Below, one piece after another: positions 1-64,000 of a stretch of 64,000 nt of DNA (position 1 is the stretch's first letter; each line of letters opens with the position of its first letter). Source of the stretch: Bryoerythrophyllum caledonicum (Eukaryota > Streptophyta > Bryopsida > Pottiales > Pottiaceae); the NCBI GenBank assembly GCA_963971425.1, contig OZ020517.1, positions 19,124,904-19,188,903 of the forward strand. The letters are read 5' to 3'. The notes below the pieces were generated by a model. The model was not told the origin of the DNA and did no database searches. It saw only the letters and a list, made by a program, of their open reading frames with translations. Both the position numbers and the translations under genes were made by a program.

Positions 1-592
1 GGTTTTTTAGGTGTAATTTCACCACCCCGTTCCATTTTTCGGTTTGGTGAAAGCAAAATATTGCTACTGGTTCACCAATCCGAGTGCCCAAGGGAATCCC
101 CATATTTTTTAGCCTTGTTTTGACTTTCTCTAACACAGCCTCCTTTCCCCATGTTTGATCACCAAGTTCAAAGTGAATTGAAACTTGGTAATCTAAAGCA
201 AAACCAACCTCATCTACCTCAACTTCACTTGGAAGTTGGGTGAGATTGAAGTGGTTGCCCAGCTTCCCATCGATTCTTTTCGAGGGCCATTCCCTTTGAG
301 GGATGAAAGGAAAAGATGGTATTGCTTCAACATTTTCAGCTGCCTCTATAGGACTTAGACCATTTTGCACTAATTCCTCTAAGGTAATCAATGGTACTTT
401 GGGGCTATCACTTTTCTTTGCAAGAGTGTTCATTGTGTTGAACCCTAACCAGTATTCGGTGTGAGGCAAACTTGTTGCCTTCACCTTTTTCTGGGAGGTA
501 CTAGCAACTGCTAACGCATTTGGAGGTATATTTACGGCACATGCATTTTCCTCAACTGCCTCTATAAACAATCTCTTAGAGGGGGTAGCCAT
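1..592 (-). CDS. LINE ORF1 protein, N-terminal part (partial)
   Basis: The frame is open from ATG at 592 to the window edge, 197 codons with no stop. It is strongly similar to residues 9-205 or so of the ORF1 of copy 2: shared blocks include PSKRLF, STSQKKVKATSLP, NHFNLTQLPSEVEV and FALDYQVSIHFELG. Because the two proteins align from PSKRLF onward, the start of ORF1 is at this ATG and at 16936 in copy 2, not further upstream. ORF1 proteins of LINEs bind element RNA and chaperone it. The RNA-binding half of this copy is outside the window. The reading frame looks undamaged here. Confidence 0.85.
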   Translation of the reverse strand, partial: MATPSKRLFIEAVEENACAVNIPPNALAVASTSQKKVKATSLPHTEYWLGFNTMNTLAKKSDSPKVPLITLEELVQNGLSPIEAAENVEAIPSFPFIPQREWPSKRIDGKLGNHFNLTQLPSEVEVDEVGFALDYQVSIHFELGDQTWGKEAVLEKVKTRLKNMGIPLGTRIGEPVAIFCFHQTEKWNGVVKLHLKN

Positions 593-2699
593 AGTTTGGA
601 GTTGAGCCAATCTGTCAATAAAAAACGTAAGGGTGTCACTAGCGGTAAAGTGTAGGGTCACTATAGTATTACTCGTTATCACCTTGATTTTAACTTCTTC
701 CCACAACATGCGTTGAGGGCTTGGTGAAGTTAATGTAATCAAGAAGGAGAATAGAGCAGTAGTGTAGATGACATTCAAGCAAGCACCTTGACCCCTAACT
801 TCTAAGAGTTCTAATTGGAAGGGGATGAGTTTATGACTTTTAGAGACTATTATCCGTACACACACATGAGAGGTGCCATAAAAGAGGTCACCTCCCCAAG
901 TAAACAATTTTGATATTAGGATTTGTGCACATGCCCATTGGTTTGCATAATAAACCCAATGAGAAAAAATACTACTGATCCGAGAGTAGAGTGGGAGAGA
1001 ACTATGACTTACTAGTATGAACTTAAATTGTTGCCAATTCGTGGCTGAGCAACATGAGCTGGTTAGTAATGGTAGATAACATACGTACTGTATTGGGCCC
1101 GCTGTAGGCGTCGGGTGACCGTTGGGGTTGGTGTAGTTCCCGCTCTGGTTCTCTGTCTGGGGCTGCCTCTCGCCTGTCCCGCAGGTTACGGTGCTTCGTT
1201 CTTGCGTCTGGACTCTAACTCCGGGCGCTCGCTCTTGAATCCTTGTACAGCTTGTCTTGGCTTGGTGACGAGCTTGTCTCTGGCTCTGGTGCCCGAAGGC
1301 GCTCCCTGTACCGCTTGCGGCGTTTACACGATTGTGAGGGTTGCGGCTCTCCAGGCTGCGGCGTTTGTGGAGACTGCGGCTCGTGGGAGCGGTTTCTGGG
1401 GATCTTGGTCTCGGACGGCCTCTAGGGTTTGTGGCGTGCGGGCTTACTCCCTCGCCTGCCACGGTAGGGCTTCCTGCGTTGCTATCAACGCCCGCGCTCC
1501 GACTCTTGAGTACAACCCACCTGTCTTCCAAGATGGGGTTGCACCGTAGAGCGTACAGCTCGCTCTGGCGGAGACGATTGTGACTTCTCTTGTGCAATGA
1601 GGACAGGTGCGATGGGGTAAGTCGATGCCGGGGTGTATGTTGAAGTTGTCGCTGGCTTCCCCTGACGGCTGGATTCCTTGTGCACCCGTCCTTGTTAGTT
1701 GCTGTCGCGATTGCAGCGAGCCGCAGGTTGACTCCTTTTCGTGTACTGCAGGTACAACACCTAGAGCTATTGTTGATGGCGAGGGCCGTGGTGGGTTGGG
1801 GCCGCCTGGATGATCCTGCAAACTCTGCGAGCTTCGATGTCGTATCAGGGTTTGCCGGATCTGTTCCACGTCTCCTCACTACTGAAAGTGTATCAAGCCC
1901 CTCCGTGACGATGAGGTGAGGTACTTCTCGCTTGGGCTTGGATCTGGTTTGCCGCCTTGCTAACCTCGTGTGTTGAATGAGTGTCTTCTCTCCTGATTCT
2001 GAGATTTCTTCTGTCCTGCATAGGCATAAGCCGATCTGGAGGGAGTGAATCAGCAAATAATTGAGGTCAGTTGGTTTATGACAAGACGAGGTGCAGAACG
2101 AAAACAACGAGAACAACTGGAAGAGAAGAGGGGAGAGTTCTTCACGGGTGCGGTGAGTCTTTGTCAGCTGCAAGGGCGGCGGCTCCTTCTCCTGCTGGAT
2201 TCTCCACTGGTATGTATCTTTCACACAGGCAGAGGCTGAAACAATGCATGTGCGCAGTGTAGCAAAGTGAGAGGATTCAAGAGGTAGATGGTATCGTGTT
2301 ATATACCTTGTGGAGGATTGTTGTTTGGTGGATGTCGTTGTGTTCGATGAACGTTGTTGTTCTTGAGTTTGTGTCCGTTTAGGGTTGGTTCCTATAGAGT
2401 GCCGTTTGTCTTCAGCTGGGCGGTTCTGATGTTGTAGATGAGATGTTGAATCTTGGTCCTTCATGGATTTGTCATTTTTTGGAATGTTGTGACGGCTAGG
2501 GTTTCGTACCAACAATAGTTGGCAGTATGTCTTTGTGGATTTCGCATTGTTCCTGTAATCATCTGGAAAGAAATTGTATGAGTGGGAGGATAGAGGTGGT
2601 AGAGTTATGTGGGCGCTTACTTGGTTGTGCACAGATCTTGTTTTTGTGTGTCGTTGTGGAAGCTGGTTGTGCTCGCAACTTGTTTTTGTGTGTTGCCTA

Positions 2700-4146
2700 G
2701 ATCTTCTTAAGTTGTGGAGTCTTCGGATCTGTTTTTCCACTAATCCTGATTGCGGCAGGTATACGTAATTCGGTGATGAGTTTTTGTTTGCCTCCTGTTT
2801 GTCTTGTTTGTATATTTCTATACTGTAGGCTGCCCATCTTGAGAGTTCTTGATTTTTCCTGATGATAAGTAGCAACATGCAGAAAATGGTTAGATTAGTG
2901 TTTAGGAAACGTACCTTAGCCATGATGGGAGTTGCGTCGTTGTTGCTGTTTGTCTTGGGTTTGGCGATGGTTTTGGTGGTTGCAGGACGTTGACATTGGT
3001 GCATTTCTTTTGTAGGTGACTTGGTGGTCTTCCTTGGGTACTGCTGCTCCCTGATTTGTACCTGGTGTACTAGTGCTGCACTTCTCGATCTGTGGTAGCT
3101 TTGTGGCTCTTTGTTATAGTGGTTAGTCATGCATAACACAACATCAGCAGTCATTAGGACCTTACCATTAAGTTTGCAGAAGCAGTATTGGGATCTGCGG
3201 ATCTGTTCTTCTTTCATTCCTGATTTTGGTAAGATCTTGTGTGTCGATGTTGAGTTTTTGTTCGCCATCTGTTTGTCCTATCTGGATATTCTTCTGCTGT
3301 TGGCTGCCCGTCTTGAGAGTTCGTGGTTTTTCCTGATGACATGTAACAGCAAGCAGAAAATGGTTAGATTAGAGTTTAGGAAACGTACCTTGGTCATGAT
3401 GGGAGTTGCATCGTTGTTGCTGTTTGTCTTGGGTTTGGCGATAGTTTCAGTGATTGCAGAGCGTTGACGTCGGTGCGTTTCTGTCGCAGGTGACTTGGTG
3501 GCCTTCTGCGGGTACTGCTGCTCCCTGCTTTGCACCTGGCGTACTAGTGTTGTTCCTCTCGACCTATGGCAGCTTTGTGGCTCTTTGTTATAAGGGTTAG
3601 TCATGCATACCACAACATCAGCAGTCCTTGGGACCTTACCACGAAGTGTGCAGAGGCGGTATTGGGATCTGCGGATCAGTTCTTCCTTCATTTTTGATGT
3701 CGGTAGGTTCATGTGTGTCAATGTTGAGTTTTTATTCGCCTCCTGCTTGTCTTGTCTGTGTATTCCTCTTCTGTTGGCTGCCCGTCTTGAGAGTTCGTGA
3801 TTTTTCCTGATGATATGTAACAGCAAGCAGAAAGTGGTTAGATTAGAGTTTTGGGAACGTACCTTGGCCATGATGGGAGTTGCGTCGTTGTTGTTGTTTG
3901 TCTTGGTCTTGTTGATGGTTTTGGTGGTTGCAGAGCGTTGACGTCGGTGCATTTCTTTTGCAGGTGGCTTGGTGGTCTTCCTCTGGTACTGTTGCTCCTT
4001 GCTTTGTACCTGGCGTACTAGTGCTGCTCTTCTCGATCTATGGTAGCTTTGAGGCTCCTTGTAATAGGGGTTAATCACGTATAACCCAGCATCAGCAGTC
4101 CCTAGCATCTTACTATCAAGTTTGCATAAGAAGTATTGAAATTTTC
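2700..4146 (-). repeat. About 474-bp tandem repeat, three units, in LINE leader
   Basis: A unit of about 474 bp is repeated three times. The phrase ACGTACCTTrGyCATGATGG recurs at about 2911, 3384 and 3859, and TAGTCATGCATAmCACAACA recurs at about 3124 and 3600. The units differ by scattered substitutions and small indels, so the array is not fresh. It lies in the 5' leader of LINE copy 1, where tandem monomers act as promoters in some other LINEs (known for mouse L1). A promoter role here is inference. On the minus strand a 328-codon open frame (4264-3278) crosses two units. Confidence 0.85.
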
Positions 4147-4661
4147 CTAAGTACAGAATACACATATGAGACTTATCTGGTCCTTGGGTTTGTTGAATCT
4201 CGTGGGCTGATCTTGTATCTTGGTGTTGGTCTTGTGCACATTGTAGGCTGGAATTGATCTTCATGTGTGTGCTTGTGTTCTGGTTGAGGAGGTGAATGGT
4301 GTGATGTTTCTAGTTGTGGTATGGTATCCCGATCTGGAACTACTTGTACATGTTTGACGTGGGTAGTGCAGGACCTAGAGCTAGATCTGGGCCAACACAG
4401 AGCCCCACTTCAGATCTACTCTCCCATACTAGTGCTAGATCCTTGCAGCCCTTTCAAACTTGTGACAGTAGATCAAGGTCTTCTAATCCCTGCCAACACT
4501 CTTACACATCCTAGAAACACCTTCTAGCAACAAAACGAGGTGCACAACGGGATTTGCACTGAGATCCAGCTTCTCTCAATGCTTTGTGCTTCGTTTCCGC
4601 CTAACACCTAAACCTCTCCTCACCAGGTTTCACGGAGCTACTCCTCTCTCATCTTCCTATC

Positions 4662-5718
4662 AAGTCCCGCTTGCCATACATTTCATCGGTGCAGAAAAAA
4701 AACCTCCTTTGGTATCCTACAATATGAATAATACAATGGCTCTACAATAAGGAGCTTATTATCACATTCAACCTACACAAATTTTGATCATATTGTAAGA
4801 TTATCAACATTACTGGTAATCACATAATTTTAAACCCTAAATTCCCAAGAGTGTCCTTGCGGGACTCTTAAAGGTTTAGGCAGGTTCCAATGGTGTCAAT
4901 TTATAATATTCTTCTTAATTGTAATTTACCGTAGATGGACATCACTAAAGACTTTGTATGAGGATAGTTTTTCTTTCTTGAATCCGACATATAATGAAAA
5001 AGTTTTGCCATCTTAAAGCAAAACGTCCTATGAATGGGCACGTCGAGCAACTCCAATTTTTTTTTTGCAAGGACATTCTATTAAATGTGAGATTTTCAAC
5101 ATTAGCTAGTAATATCATTTCCTTTCATATTGTCAAAAACAATTTATGTCTTTCATGAAAAATAGCATTATAACCCAAATCAAACATTTTCAAACAACCT
5201 ACCAAAAATACTTCTGCTTTTCCACATAAAACTTAGAGATCTTCTTATTTTAATATTTTTTCCACAACTATATGTGGTATAAACATTCTTATTGACTGTT
5301 TGGAATATCATTCAAAAAAATATTAGGTTTACAAAACAATATAACATGAATTGACACAACTTTTGTACCTCTAAAAATTGGTGTACAAGGACCTAGAATC
5401 ATGCTTAAAATGATGATGGTAATGAACTTAGACCTTGTGTAGTGCACAAATTTGACACCAAAGTCAACTGATCCACTCAACACAGGGAAGAAAATGAACC
5501 GTTTTCTCTACTTCAAACACTTAAATATTTCAATGCTTGTGGTCAAAGTTGATGAAATTTTGTGAGTAATCTACTTGAAAAGTCTTATTTGAGATCCAAC
5601 TGTCAAAAGTAGAAATACAAGGTTTTGTTTAAATCCTTACTCATTGCACTATCTAGAACGAGCATTTTTAAAGTGTTTTTGGTGTGAAAATGCCCGGGAA
5701 CTTCAGGGGTTAATACTA
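4662..5718. other. Intergenic AT-rich stretch with one dispersed repeat
   Basis: I see no gene. Around 5330-5470 the sequence resembles 26545-26710: both contain GAATTG, TACCTCTmAAAATTGG and ATGATGGyAATGAAyTTAGA in the same order, so this is a dispersed repeat of unknown type. The rest is AT-rich and unremarkable. Confidence 0.6.
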
Positions 5719-6084
5719 CCGTAGGTGAACATCTAGTTCGGCGTATTTTAATTAGAAAAATGCTCCCTGATTAAATGGGAAAATATTTAATAAAATTGCC
5801 AAAACTAGAGAAACTCTATATTCACAAATTTTGTGACAATGAAAGATATCAAAAGGGAGTGGGTCTTGGAAAAGCCTGCCTTCAAGGCTGTGCAAGCATG
5901 GAGGCTTCGATTTAGAACCCCAAGGTCTTGGGATCAAACCCCACGGTCGTCAAATGTGTTAGATACAATAATATATGATTTCTTGCCAAATATTAATTTA
6001 TTTTTATTTTGGATGCCAAATGGCCTTTACTCACTTTAATTAAATATTTGGCATGGAGGTGCTGAACTAGAGGTTCACCTACGG
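5719..6084. mobile_element. MITE, 366 bp, TA target duplication
   Basis: Terminal inverted repeats of about 25 bp: the left end reads CCGTAGGTGAACATCTAGTT and continues CGGCG, and the right end, inverted, reads CCGTAGGTGAACCTCTAGTT and continues CAGCA. TA dinucleotides at 5717-5718 and 6085-6086 flank the ends. There is no coding capacity. The termini match those of the 8.5-kb element at 41782-50295, so this is a non-autonomous relative of that element, probably mobilised by its DDE (pogo/Tc1-mariner-like) transposase. It lies about 180 bp downstream of the RLK1 stop codon. Confidence 0.88.
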
Positions 6085-6262
6085 TACTGACAGTGGTTCT
6101 TGACTCTCTGAAACCAAACTACATATATAATATTGCTTTGGAGTATTCAATTAATTTATATCAATGTTGATGCAAATCAATTTACACACTACGTGAAAAA
6201 AAAGTACTGGACAAGTCCGCTCTAATACATCAACTAGCTGTAATACTATAACACGCTTACAT

Positions 6263-9200
6263 TTACGGGATCTCAATATCAACATGATGCAAAGAAAGAC
6301 GTTTGCATTCACTACTATATTCGCATGAAGGCCATTCTGATTCCTCCAAGATACTAAGGCCATTCTTTTGCAATTCACATGGTAACTCATATTCCTGAAG
6401 ATGCTCTCCCGCTCGCAACTGTAATGCCACATCCGCGAGTGTGCCTTGCAACATGGATACAACATGAGCCATTGTGGGGCGGTTCTCACTTGCATTTTGA
6501 ATGCACAATAGTGCAATTTTGATAACTTGTTGCACATCATCAACTTCTTCATCATTCAATTGTAGTGTTGGATCCAACAATTCGATTAGCTTCTTTGATG
6601 CATATAACTCCAACGCCTGTAATAGACATTTTAAATTCAGCAACATTTTCAATGTATATCACACTTAAATATAACACGCACACATTGTCATCACATCTAA
6701 ATGTTACACTCTACAAGTGTTACATCAAACAACACATCTCTAATAGCCATCAACACTTATTAAATCAAACAAATACAAAAGTAGCCATTAGGATTGTCTA
6801 AGAATAACTCAAATAAAAAAGAATACAATTTTGTATATAACAAAAATGAAACCTACAAGATCCATTTGAGACCATTTAAAGCAATGTTATCAATAAAAAG
6901 AATCAGTAAATTCATTCTCTAATCAATTAAAAGTTGAATTTACTTTTCATATTTGACAAGTAGCAACTCAACCATCTACACACCATACTCTCCAGATTCC
7001 CTCTGCACAACAAACATAAAATAATCATATATACATATCACAAGAAACATTCCTTACCCATTGAACAAGATATACTTCATTGGTGGGCAAAGACTTGTCA
7101 ATGTTTCTTCGACCACTGATAATCTCCAAGCACACCACTCCATAGCTATACACGTCCACTTTGTCACTCAATTGGCCGACGGTTGCATACTCTGGAGCCA
7201 AATAACCCCTACAAAAAGAATCACTACATGTCAATTAAATATCTCAATTCCCAAAAGATTGAAGACTATGAAAATCTCATGCCTTGCAAGATTGAAAAAA
7301 CTATGCAAACCTTGCATCCATACAAAGAAAAGTAAGACCCTAAATATGCATTTCCGTAACAAATAATCTTTTAAGTTTTTGGCAATTTACCAAGTGATCT
7401 CAAGCACATACATATACTTTTCTTTGTATATAATTGAAAGAGCTCAGAAGGCTTACTTTGTGCCGGCAATGTGCACAGTCATGATGTGGCTTTCGTCATC
7501 TGGAAACAACAAAGCCAACCCAAAGTCTGCAACTTTGGGCTCCAGATTCTTGTCCAACAAGATGTTGCTGGCTTTGATGTCTCGGTGGATCACCCTTGGA
7601 TGGGCCAGCGCATGTAGATAATGAATACCATGAGCTATTCCCAAACACATCCTCAGCCGCGAAGCCCATGGCACCACTTGCCTCTGTGGTCCTGTTCTCA
7701 TGGTTCACCAACATCATCATCCAAAACACGTCAGTAACATAGAAATGCTCTGGAAACAAAGCCAAGTCATATGCAAGCAATATTCCTTAACATAGTCCTA
7801 TTAATGCCTGAGGAAATAGCTCAGAAACACCAAGATATCCTGTTCAAATTGATGGAAGAGCATGCAATACCGAGCAGAATCTTGTCGACATCGTGGTTGT
7901 CCACGTACTCGTAGACCAGGATCCTTGAGTTTTCCCGAAGACAACATCCTTTCAGATTCACCAAGTTTCTGTGCTTCATGCCGGTGATGAGCACAATCTC
8001 GTTGGAGAACTCATCCAGGCCAGTTTGTGCCTTCTTGACAAATAGCTGCTTCACAGCTACCACATGTCCATTCGGCAACACACCCTAGAACAGGGCAACC
8101 ATGCTCAGTTTTAGTCCTTCTTTGAGCTCCAACGGTTTGCGTACTGAACATCTTACCGGATTTGATCTACATCTTTTCACGTATGCGGTCAAAGCTTGAA
8201 CATGACCTATGTAAGCAGGGGACGGTAGTACCTTATACACAGCACCATAGCTGCCCTGCCCCAACTTGTTCTCCTCGTGGAAGTCTCGTGTGGCAGTCTT
8301 CAACTCGTTGTAGGAATAGATCGTGGGCTTGACGTCGAACTCTTCAAATTCTGCGGTGTGCAAGTGATATGTACTCAGATGGATGTACTGAACCATGTGC
8401 TTGGAGTGTCAAATAGACTCAAAACTCATGGTCAGAAGCTGGACATCGTGCTGAAGCTGGGATACAGATGTAAAAGAAACTGATACGTCGTGACATCGTT
8501 GCTCACTCTGTTGGAACTGAAGCTGCAGATACTGTGCATATCGCCTGTTTTTGAGCAGGATAGCTCCCAAGACGACCAGCACAATCAATGCTGCCGCCAG
8601 CGTACTGGTGGTCGATGCAATGGTGATGATCTTGCCTCTTTCAGAATTAAGAATCACAGCTTAACAACGAGAGAGGGTCTCCAGTTAGTTCCGGCTTCGA
8701 CACAACCTTAAAGTCCCTCGTTTGTAACATGACACTTGCATCGAATGATATTCCACTGGCCCTCATGCCGGTCCCCCACAATGCAATGAGCAGGATTTGT
8801 GCAAGTTGAACAAAGTTTTTGGGTACTATTCGAGAACATGGACAATTGTGTACGTACCCGTTGGCACGACCGGGGGGGTAATGTAGCAGAGCTGTGTGCA
8901 GAAGCATCTCCTGGCATCGTCCGTGTTCACGTCCTGCCTTGCACAGTACGGGGTTCCCTGTAGCCTGCAGTGCTCATCCACAATTAGAGTGACAAGCTTC
9001 TCTCAACTCTTACGAAGAACATTTTAACATGGGGGGGCAGAGGTTCAACATGATCAGCACGCAGTCAAGTGCTGTTTTTACGTGCATCCCGTGTTATTCA
9101 TTGGCTGTGATTGGCTCACCTCACAACGGGCTTGTGGTTCCTGATGTTGTCAAGGGAATACTTGACATCCGTAATGTTAGTGTTCGTCAAACTCAGGACT

Positions 9201-12200
9201 CTGAGATTCACTGCCGAGACGTTGTGAGCACCATACTCACTAAAATAGCCGGAAATATCGAGGATTCCTGTAATGTCGTTGCCGTCCAAGTACCTGATAT
9301 ACAGTATGCGTTTAAATACGTCCACAACCAGCTGAGAATCTAAACTGAAGGAAAGCACTTAAATTTAACAGAGCAGAGAATCCAAGAAGAGAGGGTAGAA
9401 GGCGACTTACAGTTCTTGAGTAGAGCCCAGGTCCGAGGCTTTCAAATTGGGTGAAAAGGGGCCTGTGAGACTGTTGTTGGAGAAAACCACCACTTTTGTT
9501 GCGGTGACATCAACAAAGTCCGATAAGTTTGTCAAGGTCCCCGTAAAGTTGTTACCGCTTAAATACCTGTAGAGAGATCCAAAACTTGATTAGAAGAACA
9601 TCAGAAGCTCCATGTGCAATGTCTATGAAGGGATTTTTGTATGGTTTTTGTGAAGTGAGACGGCTTAAGGAAATCAGTTAGAAATGAGCCTACGATATGG
9701 ATTGTTAAATCTAGCATTAAAGCACAATGTCCAATGTCCGATGCATAGACAACTCTGATTAGCAAGAGTAACATTCCTCGGTTTGTATCATTGTAGCAAG
9801 AGGTACACTCACACATAGTGTAAGTTTTTCAATTTTGTGAGATTTGGTAGTGGTCCTTGAAATTGATTCTCGGAGACATCCCTGCATTTCCAGCAGCTTA
9901 GTTAGGCCAGATTGACAACATCAGACCCATGCTAGCCAATGGCAAGAGCCGCATTCTGAGAGTTCCACTTTTAGACCTTGAAACATAGGTTGTACAAGAA
10001 AATCATAATTTAGGATAGCGTCTCAAGCCGATGTCTAAAGCTCACGTAAGATTCAAACATAATAGCACCTAGTTGAAACTAATTGTGAAGTTCATAAGGT
10101 TGAGTATGTTGAGACATACAAGTACACCAACTCAAAATTCGTAGAAAGATTAGGCAACATGCCCTCAAAGCGATTGTGGGATACGTCACTGCAGGGTACG
10201 AAGAAAATGTCAATATTCATTCACAAGTGCGCAACAAAAGAAAGTCTGATGCATAATATCTAGGTGGAGAATTTTACAAAACATTGGGTAGGAGTAGTTG
10301 GAACAGAAATCAACACAAGTTGTCATTACTCCAGAAGTAAAATGAAAGCATTAACGGGTGACATCAATTTGAGGTACAATGTATGGTCAACGGCCTGCCT
10401 TACATTTTCTGTAGATTTGTCTTCTCTGCAAAAGCGTGTCCTTCGATAACCCCGAAAAACTTGTTTCTACCAATGTTGAATGATTGAAGAGAGTTATTCG
10501 CTAGCTTAAACTGTTCAAATGGATACATCCCAGTGATCTCGTTACCACTCAGATCTCTGTCCAATGGTCACAAAATAATATTAGTTCATTGCAAGATGCT
10601 TGACAATGTAGGGCTTCAACTGCCCAATTTTCTTTAAAGCTTATATAGAGACTCACATGTACTGTAGAGTGTAAGGAAAGGCCAAATCTTTCGGAATGGT
10701 CCCACTGAAAGCATTGTCATGGAGATCCCTGCGAAACATCAAGAAGTAGTACATGAAGGTTTGCGCACAAATGGTCTACATTATCACATTAACATTTATT
10801 CTGGAGTGATTCATTCGCCATGTCTTTCTTGATTAAACCAATAACTCTACATTGTCACCATTAAAAGCAAGATTGCACTGTAGTCTGCTCTACTTACAAA
10901 ACATAGAGCGATGCAGATCCAAGCGAGCTGGGAAGGGGACCCGTGAGATTTGGATTTCCTATCAATTTCCTGCACATCATATGTGTCCACACAAATCGTT
11001 GAATGAGAAAACCCATTTCTCCTATTTTAGTTCCATGGATCTTGCCCAGTTTTGTGAAATGCAATATACACAAGAGGTGGAGTACCCCCCACTCCGTTCT
11101 TTTAAGCCGAATGGGGTCTGAAATCACATTATATGGAGAAAGGAACAACACAAAAAGATTGAGAAATAGAATGTAAGGTCAAATTTAATCTCAACGGTAC
11201 CAAATTGATACAGAATTTCAAAGCTCAAGGCGTCGAGCATACACACAATTCAGTCACCAAGTTACTTAACATCGAAGTACTTACAAGGTGCTCAGACTCT
11301 TGAGATACTCTGAATTTGCAACGTTTGAAAACACATCCGGTAAAGTGCCAACAATCGACACATTCGAAAGGGACCTGTCCAGCATTTTGATCCAGATGGC
11401 AACTTAGTAAAACGATCAGACTTCCATCAGCCGCGGATGGATCATTCATGATGGATGTGCCAATCTACCTCTAGAAATGTAGGAAAACGGTAATGAAGAT
11501 TTGAACGGACCGATAGAACTGAGTTCGAAAATCCAAGACGGAATGTAAACAAACACTAAGGAGATCGAGGAGGGATGATTCTTACAAGCCAATAATAGTG
11601 ATCAATCGTGCAGGAGCGCTTGGAGCGCTTAGAGGGGGTGCGATCGGACTACTAGGGTAATCCGCACATCTTGTGATCTGACGACATCCACGTCGGTACC
11701 GTGTGAGGTTCACAAAAGTGCACGCCACTCCTCGCCAGGACCCTGCAGCACTGTGACAAGGGTATATCTGCGACGAGCTCCAGCCTGCAAAGTTGCTGCT
11801 TACATCCGGAGTGCTTGAATTCCATGCGCTCCACAGGCTTTGGAGCGCGTTCACTGCGACGGACGTCGTGAACACAAAACATGTAAGTACGACCTATACC
11901 AACGATCAAACAAACTAGACTTCAACAGTACATAAAACTCTGCACGGTGGGATAAACTATGCACGGTGGGAAGATTCAGATGAAATTGACCACCGCGCAG
12001 CTGCACTCCCGATTTCTAGATACTTGAAGAATCATGTGACCGGCACCCATCTGGATTCTCATACACTCACATGTACGTATGTGCGCTTGAGAACATAGCG
12101 AGTCCACCAGTCCGAGACCTGTACCAGGCTGACGCCTGACCATAGCCTGGAATTTGGAAACATCATATTACAAGCTCCCAGTCCCGGGGAGGAACTGGAA

Positions 12201-12449
12201 GCTCAGATCGACCATGCTACAAGCAACTGTAGTTCAAAGCAGACACGTACGCTCAGAGTCGTCATACGCATTCAGCAGATCGGCGGTGCCCGCGCATGTC
12301 ACAAAGTACGTGCGCAGAAGGAGCTGCAAGAGTAGGGCGAGCCCAATGAGTTTCCCGACCGGCGAATGGCGTCGCAGCTGTGGCCATTGTCGCCTCACGC
12401 CCTGCAGTGGTGCGGCCACGCCGCGAGCTCCTCCACAGCTCGACTTCAT
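6263..12449 (-). CDS. LRR receptor-like Ser/Thr kinase RLK1 (17 exons, 884 aa)
   Basis: Exons (minus): 12251-12449, 11586-11853, 11285-11374, 10898-10969, 10657-10728, 10404-10556, 10120-10188, 9813-9881, 9411-9566, 9120-9293, 8858-8964, 8507-8659, 8232-8350, 7871-8084, 7457-7691, 7058-7208, 6263-6616. All joins keep frame at GT/AG sites. The order is an Arg-rich N-terminus and hydrophobic signal segment (about residues 34-45), an LRRNT cap (ALQSLWSAW...SWRGVAC), LRRs one per 69-72-bp exon or in fused exons, a Cys-rich exon ([10 protein letters not shown]), a transmembrane helix, and a kinase with [24 protein letters not shown] and APE. This is an RD kinase of the LRR-VIII-like type, acting at the plasma membrane; its ligand is unknown. 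I start at MKSSC; an in-frame ATG at 12620 would add 57 residues. It looks intact and pairs with RLK2. Confidence 0.88.
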
Positions 12450-13264
12450 GAGAGCAGGTGCTGGATCTGGGGATGAGCAAGTTCGAAGCTGACTCGAGCC
12501 GCGCAAGAATGGAGCGCCCCCGCATTGCATCCTGCACTTGCAACAGAATGAGCTGGGGCCATCATCGGATAACAGCGAACTGGTCTTGGCCAAACACTTG
12601 GGTTCCAGAATTGGGCTCAAGCCTCACACTGTACAGACTAACCTTAATAATACCACACCCTCTGTTTCAGTAAAAAGTGTGATGTAAGCAAGGTGTGGCA
12701 TAGTATCACATTTGGAGGATTTATGCAAAATACAAAATGCAAAATACAGTTTAATACAAACTCAAAATGAAAATCAAAATAATTGTGCAAAATCAAAATC
12801 AAAATATTTATGCAAAATACAGTTTAATAAAGGAATAACAGAATCAAAATCAAAATAACGAACTCCCTCATCAAATCGCCTTCATTTTGCAAGTAATCAT
12901 CCTGAAAAAAGTATTAAAAACGAATAAGCAAACATAGGTACAGAAACTAACCAGCAAAAAAAATTGAACTCACCAGCATAGAACATGACTTCTGGTCATC
13001 AACATTGATGGCTTTTGTAAACATGAAATGTGGTCATCCGTAAACATGAAATTTGGTCTTGATGACAGCGACAACCTCTAACCATCCTTCACCTAAAATC
13101 GGCAGTCTGTAGTGAATGTATAGATTGTGTCAAATCCTAATGCCGGCGTGGTGCCTACCACCATAGTCCACCCAATTATGGTGGGGTCCCAAGGTCTCGT
13201 TGTATGGGGACCCACAAAGCCCGTGAGGGAGATGACATGTTGGTTGTCTCTAAGGCAATTAGTG
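12450..13264. other. Intergenic: RLK1 upstream region and A-rich tract
   Basis: From 12450 to about 12640 the sequence is nearly identical, inverted, to the region just upstream of RLK2 (27375-27564), so the duplication includes the upstream region. Positions 12720-12860 are a degenerate A-rich simple repeat built on CAAAATCAAAAT. I see no gene. Confidence 0.6.
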
Positions 13265-13445
13265 TAGGGAAGCACTTAGTGTAGAAAAGTGTTTACCCTC
13301 GAGAGGGGGGAGTAGTTCTATGACACTAGCCTATGTCCCGTGGCCATATGCTTAGTGAAGAGAATGAACAAACACTGTATTCACGCCCGTCTCCTTTGGA
13401 GATTGGAGTTCTTCTTCTGTAGATCGTGAATATCTTTTGAGGCAA
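13265..13445 (+). mobile_element. LINE 3'-end remnant
   Basis: This matches the 3' tail of LINE copy 2 (26145-26279). Both run GTGT..ACCCTCGA, a purine-rich block ending in AGTAGTT, a TGCCC-type block, CTTAGTG, GAATGAAC, TTCACGCC and a GC hairpin ending in GTTCTTCTT. The upstream part of the element is absent, as expected for a 5'-truncated insertion. Three such tails occur in this window. Confidence 0.75.
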
Positions 13446-13999
13446 GGGGGGCGTGATGAACATGCCAGAACAATGGCTTTGTTTGTTGGCAGGTTCATCG
13501 GCAGGACAAGTTGTGACCTTAGTGGTAGAGTACACTCATTCATCCGCCAATTTCCCTTCCTACAATATACGATGTCTGAAGTCATATTAATTAGCAACAA
13601 GACATATTAATTCTATTCACGGTTTGGATTTTAGATTCAACAATTATTTCCCTATTTAAATAATAAAATTGTTTTTCTAAGTAAAAGGAAACTTACTATA
13701 CCCATAGTCATTGCAAGTCCATTTTTCTTATCATGTACACCTCCATCACTTGTGATTTTTTGGCCTGCGATAACCTAACACAAAGTGGAACATGGATCTA
13801 TAAAATTTATGCAATGTGTAGTGTAAGAATATGCAATTATCTTGAGTCAAAGTACTCTAATCTTGTCAACATTGAGAAAAAAAAATAAATCTATAATGCA
13901 CTCTTCAAATGCATATATCTTACAATCCGTGCGGTCAAAGTTTACGAGATGTTTGGAGTGTCACTATTTCAAGTTCACTACTACACCGAGTCCTTGTAG
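13446..13999. other. Intergenic, with hairpin at LINE insertion site
   Basis: I see no gene. At 13975-14009 the sequence folds: CAAGTTCACTACTAC pairs with GTAGTAGTGAACTTG around a 13-base loop. The right arm of this hairpin is the target-site duplication of LINE copy 2. The longer string CACTATTTCAAGTTCACTA also occurs here, and its exact reverse complement lies just beyond the 3' end of the LINE. Confidence 0.7.
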
Positions 14000-14011
14000 T
14001 AGTGAACTTGA

Positions 14012-16935
14012 GAGGGGAAATGAGAGAGGAGTAGCTCCGCGTTTTCTGGTGAGGAGGGACTTGGGTGTTAGGCGCAAACGAGGGAAACAAGGACTTTGAG
14101 AGCTGCTGGGCCTCATTGTAGATCCCGCTTTGTGCACTCTCTTTGTTGCTTGTGGATTTTAGCATTGCACAGAATGTTGGAAGGGATCAAAGCTCTAGAT
14201 CTGGTTGATTTTGCAGTAGAATAGGTGGTGCATCAAACTTGGGACAAGGGCTGGCGAGAATCTGAAGCGAGCTTGGTGTTGGAACAGTCCTAGATTTGGT
14301 TTGGCAAACACCCATTCTCAGACTGTAAACACCAGATCTAGATCTCAGTTACCAGGCAATGCTCAAACCTCTATACACCCAAGTCCCCCATGCCGGAGTC
14401 GACCACAACAGCATGCACAACACACAACACAAGTACCCAAGAGACAGAGGCGAGTGCGACACAAAACCAGGTAAGTTATCCTTACTCTCTTGTTACTTCG
14501 CATTGTTTCACAGATGCTTCCATGGATTAGATGGTAGGATTACCGGCACTAGAAAAATTAGTATTCAGGGTACTATCGAAACAAGTTTCGCAATGTTCAG
14601 TAACGCTACCAACAACATCAACCACACCGACAACATCGTCAGCAAGATTCGTGTAAGAACAGTGACGAAACAAAGAAACACACACTATGGGATATGCACG
14701 ACAAGACCAAAGAGCGAGTTTTTCGAGATCATCTACAGCAGCTGCTCCAGCTCACAACACTGGACGTCCAAGAAAAGACAAGACATGATCAGACTGAAGT
14801 ACTACCGTCTCGAGCCCAACAGTAGCAGAGACGTCAACTCCAGGCGCTACAAGTTGAAGAGTCCGTACGACCAACTCAGGCTACAACAACGGAGATCTGG
14901 AGCTCCCAGAATAGCGGCGGAGGGAAAAAATGGAGAGAAAGGCGAGTCATGGACAACAGCTCAGGAGCGCGGAGTGTATGGTACCACCGGGACAGGAGAT
15001 GTGAGCACTTGGAGCTGCAGCCTCATGACCCTCCCCACCAACACTAATCAAGGGATCCTAGGAGAAGTCAGTAGAGAAGACGTAGCAGCAACAAGAACAA
15101 CAACATGTGCAGTAGCAGTAGAGGTGGATTCAGCAGTAGCAGCAACGATAAGAAGAGAAGTTGCCACAACAACGGCGACAGGAGTAGCGGCAGCAACCTT
15201 CCGACTTCAGACCTCGACAGACTGGAGTAGAACAAGAAACACAAGAGCATGCTGCCAACGGCTACTGCAACACAATCGACAAGCTGCATCGCAACGGCGC
15301 CATGAAGAAGCCAACCCTAAACGCCCAAAAGCCCTAAATCAAAGACATTCATCAACGACAACTACATCCATCGAACATCAACTCAATACCAGGTATATAT
15401 TGCGCCCTCACTCCATTCTAAAACCCTCTTACATTGCCCTTCTGTGCAGACACCCACCTTATGCGCTGTGGTACCAGCATATCATCTGCTCAGTACTTGT
15501 AGAAGTTATAGACCTGCGAGAGGACGTGCAGCACCAACGAAGGAGTGTATCGCCACTTCCACGTCCAACCTGGACACATCTCAACAGTGAAGAGCAGTCC
15601 CTCCCCTTCTTCACAAACTTATCGTTTTCTATTTGGTTTGCTTGTAAACAGTTCCACACTAACTTGTTACTGGCATGCTCCTTGCAGAAAGTTCGTATCA
15701 GAATCTACACGCAAGAACTGGAGACAACAACCTACGCATGCAAGATCTGGAGGCAGCAACCTGTGCACACGAGTTCTGCAGACGGCAACCTGCGCGCGCA
15801 GAAAGTCAGAGCATGCGAACGCTCCCTGCCCGAACTCGTTCTCATTGAAGCCCTACCCGAAGCTCTGCCCGATTACACACAACGCAACTGGTTCGAGATC
15901 CTGCCGGAAGCCCTGCTCGCAAGCCCAGCTGAACGCCGAATCTACCACGACGTCACCTACAGCTCGCCGACAATCCCTGTTCGACGTCGAATCGTGCTCA
16001 TCACCGAATCTAACTTCCGCCAACAACTTGCTGATTACAGTAAGTGGACAACCAGACGCAGTCAGCCGACATCCACAGTCACTCGTGGACTGACGTCACT
16101 CACCAAGAGCACCGGCAGTCGAACCAGCTATCAACGGTCCAACTGCAGTGAGCGGACGGTCGGAGGCAGCAAGCCGACGTCTATAGAAACTCGTAGACAG
16201 GTGTCGCCAGTCAAGCACACTAGCAGTCCAGCCGCAAGGTACCACTTAAGTGCACCAGCAGTCCAGCCCCGCAGGGTATCAGCCCCGACCCTTCGATCAC
16301 CAGTCTGGCACCCTAGCACTGCCGGCCAGGTCCTGCAGCGTATTCCCGAGAAAAGTCCCGGCGAGGTCCCTGCGAGCTGGTTACCATTCTGGTACTCCAG
16401 TGACGTACTGCTCCAGAAGCGCACCCCCAAAACCAGAAGACTCAGGCATGCAGCTGGAGAGGTGAACGGGGCGTACAATAGAAGATCAGAGCTAAAGACA
16501 AGCCAGAGTCACGCAACCTCGAGGTGGACACTAGGTATAACTATACATCCAGGTCATACCTCCTTTACACCCTCTATTGTTCTGTGCCATCATTGGGATT
16601 ATTGTGAAACCCCATGGGCATGCACACAACTTTTAATATCTAAACCAGTTACTTTAAGAGGTGGCCAATTTTTTGGCACCTCTCGTGTGTGTGTATATGT
16701 AGCAAGTAAACATCATAACTCTCACCACTCTCATCTTCAAACTTTAGGAAGTAGAAGTCAGCTATATCATTTGCATGTCTTATATATTGCTATCTTCTGC
16801 CCCTTCTTGAACATCCTTACATCAACAAGCCCTCAATGTACGTTGAGGGGAGATGTTAAGGACAAGAAGGTAAGTAGAAAACTTGAAGTAACACTCTATA
16901 GCTTATCTAGAAATACTCTTTTCTATCTCTATAGC
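14012..16935 (+). other. LINE copy 2 leader with long stop-free frame
   Basis: The first 300 bases match the start of copy 1, and about 16560-16935 matches the leader just before ORF1 of copy 1. From ATG at 14359 to ORF1 at 16936 the ORF1 frame has no stop, 859 codons. The translation (rich in Arg, Thr, Ser, Gln) shows no domain I recognise. Low T content lowers the chance of stops, but 859 clean codons is still striking. It contains a strong splice-donor-like site, CAGGTAAGT, at about 14469. It could be an N-terminal ORF1 extension or simply a leader. Confidence 0.6.
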
Positions 16936-18516
16936 ATGTCTCAACAAACTACTGCTACCCCGTCCAAGCGTCTATTTGTTGAGGTGATAGAAAACTCCAA
17001 TCTTTTGAATGTAACTAGAAATGTCTTGGGCGTTACAAGTTCCACCCAGAAAAAGGTGAAGGCAACAAGTTTGCCTTCCACCAAATACTGGTTGGGCTTC
17101 CAAACAATGAATAGCATTGCAAGGAAAAATGGGGAAGAAAAGGTGCCTGTAGTTACCATAGAAGAAATGGTAGAATATGGGTTAAATGAGAAAGAAGCAT
17201 GTGAGAGTGTTGAGGCAATGCCAGCATTCCCATTTGTCTTCCAAGAGGAATGGCCCTCGAAACGTGCTGATGGAAAGGAAGGGAACCACTTCAATCTCAC
17301 CCAACTTCCAAGTGAAGTTGAGGTGAATGAAGATGGCTTTGCCTTGGACTATCAAGTCTCCATTCATTTTGAATTAGGAAACCAGGTATGGACAAAACAC
17401 GTGGTACTAGACATGGTTAAGACAAGACTGAAAGAGATGGGGATACCTACAGGGACAGGCATTGGTGAACCAATTGCCATTTTTTGCCATCACCAATCCG
17501 ACAATTGGACTGGTGTGGTGAAACTCCATCTAAAGAACCCGGATATAGATGCTAAAGGCCTATTGCAAGGGAAAAGGCCTTTCATCCTCATTTTGGATGA
17601 AGGGATTCCACATCAAGGAAAAGTATGCAAGACGTACGATTCCTTGGCCTTCTCACATCTCTTATCGGTAAAAATAACAAGTCCTAGCCTTGTCAACATA
17701 GAATCATACCAATTGCATGCGGAAATCGTGAGAGACAGTTTTGCAAGGGGTTATGATTTCGAGATCACCGGAGTGGAAAAAAAGGGTTCGTCAGAATTTG
17801 CATGGGTCAAAACCCCCTCCCCGGAACAAGCTGCTAAAATAAAGGACTACAAAGTCTCATTTCATAATGAGATTTTTGTGCCCGTTTTTGCAACCCGGAA
17901 AATGGATGAGGATGAGATTGCAAAGAAGAACTGCCTAATCCTCATTGCAAAAAACCTTAACAAAACAAAAAACGAAAAAGAACTTGAGGAGGGGATAAAA
18001 TCCATTCTTGGGGAGGAAAATGTAGTGAACACATTTTTCAAGCTTGAATACGGTAGACATGTAGGGACATGTAATATTGAATGTCTAAATGCGGCTGTTT
18101 ACAAAAAATTTGTTAAACAAAGTAAAAAACTACACGGAAAATATATTATGTTTACCCCTCACCCAAAAAGCCTAGATGGAAGCAACAAACCCAGCACGGA
18201 AGAACTAACGAGATTAGGTTTTACGGACGTGAACGCGGCTATAGCTAATGCGGTAATTGCCATGGAGAATGGGCCAATCAAAGGCAACGGTGTTACCTTA
18301 CAACAACTCCGAAGAGAAATGAAGACCATGAAAGGAGAGATCGTAGAAGAGGCAAGACAATATGCGGATATGATACAAGCGAACACGGTCAAATCCTTGA
18401 GAGGAGAAATGTCAACCCTCCGGTCTCAACTCATTGCAACCATCATGGCGGCGGAAACACAAGCAACGGAACGAGAACAACGAGCTATTGAGAATAAAAT
18501 GGATACGACAAACTAA
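16936..18516 (+). CDS. LINE ORF1: RNA-binding protein (526 aa)
   Basis: Presumed RNA-binding/chaperone protein of the LINE ribonucleoprotein. The start at 16936 (MSQQTTATPSKRLF) is supported by the aligned ORF1 of copy 1, which begins at the equivalent place. The middle third is well conserved between copies (NHFNLTQLPSEVEV, GEPIAIFCHHQ). The segment from CLILIAKNL through GRHVGTCNIECLN looks like an RRM fold with an RNP2-like and a weaker RNP1-like strand, and the C-terminus (QLRREMKTMKGEIVEEARQ onward) is a predicted coiled coil, typical for trimerisation. It ends in tandem stops TAA TAG. The RRM reading is inference from pattern. Confidence 0.85.
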   Translation: MSQQTTATPSKRLFVEVIENSNLLNVTRNVLGVTSSTQKKVKATSLPSTKYWLGFQTMNSIARKNGEEKVPVVTIEEMVEYGLNEKEACESVEAMPAFPFVFQEEWPSKRADGKEGNHFNLTQLPSEVEVNEDGFALDYQVSIHFELGNQVWTKHVVLDMVKTRLKEMGIPTGTGIGEPIAIFCHHQSDNWTGVVKLHLKNPDIDAKGLLQGKRPFILILDEGIPHQGKVCKTYDSLAFSHLLSVKITSPSLVNIESYQLHAEIVRDSFARGYDFEITGVEKKGSSEFAWVKTPSPEQAAKIKDYKVSFHNEIFVPVFATRKMDEDEIAKKNCLILIAKNLNKTKNEKELEEGIKSILGEENVVNTFFKLEYGRHVGTCNIECLNAAVYKKFVKQSKKLHGKYIMFTPHPKSLDGSNKPSTEELTRLGFTDVNAAIANAVIAMENGPIKGNGVTLQQLRREMKTMKGEIVEEARQYADMIQANTVKSLRGEMSTLRSQLIATIMAAETQATEREQRAIENKMDTTN

Positions 18517-18606
18517 TAGCGTCAAACAACGCTACAACTAGAGAAAACAATAGAGTATATTTATATACTAAAATATACCAAAAAAAAAAAAACAAATCAA
18601 AAACTA

Positions 18607-18646
18607 ATATATATACTATATATATATAGTATATATATATACTACT
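18607..18646. repeat. AT-rich palindrome between ORF1 and ORF2
   Basis: ATATATACTATATATATATAG runs into its inverse TATATATATAC, giving a strong AT hairpin about 90 bases after the ORF1 stop. It may be neutral simple sequence or affect translation between the ORFs; nothing shows which. Confidence 0.7.
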
Positions 18647-18674
18647 AAACAAATCAAAAACAAAATAAAACTCA

Positions 18675-18924
<250 letters not shown>

Positions 18925-18957
18925 TCCACAATAATAACTATAAACACCAATTATTAT

Positions 18958-19005
18958 AAACTATTAATCGCACTTTGTGGAGACATAGAAACGAACCCTG
19001 GCCCA
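18958..19005 (+). other. 2A-like ribosome-skipping peptide at ORF2 N-terminus
   Basis: The frame reads KLLIALCGDIETNPGP. It matches the 2A consensus D-(V/I)-E-x-N-P-G-P exactly, with a Leu-rich stretch and Gly before the Asp as in functional 2As. In 2A peptides the ribosome fails to join the Gly (codon 19000-19002) to the following Pro (19003-19005) and releases the upstream product. 2A-like sequences at the ORF2 N-terminus are known for trypanosome L1Tc-type and some animal non-LTR elements. An ATG (MPNVF) follows directly, so it could also serve as a plain start. Activity is untested. Confidence 0.85.
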
Positions 19006-22000
19006 ATGCCTAATGTCTTCCGAAACCACCCAAAAATACACAAAAGATTATCAAAAACATATTTTATTCCGAATACTATAAAACTTCATCCCGAATATCA
19101 ACACCTAGCATCTTCGTTTGCACCACTCCTAAATGATAATCATACTCTCCATCAAAACTATTCCACCCTCTACCCCAGCATCGCCCGCTACATACACCAA
19201 AAAAAAACACAACCACCCATCCTCACATATATTATTCGCCATAATTACCACCCTCCACCCTTCTATAGATGAATGCAACAATATCACCAATCAACATTCT
19301 ACCAACACAAACCCAACACATTGGACAAATATACTACTAAACACCTTATCCTCTCTACATAATCCCCCCAAAAGACATATAGATACACTCCACCCATACA
19401 CCAAATTCTTAGAAGAAAACCAACACCTCCTCGAACACAAAACCTCTCTACACAGTGACCTATATAACTTTATTCATAGCCAAACCCCACCCCCTTCCTC
19501 CGGTGAAATACAACTAAAATTTCCCTACTTCCCAAAGAATCTTATTCTGGAAGCTCTTAAATGCTTTGAACCAATCCATGCTTACACACACCCCACCCCG
19601 ACACCCGCCCATATTTCCCCTACACTTTGTAACCATGACAATATAGACAACAGAAGCACATATATAACTACATGGAACGCCTCAACGTTAAACACTGCTT
19701 TACCTTGCATCCACAATCTAACCGCCCACACCAACACACCACCCGCCATAATTGCCATACAAGAAACTAAACTAACAGCCACTAAATCCACAAAATACAT
19801 CCAAAAGACATTCCCCGACTATAAACTTATATTTAATAACACCCACTCTCTCACACGATGCATCCAACAACGAAGACCATATACACCGGCTAGAGGAGGT
19901 CTACTCATGCTCATACACCAAACATATGCCTTCCCCGGAAATATTACAAAAATCCCCACCCCGGCTAATATATCACCATATCTTCAAATTATTGAAATTA
20001 CTAACCGACCCCTTCAACCATGGCTCATTCTTCACCTATATATGCCCTCACATATAGAAGACTCGAGACTTATCCCGGAAATCCAAAACTCCATCACTTC
20101 ACAAATAAATACACACACTAACCATACAATAATACTCTGTGGAGACTTTAACCGAGATATCGCCCTTATTGGACGACAAAACGGAGGGGTTACTACCCCC
20201 CCAATGGACATAGACTATCAATGGTGAAATTATACGGATAACCTAGAGTTATATCTAATCCCAACCAACACACAATACTCCCGTCAAGGTGGACATAATT
20301 ATACACACACTAGCCTAATTGATGGATTTTACATTAAAACACCTAACCACACAAGTTATGCATCTACCACAAATACCACAACCAAATTAAACTCGGACCA
20401 CTTCCCAATCCAACTCAATATACCTCACAACACCCTTATTAGTAGACCTCCCATAACCATCAACTCAAATGATACTAAAATACTAAACCCCATCCCAAAA
20501 GAAAACCTTCATAAATTTAATACAATATTCTTTGAAAAAAACTCACTAAAAATAGACTCCCTCACTGATACTCTCTCTAACCACCAACACCTCACACACA
20601 TACAATGGCAAGAAGCCTGTACAACTCTTGATAAACTTATTAACGAAATTTCTATTATATTAGAAAAAACCTGTAAAGCGCCCCCGATTCCACAACTCAC
20701 ACCTCGAACCTCAAAACAAGGGGGGTATCTCCCGAGAAAACTAGCCAAAAAGTGGAAACAACATCTTGTCACATACCACACTATTCGTAAAATAATTTAC
20801 ATTGCCAAAACTAACCAAAACTGGCAAACCCACCCCATACTCTCCGAGATACAAAACCTACGATACAACCAAATCCCACAAATACCTCCACCCAACACCC
20901 CCCAGGAAGAATGGTTAGAAGACATTGCAAATATCGCAAAAACTGCCAACAAAGATGCTCGGAAAATTACTACAAAATACGCAAGAGAATGTGTCAAAAA
21001 GCCATTTCTAAGTATCGTCAAATGTACGAAACTAGCCCAAAAAAGATTAATAGGAAAGTCTTTAAAAATAATACAAATCTGCCACTAGACTGTATTTTAG
21101 ATCAAAATAATAACATTTTAACCAGCCCAGATGACATTGCAAACGAAATACATCGTCAACAATCTATAAATAACAGTCCATCCACCCCCCCATGCCACTT
21201 CCAACCACAACATACATCAACATGCACGTGCGGAGTTAGACAATACCCATGGCATGATTTGGATGGGTTTACCATTGATAGAAGAGGCGAACCGACAACA
21301 CCCCTTCACACATACTATAACAGAGACACATACAATATGTGCCTAAAAAATTTGGGAACCAACAAAGCCCCCGGACCAGACCACATACCTAATTCAATTC
21401 TAAAAAACATGCCTCCAAGATTCCATGACCTCCTATCATTATTCTTCCTTCATTGTTACAAACAAAAATCCATTCCCGCATCTTGGAAAACGAGTCTAAC
21501 AATCTTATTATACAAAAAAGGCAACCCATCCGTGCTACCCAACCACCGACCTATTGCCTTAGCCAACACCATTTACAAGTTATATACTAGCACATTAACA
21601 TCAATATTATCGGCCTATGGGGAAAAACACCAAATACTACACGAAAGCCAAGAAGGGTTTAGAGCCGAGAGAAGTACCACCCGACAACTTCAAACCATCA
21701 TAGCAGCTCTCGAGGATGCAAAATTCACCAATAAAGACATTTACATACTCTACATTGACTTTAAAAACGCATTTGGCTCCATTGACCACCCTCGATTGCT
21801 AGCCGTTATGAGTGATCTTGGATACCCGGAAGACGCAATCACATTGATTGGCAATATATACTCCCACTCTACCACTATATACACTGGAGAATTTTTTGGT
21901 AAAACACGCCCAATCCCCATCCAACGTGGTACTATCCAAGGCGATACATTGAGCCCATACCTCTTTATCATTTTTCTAGAACCTCTACTAAGATGGCTAC

Positions 22001-25000
22001 AAAGAGGGAATAATGGCTACACATTTGGCACCTCAGAAACAACCGTAAACTCGGCCGCATATGCCGACGATCTAGCGGCCATCTCCAGTCGTCTTAAATC
22101 ACTCCAAATTCAATTAGACAAAATAGACAAATTTTGTCTGTGGACCGGAATGGAACTTGGGGTCCAGAAGTGTGCTGTAACTGGATGCCCAAACAAATCT
22201 AAAATAAATCCGACCGCCTTCAAAGCCCTTATTCAAGCTACCAACATCCACTATCGTAACCAACCAATTCCGGTTCTTAACCAAAACCAACCCTACATAT
22301 ACCTTGGAATAAACCTAATCCCATCGTTAAAATGGAAAACTCAAATTCACGCTACTACAACAAAACTTATTAAACAATGCAAAGAACTTACACTATGTCC
22401 GGTAACATTGCAACAAAAAATAAAAATGATTGATACAGTCATACGTCCGGGTATCTCATACAGTTTCTATGCAGTCCCTTATTCCATGCCCGCCATAAAT
22501 AAACTTGATAAAAAAATCATAGCCATACAAAAGAAAGTATGCGGACTCCCTAATTGTACGCCTAATGTCATAACACAACTCCCACACGAACTATTTGGAT
22601 TAGAAGCTTTCTCCCTCAAAAATGCCTATCTACGCTGCATTGGAGAACAACTCCAGAATGCACTTAACGATAAAGGACGACTAGGACAAATTTACAGTGG
22701 ACTCCTTCGGCACATCCTTGCCATTTATAGAGGAGCACAACACCTCCAAAGACTTAAAAAATCTGATTGTCTTCGGTCCCCCATTACCCGCACACTTTTC
22801 CTACTCAAAACAGAAGGTCAAATATTTCTAAAAAGCACACTAGAAGATTTCCTACTAGACCCCGCACCGCTTGAACAAAACTGGGCAAATGAAATACATA
22901 ACCTCCCTAGACTTGACCGACATTTATCCGCCAAACTCCTACAAAAACTTTTCTCTGCTAACATTACTGATCTAAAACAAATTACACTACCAAATGGAAC
23001 ACACCTCATGGACGATAGGAGCTACAAAACATCATATGGTACCCCCCATAAATTAATAAAAAGTGCACTAAATATTGCTAAACAATTATTTTGTCACCCC
23101 CCATGTCTCCATACATGCCCCAACCCTTGCACCACTCACGCCCCACCGTACACACTTAAAGACTCATACATCATCAATCACAATGACATCCACCCCAACA
23201 CCAATCCCCCATTAATCCCTCCAAACCCGCCACATCCACGACCATATGCCCCTCCACCACACATATTAAAAAATCCCTCCATACACCCAATAAACAACAT
23301 ATCTGCGCACAGACATAGTAAATACATTGACTCCAACAAAATAAGGAGACAATATACGTCGTACCTATGCCATTGGTCCCACAACAACAACACCTACGCC
23401 AAATGGCTCCCACAAAGAAATCTTTTCCCTTGGCACAACCCAAATACTTCCTTACATAACACTGAAATCCTCACACAATACTACCTTAGAACTCAAAACA
23501 GTTATTACCTAAATATCATACAAATACACCACCCCCAAACACAACCTCGAGATAGAAGATTTGTCATGCCACCTCTTATTATCCCCCTTCTCAACATCTT
23601 TACAACTGAATGCAACCCAGAAATGGACATCCGAGCACAAACAAATAAAATCAAAATACAACAAGACAATGCCCACATATACGAAGGGAATGGTAGACAT
23701 CTAATAACCATACCACTCGCTAGACTACAATGGTTGTGGAATCAATATCACAACGCACTACAAACCCCCATCAACATTGAACCAATGCCCCAAACATTCG
23801 AAACCGAAATTGTTTGGCTATACCAAAGATATAAATACCGAATACCCAAAAATGACCCCCTTAAAAATGCTCACTACACATTACCAGATCCTATCTTAGA
23901 CTACCTCATTACATCAATGAATATCACACATTCATACTTCTCATCCCCCGTTACATGTTCCACAAAAATCTCAAAATTCTACTCTCCATTCGAACGAGAT
24001 ACGATTTTTGGTTCTCTTGGAAAAGCTTTTAATTACAAGTGGAGTGGAATAGGCCTTGCACACCCTCACAACGAAGAAGAAACACAACAAGCAATACATT
24101 GGGCACGCCTAGCGGCAAATAATGACCCCAACAACAACATCACCATTATTATCACTCCCGACACTCATTGGTATCATAACCCTAACCCACACTTAGGCCC
24201 ATTCCCGGACTCCCACATCATAGCACTATTTGAAGCGGACTCTATGACATACAAAGAACCCACTATACCACCGCAAATACAAGCACCTCGCCTTGAACCG
24301 GCAACCCTACGTATCCTATGCATACACCAACAAACTCGTGAAATAGGTACTCTAGACAACCTCACTCATCTCACTTTGCTAGCAAATAATCTAAACATCA
24401 ACAATGTATACACCGCAATTGCTTCTCCCACACCCATGTCAACCCATGTAAATCGCAACAAAAAATGGTCTAAAACCCCCCACACAAACATCTCCACATC
24501 ACAAATTACCGAATTGAGCCTCCCCCTCTCCTACTACCAAACCAATACAGACCTTAGATTTGACCCCAACTTCAGCTACTACACTGACGGCTCTTTCAAA
24601 GAACCAACCGAAGTAAGCCCGGGACACTGGCACCGAGAGAAAGCCGGTTATGGGATATACAATTCCACCAAACAAATTAAACTAGGTAAAAGACTACATG
24701 GACTCCAAAATATTCTTAGAGCCGAAATGATGGCTATACACAAAACCCTTAAAATAATCACCACACAATACCCAAACGAACCGGCTCACATTTTTACAGA
24801 TTGTATAAATGTATTATATCTCCTTAATACACATATTAAACACCCCACTTTACACAATAGTCACCCGGATAAAACTATCCTTACATCTATGGTTGAAATG
24901 CTCCAAAACCGTACACAGATTACTACACTCCATAAAGTCCGTGCCCATGCTAATATCGACGGTAATGAACAAGCCGACAAACTAGCAAAGGAAGGAAGAG

Positions 25001-26043
25001 AAAAAACCCACAAGAATGCCGAACACCCATACAAACACGCCCATGCCACCCCGTACTACTTCCATAGATATGAATGGCCCTCTATGGGTGAAACTCCCGA
25101 TAAAGGCCCCATACGATTCTTGGACAAATACCTCAAAAAACATGATCTTGTAAATAACCTAGAAAAACTTACAGAAAACTTCCCCAATATTAATAAATGG
25201 ACTGGCAACCCAAACATTCATAACGTATTATCCAATAATTTCTGGAAAAACCCCATTATAACGGATCCACAAATCACATGCCTAATCAAATTCCGCACCG
25301 GACAATACATGGGCAACGCCCGCAAACAACTCTTCTTTGGAATAGAAAGATTCCCTACAATTACATGTCCAATTTGCAACACCACGGATCCAGACACATG
25401 GCTACATATCTTACTCAAGTGCCAAAACCCACATATACACTCACTAATTGTCAAAAGACATAACAAAGCCGTATGGGCTATTCGTAAACTACTCATATCA
25501 TCAACCAAATCCCGGTGTTTCATTCTCATGAATGCCGGAACCTTTAATAACAATCCACAAGAAAATACGGTCCCTCCGTGGCTATTACCATGCATATGTC
25601 AAACTCAAAGATGCCATTGTAATGCAAAATTCAAACCGGACCTACTATGTGTTAGAGGACTTTCATACACAGACCCCCCACCAAACCACATAGACCCTAG
25701 TCTCACCATCCAGTTTATCGAATTCACATATTGCAATGATAGATTCTCTCCGGACACTATTGCAAACAAAACAACTAAATACCAACCACTACTTGACGAT
25801 ATTCAAGCACTAGGATGGAAAGTAGACCCCCTCATTGTCATCACCGCGGGTGCTAGAGCCACCACCTTCATCCCCTCAATGACAACCCTCGAAGAAACAT
25901 TTAAAATCCCCATTACTTCAATCAAAACCACCTTTTCTAACATTAACATTATTGCAATTCAACATGCTATGTCAATACTCCTACATAAACGTAAACTTGA
26001 AAACAACCAACCCTTACCCGACGCTTCGAACCCCCCTTTATAG
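18958..26043 (+). pseudogene. LINE ORF2: APE endonuclease, RT, RNase H (disrupted)
   Basis: The frame continues from the 2A motif, shifts at an A-run near 19199-19207, carries a TGA stop at 20225-20227 inside the endonuclease, and shifts again at an A-run near 21000. It is then open for 1,700 codons to 26043. Domains: APE-type endonuclease (TWNAS, QETK, GDFNRD, SDHFPI; about 19670-20420), reverse transcriptase (YIDFKNAFGS, QGDTLSPYLF, AYADDLA; about 21330-22200), RNase H I (YYTDGSF, AEMMAI, FTDC, GNEQADKLAKEG; about 24575-25000), and a Cys/His motif (CPIC...H...C; about 25368-25425). A C-terminal module around IEFTYCNDRF is unassigned. It copies element RNA at a nicked target. Both frameshifts sit in homopolymers, so sequencing error should be excluded. 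Confidence 0.88.
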
Positions 26044-26279
26044 ATCTATACCTGCATTTGCATTTTCACCGCACTCGCCCTCCCTCTTCTTGGGACTTTT
26101 TGGGACCTAGGGTCCTTCTTATATTGGTTACTTGTTACTGGGTACATAGTGTCCACCCTCGAAAGGGGGAAGTAGTTTCACACTACTAAACCATGCCCGG
26201 TGGGCATGGACTTAGTGGTGGAATGAACGGACACTTCACTCACGCCGGCCCCCTCCGGGGACCGGCGTTCTTCTTTCTT
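26044..26279 (+). other. LINE copy 2 structured 3' tail
   Basis: This 236-bp 3' untranslated end holds several short hairpins: GGGACCTAGGGTCC, ATGCCCGGTGGGCAT and GCCGGCCCCCTCCGGGGACCGGC. It ends in TTCTTTCTT directly before the target-site duplication, with no poly(A). Two further diverged tails of the same type lie at 13265-13445 and 26292-26440, with the hairpin arms partly preserved. Structured tails recognised by their own reverse transcriptase are known for poly(A)-independent LINEs. That role is inferred here. Confidence 0.75.
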
Positions 26280-26291
26280 TAGTGAACTTGA

Positions 26292-26440
26292 AATAGTGTC
26301 TGCCCTCAAAAGAGAGCAGTAGTTCCTTTCCACTTTTCCTTATCTTGTGGACAAAGAAATAGTGACGGGAATGACAAACACTCGATTCACGTGCGTTCTT
26401 ACTACTACTTCTAGTGATCTTGAAGATCCTACGGTTGAAA
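26292..26440 (+). mobile_element. Older LINE 3'-tail remnant
   Basis: The sequence after the LINE target duplication again follows the tail pattern: TAGTGTCTGCCCTCAAAAGAGAGCAGTAG, a variable middle, ATAGTGACGGGAATGACAAACACTCG, then ACGTGCGTTCTTACTAC. It is more diverged than the tail of copy 2. LINE copy 2 therefore landed at the edge of an older relative. Confidence 0.65.
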
Positions 26441-26811
26441 ATAGTAAAAAAGATTAAAGTAGTCTTGCAACGTATCATCATAGAAAGCCAATATTGGGGT
26501 GGGTTTGGTGAAACATAGTCTCGGTCCTTTAGGGGTTAAATTCCTAAAAGAATAAAACGTGAATTGGCACTTTTTGAACCTCTACTAGTTGCACAATTGT
26601 TTTCAAATGCTACACCCCTTTTCTACCTCTCAAAATTGGGGTATAAGAAACTAATGCCTAGTTTGACATGATGGCAATGAATTTAGACCTTGTGTACAAA
26701 TCCACTTCCAAAAATCGGTAGTAGCACCAATAATACGCACATCCCAAGATTAACTTCCAGCCATCGCGAAGAGGTTGCGCACTGAGCAGAACGTGCAGGA
26801 AGTGACACTGA
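26441..26811. other. Intergenic with dispersed repeat
   Basis: I see no gene. Positions 26545-26710 resemble 5330-5470 (see that entry). Confidence 0.55.
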
Positions 26812-27163
26812 GGGGCGTTTCACACTAAGCCCAAGGGCCGAACTCCATTGAAGACCAAACTATGCCGAGGGGCCAAGTTTTGGAGTTGTAAAAAATTATT
26901 AAAATTATTTTAATGAGAAAATGTTCGGCCCCTCGGCAAGAGTTTGGGTTTCTATTCTTGTTGGACCCAAACTCTCCTCGAGGGGCCGAACTATTGGCGC
27001 CAAAATTCTCAAAAAGTGCTACCATGTAAGCATTTTGGTGCCCTTCGGCCCTTGGCCCTTGGCCCCTAGTGTGAAGGCCCACGGGGCGATTTTCAACTCT
27101 AGGCCAATCAAATTGCTAGAATTGCTCGGCCCCTCGAGCTTGGCCCCTAGTGTGAAACCCCCC
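26812..27163. mobile_element. MITE, 352 bp, TGA target duplication (PIF/Harbinger-like)
   Basis: Left end GGGGCGTTTCACACTA and right end TAGTGTGAAACCCCCC are inverted repeats, flanked by TGA at 26809-26811 and 27164-27166. The interior is packed with GGCCCCTCG / CGAGGGGCC-type blocks in both orientations and has no open frame of note. A 3-bp duplication with G-rich ends points to PIF/Harbinger, by inference. A degenerate inverted copy lies at about 52530-53190. It sits about 400 bp upstream of the RLK2 start. Confidence 0.85.
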
Positions 27164-27564
27164 TGAAGTCAATGAAATGACTATCTCCTGGCGCTTCGTC
27201 TCTCTCCGCGTTGGCTCTTTTTTCTTTTCAATCAATCGCTTTTGATTTGTGCCAAAAACAAATTAAAAAAAATAAATTCTTATCAGGTCCGACAAAACAG
27301 ATGAAGGCATGCAAAGCGGACCCAGACAACTTTCAGAAATCGTCTATTGTAGGAAGAGAAAGGTGTACTGTACAGTACAGTACAGAGTGAGGCTTGAGCC
27401 CAATTCTGGAACCCAAGTGTTTGGCCAAGACCAGTTCGCTGACACCCGATGATGGCCCCAGCTCATTCTGTTGCAAGTGCAGGATGCAATGCCGGGGCGC
27501 TCCATTCTTGCGCGGCTCGAGTCAGCTTCGAACTTGCTCATCCCCAGATCCAGCACCTGCTCTC
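27164..27564. other. RLK2 upstream region
   Basis: No separate gene. From 27375 the sequence matches the RLK1 upstream region in inverted orientation and could include coding sequence if translation starts at the in-frame ATG at 27394. A short GTACAGTACAGTACAG repeat at 27368-27384 sits where homology with the RLK1 side stops, at the edge of the duplicated block. Confidence 0.6.
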
Positions 27565-29609
27565 ATGAAGTCGAGCTGTGGAGGAGCTCGCGGCGTGGCT
27601 GCGCCACTGCAGGGCGTGAGGCGACAATGGCCACAGCTGCGACGCCATTCGCCGGTCGGGAAACTCATTGGGCTCGCCCTACTCTTGCAGCTCCTTCTGC
27701 GCACGGACTTTGCGACATGCGCGGGCGACGCCGATCTGCTGAATGCGTATGACGACTATGAGCGTACGTGTCTACTTTGAACTACAGTTGCTTGTACCAT
27801 GGTCGATCTGAGCTTCCAGTTCCTCCTCGAGACTGGGAGCTTGTAATATGATATTTCCGAATTCCAGGCTATGGTCAGGCGTCAGCCTGGTACAGGTCTC
27901 GGACTAGTGGACTCGCTATGTTCTCAAGCGCACATACGTACATGTGAGTGTATGAGAATCCAGATGGGTGCCGGTCATATGATTCTTCAAGTTTCTAGAA
28001 ATCGGGATAGTGCAGCTGCGCGGTGGTCAATTACATCTGAATCATCCCTCCGTGCAGAGTTTCATGTACTGTTGAAGTCTAGTTTGTTTGATTGTTGCTA
28101 GAGGTCGTACTTATATGTTTTGTGTTCACGACGTCCGTCGCAGTGAACGCGCTCCAAAGCCTGTGGAGCGCATGGAATTCAAGCACTCCGGATGTAAGCA
28201 GCAACTTGGCAGGCTGGAGCTCTTCGCAGATATACCCTTGTCACAGTGCTGCAGGGTCGTGGCGAGGAGTGACGTGCACAGTTGTCAACAGCTCTGCAGC
28301 CGTGGATGAGTGTACTTCAATCACAAGATGTGCGAGGGGTTACAGGAGGCTTCTCCAAACTCGGACCCGGAAGCGTCGAAGCTATTACCGCACTTCAGCG
28401 CTCACTGTTATTGGCTTGTAAGGATCACGTGTCTTTCTCCACTATTTAGTTTTTGGTTGTTTTGTATACTTCAGCAACAGTATTCCTGGAGGGATTGTAT
28501 CATAACTATATCTATTTTCTTTCAAGTATATAGAGACCTCCTTCACAGTCTTCATGATCGGCATCCGGTTAATGAACAGGCATCCCTTGTTGGAATGACG
28601 ACAACAGAGATGAACTCGCTGGCCAAAGGCTGCTAACAAGTTGGAGAAAGTTTCATTCCGGGAAGTAGTGGAATCAAATCTTGGTTAGACTTGATCTGTA
28701 AAATATCAGCGGATGTTTTATGCTAGTACTGGTACATTGTTAGTAATTTGTTACTTCATAGTTCAATTTCTTCCATTTAGTGAATGTAATGTACCATTCA
28801 TACTTGTAACCAGAGCTGAACAAATTTGTAGTTTTCGTTATGTTCACAGTAGATGTATTTTGAGGGAGAGTATTTTGAAAGGATGACTATCACAAACTGG
28901 TGGACTCATCATTGTGCTAAGTTACCGTCTGAAAAAAAATTGTGGACAGGTCCCTCTCCAATGCGTCGATTGTTGGCACGTTACCGGATGTGTTTCAGGA
29001 CAGCAATAATTCACAAGACCTCATGGGTCTGAGCACCTTGTAAGTACTTCGACATTTAACTCCATTGTATAATTGTGACATGTTATTTTGTTTACGTTGC
29101 AATTGAAAAATTATGGGTTTGTGTAATATGTATTCTGTGCAAGGTGCATGGAACTGAAACAGGACTGAAAGCTAGTGATGTCATATTGGTTACAATAGCC
29201 AATCAATTTCTGTTATTTGGCCACTGATATAGTCTGACTGGGGATTACTTTCCATAGGTTTTTGCATTTGAACTCAATTAGTGTAACTCCGATACCAACC
29301 AAGATTGTCCAATTAACCAGTAACGATTACTTTTCTAATCAAATGGTTTGTATGAAAAATTATGTGTTTTGTAGGGAATTGACCGGAAATCCAAATCTCA
29401 CCGGGCCTCTCCCCAGCTCGCTTGCATCCACATTTCTTTATGTCCTGTAAGTATAAGAGAGTATGATGCGTGCTTTGATTCACAGTGGGTAGACTAGTAG
29501 ATTTATTATAGAAGTATCTGATCATTAAGTCATCTACAGTATTACTTGGTGTACTTGATGTGATTATTCATACCAATTTTGAATACATTTATGTGCTTTC
29601 TCATTTACC

Positions 29610-29642
<33 letters not shown>

Positions 29643-32600
29643 TGTTGTAGGGATCTACGTGAGAATGGATTTAATGGGACCATTCCAAAAAATCTGGTGT
29701 TTCCTCCCACTCTGCAATACGTGTGAGTCTCTCTGTGAACTCTGGAGAAATTGCACACTGGTAGTCAAATGTATCCAACAACAATGAGCATGAAGCTGAT
29801 TCTTTTCTTCTTGTGGTATCGGACAGAGACTTGACTGGCAACCAGATCACAGGAAAGTATCCCTTGGAACAATTTAACACAACAAAGCAATCTCTTCAGT
29901 CGTTCAGCATCGGAAGAAACCGGTTTTCTGGGATAATTGAGGAAAATGCCTTTTCAGAGAAGACGAAACTCCAAAAAATGTGAGTTGCGCCATTGACCAC
30001 CATGTTGTGCCTTTGGGGCAAAGAATCTTCGAGCACCTCTCGACACTACTTGAATTTAATTCTCCTCCTGAACACTCCACCATCTAGCACAGCTAACTCA
30101 ATATTTCTACATATTTCTCTTCGTTGCTGACTTGAGAATGAATAATCACACTGATACGTTTGTACCTTGCAGTGACATGTCTCACAACTTCTTCACAGGC
30201 ATGATGCCTAATCTTTCTACAAATACTGAGTTGCTATACTTGTAAGTCTCAACAACTCCATTTTCTAAACTCCTCAAGTTGTAAGCGTCTAGCATCCTTG
30301 AGTAAGAGATTGGAGGTCATCTGAAAGTTATTTTCTAGAAACTTGTAAGATTGAATTGATTTACAGCATTTAGGGGTGGATTGGTAGCTCTAAATTATAT
30401 GAAAGTATAGACGTATACTAAAAAGCAATTTAATAGTTTATCTCACAAAATGTAAGCTGAAGTAGATGAACATGTTAATGTATCCTAGCAAGCTACGTGC
30501 CAAGCTTGGACGAGGACCCGGGAGTGATTTATAACATAACTGACGAGGTGGAAATGCAGGGATGTCTCAGGGAATCAATTTCATGGACCACTACCAAATC
30601 TCACAAAGCTGAAATACTTACGCTTTGTGTAAGTGTACCGTCCGATTTATTGGTTTCTCAAAATTCCTAATATGACTCCTAATATATGGCGCCACTCTTG
30701 CCAATTGCAAAGTTGTCTAGATGAATTGGACATTGTGCTTCAATGCTAGAAGTAATAATCCATATCTTTGGCTCATCTCTAACTAATTGCCTTAGCCGTC
30801 ATACTTTACAAAAATCTTTGCACATGGAACCGAGCCTCTAGTGACGATCTTCTACTAAAGCTGTGGGTCTATTTTCATTCTCTACAGGAATTTAAGTGGT
30901 AACAAATTCACGGGGACATTGACTAACTTATCGGACTATGTTAATGTCACTGCAACGACAGTGGTGGTTTTCTCCAACAACAGTCTCACGGGCCCCTTTT
31001 CACCCAATTTAAGAGCCTCGGACCTGGGCTCTATTCAGGAACTGTAAGCCACCTTCTACCGTCTTTTTTCTCTTTTCCTCTTCACTCTCGTGAATTTGGG
31101 TGCGTTCCTTCAATTTCATCTCTCAGCCGACTGTGCACGTATATGGCAGGTACTTGGATGGCAACAACATCACAGGAATCCTCGATATTGCTGGCTTTTT
31201 CAGTGGATATGACGCTCACGACGTCTCGGGAGTGAATCTTAGAGTCCTGAGTTTGATCAACACTCTCATCGTGGATGTCAAGTATGTCCCTGACAACATC
31301 AAGAATCAGAAGCCTGCTGTGAGGTGAGCTAGTCACAGCCATTGAATAAGGAGTGGACCATCTCAACCGGAACGCATGTGAGAGCAGCTGATGTCTGAAG
31401 TGAATGCATGTTGAAACTCTGTAGCCCATTCCATGGAGCTCTATTCTTTGGAAGAGTTGAGAGAAACTTGTAAGTGGTCACCTGCGTTGTGGATGTGAAT
31501 TGCAGGCTACAGGGAACACCGTTCTGTTCAGTAAAGCAGGACCTGAACATGGATGATGCCAGGAGATGCTTCTGCACACAGCTCTGCTACATCACGCCCC
31601 CGGTCGTGCCAGCGTGTACGTTCACGACCGTCCACGTCCACGTCTCCTCGTGCCGAAAACTTTGTTCAATCTGCAAAACTCCTGTTCATTGCATTGTGTA
31701 GGAGGGCCGTAAGGGCCGATATCAGTGGAAGATCATCTGATGCGAGTGTCATTTACAAACGACGGACCTAAAGGTAGTGTGGAAGCTGCTATTCGGCCCG
31801 GAACTAACTGGAGATCCTCTCTTGTTGTCAAGCTGTAGTTGTAAAATCTGAAAGACGTAAAATTATCACTATCGCGGCGGCCGCAAGTATGTTGGTGGTA
31901 ACCGTGATAGTACTGTTGTTGGCCGGAACAATCATCCTTAAGGGAAGGCGGTATAGAAAGTATCTGCTGCTTCAGTTCCATCACAGTAAGCACTATTTCT
32001 TTTCCATGGCACTGCCTTACTTTTTGTTACATGTCAGGATGCTCATAGTCTTACCCATTCGGAGAATTCATGACACTTGAAAGAGCATTATCCATCTGAG
32101 TACATATCAGTTGCACACCGCAGAATTTGAAGGGTTCGACGTCAAGCCCACGATCTATTCCTACAACGAGTTGAAGACTGCCACACGAGACTTCCACGAG
32201 GAGAACAAGTTGGGGCAGGGCAGCTATGGTGCTGTGTATAAGGTACTACCGTTCCCTGCTTACGTAGGTGATGTTCAAGCTTTGACCGCATACGTGAGAA
32301 AGATGTAGATCGAATTCGGTAAGATGTTCAGTACGGAAGCGGCACACCGTTGGAGCTCAAAGGACTAAAACTGAGCATGGTTGCCCTGTTCTAGGGTGTG
32401 TTGCCGAATGGACATGTGGTAGCTGTGAAGCAGCTATTTGTCAAGAAGGCACAAACTGGCCTGGATGAGTTCTCCAACGAGATTGTGCTCATCACTGGCA
32501 TGAAGCACAGAAATTTGGTGAATCTGAAAGGATGTTGTCTTCGGGAAAATTCAAGGATCCTGGTCTACGAGTACGTGGACAACCACGATGTCGACAAGAT

Positions 32601-33994
32601 TCTGCTTGGTATTGCATGCTCTTCCATCAATTTGAACAGGATATCTTGGTGTTTCTGAGCTATTTCCTCAGGCATTATTAGGACTATGTTAAGGAATATT
32701 GCTTGCATATGACTTGGCTTTGTTTCCAGAGCATTTCTATGTTATTGACGTGTTTTGGATGATGATGTTGGTGAACCATGAGAACAGGACCACAGAGACA
32801 AGTGGTGCCATGGGCTTCGCGGCTGAGGATGTGTTTGGGAATAGCTCATGGTATTCATTATCTACATGCGCTGGCCCATCCAAGGGTGATCCACCGAGAC
32901 ATCAAAGCCAGCAACATCTTGTTGGACAAGAATCTGGAGCCCAAAGTTGCAGACTTTGGGTTGGCTTTGTTGTTTCCTGATGACGAAAGCCACATCATGA
33001 CTGTGCACGTTGCCGGCACAAAGTACGTCCTTCAAACAAATTCTTCTATCTCTAGCATATCGTTTCTTGAGATAATCAAATAACTTAATACGCATCTCAA
33101 AGAAGAATTTTTATCATCTAAGTTCAGAGTATCGAGTGTTTTAGCATAGTGAGATATAATCTTGTCAAGATGTGGGAACGGCCATAAATCTCCATAATCA
33201 TGGGTTGCTTGCACATTACCAGTTGTAATGTTAATGATCATGGCTTGTTGAAAATGATGGTATTTAATTTCACGTGAGGTGTGAAATATATATGCAGGGG
33301 GTATTTAGCTCCTGAGTATGCAACAATGGGCCAACTTAGCGATAAAGTGGACGTGTACAGCTACGGAATTTTGTGTCTGGAGATCATCAGTGGTCGACGG
33401 AACATTGATGATTCTTTACCAGTTGAACAAGTTTATCTCGCCCAATGGGTTAGTACTAAATCTTTTCTGTTGATGTCAAGCATTGTTGTAGTCGATTAGG
33501 AATTTATGAAGGGCTTGGGTCTCAATATATTGTAGTCGTCAATGTGATGTGTTATATTGCAATCTACAAAGAATAGTGTGCTGATGTAACATTATCAAAC
33601 AGGAGTTTGCTAAACATTGGTGTTTTTCCAGGCTTGGAAGCTATATGAATCACACAAGATAATCGAATTGGTTGATCCAGCGCTACAACTGAACGATGAC
33701 GAAGTGGAGGACGTGCAACAGGTGATCAAAATTGCATTGATGTGCATGCAAAACACAAGCAAGAAACGACCAACAATGGCTGCTGTTGTATCCATGTTGC
33801 AAGGCACACTATCAAATGTGGCATTTCAATTGAGCGTAGAGGAACAACTGGATCAACATGAGTTACCAGAGGGATCACAAACAAGTGGTTTGTCTACAGT
33901 GAAGGAGGAATTAGAATGGTCTTCATATGGATATAGTAGTGAAGGCCAACCTCTTCATGACAGAAATGTCATTATGGGCATTGACTTTAGCTAA
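27565..33994 (+). CDS. LRR receptor-like Ser/Thr kinase RLK2 (17 exons, 890 aa)
   Basis: Exons: 27565-27763, 28144-28417, 28950-29039, 29375-29446, 29651-29722, 29827-29979, 30173-30241, 30560-30628, 30888-31043, 31150-31323, 31506-31615, 31833-31985, 32124-32242, 32395-32608, 32788-33022, 33298-33448, 33632-33994. Exon count, phases and most lengths equal RLK1. Signal segment (about 34-45), LRRNT cap (ALQSLWSAW...SWRGVTC), LRRs (for example [14 protein letters not shown]), Cys-rich exon ([10 protein letters not shown]), TM helix (about 495-515), kinase with [21 protein letters not shown] (about 677), DFG (about 697) and APE. It is a plasma-membrane receptor kinase with unknown ligand. Exon 2 after the cap differs most from RLK1. 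The kinase exons and their introns are nearly identical to RLK1, suggesting gene conversion. It looks functional. Confidence 0.88.
29612..29641 (+). repeat. T30 tract before RLK2 exon 5
   Basis: Thirty consecutive T bases end 10 bases before the exon 5 acceptor (TGTGTTGTAG). They serve as an extreme polypyrimidine tract. The matching intron of RLK1 lacks it, so it arose after the duplication. A homopolymer this long is unstable and hard to sequence. Confidence 0.85.
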
Positions 33995-34636
33995 AATTGT
34001 AGTGTATTATTATAAGCTAGATATTACATATACCGTAATAGATAATTTTTTTAGGAAAATACGCCTAGATTCAATATACGAAGTTTTAGAACATGATTGA
34101 GTATATATATATATATATTATTTAGAATATGAAATCTACACAAGAGACTAATAATTTCATGATTTCTTTTACCCAAGATATCAATAATTACATTAAACGA
34201 TACAAAATATCACAAACCTATAGCAAACTGGAATTAACCACATTAGAATTCGGTGTATTCTAAGACTGTACATAACAATAGAACTGGGAAAGAAATGCTT
34301 CTAATCCCTCCTCCCATGTATGGTTCAAGGTGTTAACAAAAGAATTGTGCTTCAGATCCTGCAAGGAGAAGGCATTTTACATTCTTCGAAGTGAGTAATC
34401 CCTGATACAAAGTGGGCATCAACATGAACTTGCTGCTGAAGTATCTCATTCCTGCTTCGCTACATGGATTTACCGATTTGAAAATAAAATTTGTCTCTTA
34501 AATTTAACAATGCAACCGTAGGACAAAGATGCACATCGATGATTGTGACCTGAAAATACCTTATTTCTTAACGAGGGATGGCACAAACAAAAAACCTCCT
34601 GAACGAAAAATATGTGCAAAACTTAGGGGAACTCCT
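33995..34636. other. Convergent intergenic region RLK2 / LIL3
   Basis: 3' flanks of two genes that end toward each other. It is AT-rich, with a TA microsatellite near 34102-34122. I see no other gene. Confidence 0.6.
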
Positions 34637-36051
34637 CTAAAGGCCACTAGACTTCTCCGGGTCCTGGGCATCTTTCCAGGTTGCTTGCCATTGCTTGTCA
34701 TAGTAAGTCGATTCCTTCGCAAGATCTCTGATGGTGTCCACATCGCTGTTTTTCCTGATGGTCAGCACTGCCACCACGGAGATGAACAGCAGCAACTTGC
34801 CGAAGAAGCTGTTTTGTTGGTCCACCAGGCCGACGCCGGTCGCAGCGTCAACCAACCAGCCAGAGGCGTAACCGATCATGGCCGCCCGACCTGCAACACC
34901 ATTCCCGCATGAGACTAAAACCTTCCAGCAAACACTGTCTACACATGCCGACAACCAAGGCGGAGCAGCTCACCGTTCAGAAGCTCTGCCTCTGGGAGGT
35001 GGAAGCGCTTCACCCACGCCCACCAGGGCACAATCGATGTGTCGAACACAACTTCATCCTCGTTGCTGGAGGATTCAGGGTTCACTTCCAGCAACTTCCT
35101 CCGCACCACCTCTGGAAACATATAGCAGTGATATCATCCACACAATCAGTTCCCTACTCCACATTAAATGACAGGGCCGCATTGGACCGCTGCTCTCGCG
35201 CTTTACATTCTGAGCCATGACCGACTTTCGCTAAGAGGGAGAGCAATATCGATAACTCAATAACATCATCCACATGCACTTTACAATGAGTGACAGAACC
35301 GCACCTGAATGCTATTCCAGTCCATCAGATTCTAAGGAATGACTCTAACAGGGGTTGCTCGCGACAAACACCATCCACATACTCTTGACATTAAATGAAA
35401 GAACCACATCGGAACGCTGTCCAGTGCTTCACGTTATCAATCTCCTCTGACATTGGACGCTTGACTGAACCAAAATCTCCACTGCTCGGGTACAACCTAG
35501 AATACTGCAAAAATGCCTTCAAAGGAATGATTTGACCGAAATAAACCCCACATTGTGAAGAACGTACCAGCATCAATGACGGCGTCCCAGTTGGTCTTCC
35601 CATCCTGAGTGAACATGGAGATGTCCCAGGTGCCATTCTTCCACCTCGGATCCTCGAACTTGCCCGTGGACAGCAGCGGTTTGTCTTTCCCCAAAGTGGA
35701 AGCGGCAGGGGCCTTCCCCTCCGCAGCCTCCCCAGACAAGGACCCGCCCTTCTGCAGCGGCGACGGCTTCCGGGCCTTGGTGGCCGCGTTGCCCACTCCG
35801 TCCGTGTCGGGCTCCTCCGGCAGCCCCGCGACCTCCAACACCACACTATCGCCCGCCGCGTCGGCCGCGCTCCCGAGCCCCTCGGCTTCCGAAGCCCGCA
35901 CCACCACCAGCCTGCTGCACACTGCGGCGCCCCGGCAGCTCGTCCGCACGCGCAATTGCGCCCTGCCCGTCGTCTGCATTGACCTGCTGCTCGCGAGCGC
36001 GGCTCCGGGCGCGCCCACCGCGGGCTTGGCGAGAGAGGCCATGGCCGCCAT
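34637..36051 (-). CDS. LIL3: Light-harvesting-like protein 3 (LIL3), 3 exons, 291 aa
   Basis: Exons (minus) 35568-36051, 34974-35111 and 34637-34890, joined in frame at GT/AG sites. The N-terminus ([13 protein letters not shown]..., Ser/Arg-rich) is a chloroplast transit peptide. The mature part carries the LIL3 signature [12 protein letters not shown]...[31 protein letters not shown], then the chlorophyll-binding-like helix [12 protein letters not shown] and a second hydrophobic segment ([13 protein letters not shown]), ending with [11 protein letters not shown]. In plants LIL3 sits in thylakoid membranes, binds chlorophyll precursors and anchors geranylgeranyl reductase and protochlorophyllide oxidoreductase. 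The helix is split between exons 2 and 3 at the Asn-Gly of NGR. A copia element lies 324 bp upstream, and its LTR promoter faces this gene. Confidence 0.93.
35130..35440. repeat. Degenerate repeats in LIL3 intron 1
   Basis: A block with CATCCACA, then about 15-25 bases later AAwGAnAG(A/G)(A/G)CCGCA and a CGCTG/GCTAT block, recurs at about 35134, 35264 and 35369. The copies are 105-130 bp apart and share perhaps two thirds of their bases. The function is unknown. Confidence 0.55.
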
Positions 36052-36374
36052 CTGTGAGGCGAAGAGGAGGGACAATTTGCGCAGCGAGGCGGAGGAGACG
36101 AGACGTTTGAATGAAGCACGAGGGGCGTATTGAAGCGCTTGATGTAGATAGATGAGCTTCCAGGGCGAGCGGGAGCCGTGCGTTGCTCCAGACGAAGCCA
36201 CTCGCCGAGGCTCTATCACGGTTGGATAAGAGCCCAGCTTTGCGCCAGGTCCCGTCCCGGGTTGAGGTCCCGCCTGAAGTCTTTTCCGAGATCTCGTCCG
36301 ATGTCTCATCCGAGGTCCTGTCCGAGATCTCGTGAGGTCGTTCGGGACCTTGGTGATTAGTTCCACTTGTTCTT
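36052..36374. other. LIL3 upstream region
   Basis: Probably the LIL3 promoter and 5' UTR on the minus strand. Positions about 36280-36345 hold short imperfect repeats of TCCGAGATCTCGTCCGATG type. The LIL3 reading frame is open through the whole region into the neighbouring LTR. Confidence 0.55.
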
Positions 36375-36655
36375 TGTTAGGAGAGGACAATATACAACAC
36401 CACCATGTCCACATGAAAGAGAGCTCTGACCGGGTGAGGTCAGCTCTTATATACTTAAGAGGTGGTTAGGTGGCATTAATAGCCAATCAGCCACCTAATT
36501 CAGTAGTGGGCGATGTAATCAAGACTGCCATAATTAGGTAGGTAAGTTTACTTACCTACCCTAATTAGGTAGGTAAGTCTCATAAATACCGCCTAACTAC
36601 AGTGGACCCGGGAGTTTAAGTAAGAGTAGCTAGGCTATTTTAGGCTATCTCAACA
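36375..36655 (-). repeat. Copia 3' LTR
   Basis: Runs TGTTGAGATAG...CTCCTAACA on the minus strand. It contains a hairpin, TTAGGTAGGTAAGT pairing with ACTTACCTACCCTAA (36534-36564), an inverted CCAAT-type GATTGG and a TATA box. Because it faces LIL3, it can act as an outward promoter. Confidence 0.95.
36446..36453 (-). promoter_or_regulatory. TATA box in the 3' LTR, facing LIL3
   Basis: TATATAAG on the minus strand. Initiation 25-30 bases downstream would fall near 36420, just before the ATG at 36414 that is in frame with LIL3. In the 5' LTR the same box drives the element. Use as a LIL3 promoter is inference. Confidence 0.6.
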
Positions 36656-36664
36656 CTCCTCCTC
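36656..36664 (-). other. Copia polypurine tract
   Basis: GAGGAGGAG on the minus strand, directly before the 3' LTR. This is the expected primer site for plus-strand DNA synthesis. Confidence 0.7.
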
Positions 36665-36723
36665 GAATAAATGATTTTCTCGTTAAAAAACTGCGGTAAA
36701 AATGCAGAAAAAGAGTAAAATCT

Positions 36724-39700
36724 TTATTCGCTTGCTAACTCCGTGAGGGTCCGCATGCCAGCTGCTTTGATCAGCTTGCGGTGTTGATGTGCGGGTAGAG
36801 CCTTCGTAAGTACGTCCGCAATATTTTCTGCTGAAGCAATCTTCTTTGCTTGAATTTGCCGTGTTTCGATTAGATCTTGTGTGTAACTAAATAGATGAGG
36901 GCTGATATGCTTGACACGGTCGGCCTTAATAAATCCAGAAGAAACCTGTTCAATACAAGCTGCATTGTCTTCAAATAAAGTGATCGGCTCCTCCTGGTGT
37001 GAAATACCGCTCATCTTGAAGATGGTGTAGTGCATTGTGCGGATCCAAACCGCTTCGCGGGATGCTTCGTGAAATGCGACTAACTCCGCGTGGTTGGTTG
37101 ATGTGGCCGTGATCGTCTGTTTGGTTGATCGCCAGGATATCGGCGCTCCGTTCTTGATGAATACGTAGCCTGTCTGAGATTTGCCCGTGGCTGGATCCGT
37201 CTTGAATCCGGCGTCGGCATAGCCGGTGATGGCGCTGGACTTGGTTTTGTGGAAGTGGAGGCCGAGGTCTGTCGTCCCTCGCAGATACCGTAGGAGATGC
37301 TTAACTCCTCGCCAGTGTCTATCGGTTGGCTTTTGATTGTGGCGAGCAAGCACGCTGACGGCGAAGGAGATATCGGGTCTGGTGTTGGTCGCCAAATAGA
37401 GTAGCGCTCCAACAACTGCTAAATACTTGGGCCGATCCACTTCCTCTTCCTCCTCTTCTGCTGGCCGATAAGGGTCCTCGTCGGTGCGACTTTTCCCGAT
37501 CATTGGGGCGGACAGCGCGTTGGCGTCGGCCATGTTGAAGAGCAGCAAAAGCTTCTTCACGTAGGTCTGCTGATGTAGAAGGATGCTTCCATCTGGATAG
37601 TGTTGAATTTGCAGGCCAAGACAAAATGAAGTACGGCCTAGCACTTTCATCTCAAATTTGTCTGTGAGTAACTTTTCAACTCGTGCGCTAAGCGCTACGG
37701 TGCCTATTGAATTTAAATCATCCACATAAACTGCAAGAATTACAAAACCCGTCGTGTCTCTGAGGACAAATATGCACGGAAGTGCGGGGTCATTTGTAAA
37801 TCCCTGCGACAGTAGGTAGGTTTTGAGATGGTGATACCAAGCTCGGCCGGCTTGTTTCAAGCCATAAAGTGCCTTTCTGATCTTGAGACCAGAATATTTT
37901 CCAGGGATAGGCTTGGTCTGATCGGGGAGAAATCCGGGAGGGGGCTGGATATGGATTTCGGCGTCTAGGTCGCCGTATAAGTATGCTGTCACCACGTCGA
38001 GCAAGCGGGTTTCTAAGGAAAGCTGGACGGCTAAGCTTAGAAGGTAGCGGAAGGATGTACTATCCATAACGGGGGAGTAAGTTTGTTCGAAGTCTATGCC
38101 GGGTTTTTGGGTGAAACCCTGGGCGACTAATCTTACTTTAAATCTGATGACTTCCCCTAGGTCGTTTCGTTTGCGTGTAAATATTAGCTTGTGTCCAATT
38201 GGTTTATCTAGCAGATTGGTCACTAGTGGTCCGAAAACTCCTCGTTTTCTAAGGGAACTATATTCTGCTTCTATGGCTTTTTCCCACTGGGGCCATTCGT
38301 CACTCTTTTGGGCCTGTTTTAATGTAAGGGGATCTGAGTCCAGGGTCGCAAGACTTGACAAAAACATTTCTACGTCGTCCCAGGGCTGTTCTAGTTCGGT
38401 GTTTAATACTGTGGGTGCCCGGGAACGGGGTGTATGGTTTAGTTTCCGTTTCTTAACGGGTTCTGATGCGGGATTTCCTGATCCGGGGACCGGGCTACGA
38501 ACTATCCGGGGACCGGAGTAGAAGCCATCTGGGATCTTCTCGGCGAGGTTCTGGAGATTTAAAATCTTTCTAACTTCTGAGTCGGTTAACGCCGTACGAG
38601 GATCTGGATTCAGGGTCAAGGTTTCTGGTGATCTAAAGTTTAGATTGCTATGTTTGGTTTTGGTTTGGGCACTCGGGAATCTAGTTTCTATGAACTTACA
38701 ATTCTGGAACCGAGCTTTGTGAATATCATCTCTATTGATCAGTTTATATCTAATAACACTGGGGGAATCATAACCAAGGTAAATCCCTCGATTTCTATGA
38801 GGGGTGATGGTTTTCTGTTGGGGTTCGGGGGCTGGGATCCACACTTCGCAGCCAAAGGTGCGGAGGTGGGCTACGTTCGGTGTCCGACCGGACGCCATCT
38901 CGAGGGGTGACTGTGTGAGTAATAGTGTGGGTCTTAGGCGCAGCAGGACGGCCGCGTGTAAGACGGCGTGACCCCAGAACTCAGGTGCTAAGCTAGCGTG
39001 TATTAGGAGGGGCCTAACGATCAGTTGGATCTTTTTGATATAGGCTTCTGCTAGTCCGTTTTGTGAGTGCTCGTAAGGGGCTGAATATGTGAGTGATATA
39101 CCAGTTGCGGTGCAAAAATCCTCAAAAGCTTGTGATTTGAACTCTAAGGCGTTGTCCATCCTAAGAAAACAAATCTGATTATCGGGAAAATGGGTTCTAA
39201 ACCGGATAATCATAGCTAGGGTTTTAGGAAAAACCATGTTACGGGTTGTGAGCAGGGAAACCTCAGCATGTCTACCCGATGCGTCGACCAAGACAAAGAA
39301 GTACTGGAACTGACCTGATTTTGGGTTGATTGGCCCACATATGTCACCGTGGAGCCGATGCAGCGGGGCGGGCATTTCTGTCGGGAGCGTCCATCGCGAC
39401 GGCTGGCGGATGAGCTTGCCTTGTATACACGCCGCGCACTCCTCTACGCGCTCCGCGTCCCGTGTGCAGAGGTCGTGACCAACTAAGGTCGGGACCATTT
39501 TTCTCATCATGGTCGTCCCAGGGTGCCCCAGCCGGCGATGCCAAACATCAGCCTTCGTGCTGGTTGTCAAAAAGGACATCGGCACCCCTTTCAGGGGTAG
39601 GCATGGGGATCTACGTCCGCCATCCTCTTCCTCACTCTTACGAGCGGGGCTAGGTACAGCGCCAACAAGGGGCAGCTCGTACAGGCCGGTGGCTCCCGCG

Positions 39701-41070
39701 TGTGCGGTGGCAAGGAGTCTCTCGCCTTGCCGTAGCTCGAGGACCTCATCATCAATTCCTACCGCGGTAGAAACGTGGATTTGATTGACCCGTAAATCCC
39801 GGTAGCTGATCAGACTCCGGGGGGCATCCGGGACATACATTGCCCTCTTGCAGGTGAGGGGGGCTCCCCCGGGCAAGACTATGTTTGCCCGGCCCTCGCG
39901 GAATTTAAAGGTCCGCTTGCCTGCGATGGTGATTATATCACAAGTTTGCCACGGCTCGTTCCTAGTTCTGAACTCAAAGAACGCCGGGTCTTGGAGAATG
40001 GTGTGAGTGGACGCACTGTCTAACAAAGCAACTCTCGCTTTGCTAGGTTGTGACCCAAACTGTACCATATAGTTTTCTGGGTCGACATCGTTTAGCGTAA
40101 GGGAGGGGGCATCGAGAGTATGGGTTTCTCTCTTTCCTTCCCTTAAGGACTTTAACTCTCTATACATGTCGACGATATATTGTGACGCTCGACAATCCTT
40201 AAGAAAGTGCCCTGGACGACCACACTTGTGACATGACCCTCGCGATCCACTCCCTGATGTACTTGTCGACTTATCGGGTCGATGTGTGTACCTCGGGTTC
40301 TTGTCTGATTGCTGTTGATCACGACGTGGGGGGCGCCAATCGCCTCGGGATCGTCGCCTGGGAGCCTCCGCGCTGTGGGTTTCTCGCCTGGGGTTTGTCG
40401 ACTTCGACGGCGTCGTCGAGTTGGGCTGCTTGCGGCTCTCCTTTACTTCGCTTGTGTGAACCTCCTTCGCAGGTCGCGCCTCAGCGTTTTTAAGGAGCAT
40501 CTGCTGCTGCTTTTCAGCTAAAAGCAAATATGACATAAGCTCTGAATGTTGTGTAAATCGCATGTTACGGTACTGCTGAGCTAGAATAGCACATGCGGGG
40601 GGAAAAGTTGAGAGGGTCTTATCGATTAAGTCGACGTCGATAACCGTGTCGCCGCAGAGGCGAAGCTGCGCGACGATGCGGTGTAGTTCGGAGTTGAACG
40701 CGATGAAATTCGGAAAATCCAGTACGCGCAGACTGAGCCAGTCGCTGCGGGCTTGGGGGAGGAAAATCGTTTCCTCATGCTTGAAGCGCGCTTCCAATGC
40801 TGACCAGAGTACCGCCGGATCTTCAACCTGTATGTATTGTTGACGCAGGGACGCATCGATGTGTCGCCGGATGATGAGAAGCGTCTGCCACTTGTAGGTG
40901 GCTGGTATCTCCGCCTCGGGCTCTCCCTCCAGCGTGACGATCAGCTCCTCCGCGCTCAAGTAGGTCTTCATATCGACGTACCAATTAAGGTAATTCGAGC
41001 CGTCTGCCTCAAGTGGGTCGAAGAAAAGTGGGGTGGTTCGTGTCTCTCTTGGTTTTATCACCGTCGCCAT
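36724..41070 (-). CDS. Copia gag-pol polyprotein (1448 aa)
   Basis: One uninterrupted frame encodes the particle protein and enzymes for copying and integration. Gag occupies about residues 1-300, with zinc knuckle CHKCGRPGHFLKDC at 280-293. Aspartic protease LLDSAST has its catalytic Asp at 351. Integrase has the HHCC zinc site (HRRLGH, CAAC; about 511-548) and catalytic D576, D639 and E675, with the GKNRG-like segment replaced by RNRGIYLGYD (about 759-768). Reverse transcriptase has LDVVTAYLYGDL (about 1024) and YVDDL (1115-1119). C-terminal RNase H has YADAGF, then SSGFIKADRVKHISPHL. All key residues are present, so the protein should be active. The ATG at 41070 is the first in frame and gives a normal gag start. 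Confidence 0.96.
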   Translation of the reverse strand: MATVIKPRETRTTPLFFDPLEADGSNYLNWYVDMKTYLSAEELIVTLEGEPEAEIPATYKWQTLLIIRRHIDASLRQQYIQVEDPAVLWSALEARFKHEETIFLPQARSDWLSLRVLDFPNFIAFNSELHRIVAQLRLCGDTVIDVDLIDKTLSTFPPACAILAQQYRNMRFTQHSELMSYLLLAEKQQQMLLKNAEARPAKEVHTSEVKESRKQPNSTTPSKSTNPRRETHSAEAPRRRSRGDWRPPRRDQQQSDKNPRYTHRPDKSTSTSGSGSRGSCHKCGRPGHFLKDCRASQYIVDMYRELKSLREGKRETHTLDAPSLTLNDVDPENYMVQFGSQPSKARVALLDSASTHTILQDPAFFEFRTRNEPWQTCDIITIAGKRTFKFREGRANIVLPGGAPLTCKRAMYVPDAPRSLISYRDLRVNQIHVSTAVGIDDEVLELRQGERLLATAHAGATGLYELPLVGAVPSPARKSEEEDGGRRSPCLPLKGVPMSFLTTSTKADVWHRRLGHPGTTMMRKMVPTLVGHDLCTRDAERVEECAACIQGKLIRQPSRWTLPTEMPAPLHRLHGDICGPINPKSGQFQYFFVLVDASGRHAEVSLLTTRNMVFPKTLAMIIRFRTHFPDNQICFLRMDNALEFKSQAFEDFCTATGISLTYSAPYEHSQNGLAEAYIKKIQLIVRPLLIHASLAPEFWGHAVLHAAVLLRLRPTLLLTQSPLEMASGRTPNVAHLRTFGCEVWIPAPEPQQKTITPHRNRGIYLGYDSPSVIRYKLINRDDIHKARFQNCKFIETRFPSAQTKTKHSNLNFRSPETLTLNPDPRTALTDSEVRKILNLQNLAEKIPDGFYSGPRIVRSPVPGSGNPASEPVKKRKLNHTPRSRAPTVLNTELEQPWDDVEMFLSSLATLDSDPLTLKQAQKSDEWPQWEKAIEAEYSSLRKRGVFGPLVTNLLDKPIGHKLIFTRKRNDLGEVIRFKVRLVAQGFTQKPGIDFEQTYSPVMDSTSFRYLLSLAVQLSLETRLLDVVTAYLYGDLDAEIHIQPPPGFLPDQTKPIPGKYSGLKIRKALYGLKQAGRAWYHHLKTYLLSQGFTNDPALPCIFVLRDTTGFVILAVYVDDLNSIGTVALSARVEKLLTDKFEMKVLGRTSFCLGLQIQHYPDGSILLHQQTYVKKLLLLFNMADANALSAPMIGKSRTDEDPYRPAEEEEEEVDRPKYLAVVGALLYLATNTRPDISFAVSVLARHNQKPTDRHWRGVKHLLRYLRGTTDLGLHFHKTKSSAITGYADAGFKTDPATGKSQTGYVFIKNGAPISWRSTKQTITATSTNHAELVAFHEASREAVWIRTMHYTIFKMSGISHQEEPITLFEDNAACIEQVSSGFIKADRVKHISPHLFSYTQDLIETRQIQAKKIASAENIADVLTKALPAHQHRKLIKAAGMRTLTELASE

Positions 41071-41242
41071 CGCGAGGTGGTGTGTGCCTATGGCTCTAGT
41101 GGGGGATTCCTAAAAAGCTGACGTCACTCCGGCCGCTCAATCTCTTGGTAATAAAGTCTTCTGTCTAAACAACTGTAGTGCAGATTCGGAGTGTGTCAGA
41201 AAAATGAACAGTGAAACGAATTGTGCTTTCTAGGAATATGAG

Positions 41243-41259
41243 CTATACAGTGCTGATAA
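41243..41259 (-). other. Putative primer-binding site
   Basis: TTATCAGCACTG on the minus strand, two bases after the 5' LTR. It resembles the TATCAG-type sites that pair with the inner part of initiator tRNA-Met in copia elements. I did not align it to a tRNA. Confidence 0.45.
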
Positions 41260-41261
41260 CG

Positions 41262-41542
41262 TGTTAGGAGAGGACAATATACAACACCACCATGTCCACA
41301 TGAAAGAGAGCTCTGACCGGGTGAGGTCAGCTCTTATATACTTAAGAGGTGGTTAGGTGGCATTAATAGCCAATCAGCCACCTAATTCAGTAGTGGGCGA
41401 TGTAATCAAGACTGCCATAATTAGGTAGGTAAGTTTACTTACCTACCCTAATTAGGTAGGTAAGTCTCATAAATACCGCCTAACTACAGTGGACCCGGGA
41501 GTTTAAGTAAGAGTAGCTAGGCTATTTTAGGCTATCTCAACA
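41262..41542 (-). repeat. Copia 5' LTR
   Basis: Matches the 3' LTR base for base as far as I can read. The TATA box (TATATAAG) is at 41333-41340 on the minus strand and should drive the genomic transcript. Confidence 0.95.
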
Positions 41543-41547
41543 TTCTT

Positions 41548-41781
41548 CTCTCCAATGGCATTTGTTTAGTTCCAACACATCCCTCAAAATACACTATACC
41601 AATTTAATAACTCTGTATTATACTTTCATGTGATTGGAATACAATAACCGTGATGGAAATTGTAGCCAAAATCATGAATAATTCTTTAACTTTATCATGT
41701 ACAACCTTTTGCATAAGTAGAACTTTTTGGAGGCTTTATAAAATCATTTTATGAATTAATATCAATAATATATCACTATTA
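41548..41781. other. Flank between copia and TIR element
   Basis: AT-rich; nothing recognised. It is the former upstream flank of LIL3 before the copia insertion. Confidence 0.5.
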
Positions 41782-44218
41782 TCGTAGGTGAACCTTTGGT
41801 CCGGCACATCAATTCGGAATATTTATATAAAAGCAAAAATTTCAACTTCGGCACTAATTCTCTAAAATACTAAAATCTCAACTTTTTAAGATAATTTTTT
41901 TTTTGAATTCGACATATGGATGGGTTCCATCCATCCAAAATTACTTACAGTTGTATGAGTTTGACGGTTGATGCAATTATCACATTCCCCATTGAAGATG
42001 CATTTGTTTCTTGGAGGCGCTTTGTTGTTGAGTGTTGTAAGCGTTGTTGTTAATTGTTTTGAGTTTTAGAGAAATGGCGCCATTTAGGACTTTAACCAAT
42101 ATGTTCTTTATCAAGCAAAAAAGAGCAGCATGAACATGTGAAAAAGGAGCTGGCAGTGTTGAAGGACAAGCTAGAAGAAGAGAAGAAGAAAGAGGAGGCG
42201 AAGGAGATAGAGGTTATCAAGTGACCGGTGGGAAGACCCAAACATCCAATTGAAGTTGTGTTGCTACAATCAAAGGTGCAAGAAGAGAAGACCGTTTCCA
42301 ATTCCAAGAAGGTGAGAGGCTCTTACAATAATTGGTTTAATCCATTGCTTTGGGCCCTATACATGCTGTTGTTAGACAACATATAAGTATAGGGGGTGCT
42401 TGTAAATACTTAAAAGCTGCCTACAAGCCTCCAGGAGAAGAACATGGTCCATATAAAGATCTCTCAAGGGGATCCATGTATGAGTGGTTCACTTCTATAT
42501 GGGAAGTGAAGGATGCGTATAAGAAGTACACTTAAGAAGGATCAGCTCATCTTCCTAATGACCCACATTCTCCTATACTTTCTAACCATCCGGAGTTAGA
42601 AAGAACAATCTTAGACATGTTGACAGCACATAGATTGACAAGACAACCTCTCTTTGCTAGAAACATTAGAATCTTCATCTTATCAATTATTACAAAAAAA
42701 CAACCATCACTACTTTCTCCAAAAAGGGGGAATGTTTGGAAAATGTTATTGAAGTGGGTTAGAAGCTTTGTAAAGGAAAAATTCAATTAGACATTGAGGA
42801 AGGCAACAACTGCTGCAAGTAAACTTCCACGCAATTGGGAGTTACAGGGGCTAAAGATAGTGCAAAGAGTAGCTTACCTTGCTAAGTGCTATGATATTCC
42901 ACCTTCCTTGGTTGTTAACTCTGATCAGACGGGCATCCACCTTGTCCCAACATGTGGGACACGGACTTGGGAAAAAAATGCACAAAATATATAGCAGGAA
43001 CGAACATAGAAGACAAGAGACAGATAACAATAGTTGTATCCTCCTGAGTTGGTGGTGATCTCTAACCTTTCCTAGTGACTCGTTTTGAAGTTTACCACCC
43101 TTTAATAAAGGAAGAAGGGATTGTGAAGAGAAAGGATGGCACATTATACATACAGAAAATCATTGGTTAAACTTGGAAACCTCAAATGACTTTGTGGAAA
43201 AAATATTACAGCCTTATAGGATAAACCAAGCTGAAGCACTCGACTTACCTCCCAACATCCCACTAGTGTGACTGATCGGCTGTTGGACTCTACATATTAG
43301 TGTAGCGCTCACGACATGGATCAAAGACTTTTATCCTCTAGTGAAAGTACTTTACATCCCTGCGAATTCCAGTACACTAAATATCACTTTTAGTGTACGA
43401 TCACGAATAGTGTACTTACCTTTGATACCCCAATCAACCACCTACCCGGCCGCCATGCCTTAATTAACCACCTACCCTCATTTTCAATCCCATATTAACC
43501 CTTCTTGCCTTTGCAGATTTCATCACTCTTGAACTTTGATGTTGCATTTAGGAAACTTTGCATCTTTGAGTTTACATGTGTGAGGTGAGCCTGGTCTTGG
43601 GATCTACTCTTTGGGTTAGGCAAGATTTTCAGGATTCCATGCGGGTCCCATGCTTCCATGCTTCCAGAGTTCTTGACGGTGCGCAGGTATTTTCTGCCCA
43701 TATTTTCCTAATGCCTTGAAGTTATTTTTTCTGATGCCCGTTTTTTAATTTTCAGTGGGGGATTTGTTAGCAACAAAAATATTTCTGGTCGTTCGTGTGC
43801 TGGACCGGCGGGGGGGGAGCTTATACTTTAGGGCTTTGGGATGGGGCAATTTTGCATACAAGAGTTATGGGATAAAACAAGCGCATGCGGGCAGGGAGAG
43901 AAACAGTGATGCAACAACAAAAGTTTTCTGACACATGTAACGCAGCAACAAAAGTTTCCTGACAGTGTGAACAGCAACAGTGATAGTGACGAGCCAGTGG
44001 GAGCCAGCTGTACCAGATCCAACACCATCAGCGCCATCAATCATCATACCATCTGCAAACGTTTCCATTGTTGCAATCAGCCACTGCGTGACTGAATTAC
44101 CATTTCCAAACGCCATTGACGCCGTCTACACATATTGGTAGGAATGGATGACTTTCATCCTCTGTCGAAACGCCTAGTAGGAATCATGATTGTTAACTCC
44201 GTTTTTCAACTTTCAGGG

Positions 44219-45638
44219 ATGGAGCCCGATGTTCACGCACAACGGCCGCGGGCCTTGCAGCAAGTTTCAACTATACAAACCCGCCAGAACGTTGTCGATT
44301 AGATGATCGAAGACAAATCGTTGCGTGGCAGCCCTGGGTTGCATGCTCGCACGGTACGCAAGTTCCCTGAGCACTTCAAGGGCAAACACTCCACCAACCT
44401 CGTCTGTGCAAGCCGTTGGTGGGCCCAACGAGATTCTCTTGCGCCAACAGTCGAGCCCGCAACAAACCAAGCCATGTCATTCACCCGTAGCAATTTGGGC
44501 GAAAGGAAGTGTTTTCTCAACAAAGCCAAAATCAGACAAGGACCAAGGAGGTCAGCATGGGTCCTTTGGCTTTACCCATTGCTGCTTTAATCTTTTGACG
44601 TATGTAGGCGTTTGGAGGTAAAATTCTCTCCTATCCTTCTAATTGAACTCGCCCTCTCAATACTTTTAGCGTTGAACTCTCCTTATACCGCACACTCTCG
44701 AGACCCCAAAGATGAGACCTATGAAAGATAAAAACACACACTCATAGATTCAACATTTTATAGATGCAAATGGCATAGTTTTGCTTTCTCAACGTCGTCG
44801 GTTAACATGTAGCCCGGAAAAAGAAGCTCAAATAGAAATGAATGTTGCTCATCATTTAGGACTTTTGCAATGAGGTTTTGCATCCGGTGAATTTAATGAG
44901 AATCTTGTTGAAAATTTAGATGAGACACATTTCACCATAAATATGGACAACGGTAGAACATTGGGATTTCGTGGAGATTGTTCGGTAAAATATGCCGATG
45001 TAGTTGCGGGAGGAGAATCAATGACAATGGTTGTTAGGATTTCGGGCGGACGTAGGGCAATGATAGAATCCCCCATGATTATATTTAGCAATGAAAATAG
45101 AAATTACCCTATCCGAGGATTAGAAGATTCTATCCCCGGCGTGTGTTACCGTACGGGCCCGAAAGGATGGATGGACCAATCCATCTTTCTTCAATACTTT
45201 GAGGAACCACGAGCATTTCAACCCGACATTTATAACCGTACAAAAATAGTGTGGGTTGATAATTGTTCGGGCCATAATCTAACCCCTAGATTAGCGGAGG
45301 TATTAGTCCAAAAAAGAACCGTTTTAAGATATTTATCTCCATGTGCCACTCACCTATGTCAACCCGCGGATACTTTTATTATTTCAAAGATTAAAGATGC
45401 GTGGACAAGGCAATGGGAAATGAAGAAATCGGAGCCCATTCAAAGTGATGCATGGCAAAATATTCCGCGCGGTGACAATCAATGGTCCGGTAAACTTCTT
45501 AATCCCGGTAAAAGATTTTTTCTCCAATTGGCGGCCGATTCCATTGAAGAAGTTAACCAGTTATTTGATTGTGATATGTCTTATGCTCGTCAATATTTTG
45601 AAGGATTAGAAGTGCCTCATTTGCCTACGGCAAATTAA
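44219..45638 (+). pseudogene. Pogo-like DDE transposase of the nested element
   Basis: The N-terminal part (44219-44590; QTRQNVVD, a TAG stop, then ARTVRKFPEHFKGK...ASRWWAQRD) looks like a helix-turn-helix DNA-binding region. KFSPILLIELALSIL (about 44624) and LLSQRRRLTCSPEKEAQIE (about 44780) follow, with frameshifts and a TGA at about 44871. The catalytic core is then open to 45638: LDETHFTINMDNG (first Asp), VDNCSGHN (second Asp) and HLCQPADTFIISKIKDAW (third Asp). From memory the core strongly resembles DDE_1 transposases seen in oomycetes; I could not search. At least two stops and one frameshift suggest loss of function, though the core is well kept. Confidence 0.8.
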
Positions 45639-45641
45639 TAT

Positions 45642-46070
45642 CTAACCTTAAATTTTTCAAATCCTTACTTTTTCTAACCCGTGCTTTTCCAAACCCTTAC
45701 TTTTTCAACCCCTTACTTTTTCAAATCCTTACTTTTTCTAACCTTTAATTTTTCACCCACTTATATTTTATAACCGTTACTTTTCACCCACTTACTTTTT
45801 CTAACCCTTACTTTTTCAATCCCTTACTTTTTCAACTCCTTACTTTTTGAAATCCTTACTTTTCAACCCCTTGCTTTTTTAAATCCTTACTTTTTCAAAT
45901 CTTTACTTTTTCAAATTCTTACTTTTTCAATCCCTTACTTTTGTACCCCTTCCTTTTTGTAACCTTTACTTTTCCAAACCCTTATTTTTTCAACCCCTTA
46001 CTTTTTCTAACCCTTAATTTTTCAATCCCTTACTTTTTCAAATCCTTAATTTTTTCAAATATTTTGTTAT
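45642..46070 (+). repeat. Minisatellite of CCTTACTTTTTCAA type
   Basis: About 28 degenerate copies of a 13-18-base unit, (A)CCCTTACTTTTTCAA, directly after the nested transposase stop. Unit length varies. It resembles a run of telomere-like AACCCTTA blocks split by TTTTTC. It grades into T-rich sequence up to about 46500. Confidence 0.85.
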
Positions 46071-47008
46071 TCAACTGTCTTCTATCTCAAATGTTTTCTT
46101 TCTCAATCTTTTACGTTTGTCGTACTTTATTTTTTAAGCACTTTTTCAAAAGAATACTTTTGAAAAAAATTACTTTTTCAATGTGGTCATATTTGAAAAG
46201 CGCCATTTTTCAATCATATACTTCTAAAAAGTTTTGTGTTTCTATTGTTTATTTTTTGAAATGAACATTTTTCAAATGTCTCCTTTTTAAATGTATATGT
46301 ATTCAAATGTTGATTTCTTTCATTGTTTCCATTTTCAAAAATTTCCAATCTTCTATTTTCAAATGATTCCTATTTGTGCAATTCCACTTTTCTTCCATAT
46401 CTAGGTTCTTCTCTCAATCTTTTATTTTCCAAATCAATTTTTGGTGTTCATTCCATTCTAAATTCTATTTTATCTAAGAGTTGTTTTTTTCCTAAATGTA
46501 TTTAAATCTTTGTCGCTTCTTATACTCAAAATGTACACATAATCTTCTTCTATCTTGATACACTAAATGTGCACAAGTGAAAAAATTTATACTGCAATCT
46601 TAAGTGGAATTCACAAATAGTGTAGTAGTTGGCATTTAATGTAATGATTTGTCACTACACTAATTGCCCAGTTCACAATTAGTGTACGGGTTCGCTTTTA
46701 GTGTCCACTACACTAAAAGTGATATTTAGTGTAGTGTCCTCCAACTTGTTGATGTGATATTTCAACGCCCATTCAAATTTGCCTTTCGTGAGTTATTTGA
46801 CAACTTGAGTATGACGCAAATTTCAAAGCAAATAGAGACTTTTAAGGCAGAAGACACTAAATTACACATGCGTCTAAGCATCATCAAACCAGAGTTATGT
46901 GCTTGGTTGAACAAGGCATGGTGTCATATCAATAAGGCAAAACTTATCCAAGCAGGGTGGAAGAAATGCAACATTCTAAGAGCTTTTGAAGATACATGCC
47001 AAGGATAA

Positions 47009-48288
47009 ACACTTCAGGAAAACATCATCAATCCTTTGTTCCAAAAAGTGATACAAGGTATAGACACACAAACACATGTCGATGATGTGGAGGAAATAGA
47101 GCCATCAACAAGTATAGAAATGGTTATGCAAGAATCCCTTGAAAGAGTAGATGTATGTGTAACCAACATCCTACATCTGCAAAAGGTACATACTATTCCA
47201 TCCTTGAACATACTGCTTCATATTTCTGCAATTTAACAAACATACGTGAATTAGAGAATGACATAAATTTTTTAGTTCTTTCTAATTGAAATAATCATGT
47301 CAATAAAAGCTAAGCTCTGGTAGTTGATGTAGGAAAGGAGAAAACATAATTTGACTTACAGGTCATTTAAGGACGGGAAGGATCTCTAAGAACAAGCCAA
47401 AACCTGCGAGCTTCATAAGAAAACAAGTACGTTAACCTTCACATTAGAGAATTTTCATAAAACTTGTTCTTGTTGTGGAACTCCCTTTCTTAGCAGCTGA
47501 AGATCCCAACTACAACCTTGCATCTTTCCTCTCAAACACGTTACAATCACTCATAAGAATGTCAAATTTCACATAGATGTAGACAGACAAGATGAATAAC
47601 AAAATGGATCAAGAATTTACAATAACTGTGTTTCTGGATGTTACTGCTAGTTGTTGCTACTACTAAAATTTTAGATTTAGCACTTTGCAGCTTCGTCTTA
47701 ATACTGATCAAAGAAGGAGACCGAAACCTCTATGTGAAGCCAACACCATGATCTCTCCTTCTCTAATCAATATTGAGATGAAATTCTGACAGTTGTGATC
47801 TCTCCCTGCAAATTCCAATAGTACGACGTCAACTTAACCAAAGAAGTGGGCATCAAATAGCAAAGAATGAACAATTCACCGATGGAAAAACTACTTACCA
47901 GCATAGAAAACGAACAGCAGCAAAGCAAGCAAAACAACAGCAAAACGACATACAACAAACGACCTAGGCAATACAACAAAAAAGAACAGAAGATAAAGAG
48001 TAAAGGTAGAATGCAACAGTTACGGAATCTTGCATGTTCAGTGGTCTTTTCACACACTAGACAGAGGTAGTATAGAAAGCTAAATTCTTGTTTTCACTCT
48101 GTCAACTGTGCTATCTCTGTGTGACTAATCATTGAATTATATTCTCAACTCATGTCATAAATGCATCATGCCCAGTTGCGTTTTAGGACACAGAAACGGT
48201 ACTTTATCATCAACAAAAAATTTCCACTTACGTTTGCAATCATAGTGCCAAAGATATTGAAAATTCAAAGATAGCCATGAATATTTAC
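47009..48288. other. Interior of outer transposon, no gene recognised
   Basis: AT-rich sequence between the transposase remnant and the GDSL fragments. A Gln/Lys-rich open frame at 47867-48070 (QQQSKQNNSKTTYNKR) shows no domain and is probably chance. Confidence 0.5.
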
Positions 48289-49420
48289 CTTGAGTTGGTC
48301 TTTGAAGATGGTGATAAGAAGATTCTGGAACTAGGATGGAGTGTACTTGCGCCTAGCGCTGGTGGTTACGGCAAGGTAGTTGTTGATGTAGTCGTTGCCG
48401 CCCAGTGTGAACGAGTAGATGGCGTTGCTGATCAGCTCATCGGTTGCAGGTTGGCTGACGATGTGCGCAATCTTTTCCTTCATCTTCTGGAAGTAGTCAA
48501 ATTGTTGCGACATCGTCACACGCCCAATCTGAACAGAGCTTATCCAAACATCACGGGTGCTTCTCTAGGATATGAGTCATTTATCATGGTTTATCATGGT
48601 TATGCCAATACCACTTTCATACCGCTTTGGTACTCTATATTGGCTTTTGATGCAACAAAACTTGGTCAAAGAGAGAACGCTATAGGCGATAAGATATATT
48701 TCAACATAACGAATATATGTGAGATATTCTTACGAAGATGGAGCTAGTTTCTTCAAAGATTCCTGCTCCAGCGGATGCCAAGTTGACCCCGTTAAGAAGG
48801 TTGGCTCCTTTGGATCTGGAGCTAGCACTGGGAGAGGGGAAGGAGTCCCCACATACTTATTTGCAAACCAAGCATGAGTTAATCTCACAAAGGAGTCCAT
48901 TGCTCTAGATCTAGCCTCAGGCATTCCCCAACAAGAATCGGGAGCTTAGCTGTGAGTCTCAAATACACAATAAGCTTACAATCAAAGCTACCATAGATGT
49001 TGATAGTGCCTTAAATATTACATCTTATCAAACACCATTAATACCAAATCAAACTCACCCTGTCTGTTAGAACAATATTTGGAAGAGAAGCCACGTTTTT
49101 CTAGCATGCAATAAACCAAATTTCTTGTATCCATAACAACATTTCTAATGTGGTTTTCTCTGTATGCAGTTACTGAGTTTCTCCTAACTTTGGCACTTTA
49201 GAAAGCTTTCTCCAAATTTAAATATTTGAATCTATATTAGCAAGCATAAATTTGCGAGAGGGATGAATAACTCCATCATATGTTTGATCTAGAGGAGTTT
49301 ACTGATGAGGTCCGGCATGATTTTACCGTTGCAGAATCTGGCGGTGGCTTGCTTGTTGGCGGTGTCGATGCGGTAGGGCTTGTCATTGGCTTTGTGCGAG
49401 AATTGATCCTCTCCCTCCAC
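48289..49420 (-). pseudogene. GDSL esterase/lipase fragments, disrupted
   Basis: Three exon-like pieces on the minus strand: about 49290-49400 (KANDKPYRIDTANKQATARF and NGKIMPDLI), about 48733-48900 (YVGTPSPLPVLAPDPKEPTF, then after a one-base shift NGVNLASAGAGIFEETSSIF before GTAAGA), and 48289-48528 (acceptor CAG, MSQQFDYFQKMKEKI, SNAIYSFTLGGNDYINNYL, a TAG stop, FQNLLITIFKDQLK before GTAAAT). These match blocks I to III of plant GDSL lipases, including the GGNDYINNYL core. The first block with GDS and the last with the catalytic Asp/His are not seen. It lies inside the TIRs of the 8.5-kb element, so it may be captured host sequence. Confidence 0.8.
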
Positions 49421-50270
49421 AAGCAAGCCCAATGCTCCTTCTCCGCTCTCCCTTGGCTTGCAGCACACGGCGCTCTCTCTCCGCGAGCAACCCCGGCGCT
49501 CCTTCTCCGCTCGGCACCGTCGGCACCTTCCGCTCGGCACCCTCCGCCCGATACCGAGCCTCTACTCCGTACAACACCGCGTTGAAACCCTCCTCGGTGC
49601 CTCAGAACCCTCCTCGGCGCCTGGACATCGTCCTCCGCGTCTGAATACCGTCTTCGGCGGCTCATCACCAAGCTCAATCCCGCAGCATCTTCGAAGACCC
49701 AAAACCATAAAGAAGACACATGGATGCAATCAGAGAGTTCCTGCCAAAAGAAGGTAAGAATGCGCAAGAAGAAGCTAGACGAAGCAGTGAATTGTGATAC
49801 AAGTTTGCTCCGTTTCCCCTCAAATATCCCAAACTAGTCACTAAACACGCATGAATTCACGGCAGTTTTGGTTGAATATCGGATCCTATTCTTGGTCACA
49901 TGCACTATTGGTATTCTTTTTCCTGAAATCATGCATGAGCAAGGTTTGTCACAGTTCTAACATTACTTGAATGGATTATGGTGCAAGGATGGCATGTTCT
50001 ATTCAAAGTATTTTTGGAGTGCACAAGTTCTACATGCCGGGTCTGACTCAATCATTTTCACTTTTTAGAGATATATTGTGGTAAGCTAGGCTTTTTTTGG
50101 CACATGACACCTAATGCATGAATGATCTTCTTTTGATTTTTGGTTTTATTTCATTCTACACATAGTATTATTGTATTTTCGGCTGTACTGGCTTATATTT
50201 TCAAAGGATTTTGACATTTTAGGAAAATAGTTTGACAAGAAATTTGGCAGGGAACTTTTGAATTATTTTA
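49421..50270. other. GC-rich patch and transposon right arm
   Basis: Positions 49430-49680 are GC-rich with degenerate repeats of CCTCCTCGGCGCC and CTCGGCACC type, unlike the AT-rich surroundings. Probably the 5' part of the captured GDSL gene or its leader. The rest is AT-rich with nothing recognised. Confidence 0.5.
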
Positions 50271-50295
50271 TGCCGGACGAGAGGTTCACCTACGG

Positions 50296-52529
50296 TAATA
50301 GAAACCTAATTGCAATAATACTGGAATTACGTTTAGTTTTTTACTACCTTAAAATGTAATTGTAGATAAGTGTAATTTTAAATTTTTTTCTTGAGAGACT
50401 ATGTGTCTATGAACTTAGGGCCTTGTAATGTACAGTTGAAAATGTATATTTGGAATATTTGAAGTGGTGTACTGCACAATCTGTAAACGTCCAATAGCAA
50501 GCTCCGCAAATCATATAAATTTCTCTACTTATGTTTATTTTTATTTTTTGGATTTCAAGTAAGTTTTAGTGATCTTATAATTAACCATATATAGAAGGCA
50601 TTTCTACTACATTGCATACCACACAAAATTAATAGTTGATATAGAAAATCAATAGAAAAAATACAGGAGCGCAGACATCCTACTCCTATTGGCAAACAAA
50701 TATCAACCTACTTTGCACTTGACTTGCTTGTGTGTTATCATTGGTTAAAAATCCAATGACGCTATAATTATTTAGTGTTCTAATTGATAATTTGAATCAT
50801 AATAAGGAACCAATTATAGAATTTTGAATTCTTTCCAAAAAGAATCTTCTTTAATATCACCATTTTGAAGATATTCTTTGCATATAATATTTTGGTATTA
50901 TTAAAGGTGATGTAAAAGATGTCAACTTCTTTGTCATAGCCTAGTCTTGCTACTTTGATAATATTCACGTCTAATTGTTCTATTTAAGAGTACTCATGCT
51001 GATTTTGAAAATATTCTTGTAATTTTTTTTCCTTGATAAGAAGAACTTAATTTTCAAAACCTGAATGTAATTTCCAACCTCTGGCCATGTAGTAAGATAT
51101 TTGGCAAATCTCTAAGATGTTTGATTCCTCTTGTAAATGAAATTTGTTCACCTTTTCCTAGTACATCTTTGGAGATTTTAAACCCATTAGTGCTCAAAAG
51201 ACCACATTCAAATTTTTGTGTGCATAATTTTTTAATTAATATTAAATATGGAAGGATTTTAATTGTAAATTTAAGATTTGGAAATCATGTCACACATACA
51301 CTTTGCAAAAAATAAAATTATAATTTGAGGCTATAAGACTCTTCAAATACATAGAAATAGATTGCTAGATATGTCAATTATATTCAAATACAATGATTGT
51401 ATACTATTCGATGTTATATCCTATGTCACAATATTTTATATTTATTGGAAACGATTTTGGTATAAAAATATGATTGAAATCTATTTTTGAAAGTCCCTTT
51501 ATTGCAATGTGATTGTTAATCTTTCACATCACATGCTAGACTACTTGTGTTTTCATTTGTGTAAAATTTTGGAGCCTCTTCGTATACAATCAAGCAAGAT
51601 AAAGTTGAGAACTCATCATAAATCATAGACAAGTGTTTACTTTTCATGTTATATATTTCAAAATGAGGCTATTAACATAGTGTATGCTTGAACTTCTTCC
51701 ATTTCATTTACAAAATTCTTGCAAGATTCTATCAATCAGTAAAGTACTACATCTTTCAAACTCTGTAGTTTTCACTACCAATATATTATGGTGACTTTGA
51801 ACATAATAATCTATCCCATTAGAACGCATTTTTTTGCCACGGATTAAGTCATGGTTTAAATTAAACTTTGTAAAACCAAATATTAAAATTAGACGATCTA
51901 TTCTCATCAACAATTGAACTTGTTGATTGACTAAAAACTCAACTACAATCCAAATTTTATGGCTCTAGTATCCTAAGCAAAAGAGATTAAAGTGAGGTGT
52001 CACACTAATATCTCCAAGATTGCATCCTAGAGGTTTTCATTTTTCTATATGCCATCACTAGTATTTATGATTTTTAAAAGATATAAGAGGTGTGAGCAAA
52101 AAACCTAGTGTAGTAGCCTTGCCATATGGGCTACCAGATGAAGCCATGTGCACAATTTTGGCAGCCTCGGTGAATTTATATAGAAAGTGATATTCTTGAG
52201 GTGGACGGTGATAAACCTGAAATATTTTTTTTACTTCAAGTTAAGTTAAGTTTAAAAATTAGTTTAATTACCTAAACTTAAATAACCCACTAGGGACAAC
52301 CGGTTAATACACTAGTATCTAAGGAATATGGTTCCAATTTCCACTAGTAAAAAAATGTCAAGGTATAGATTACAAACACGACATTTTTTAGACGGTGAGG
52401 GAATTGTACACCAAATTTGAAATCCCTTCCTCTTTTCCGTTACGAGGGATTTCACTTTTGGACCAATCGTCGAGGTGCCAAGTGCTACTAATAATTTGAT
52501 TGATGTCTAGCCTTAAAATCGGCCTTGGT
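50296..52529. other. AT-rich intergenic DNA
   Basis: I find no gene, repeat structure or RNA here. A 69-codon minus-strand frame at 51704-51913 shows no recognisable domain. Confidence 0.55.
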
Positions 52530-53190
52530 CAGGTCTTTGGGCTTTCATAGTTGGACCAAGATTTGAGATGCCAAGGGCATCTTAAATACCTACATGGCAT
52601 CACATTATGCAGGTTTTGGGGCCAAGAGTTTGGCTTCCCGAGGAAGTTTGGTCCAAACAAGAGTAGAAACCCAAACTCTTCTCGAGGTGCTAAACATTTT
52701 TCTCATTAAGATATTCAAAGTTTGACAAGATCCTGGCCATAAGATTAAAACAATAACTTATCTTACCTTGAAAGTTTTTACCTCAAATTCAATCCAAAAT
52801 TTTTAACCTAAAGTTTCTACTCGAATTTTTTTTGTGCCGGTTCTTGTGCTGAAGGTTTTGTGTAGTGAGCATTTTGACCATTTTCTTAAAATTTTAAACC
52901 AGAAATGTGTTTTCTCCTTGGCTCCATGACTAAAATCAAGAGAAGGACCTTTAAGAAGTAAAAGCCTCTCAACTCGATACCTTGGGGTTTCACACTCTAA
53001 AGACCCAAACTCTACAAATTGCATATCATACTACTAAAATCATAATCCGCATAGTGAACCACACAGCGATCAATCGCGCAATCAACCGTGCAGTGATTTT
53101 GGGTGTGACAAATTTATATTTTTCCAACTCCAAAACTTGGCATCTAGGCATAGTTTGATCCTTAATTGAGTTCGGTCCTCAACCCAAGTA
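52530..53190 (-). mobile_element. Degenerate copy of the 352-bp MITE, with insertion
   Basis: Positions 52615-52725 match the inverted interior of the MITE at 26812-27163 (GAAACCCAAACTCTT, AATAGAAACCC-like, TTTCTCATTAA). After a foreign block (about 52730-53105) the match resumes with CAACTCCAAAACTTGGC, CATAGTTTG and GAGTTCGGTCCT. The termini are eroded. Confidence 0.7.
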
Positions 53191-53807
53191 AAGTTCGGTG
53201 CATGCAAACAAAACACTCACGCAACATGTGCACAAACTGAAAAATACACTTGCATATGATTCGCACATACAGACACACACCCTGCTACTTTTGGAATGGA
53301 CAAGGGCAGGTTCGCAGGCACTCAATACAAGCCCCATCTTGGCGTGCACTAGAATATTTCAAGGGAGGGAGGAAAAAAATCTGGAGTGTGTGGATGTTGG
53401 TAGAGAGCTGAAAATCGGAAAGTGGCACCCGGAAACGAGAAAGGCCCCATCAAGGAAGGTGTTCAGAGAGATGTTTGGGTTCCTCTAAGAATTTTCCGGA
53501 TGCAGCCTCTTCAAAGGGAAAGAAGGTCTCAATTGCACACGGTGAGAGGACCGAGTACTCTAAAAATGATACTTAGTGTTTCCGCACTATTTGATTTGTA
53601 TGTGCTACAAGTTTTTATTCATGATGAATATTTTTACCAAATATATCTACAATGACTCGCGTCTTTCAGTAGTTTGCTCTTGGTAAATATGTCTACAATG
53701 ACTCGCGTCTCGCATTATTGATAGTTTGCTCTTGGTAAAAATCTTCATCAGAAGTAAAAAAACTATAGCACTTCTATCACACTTACGACTGAAAATGGAT
53801 ACACTAA
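53191..53807. other. Intergenic
   Basis: No gene recognised. Two near-identical 45-base stretches, ATmTCTACAATGACTCGCGTCT with TTGCTCTTGGTAAA around it, lie at about 53643-53685 and 53690-53740. They are a small local duplication. Confidence 0.5.
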
Positions 53808-54936
53808 GGGTTGCTTCACACCTAATGCTCGAGTCAAGAGGCTCTTGGTTTCCACCAATGCAATTGCTAGAATGGCCAAAGTTTGGCCTTTGGACCTACA
53901 CACTTGTGACCAAAGATCAAAGGCCGTTTTCCTCCATTGTGCCTACATAGCTGCACTTTTGGGGAGTTCTGGCGCCAAGGCGACGACCTCTCGAGCAAAA
54001 CTTAGGTTGCCTATTTTAGTCGACCCAAACTTCCTTTAAGAGTCCATCGATTCTTTTAATAAAATAATCAATGGGGAGCCTTCCTTCCTCCTTCCTTGGA
54101 TGTTCATGTACGCAATTCTCCTTCTTGCATGGCAATTACAGTCTTTGTTTTAGCTTCCAACATGTGCTGTAATTGTTCTTTTGCTCCCATTTTTTAGCAT
54201 TTTGGATCAATTTATGGTTCTCTTGAGTGTAGAAATGAACTCATGGAAGAGCTTCCATGCAAGGATGGTTGTAATGCTCCCAAAGTTCAAACGTACAGCC
54301 ACAACTTGCCGCAAGAAATTCACTCAAGTTTTTGCTTCTTACAAAGAGGACAAATTAACAAACCTTTCCTCGAGGAGTACTCAAACCTATTCCAAATAAT
54401 CACCAATCATGGCGACAATATTGCATTTAGCTAATTGTTTGCTTTTGAAATTCTCTCTCCAAATGAAACCCCACGAGAGTGTGCTCCAAAAATTCTCCAT
54501 ACCTTTCAAATTGCCGACAAGACCTCCCAAAATCCACCCTCCGTCCTAGAGCAATAAATACAGCCATCATCATCATTTGGACATTTTGTTGAAATATCGC
54601 AAGTTTTTGCAATGCCAAAATGCCCACTATAACATACTTCATTACCATGAAAACCAATAGTAGAACAACAACACGTTCCCTTCTAGAATCCATGGTAAAA
54701 GAATGGTAGAGAGGAAAATTTCAGAAAATTGATCCATTCATGTAGTTAAAAATGGTTGGAATCTTTGCAAATGGTATAGGGTTTGGCCTTTCGACTTGGC
54801 CTTTGGGGCTTCACACCACGACCGGCCAAAGGCTTCAGTATGTATATTTTAATGTCTTAATTATAAAAAAAAGTTTGGCCTCTTGCCATTGTTTGGGATG
54901 AAATTTTGCTCGACTAGGCCAAGTGTGAAGCAGCCC
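53808..54936. mobile_element. Non-autonomous TIR element, 1.13 kb, TAA duplication
   Basis: Left GGGTTGCTTCACAC and right GTGTGAAGCAGCCC are inverted repeats, flanked by TAA at 53805-53807 and 54937-54939. A 3-bp TWA duplication with GGG ends is typical for PIF/Harbinger. Subterminal TTGGCC / GGCCAAA blocks in both directions, and an internal GGGGCTTCACACC near 54810, echo the MITE at 26812. It has no transposase. Confidence 0.85.
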
Positions 54937-55127
54937 TAAACATCATCTTCACTAGGCCGACGCACATGACGACCATATGGGGCTTCATCTCCCACATATA
55001 GTCCCTAAAAGTTTGGGTTTGGCTCCTCATGCCCACATGAGTTTCACAGTAAAATCCGATGTGGTTCCAAACCAAACCATTTGGTTACCCTCTTCTGATT
55101 TACCTTTTTAACCACATTATTACCACA

Positions 55128-55262
55128 ATGTTTCCAATGCGTTCCCAATGAGTTCCCACGTTGGTCCCCAAAGTTCTCACCATGTTCCCCAATGCGTTCC
55201 CATTGTTCCCAACACGTTCTCCATGTTCCCAAAGAGTTCCCAATGTGTTTACACCTGGGAAC
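55128..55262 (+). repeat. Minisatellite of GTTCCCAATG type
   Basis: About ten degenerate units of GTTCCCAATGC / GTTCCCCAATG / GTTCCCAAAG, 10-16 bases each. It makes a low-complexity Ser/Pro/Asn reading in one frame, which is not a gene. Confidence 0.8.
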
Positions 55263-55819
55263 CAATTTACATATTTAAAATTTATACAAATTTACCTTTT
55301 GTATTGTGGGGCCCACCACCAATTGTTGGGGCTCCCAAGCGGAGGCTCATCCGCCTCTGTCTAGTGTGGTGTGTGCGTCAGTGTGCCACGGTGGCAGCGA
55401 TGGATCCGAGCTGGACAACGGTTGGCACTCCGAGAAGCTTGAGGCGGAAGCCGGGACCTCGTAGAGTCGATTGGAGTGGACAACCCGATCAAGACGATCC
55501 GAAGGCGACGATGCCATCATCTGATCTAGTGCTCCGCCCAGCGCCATATTCTCTCCATGATCAATTCTGCTCTAGAGCCTCCATCATGATCTCACTCCAA
55601 CTCCACTCGCATCACTCCTCTTGCTCTCACAATCGCCCACGCCATCGGCACATTCTTCAAGCTTTTCCTTAACTTGGGATCTGTAACTTGCTACCCTTTT
55701 TTCGTTTCCAGCTGGATGGGGGATAATCTTTCGTGCTTTTTGAGTATGATGTTGTGAATGAGAACGTGGGCGCGTTCATGTTTGGGTAGCAGGAGCTGAG
55801 CGATTGCCGGTTGTGAGCC
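55263..55819. other. Upstream flank of unrecognised gene
   Basis: GC content rises from about 55300. A 174-codon plus frame (55148-55672) begins in the minisatellite and shows no domain. Its later part (from MDPSW at 55399) could be a 5' exon, but nothing supports that. Confidence 0.4.
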
Positions 55820-56641
55820 ATGGCGAGTTGGAAGGAGCCGGGTAAAGAGAGAGGGAGCGGTCCGGCATGGAAGGTGCCCCAGACGACCGTCTCTCGTCTG
55901 TAGCGCGTGTTCCGGAAGCTAGAGCTGGACGAGGCGCAGCCGGGGCTGCACCAGGCGTCCGAGACCGAGCTCCGGGTCGCTACCTGCGCAAGGCGGAGCA
56001 CCACGCCCACTTGGGTATCGCACCGGAGGATTGCAGCCCGCTCACATTGCCTACCGTCTCGATCTCCGAGGTCGAGAACTCGGTGCACCTCCCCGACCGA
56101 CCGATGGCCGTCGTGGAGAACCGGTCGCCCCTCATGAAGCCCTACTTCGACGCCCTGACCATGGCGGAGCTCATGTCCCTGATGTCGAACAACATGGGGG
56201 TCACGCTTGATGAGCCGCCGCTGGACGAAGAGGACTTTCTCGGGTGCCGCTTCTTCTTCCGGTTTGTCGCGGAAGCTGTCGAGCACGGCTCCCGCGTCAT
56301 GGTGCATATCAAAGCGATTCGCAGGATCGAAGGGAAGGCTCTCTTGCAGGTGACATGATCAATTGCTCACTCCACCTATCTTGAACATGCTCAGAGCATT
56401 TGAAGCACGTATCTGTTAGCATGACGGCAAAACTTGAAGGTGTTCTGCAAAGGTGTTCTGAACCTTTTGGGACTGACATATTCTTCTTCATGGAATCAAT
56501 CTGTGCCAGGTTGAGTATAATTGTGTGCCTAAGAACGACCGTAATCTGATGGAAACCATGAGGATTCTCAGGGAGCTCGCCAACGATGCCCAGCCTTGCT
56601 CTATAGTAGGAACCGAACACCAAATTCATTTCATAAACGAG
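55820..56641 (+). pseudogene. Unrecognised plant-type gene, broken, two exons seen
   Basis: ATG at 55820 has a strong plant/animal-type context (GCCATGGCG). The frame MASWKEPGKE meets a TAG at 55901 and then continues RVFRKLELDEAQPGLHQ. Near 55975 the frame must shift by two bases to continue as RYLRKAEHHAHLGIAPED through FFFRFVAEAVEHGSRV to LLQ at 56349 (donor GTGACA). A second in-frame exon, 56510-56641 (VEYNCVPKNDRN...HQIHFINE), follows acceptor CCAG and ends at donor GTAACT. I do not recognise the protein, and no third exon is clear. The stop and the shift point to a pseudogene, unless the stop region is a missed intron. Confidence 0.5.
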
Positions 56642-57232
56642 GTAACTGACCCATGATAAGTTTAGTTTCATGATGTGATATATCGTCTTCTCATTTGGCT
56701 TCTTACACTATTCGTTGTTGATCGGCGGATTTCACATTGCCAATTGGGCTATCTTTCATGAAGAAAATTGTAAATCTTGCTGTACTCATGTAATAATTGT
56801 ATCATGCTACAAACACCATATTCATTAAAATGAGACAAAATGTAAAAATTGAGACAAATACCCTAATATTTCGGAATAAAAACAAACGAAAAGTTACTGT
56901 AAACTCAAGCATACAACATACAACATAAGTGAAAACATCACAAATCCATCATATCAACAACATGATCAACCCAACACTCGACAACAGCATTACACACATA
57001 TACTGGTAAAAGATAAGTACATTGACTGGAAAAATATGTTATTTCTCAGGGACTGGATCTAGTACAAAACCGAACCACTCAAAATATAATTCAAGTCACT
57101 GTTCACCTAAAGAACAAGGATAAACCACTACCTAATAATAGAATTAAAATATATTACTAATGTGTCTATAAGTAAGGGGAGAATTACCCAAGCGACTTCT
57201 ATAAGACATCCAAAATTACACTATGACTATTA
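56642..57232. other. Intergenic, AT-rich
   Basis: No gene or repeat recognised. It may contain 3' sequence of the preceding broken gene. Confidence 0.5.
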
Positions 57233-58024
57233 CTAAGACTTGGACAAATTTGATCCAACTCCACGTGCCTTCAAAAGCAACGCCTCTTGTGCTTTCACCT
57301 TTGCATATCCAATCATAATTTCTTTCCTCCGAGAGTAAGGTTTATACCAATCATCAACTTCCATGTACTTCACCTTCGTCGAAAGAGCTGATGGCGGACA
57401 CTGATAACTATCGGGCCCAATACCATCACCTACATGGGACGACATAGACTTCCGACGATATTGTGCAGATGTTGAACTCGGACATCTTGGCTTAGTACCC
57501 AATGATTGAGTTTCCCACTCGCTTGGAGGAATAGGAGGTTTTCTAACTCCAAAAGCACCTTGAGATCGAGTACACTCAAGCCGCCGTTGCTTAACAGGGG
57601 GGCAAGAAGGCTGAAGAGGCGTACAAGAAGATAGAATAGGATCAGAAGTATTATGCACAATTTCGTTCACCCGATTTCCTTCAACAGCTTCATCCACATA
57701 AAGCTGCCGTTGAGAAGCACAATCGACTTTAGGCTCTATAGAAGAGCACATCCGCTTGAGAGGAGAAGGGGATGCCACAGGAGTTATGCCAGCCCTACGC
57801 TCTGGAGGGCTATCCACGACACCATCATCGACCATTTGCTTAGAGAAGTCCATGATAGCAGAGGCAGCATCAGTTGCAGTGCACATAAGATACGGCTTCG
57901 ATTGATAGGACATGGCAATACCTCCATGAAGAGACCCCGAGTACTCAGAGAACGAGCCAACGTTGGAGGGTAGTACACTACAACCACTCTTGCATGGGGT
58001 AGGAGTAATGCTAGCCTGCACAAC
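57233..58024 (-). CDS. Hypothetical protein, exon-like frame (263 codons)
   Basis: A minus-strand frame from a good acceptor (TTATTGCAG at 58025-58033) to a stop at 57233, starting VVQASITPTPC. It is Ser/Pro/Cys-rich, with short motifs PSPLKRMCSS and KVKYMEVDDWYKPYSRRKE near the C-terminus and a nuclear-type basic run. An ATG at 58102 in the same frame would add a hydrophobic N-terminus, but that part is only the 26-bp tandem repeat in translation. It may be a 3' exon of the upstream gene, yet no phase-compatible donor is present before that gene's stop. I do not recognise the family. Confidence 0.5.
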   Translation of the reverse strand, partial: VVQASITPTPCKSGCSVLPSNVGSFSEYSGSLHGGIAMSYQSKPYLMCTATDAASAIMDFSKQMVDDGVVDSPPERRAGITPVASPSPLKRMCSSIEPKVDCASQRQLYVDEAVEGNRVNEIVHNTSDPILSSCTPLQPSCPPVKQRRLECTRSQGAFGVRKPPIPPSEWETQSLGTKPRCPSSTSAQYRRKSMSSHVGDGIGPDSYQCPPSALSTKVKYMEVDDWYKPYSRRKEIMIGYAKVKAQEALLLKARGVGSNLSKS

Positions 58025-58026
58025 CT

Positions 58027-58097
58027 GCAATAAGAATGACATGACAAAAGAAGCAATAAGAATGACATGACAAAAGAAGCAATAAGAATGACAAATT
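58027..58097. repeat. 26-bp tandem repeat, 2.7 units
   Basis: GCAATAAGAATGACATGACA with AAAGAA completes one unit. Units start at 58027, 58053 and 58079. The first two are identical. The repeat directly abuts the proposed splice acceptor of the 57233-58024 exon. Confidence 0.9.
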
Positions 58098-58488
58098 TGC
58101 ATTCAGGAAGAAAGCAATCCAACATAATGCTCGACCCAAGGATAATATACATGATCCAACGATAACAACTCTACTCGATCCACCGAAACATACTAGCCTC
58201 GACTCAACCATATCTAGGAAGCCCGAAACCACAGTCAATAATAGGCTCGACACAAAAATAACTAAGAAGCCTTGAACCACATTCATAAGTATGCTAGATC
58301 CAACACTGAATAAACATCACCACGACTGAAACGAAGAGCATGTGAAATGACAATAGAAGACAAAACGGGAACAGTAAAAACAAACAAGACATCTATATAT
58401 TCACTAATGAAAAATATATATACAAATTTCACAAAGGCGTATTGTTCGTCATTATAGAGTGTCTCTTGACGTACATAAAAATACACTT
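58098..58488. other. Gap between two minus-strand frames
   Basis: No gene recognised. Around 58125-58260 there are phrases such as CTCGACCCAAGGATAATA and CTCGACTCAACCATA that resemble decayed copies of the 19-bp palindrome. Confidence 0.5.
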
Positions 58489-61400
58489 CTACAACCTAGC
58501 TGATGATGCCGCATCATCTGGAATCTCAAACTCCGCACCAAGGTTCTTAGAAGAGAGGGCCATTCCATTCGTGATATACTTCATCGAAGGACTATTAGGA
58601 CTCAATGGACGACTGCCTATACGTTTGCTATTCACGTAATCCTTCAACTGCCCGACACCGCATTCAGATGTCAAACGTCGGAGCCATGGCAGGAGTTCTT
58701 GAATCAAAAACTTATCATTCTTAGCTCCGTGCCGCCATGAATGAAGGAAAATGGCATTGCCAGAAGGATTACAGACGCTCTTTTCCGGGCTGTCGTCCAA
58801 AAGTAGAGTGTTGTCGGAGTTCATGATACCGAAGTCATCTCGACGATTATACAACGAAGAAGACAACGTTTTTAAAAAGATCATCTTCTTCGAATTATAT
58901 TGAGACATCAAAAAAGTATTCTGCGACGTCTCAATCTTCCCACAACTCTCTTGACCAAGAATGAGATCTGGAGGAGACAGATCACGAAAGAGGTAATTTG
59001 CAATCTCCTCAACGGTGGACTTCATCATTGAGCTCCAGATGACAACAGAGTTTGAGAGATCTCTGATGGTCGCCAGAAACTCACGGACGCCAGGGCGAGT
59101 ATATACAGCTTTAGGACCTATGTATGCAGGGATGGTGGGCGAAAACTCCACCCGACTCCCGGAGGACCTTGACGAGGCAGGTGCAAATGCTGCCTCGTAC
59201 AAGATACCATTCAAATCCAGAACAATATTCAGCCACTTTCGGGGCCGAATGTTCTGGGCAATAGACACACTCCTAGAAGGACGATCCTGGTACATGACCA
59301 ACACAAAAAAGAGTCAATAAAAGGAAACATATGAATTTACCTGATGAAATGCAGATTGAGCAACATGAGACGGAACTGTCACAGATTGTATGATTTCCAC
59401 TCCACAATGCGACTGCTGGAAAACATTTCCAATCCGAGGCTTCAGTGCAATGGGACGGTGGACAGTGTCATCCAAAGTGATCTGAGGAAACAATTGAGTA
59501 AAATTGAATTGTTAAACAATTCTGTAGATTGATGAAAAAAACGTTTTACAAAAAATTTGTACATTCCTTCTAGTGTACATCAAAAACTGTAAGGATTCTA
59601 CACCTGCAAGCCACCACAGAGAGAGATAAGACCTACTGTGCGCTAAAAGCAGTCATTAGAAAAAGACAGGGCTAGATAACATCAAGAAAATCGATTAACA
59701 ATTCCGAAAAGGCTAGCCAACCTTATTTTCCTCTGCCGCGTTCTGCCCAGGACCTTCTGGAGATGGTTCGTAGTCTACTCGATCTTCATCTGCAATGAGG
59801 ACATCATCATGTTCCGAAGGCACATCCACCCTACAGGACTCTCCGACGCACTCCTCAGATCGTTTGACGCGAGCAGGTGATGGCTGTGGCGACGACCTCG
59901 GAGCTGAAAGAGCCCCATGTTCAGCTCCTGCTAAAACCGCCGGAATATGGAGTACGCGACTGGGACTTCTATCCTCGGATCGAGGATACTCCATTGATCC
60001 TCTTGCCGAGGAAGAGGGATCCACCGGAGCAACGAGTACATCTTGATCGTTGGACGAGGTAGGATGGTAAGGATCTGCGTGGGAAGGGACCGAAGTCGGA
60101 ATAGAAGACGAGCACCGCAGTAAAGCAGACGACGAAGGTACTGCAGGACAAAGAGCAAAGGCAAAACTATCCTCGATGCGAGGATAAATCGAGGTCTGAG
60201 GAATTGTGGACAACGTTGGACCCGATGAGGTTGACTGACTGAGTTGAACGGTTTGGGAAAACATTAAAGCCAACTCCGCTTTAATTTGAGCTTGAAGCTC
60301 AGCTCGAAGCTGAGTCGCCAGTCGGTCCTTCTCCAGAGCAGACTCTTCTCTCTGCTTCTCCAGAGCAGCCACCATCTCCACCTGCCTTTTCTTGGACGCT
60401 TCCAACTGGTCCAAAATGTCCTGCTTCTCCTTCTGCTCCCGAAGGCGCTTGTTGAGAATATGCCTAAAGTAGTCACCTCCAGGTTCATACTTTACGGGCT
60501 CTCCAGGGGCAGGGGCTTCTCCGGCTGCGTTGAAGAAGAACGGATCGCCTGATCCGGAAGCGTCATCCAACCCCATTTCCACCAAAGGATCGTTATGATT
60601 CGGATTTGACGTCCAACTGGCTGGAATGGGTTCTCTTCCACCTTCGTCGTCACTCGAGTCCGACAGCAGAATGATGGAATCATCTGGCACATTGGGAGAT
60701 GGTCCCCCAGGAGTCTCTAGAGCCGTTCGAGACTCAACCCCAACAAAGTCACGAGGCGTACTAGGAATACGGGAGGGCTCGACTTCATCACATCTTTGCA
60801 TATCCACATCTCTAGCACCAGGAGAGAGTGATCGAGATGATTCATTATTGTCGTTGAGCGCAGGGCGAGATGGACCTGCGTCATCACCGCGAAGGATCGA
60901 AAGATCCACACCCTCATTCGTACCATATGGATTAAAATCCAGTTGGTCCTCCAGGACAGACTGGTTTTCTGGGATTGGTGAATGGGGGGTAGGCCGTGGT
61001 GGAGGGGACTCCATGGTCTCATCTTGCTGGGGCAGAGCCGTTTCTGCATCCAATTGGGGAGTGGGGGCAGTACCAAGTTGTGCTCCGGTTCTGCGACTAC
61101 GAGAACGATTTGGTGCAGTTCGAGAGGTCGAGGTAGTTCGTCCTACTGTCTGCGTGGTCCGTAAGTCCGAACTACTCCGGAGTGCTGCGTTCCGGGAGTT
61201 CCTACGAATTGAGGTGTCGCGAGGTTCAGCAGATTGCGGAACTCCGGTCACAGAAGGCATCGTCCCAGCGTACGCACAATCCCTATGAATGAAATCATTC
61301 ATGTCATACTTACATATCATTTTGGACTTGAACTTGTATGACAACCGGTAGTCTTTGTCAATGACACCGTAGAATGAGGTTCCAAACATCTGCAAAATAA

Positions 61401-64000
61401 AGAAAACAAATTTGTGAATGAGGTAAATGAGACAAACGCATTTAAACGGAAATGATGGTTATGAGTTTATCTTCGACCCGAGGATAATGAACATGATATC
61501 AAATAACTTTTACAAATTTGTCATAGAATAGGAAACGTTGATTTGAAGATATAGTAAACACGTAAGACACATCATGAATCCACAATACATAGTCAGATTA
61601 AGTTATCCTCGACCCGAGGATAAACTGAAATAATGAAGAGAGACTCAATTACCTTGCTGGCCAACACAAACTTTGAGCCACAATAAACACCGAATACACG
61701 CTCTCCGTAATTGCAGAATTGTGAAATGAGATCGAGGTAGAACTCCATCCGCAATTCAGACCCGTGAACGGCGTAGCATGCCTCCAAGTACTTATTTTTC
61801 TCCGTGTAATAAGATGTATCCACGGCAGAGTAGCTTGGCATCACTTTCTCAACAAGAGAACTGACTTCTGGATGGTCACGTCGAATGAGGAAGAGCAAGT
61901 AAACCTCCGAACACTTGGACCTTGACGTCCCGAGGTTCAGTCGCTCGTACGCTGATGGCATGTACGCCGTCGAAATCTGGATGTACTTCTTCATCCATTT
62001 CTCTGCATACCTTAGAGCATGCATCGCTCTGTCCTCAGAAGAGGTGATCCAAACCCAAACGGTAGGAGTGTTTAGAGTCGGGACCTTTTTCTGGGACAAC
62101 AGTGTCTTCAGAAATGCGGAGAAGTATGGTTCCTCTGCAGAGTCGTCCTTGGACGACCACCCAGGGACCTGACGAAGGTCAAGCAGTCCAAGAGGCCACG
62201 GTCTGTCCTCCGGCGGTGGCTCAAAATACTCGCCGAATTTCATTTCTTCACCATCAAAGTCCCGAAGCTTGGATGGACCATCATGGTGAGAGAACTGGCT
62301 CTTAACGAAGAGAAACTTCGTGAAGAACGGAAGAACGTTGGGGAACTTCTCCACCAAGTGGGAAGCACGCTTTAACTTCCCCGCATTAGTCAACCGCATG
62401 GAGAAGAACTCCTTGTCAGGACGACAAAGGAGCATGTTGTAAGTTGCAGAAGACACGCGATGATTTGCCTTCCACGACTTCCACACAACGTCGTCAACAA
62501 ATCCGTCTGAAAGTAAAAACTTCAACGACGGGTCAATTGCGATCAACTCCTGCATGACTATGCGCTTCTTCTTCCGGCGGTCAACCCAGTCCTCGTAATG
62601 GAAGCAAGAGCCATGAACCACTGCCGTTCTTCGTAGAGTGACTTTAAGGTACCCATACGCTCGATCGCTGTCTACCAGGTAGGTAAACAAATCTCTCAAG
62701 TCGTTATCGGTTAGGTGACCTAACCTCTTGAAGAATTCTCGATGGATCGGTGAAACTCTGCTTCCCTTGGCTTCGTTGTATGGAGCCATGGTGTCAGGGT
62801 TTATAATCTCACCCCTGCTGTGCAAGTCAAGGAAATCCTCCCACAATTTGAAGATGTCATCAGGAAGTGAGATAACCTTGATCTCATTTGTGAGGTCTGA
62901 TGACTTGCTAACCTGCTTCCCTTCCTTTGTTGGATCAATATTCTGGAAGCGGTTTACAATGAGCTTGGAAAACAACTGCAGTAAAAAAACATGTTTTGTC
63001 AGGTCATTTTTAGACTGAAGAATCACACCACTCTAAAAAAATTGAGTCTTAATATTTTTCATACATCGCATTGGATACCAGTATCCTCGACTCGAGGATA
63101 ATCCTGAGGTGGATCACTTACCAGGTACTTCTCAGTGTCGAATACAGCGCCATTCATCCGAGTTGACCCTTCTTCTTGCTGGTAACTTGGACGTCCGGAG
63201 TTAAGCCAAATTCGACGGCAACTAGCTATCTGATTACCCCAGGTAGGTTGCGCATGGTCGAGGTAGTTGGTGTCATTGTAGAACTTTGAGATTCTTTGCA
63301 ACTTTAAAGGATCTCTTGACCAGACCACGTATGCATCCCATCGCTGCAGGTCCCTCTTTCGAGATACTCCGCAATTTTCATTGTCTTGCAGTCTCTTGGA
63401 TGCCTCAACGCTATGTTGTCCGTTAATGAGCATGAACTTGCCATCCTTGATGGAATCCCATGAGATGGGCACAGCCTGAATCGGCTCACCATGCTCATCA
63501 ATTGGACAGATGCAGATCTTCTGACGTTGATTGACGTCGCCAAGTTGCACGAGGAAATCCATCGTGCTTAACACAATGGCTTCCTCCATCCCCCTGATTA
63601 CGAACTGCGCCTTCGCGACAACGCACTGCTGAATTCGCACTGAATACGATGATTCTAATGGAAAGCAGCCTCTGCATTCCTCCCAGAACAGTCTTTGTGA
63701 TTCCGTGATCTTCTGAAAGTCCACCTGCGGGTCATTTCTGGCTTTCTTTGGGGTCGTGGACCTCGTCATTGTGGATGAAGAGCTACCACCGGCTGTTGAC
63801 TTCCGCTTCTTGTTTGAAGGTTCCCCCGGCGTAGTAGGCGCAGTCGAAGGGCGCCTGGGAGGTGCACGACTTGAGGTACGGGGTGCGGTTGAACCTGACG
63901 GATTTCCCTGGGCAGTTGATTTTCCTCGTGCTTGACGACGTGCACTGGCTTCGACTGGAATTGGTCGAGCCTCAAATGTTGACAGAAGTTGGTGAATCCG
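58489..64000 (-). CDS. Large multidomain protein: ParB-like, coiled coil, FCP1/NIF-like (partial)
   Basis: Five exons (minus), 63122 to beyond 64000, 61653-62975, 59722-61389, 59341-59481 and 58489-59286. All joins are phase 0, giving over 1,600 residues, with the N-terminus outside the window. Exon 1 has a basic NLS-like start (KKRKS) and FMLINGQHSVEASKRL, like the ParB/sulfiredoxin GxHR motif. Exon 2 (441 codons) is unrecognised. Exon 3 is Ser/Pro-rich and acidic with a coiled coil (about 60250-60450). Exon 5 is FCP1/NIF-type HAD: VLDLNGILYE, VYTRPGVREFL, VVIWSSM and LLDDSPEK. The second catalytic Asp of DxDx is Asn, so phosphatase activity is doubtful. The donor of exon 3 (AAGGTTGGC) is weak, so the FCP1 part could be a separate gene. 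No promoter was recognised. Confidence 0.58.
59970..59988. repeat. 19-bp palindrome, copy 1 (exon)
   Basis: TATCCTCGGATCGAGGATA, inside exon 3 of the large minus-strand gene, where it reads YPRSED. Confidence 0.95.
60168..60186. repeat. 19-bp palindrome, copy 2 (exon)
   Basis: TATCCTCGATGCGAGGATA, also in exon 3, read YPRIED, 198 bases from copy 1. Confidence 0.95.
61468..61486. repeat. 19-bp palindrome, copy 3 (intron)
   Basis: TATCTTCGACCCGAGGATA in intron 2, with one arm mismatch. Confidence 0.9.
61604..61622. repeat. 19-bp palindrome, copy 4 (intron)
   Basis: TATCCTCGACCCGAGGATA in intron 2, 31 bases from the exon 2 donor, 136 bases from copy 3. Confidence 0.95.
63082..63100. repeat. 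19-bp palindrome, copy 5 (intron)
   Basis: TATCCTCGACTCGAGGATA in intron 1, 22 bases from the exon 1 donor. Confidence 0.95.

Follow-up and report, generated by a model that had tools for sequence, protein, structure and literature searches.

The use of 2A peptides by LINEs is already known from trypanosomes and animals. The trypanosome non-LTR elements L1Tc and Ingi reportedly carry a 2A; both are one-ORF elements, with the 2A at the start of a protein comprising endonuclease, reverse transcriptase (RT) and RNase H. A 2A is also said to be present in animal APE-type non-LTR elements of the Rex1, Crack, L2 and CR1 clades, in which it goes with loss of ORF1 and in which RNase H is absent. The LINE family described here was met in a 64,000-nucleotide stretch of moss DNA, the whole of which is called the window. 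Like L1Tc and Ingi, it has a 2A heading an endonuclease-RT-RNase H protein, and with the animal elements it shares an APE-type endonuclease and the position of the 2A close to the N-terminus of ORF2. It differs from L1Tc and Ingi in that ORF1 is present, that a leader in the -1 frame joins ORF1 to the 2A and that the host belongs to the green lineage, and from the animal clades in having both ORF1 and RNase H. The single-ORF state, which reportedly accompanies the 2A in Ingi/L1Tc, CR1, L2 and Rex1, is not what was found: similarity to ORF1 lies 5' of the 2A in 17 of 20 loci picked by the motif.

Comparable devices occur elsewhere. Viral StopGo, as described in PMC12846837, has the same core octapeptide and a leucine-rich upstream context, whereas the sequence here belongs to a retrotransposon. 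StopGo works in plants, and the large virus survey in the same source found no natural use of it among plant viruses; the present family would, if our reading is true, be a natural and large-scale use in the green lineage. N-terminal 2A sequences of the sea urchin are active in plant cells and, like the present one, stand at a protein N-terminus, but they belong to immune receptor genes and have no upstream ORF (PMC4981915). Cardioviruses also combine StopGo with a -1 shift; there, according to PMC5009743, ribosomes are diverted by a shift immediately downstream of StopGo, whereas here the -1 step lies upstream and would lead into the 2A. Frameshifting is described in the non-LTR elements HeT-A and TART (PMC5009743), and recoding or re-initiation in LINE expression is a likeness that these and SART1 and L1 (PMC5972666) share with the present family; the passages on them in the two sources report neither a 2A nor a long open leader.

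A literature search, with most subscription-journal papers outside it, returned no description of a green-lineage LINE with a 2A, nor of a 2A preceded by a -1 leader. What appears to be new here is that, in well-kept copies, the 2A and ORF2 lie in frame -1 to ORF1 with an open leader between. We think it likely that, in this high-copy green-lineage LINE family, the 2A (StopGo) frees the ORF2 enzyme after a -1 leader read from the ORF1 end. To a fuller version we give an even chance: two recodings would be chained on one mRNA, a -1 frameshift at the ORF1 end and then StopGo 130 to ~1,085 codons on, with the leader selected only for openness. How a LINE produces ORF2 from the second position of its mRNA is poorly known outside a few animals, and such a two-step scheme (shift, then skip) would, if true, be a new route of ORF2 expression for LINEs; a single genome would moreover hold thousands of natural variants of the 2A and its entry site.

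The window element and its 2A

Positions 18958-19005 of the forward strand read KLLIALCGDIETNPGP, followed directly by an ATG (19006-19008), which bears out the sequence-only reading that an exact 2A consensus stands at the ORF2 N-terminus with an ATG at once after it. DIETNPGP matches the StopGo/2A core (D/G/C/N)(V/I)ExNPGP; NPGP is encoded by 18994-19005, and the expected skip point, predicted from the sequence, is 19002/19003. Upstream of the core, LLIALCG is leucine-rich with (A/S/C)G before D12, in a by-eye comparison with the leucine-rich upstream classes of StopGo described in PMC12846837. In the 2A frame the nearest upstream stop is at 18691-18693, with no in-frame ATG between it and the 2A; the (CAA)n tract reads as polyGln in this frame, and the codon-usage signal of the frame begins at ~18880, i.e., already 5' of the ATG.

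The motif had also been placed upstream of an APE-type endonuclease, and a match to this family does begin ~665 nt 3' of the 2A, at a score just under the curated cut-off (Table 1). An APE endonuclease and a non-LTR RT, the two marks of an APE-type LINE, are thus both present, the former with that reservation as to score; the best solved relatives of the RT are R2 and L1 ORF2. It is confirmed that the motif stands where ORF2 of this LINE, encoding endonuclease, RT and RNase H, begins, and we infer from the sequence that ribosomes would skip there. Also lying inside ORF2 is a match to PCIF1_WW, a cap-adenine methyltransferase family.

Table 1. Features of the element and of its related neighbour, in window positions
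Feature	Position	Strand	Basis or remark
Second related copy, cut by window edge	1-4665	minus	ORF1 end at G000:C4:19123930 (L101)
5' block, likely near element 5' end	14006..14202	+	Common to inverted second copy 4665-4470, 74%
ORF1 open frame, 1,395 codons	14329..18516	+	First in-frame ATG 14359
-1-frame leader remnant (NGYDKLIASNNATTRENNRVYLYT...), stop-interrupted in window copy	18498..18626	+	Sequence
ORF1 end, GACAAAC then TAA; supposed -1 step site	18507..18516	+	Comparison of copies
Small hairpin TAGCGT-caaaca-ACGCTA, adjoining ORF1 stop	18517..18534	+	Weak support
(CAA)n tract	18673-18923	+	Stop-free in all three forward frames
2A element KLLIALCGDIETNPG/P	18958..19005	+	Sequence, conservation
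ORF2, 2A Pro to stop; two frame changes and one stop	19003..26043	+	ORF map, codon usage
APE-type endonuclease match	19670..20158	+	PF03372, 23 bits, just below curated 24.5
Reverse transcriptase	21523..22314	+	RVT_1, PF00078, 101.7 bits
PCIF1_WW match between RT and RNase H	23776..24162	+	37.5 bits, E 2e-9
RNase H	24574..24999	+	RNase_H, 49.5 bits

The part of ORF1 that can be recognised is probably only a fraction of its full length. The conserved part starts from the ATG at 16936 and comprises 526 aa, and the 869 codons 5' of it (14329-16935) contain no stop in the ORF1 frame vs 36 in each of the other forward frames; the second window copy is open over 1,092 aa in ORF1, and ORF1 matches elsewhere lie in open frames of 1,240-1,813 aa among the best 150 of each search. 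The window element itself is a decayed copy from a LINE family with many members. Its ORF2 is frame-broken, codon usage following the 2A frame at ~18880-19180, the next frame at ~19180-21000 and the first frame again from ~21040, an in-frame stop lies at 20225-20227, and its 2A is in frame 0 relative to ORF1.

The plant lineage that had been read from the letters agrees with 18 SBP domain matches and rbcL on three contigs, which mark the host as photosynthetic and of the green lineage, SPL genes being plant-specific according to PMC10796333; the 14 control genomes beside these searches were prokaryotes as far as named, and are little informative.

Could the motif be a chance match, or peculiar to a single copy? 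The broken frame of the window copy would suit this explanation. Base composition, however, leads to an expectation of 6e-5 strict D[VI]ExNPGP per window, and in 60 first-order Markov windows NPGP came up 0.65 times per window and the core octamer never; the 64-kb window has a single NPGP in all its six frames. The coding pattern of the 2A has 1,624 exact matches (827 + 797) in the window's own genome (437,360,962 bases, or 437 Mb, in 894 contigs), as opposed to none for the reversed-pattern control, and the motif is kept in copies picked without it. A chance or copy-specific match was rejected on these grounds and deserves practically no credence.

Conservation of the motif across the family

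About 100 first places of the 1,624 pattern matches were listed, and the first 20 were fetched, hence picked by the motif. All 20 read GDIE(T/K)NPGPMPN. The endonuclease starts 674-825 nt 3' of the 2A and is in the 2A frame in 16/20, the RT is present in the fetched stretch in 18/20, and in L024, L034 and L036 the frame from the 2A is open through endonuclease and RT to the end of that stretch. In L024, L035 and L036, no ORF1 turned up in the 5.5 kb before the 2A. The copies fall into group I, window-like with ...MPNVF.NHPK..., and group II, with ...MPN(I/V)LKRHP...; the two are ~67-80% identical in the endonuclease and ~30-45% in ORF1.

Further copies were picked by similarity to the endonuclease or the ORF1 end and not by the motif. 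Among endonuclease matches, 93 of the best 150 of 3,366 entered for group I (mainly same-score near-identical ones were dropped) and 40 were drawn; for group II, 57 of the best 150 of 3,375 entered and 18 were drawn. Among ORF1 ends, 97 of the best 150 of 2,568 entered for group I (87 as one per bit score) and 40 were drawn; for group II, 51 of the best 150 of 2,536 entered, 5/14 and 15/37 were drawn, and one of these 20 was dropped as no stop was found in it (n=19). Because the scored matches are the 150 best of more than 2,500 candidates, well-kept copies are over-represented. L041-L046 and L147-L148 were hand-chosen for long open frames or a visible ORF1 partner; L041-L044 are near-identical, so that counts including them are not wholly independent.

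The sequence-only reading would have been undermined by relatives in which the motif is missing or stands in another frame. The core is kept in 30 of the 40 group I copies picked by endonuclease and in 16 of the 18 of group II (each drawn among the best 150), which, with the shared frame of 2A and endonuclease noted above, upholds it. The remaining ten of group I comprise seven with changed core residues (L050, L053, L062, L078, L080, L084, L086), one cut by the stretch edge in which DIETNPGP is readable (L047), one without a match (L075) and one not anchored (L069). Within group I, the core has a pN/pS of 0.091, as against 0.405 in the preceding 12 codons, 0.180 in MPN and 0.139 in the following 28 codons (37/40 rows alignable, three dropped as not anchored); between the groups the corresponding values are 0.088, 0.440, 0.072 and 0.283. 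The low value in the core and the higher one in the codons before it indicate that selection preserves the amino acids of the core, although the codons that encode them vary.

This bears on an explanation in which the ATG next to the 2A is the ordinary start codon of ORF2, and the 2A is either a remnant or an N-terminal peptide conserved for some other function. The ATG adjoins the 2A in the window, MPN is conserved, and the window copy is without an in-frame AUG 5' of the 2A, all of which would be expected of such a start. Against this, the core is more constrained than its flanks on both sides, MPN is not invariant (MTN in L041-L044, MPI in L079), and a relic would not keep the ~1,080 upstream codons open that are described below. 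We therefore hold a start at this ATG to be quite improbable, and release of ORF2 by the 2A remains our preferred reading.

The same genome contains a young group I burst (L041-L044 and others) of ~30 places with equal endonuclease scores (402.7 or 402.5 bits) and 95-97% identity, many with open stretches of more than 2,500 aa in the ORF2 frame. In group II, such a stretch reaches 3,764 aa (among the best 150 of 3,375) vs ~2,347 codons of ORF2 from the 2A. Beyond this genome, no relatives of the RT were confirmed in viral_contigs or genome_contigs, and a plasmid tblastn with the RT region gave only four weak matches at 25% identity; the 2A pattern was met in 12 contigs of viral_contigs, by eye inside other long ORFs and in none at a LINE ORF2 start.

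The -1 leader between ORF1 and the 2A

Well-kept copies have the 2A and ORF2 shifted by -1 relative to ORF1. In the ORF1-end samples (from the best 150 each), at least 100 codons beyond the ORF1 stop are free of stops in the -1 frame in 26/40 copies of group I and 18/19 of group II, as against none for the other two frames. Stops within these 100 codons number 46 in -1 vs 262 and 187 in the other frames of group I, and 1 vs 118 and 139 in group II. At 20 codons the +1 frame is open too in 9/40 and 15/19, respectively, so that the contrast between frames arises over the longer distance. Group I copies resemble one another where the -1 peptide begins (..GHVKLIASNNA..VYIYT..). L108, a sister of the window element (98% in the ORF1 end), is open in -1 to the end of the fetched stretch, and the second window copy for the 110 codons fetched.

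Does the open frame extend all the way to the 2A? The complete leader was available for ten group I copies with the 2A in -1, and eight of them have no stop in -1 over leaders of 130-395 codons, with 6-33 and 2-13 stops in the other two frames; L026 and L045 have one -1 stop each between the ORF1 stop and the 2A. The eight stop-free leaders are rich in Gln/Asn/Thr, and in L027 a single open frame begins ahead of the ORF1 stop, crosses the 2A and extends deep into ORF2. Two hand-chosen group II copies, L147 and L148, have 1,085 and 1,069 codons between ORF1 end and 2A without a single -1 stop, the other frames having 113/122 and 110/118. At that stop rate the ln chance of each open run is ~ -120, a crude figure, as repeats make the codons dependent and the two copies are 98% alike.

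L147 and L148 differ by three gaps, all multiples of three, and by substitutions spread evenly over codon positions (18, 28, 22); no amino-acid selection on the leader was seen in this comparison. The even spread in a stop-free frame points to the open frame being kept and not the peptide, and a leader selected for an open frame but not for its sequence is a curiosity of its own. It speaks against the reading that in group I only 156/323 leader gaps are multiples of three, vs 13/14 in group II. The (CAA)n tract of the window fits selection for an open leader, because it has no stop in any forward frame. An open frame 5' of a 2A heading ORF2 makes sense if ribosomes arrive from ORF1 and the 2A frees ORF2. 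The suggestion of a joint translation of ORF1 and ORF2 by way of the 2A finds support, in a form that had not been foreseen: the connection would run through a leader in the -1 frame that starts where ORF1 ends.

Also against the reading, the -1 arrangement is no longer present in the window copy and in a number of older ones. In L023 the 2A is in +1 to ORF1, and in L037 the two are fused by deletion. The older group II copies L032, L033, L034, L038 and L040 have the 2A in frames 0, +1, -1, +1 and -1, respectively; none is continuous from ORF1 to the 2A, and only two have it in -1.

The leaders of L147, L148 and L024 contain a decayed tandem 2A (GDMETNPRPMPN...) 5' of the intact one, the leader still being open, as if older 2A-bearing N-termini had been absorbed into it.

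Proposed entry into the -1 frame at the ORF1 end

Group I ORF1 ends in ...(NNG) TCA AAC TAA/TAG, with GTCAAAC before the stop in 35/40 of the copies picked by the ORF1 end; in group II, CAAAC lies within 9 nt of the stop in 17/19, mostly as CAAACATGTGA. ORF1 and the -1 frame share at least 7 nt in group I and at least 10 nt in group II, and CAAAC is the unit common to both groups. A -1 ORF that overlaps the ORF1 end and runs past its stop, a feature of programmed -1 frameshifting, is thus present. The usual ORF1 end, G_UCA_AAC, is not a canonical X_XXY_YYZ slippery heptamer; that of L045 is G_UUA_AAC, which we take to be a heptamer of the equine arteritis virus type. The 6-bp hairpin after the ORF1 stop is complete in 30/40 copies with almost no double changes, and the case for it as a frameshift stimulator is weak.

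Ribosomes might instead terminate at the end of ORF1 and re-initiate in the -1 leader, in which case the 2A would be active and the released piece would be leader-2A alone. SART1 and L1 are examples of such ORF1-ORF2 coupling (PMC5972666), and four group II copies (L127-L129, L131) have a -1 AUG at the ORF1 stop, as AUG-dependent termination-reinitiation would have it. However, a -1 AUG within the overlap plus three codons is found in only 2/26 (group I) and 4/18 (group II) open copies, L022 and L046 have no AUG anywhere in the leader, and the first leader AUG of L147 and L148 is at codon 45. Re-initiation as the way into the leader is on balance rather unlikely, and an AUG-started form of it is unlikely in most copies. 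Since the -1 AUG is rare or absent, frameshifting at NCAAAC is preferred, and we infer that entry into -1 would more probably be by frameshift than by non-AUG re-initiation.

An outline of the frameshifting course would be as follows. Ribosomes would translate ORF1, and at the conserved NCAAAC just 5' of its stop a fraction of them would enter the -1 frame. These would read the leader, 130-395 codons in the eight group I copies and 1,069-1,085 in the two of group II, which presumably stays stop-free and drifts otherwise. At the leucine-rich 2A that ends the leader, the Gly-Pro bond would not be formed and a leader-2A product, with ORF1 attached to it, would be released; translation would then continue into ORF2 with the N-terminus Pro-Met-Pro-Asn.

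The surroundings of the window element contain further repeats. An inverted pair of ~1 kb, 92% identical, flanks it on both sides (11663-12634 and 27380-28334). The stretches at 13288-13416, 5' of the element, and 26148-26275, after ORF2, are 72% identical and perhaps represent the 3' end of another family member. A Copia-type LTR retrotransposon polyprotein lies on the minus strand at 36724-41109 as an open frame of 1,461 aa.
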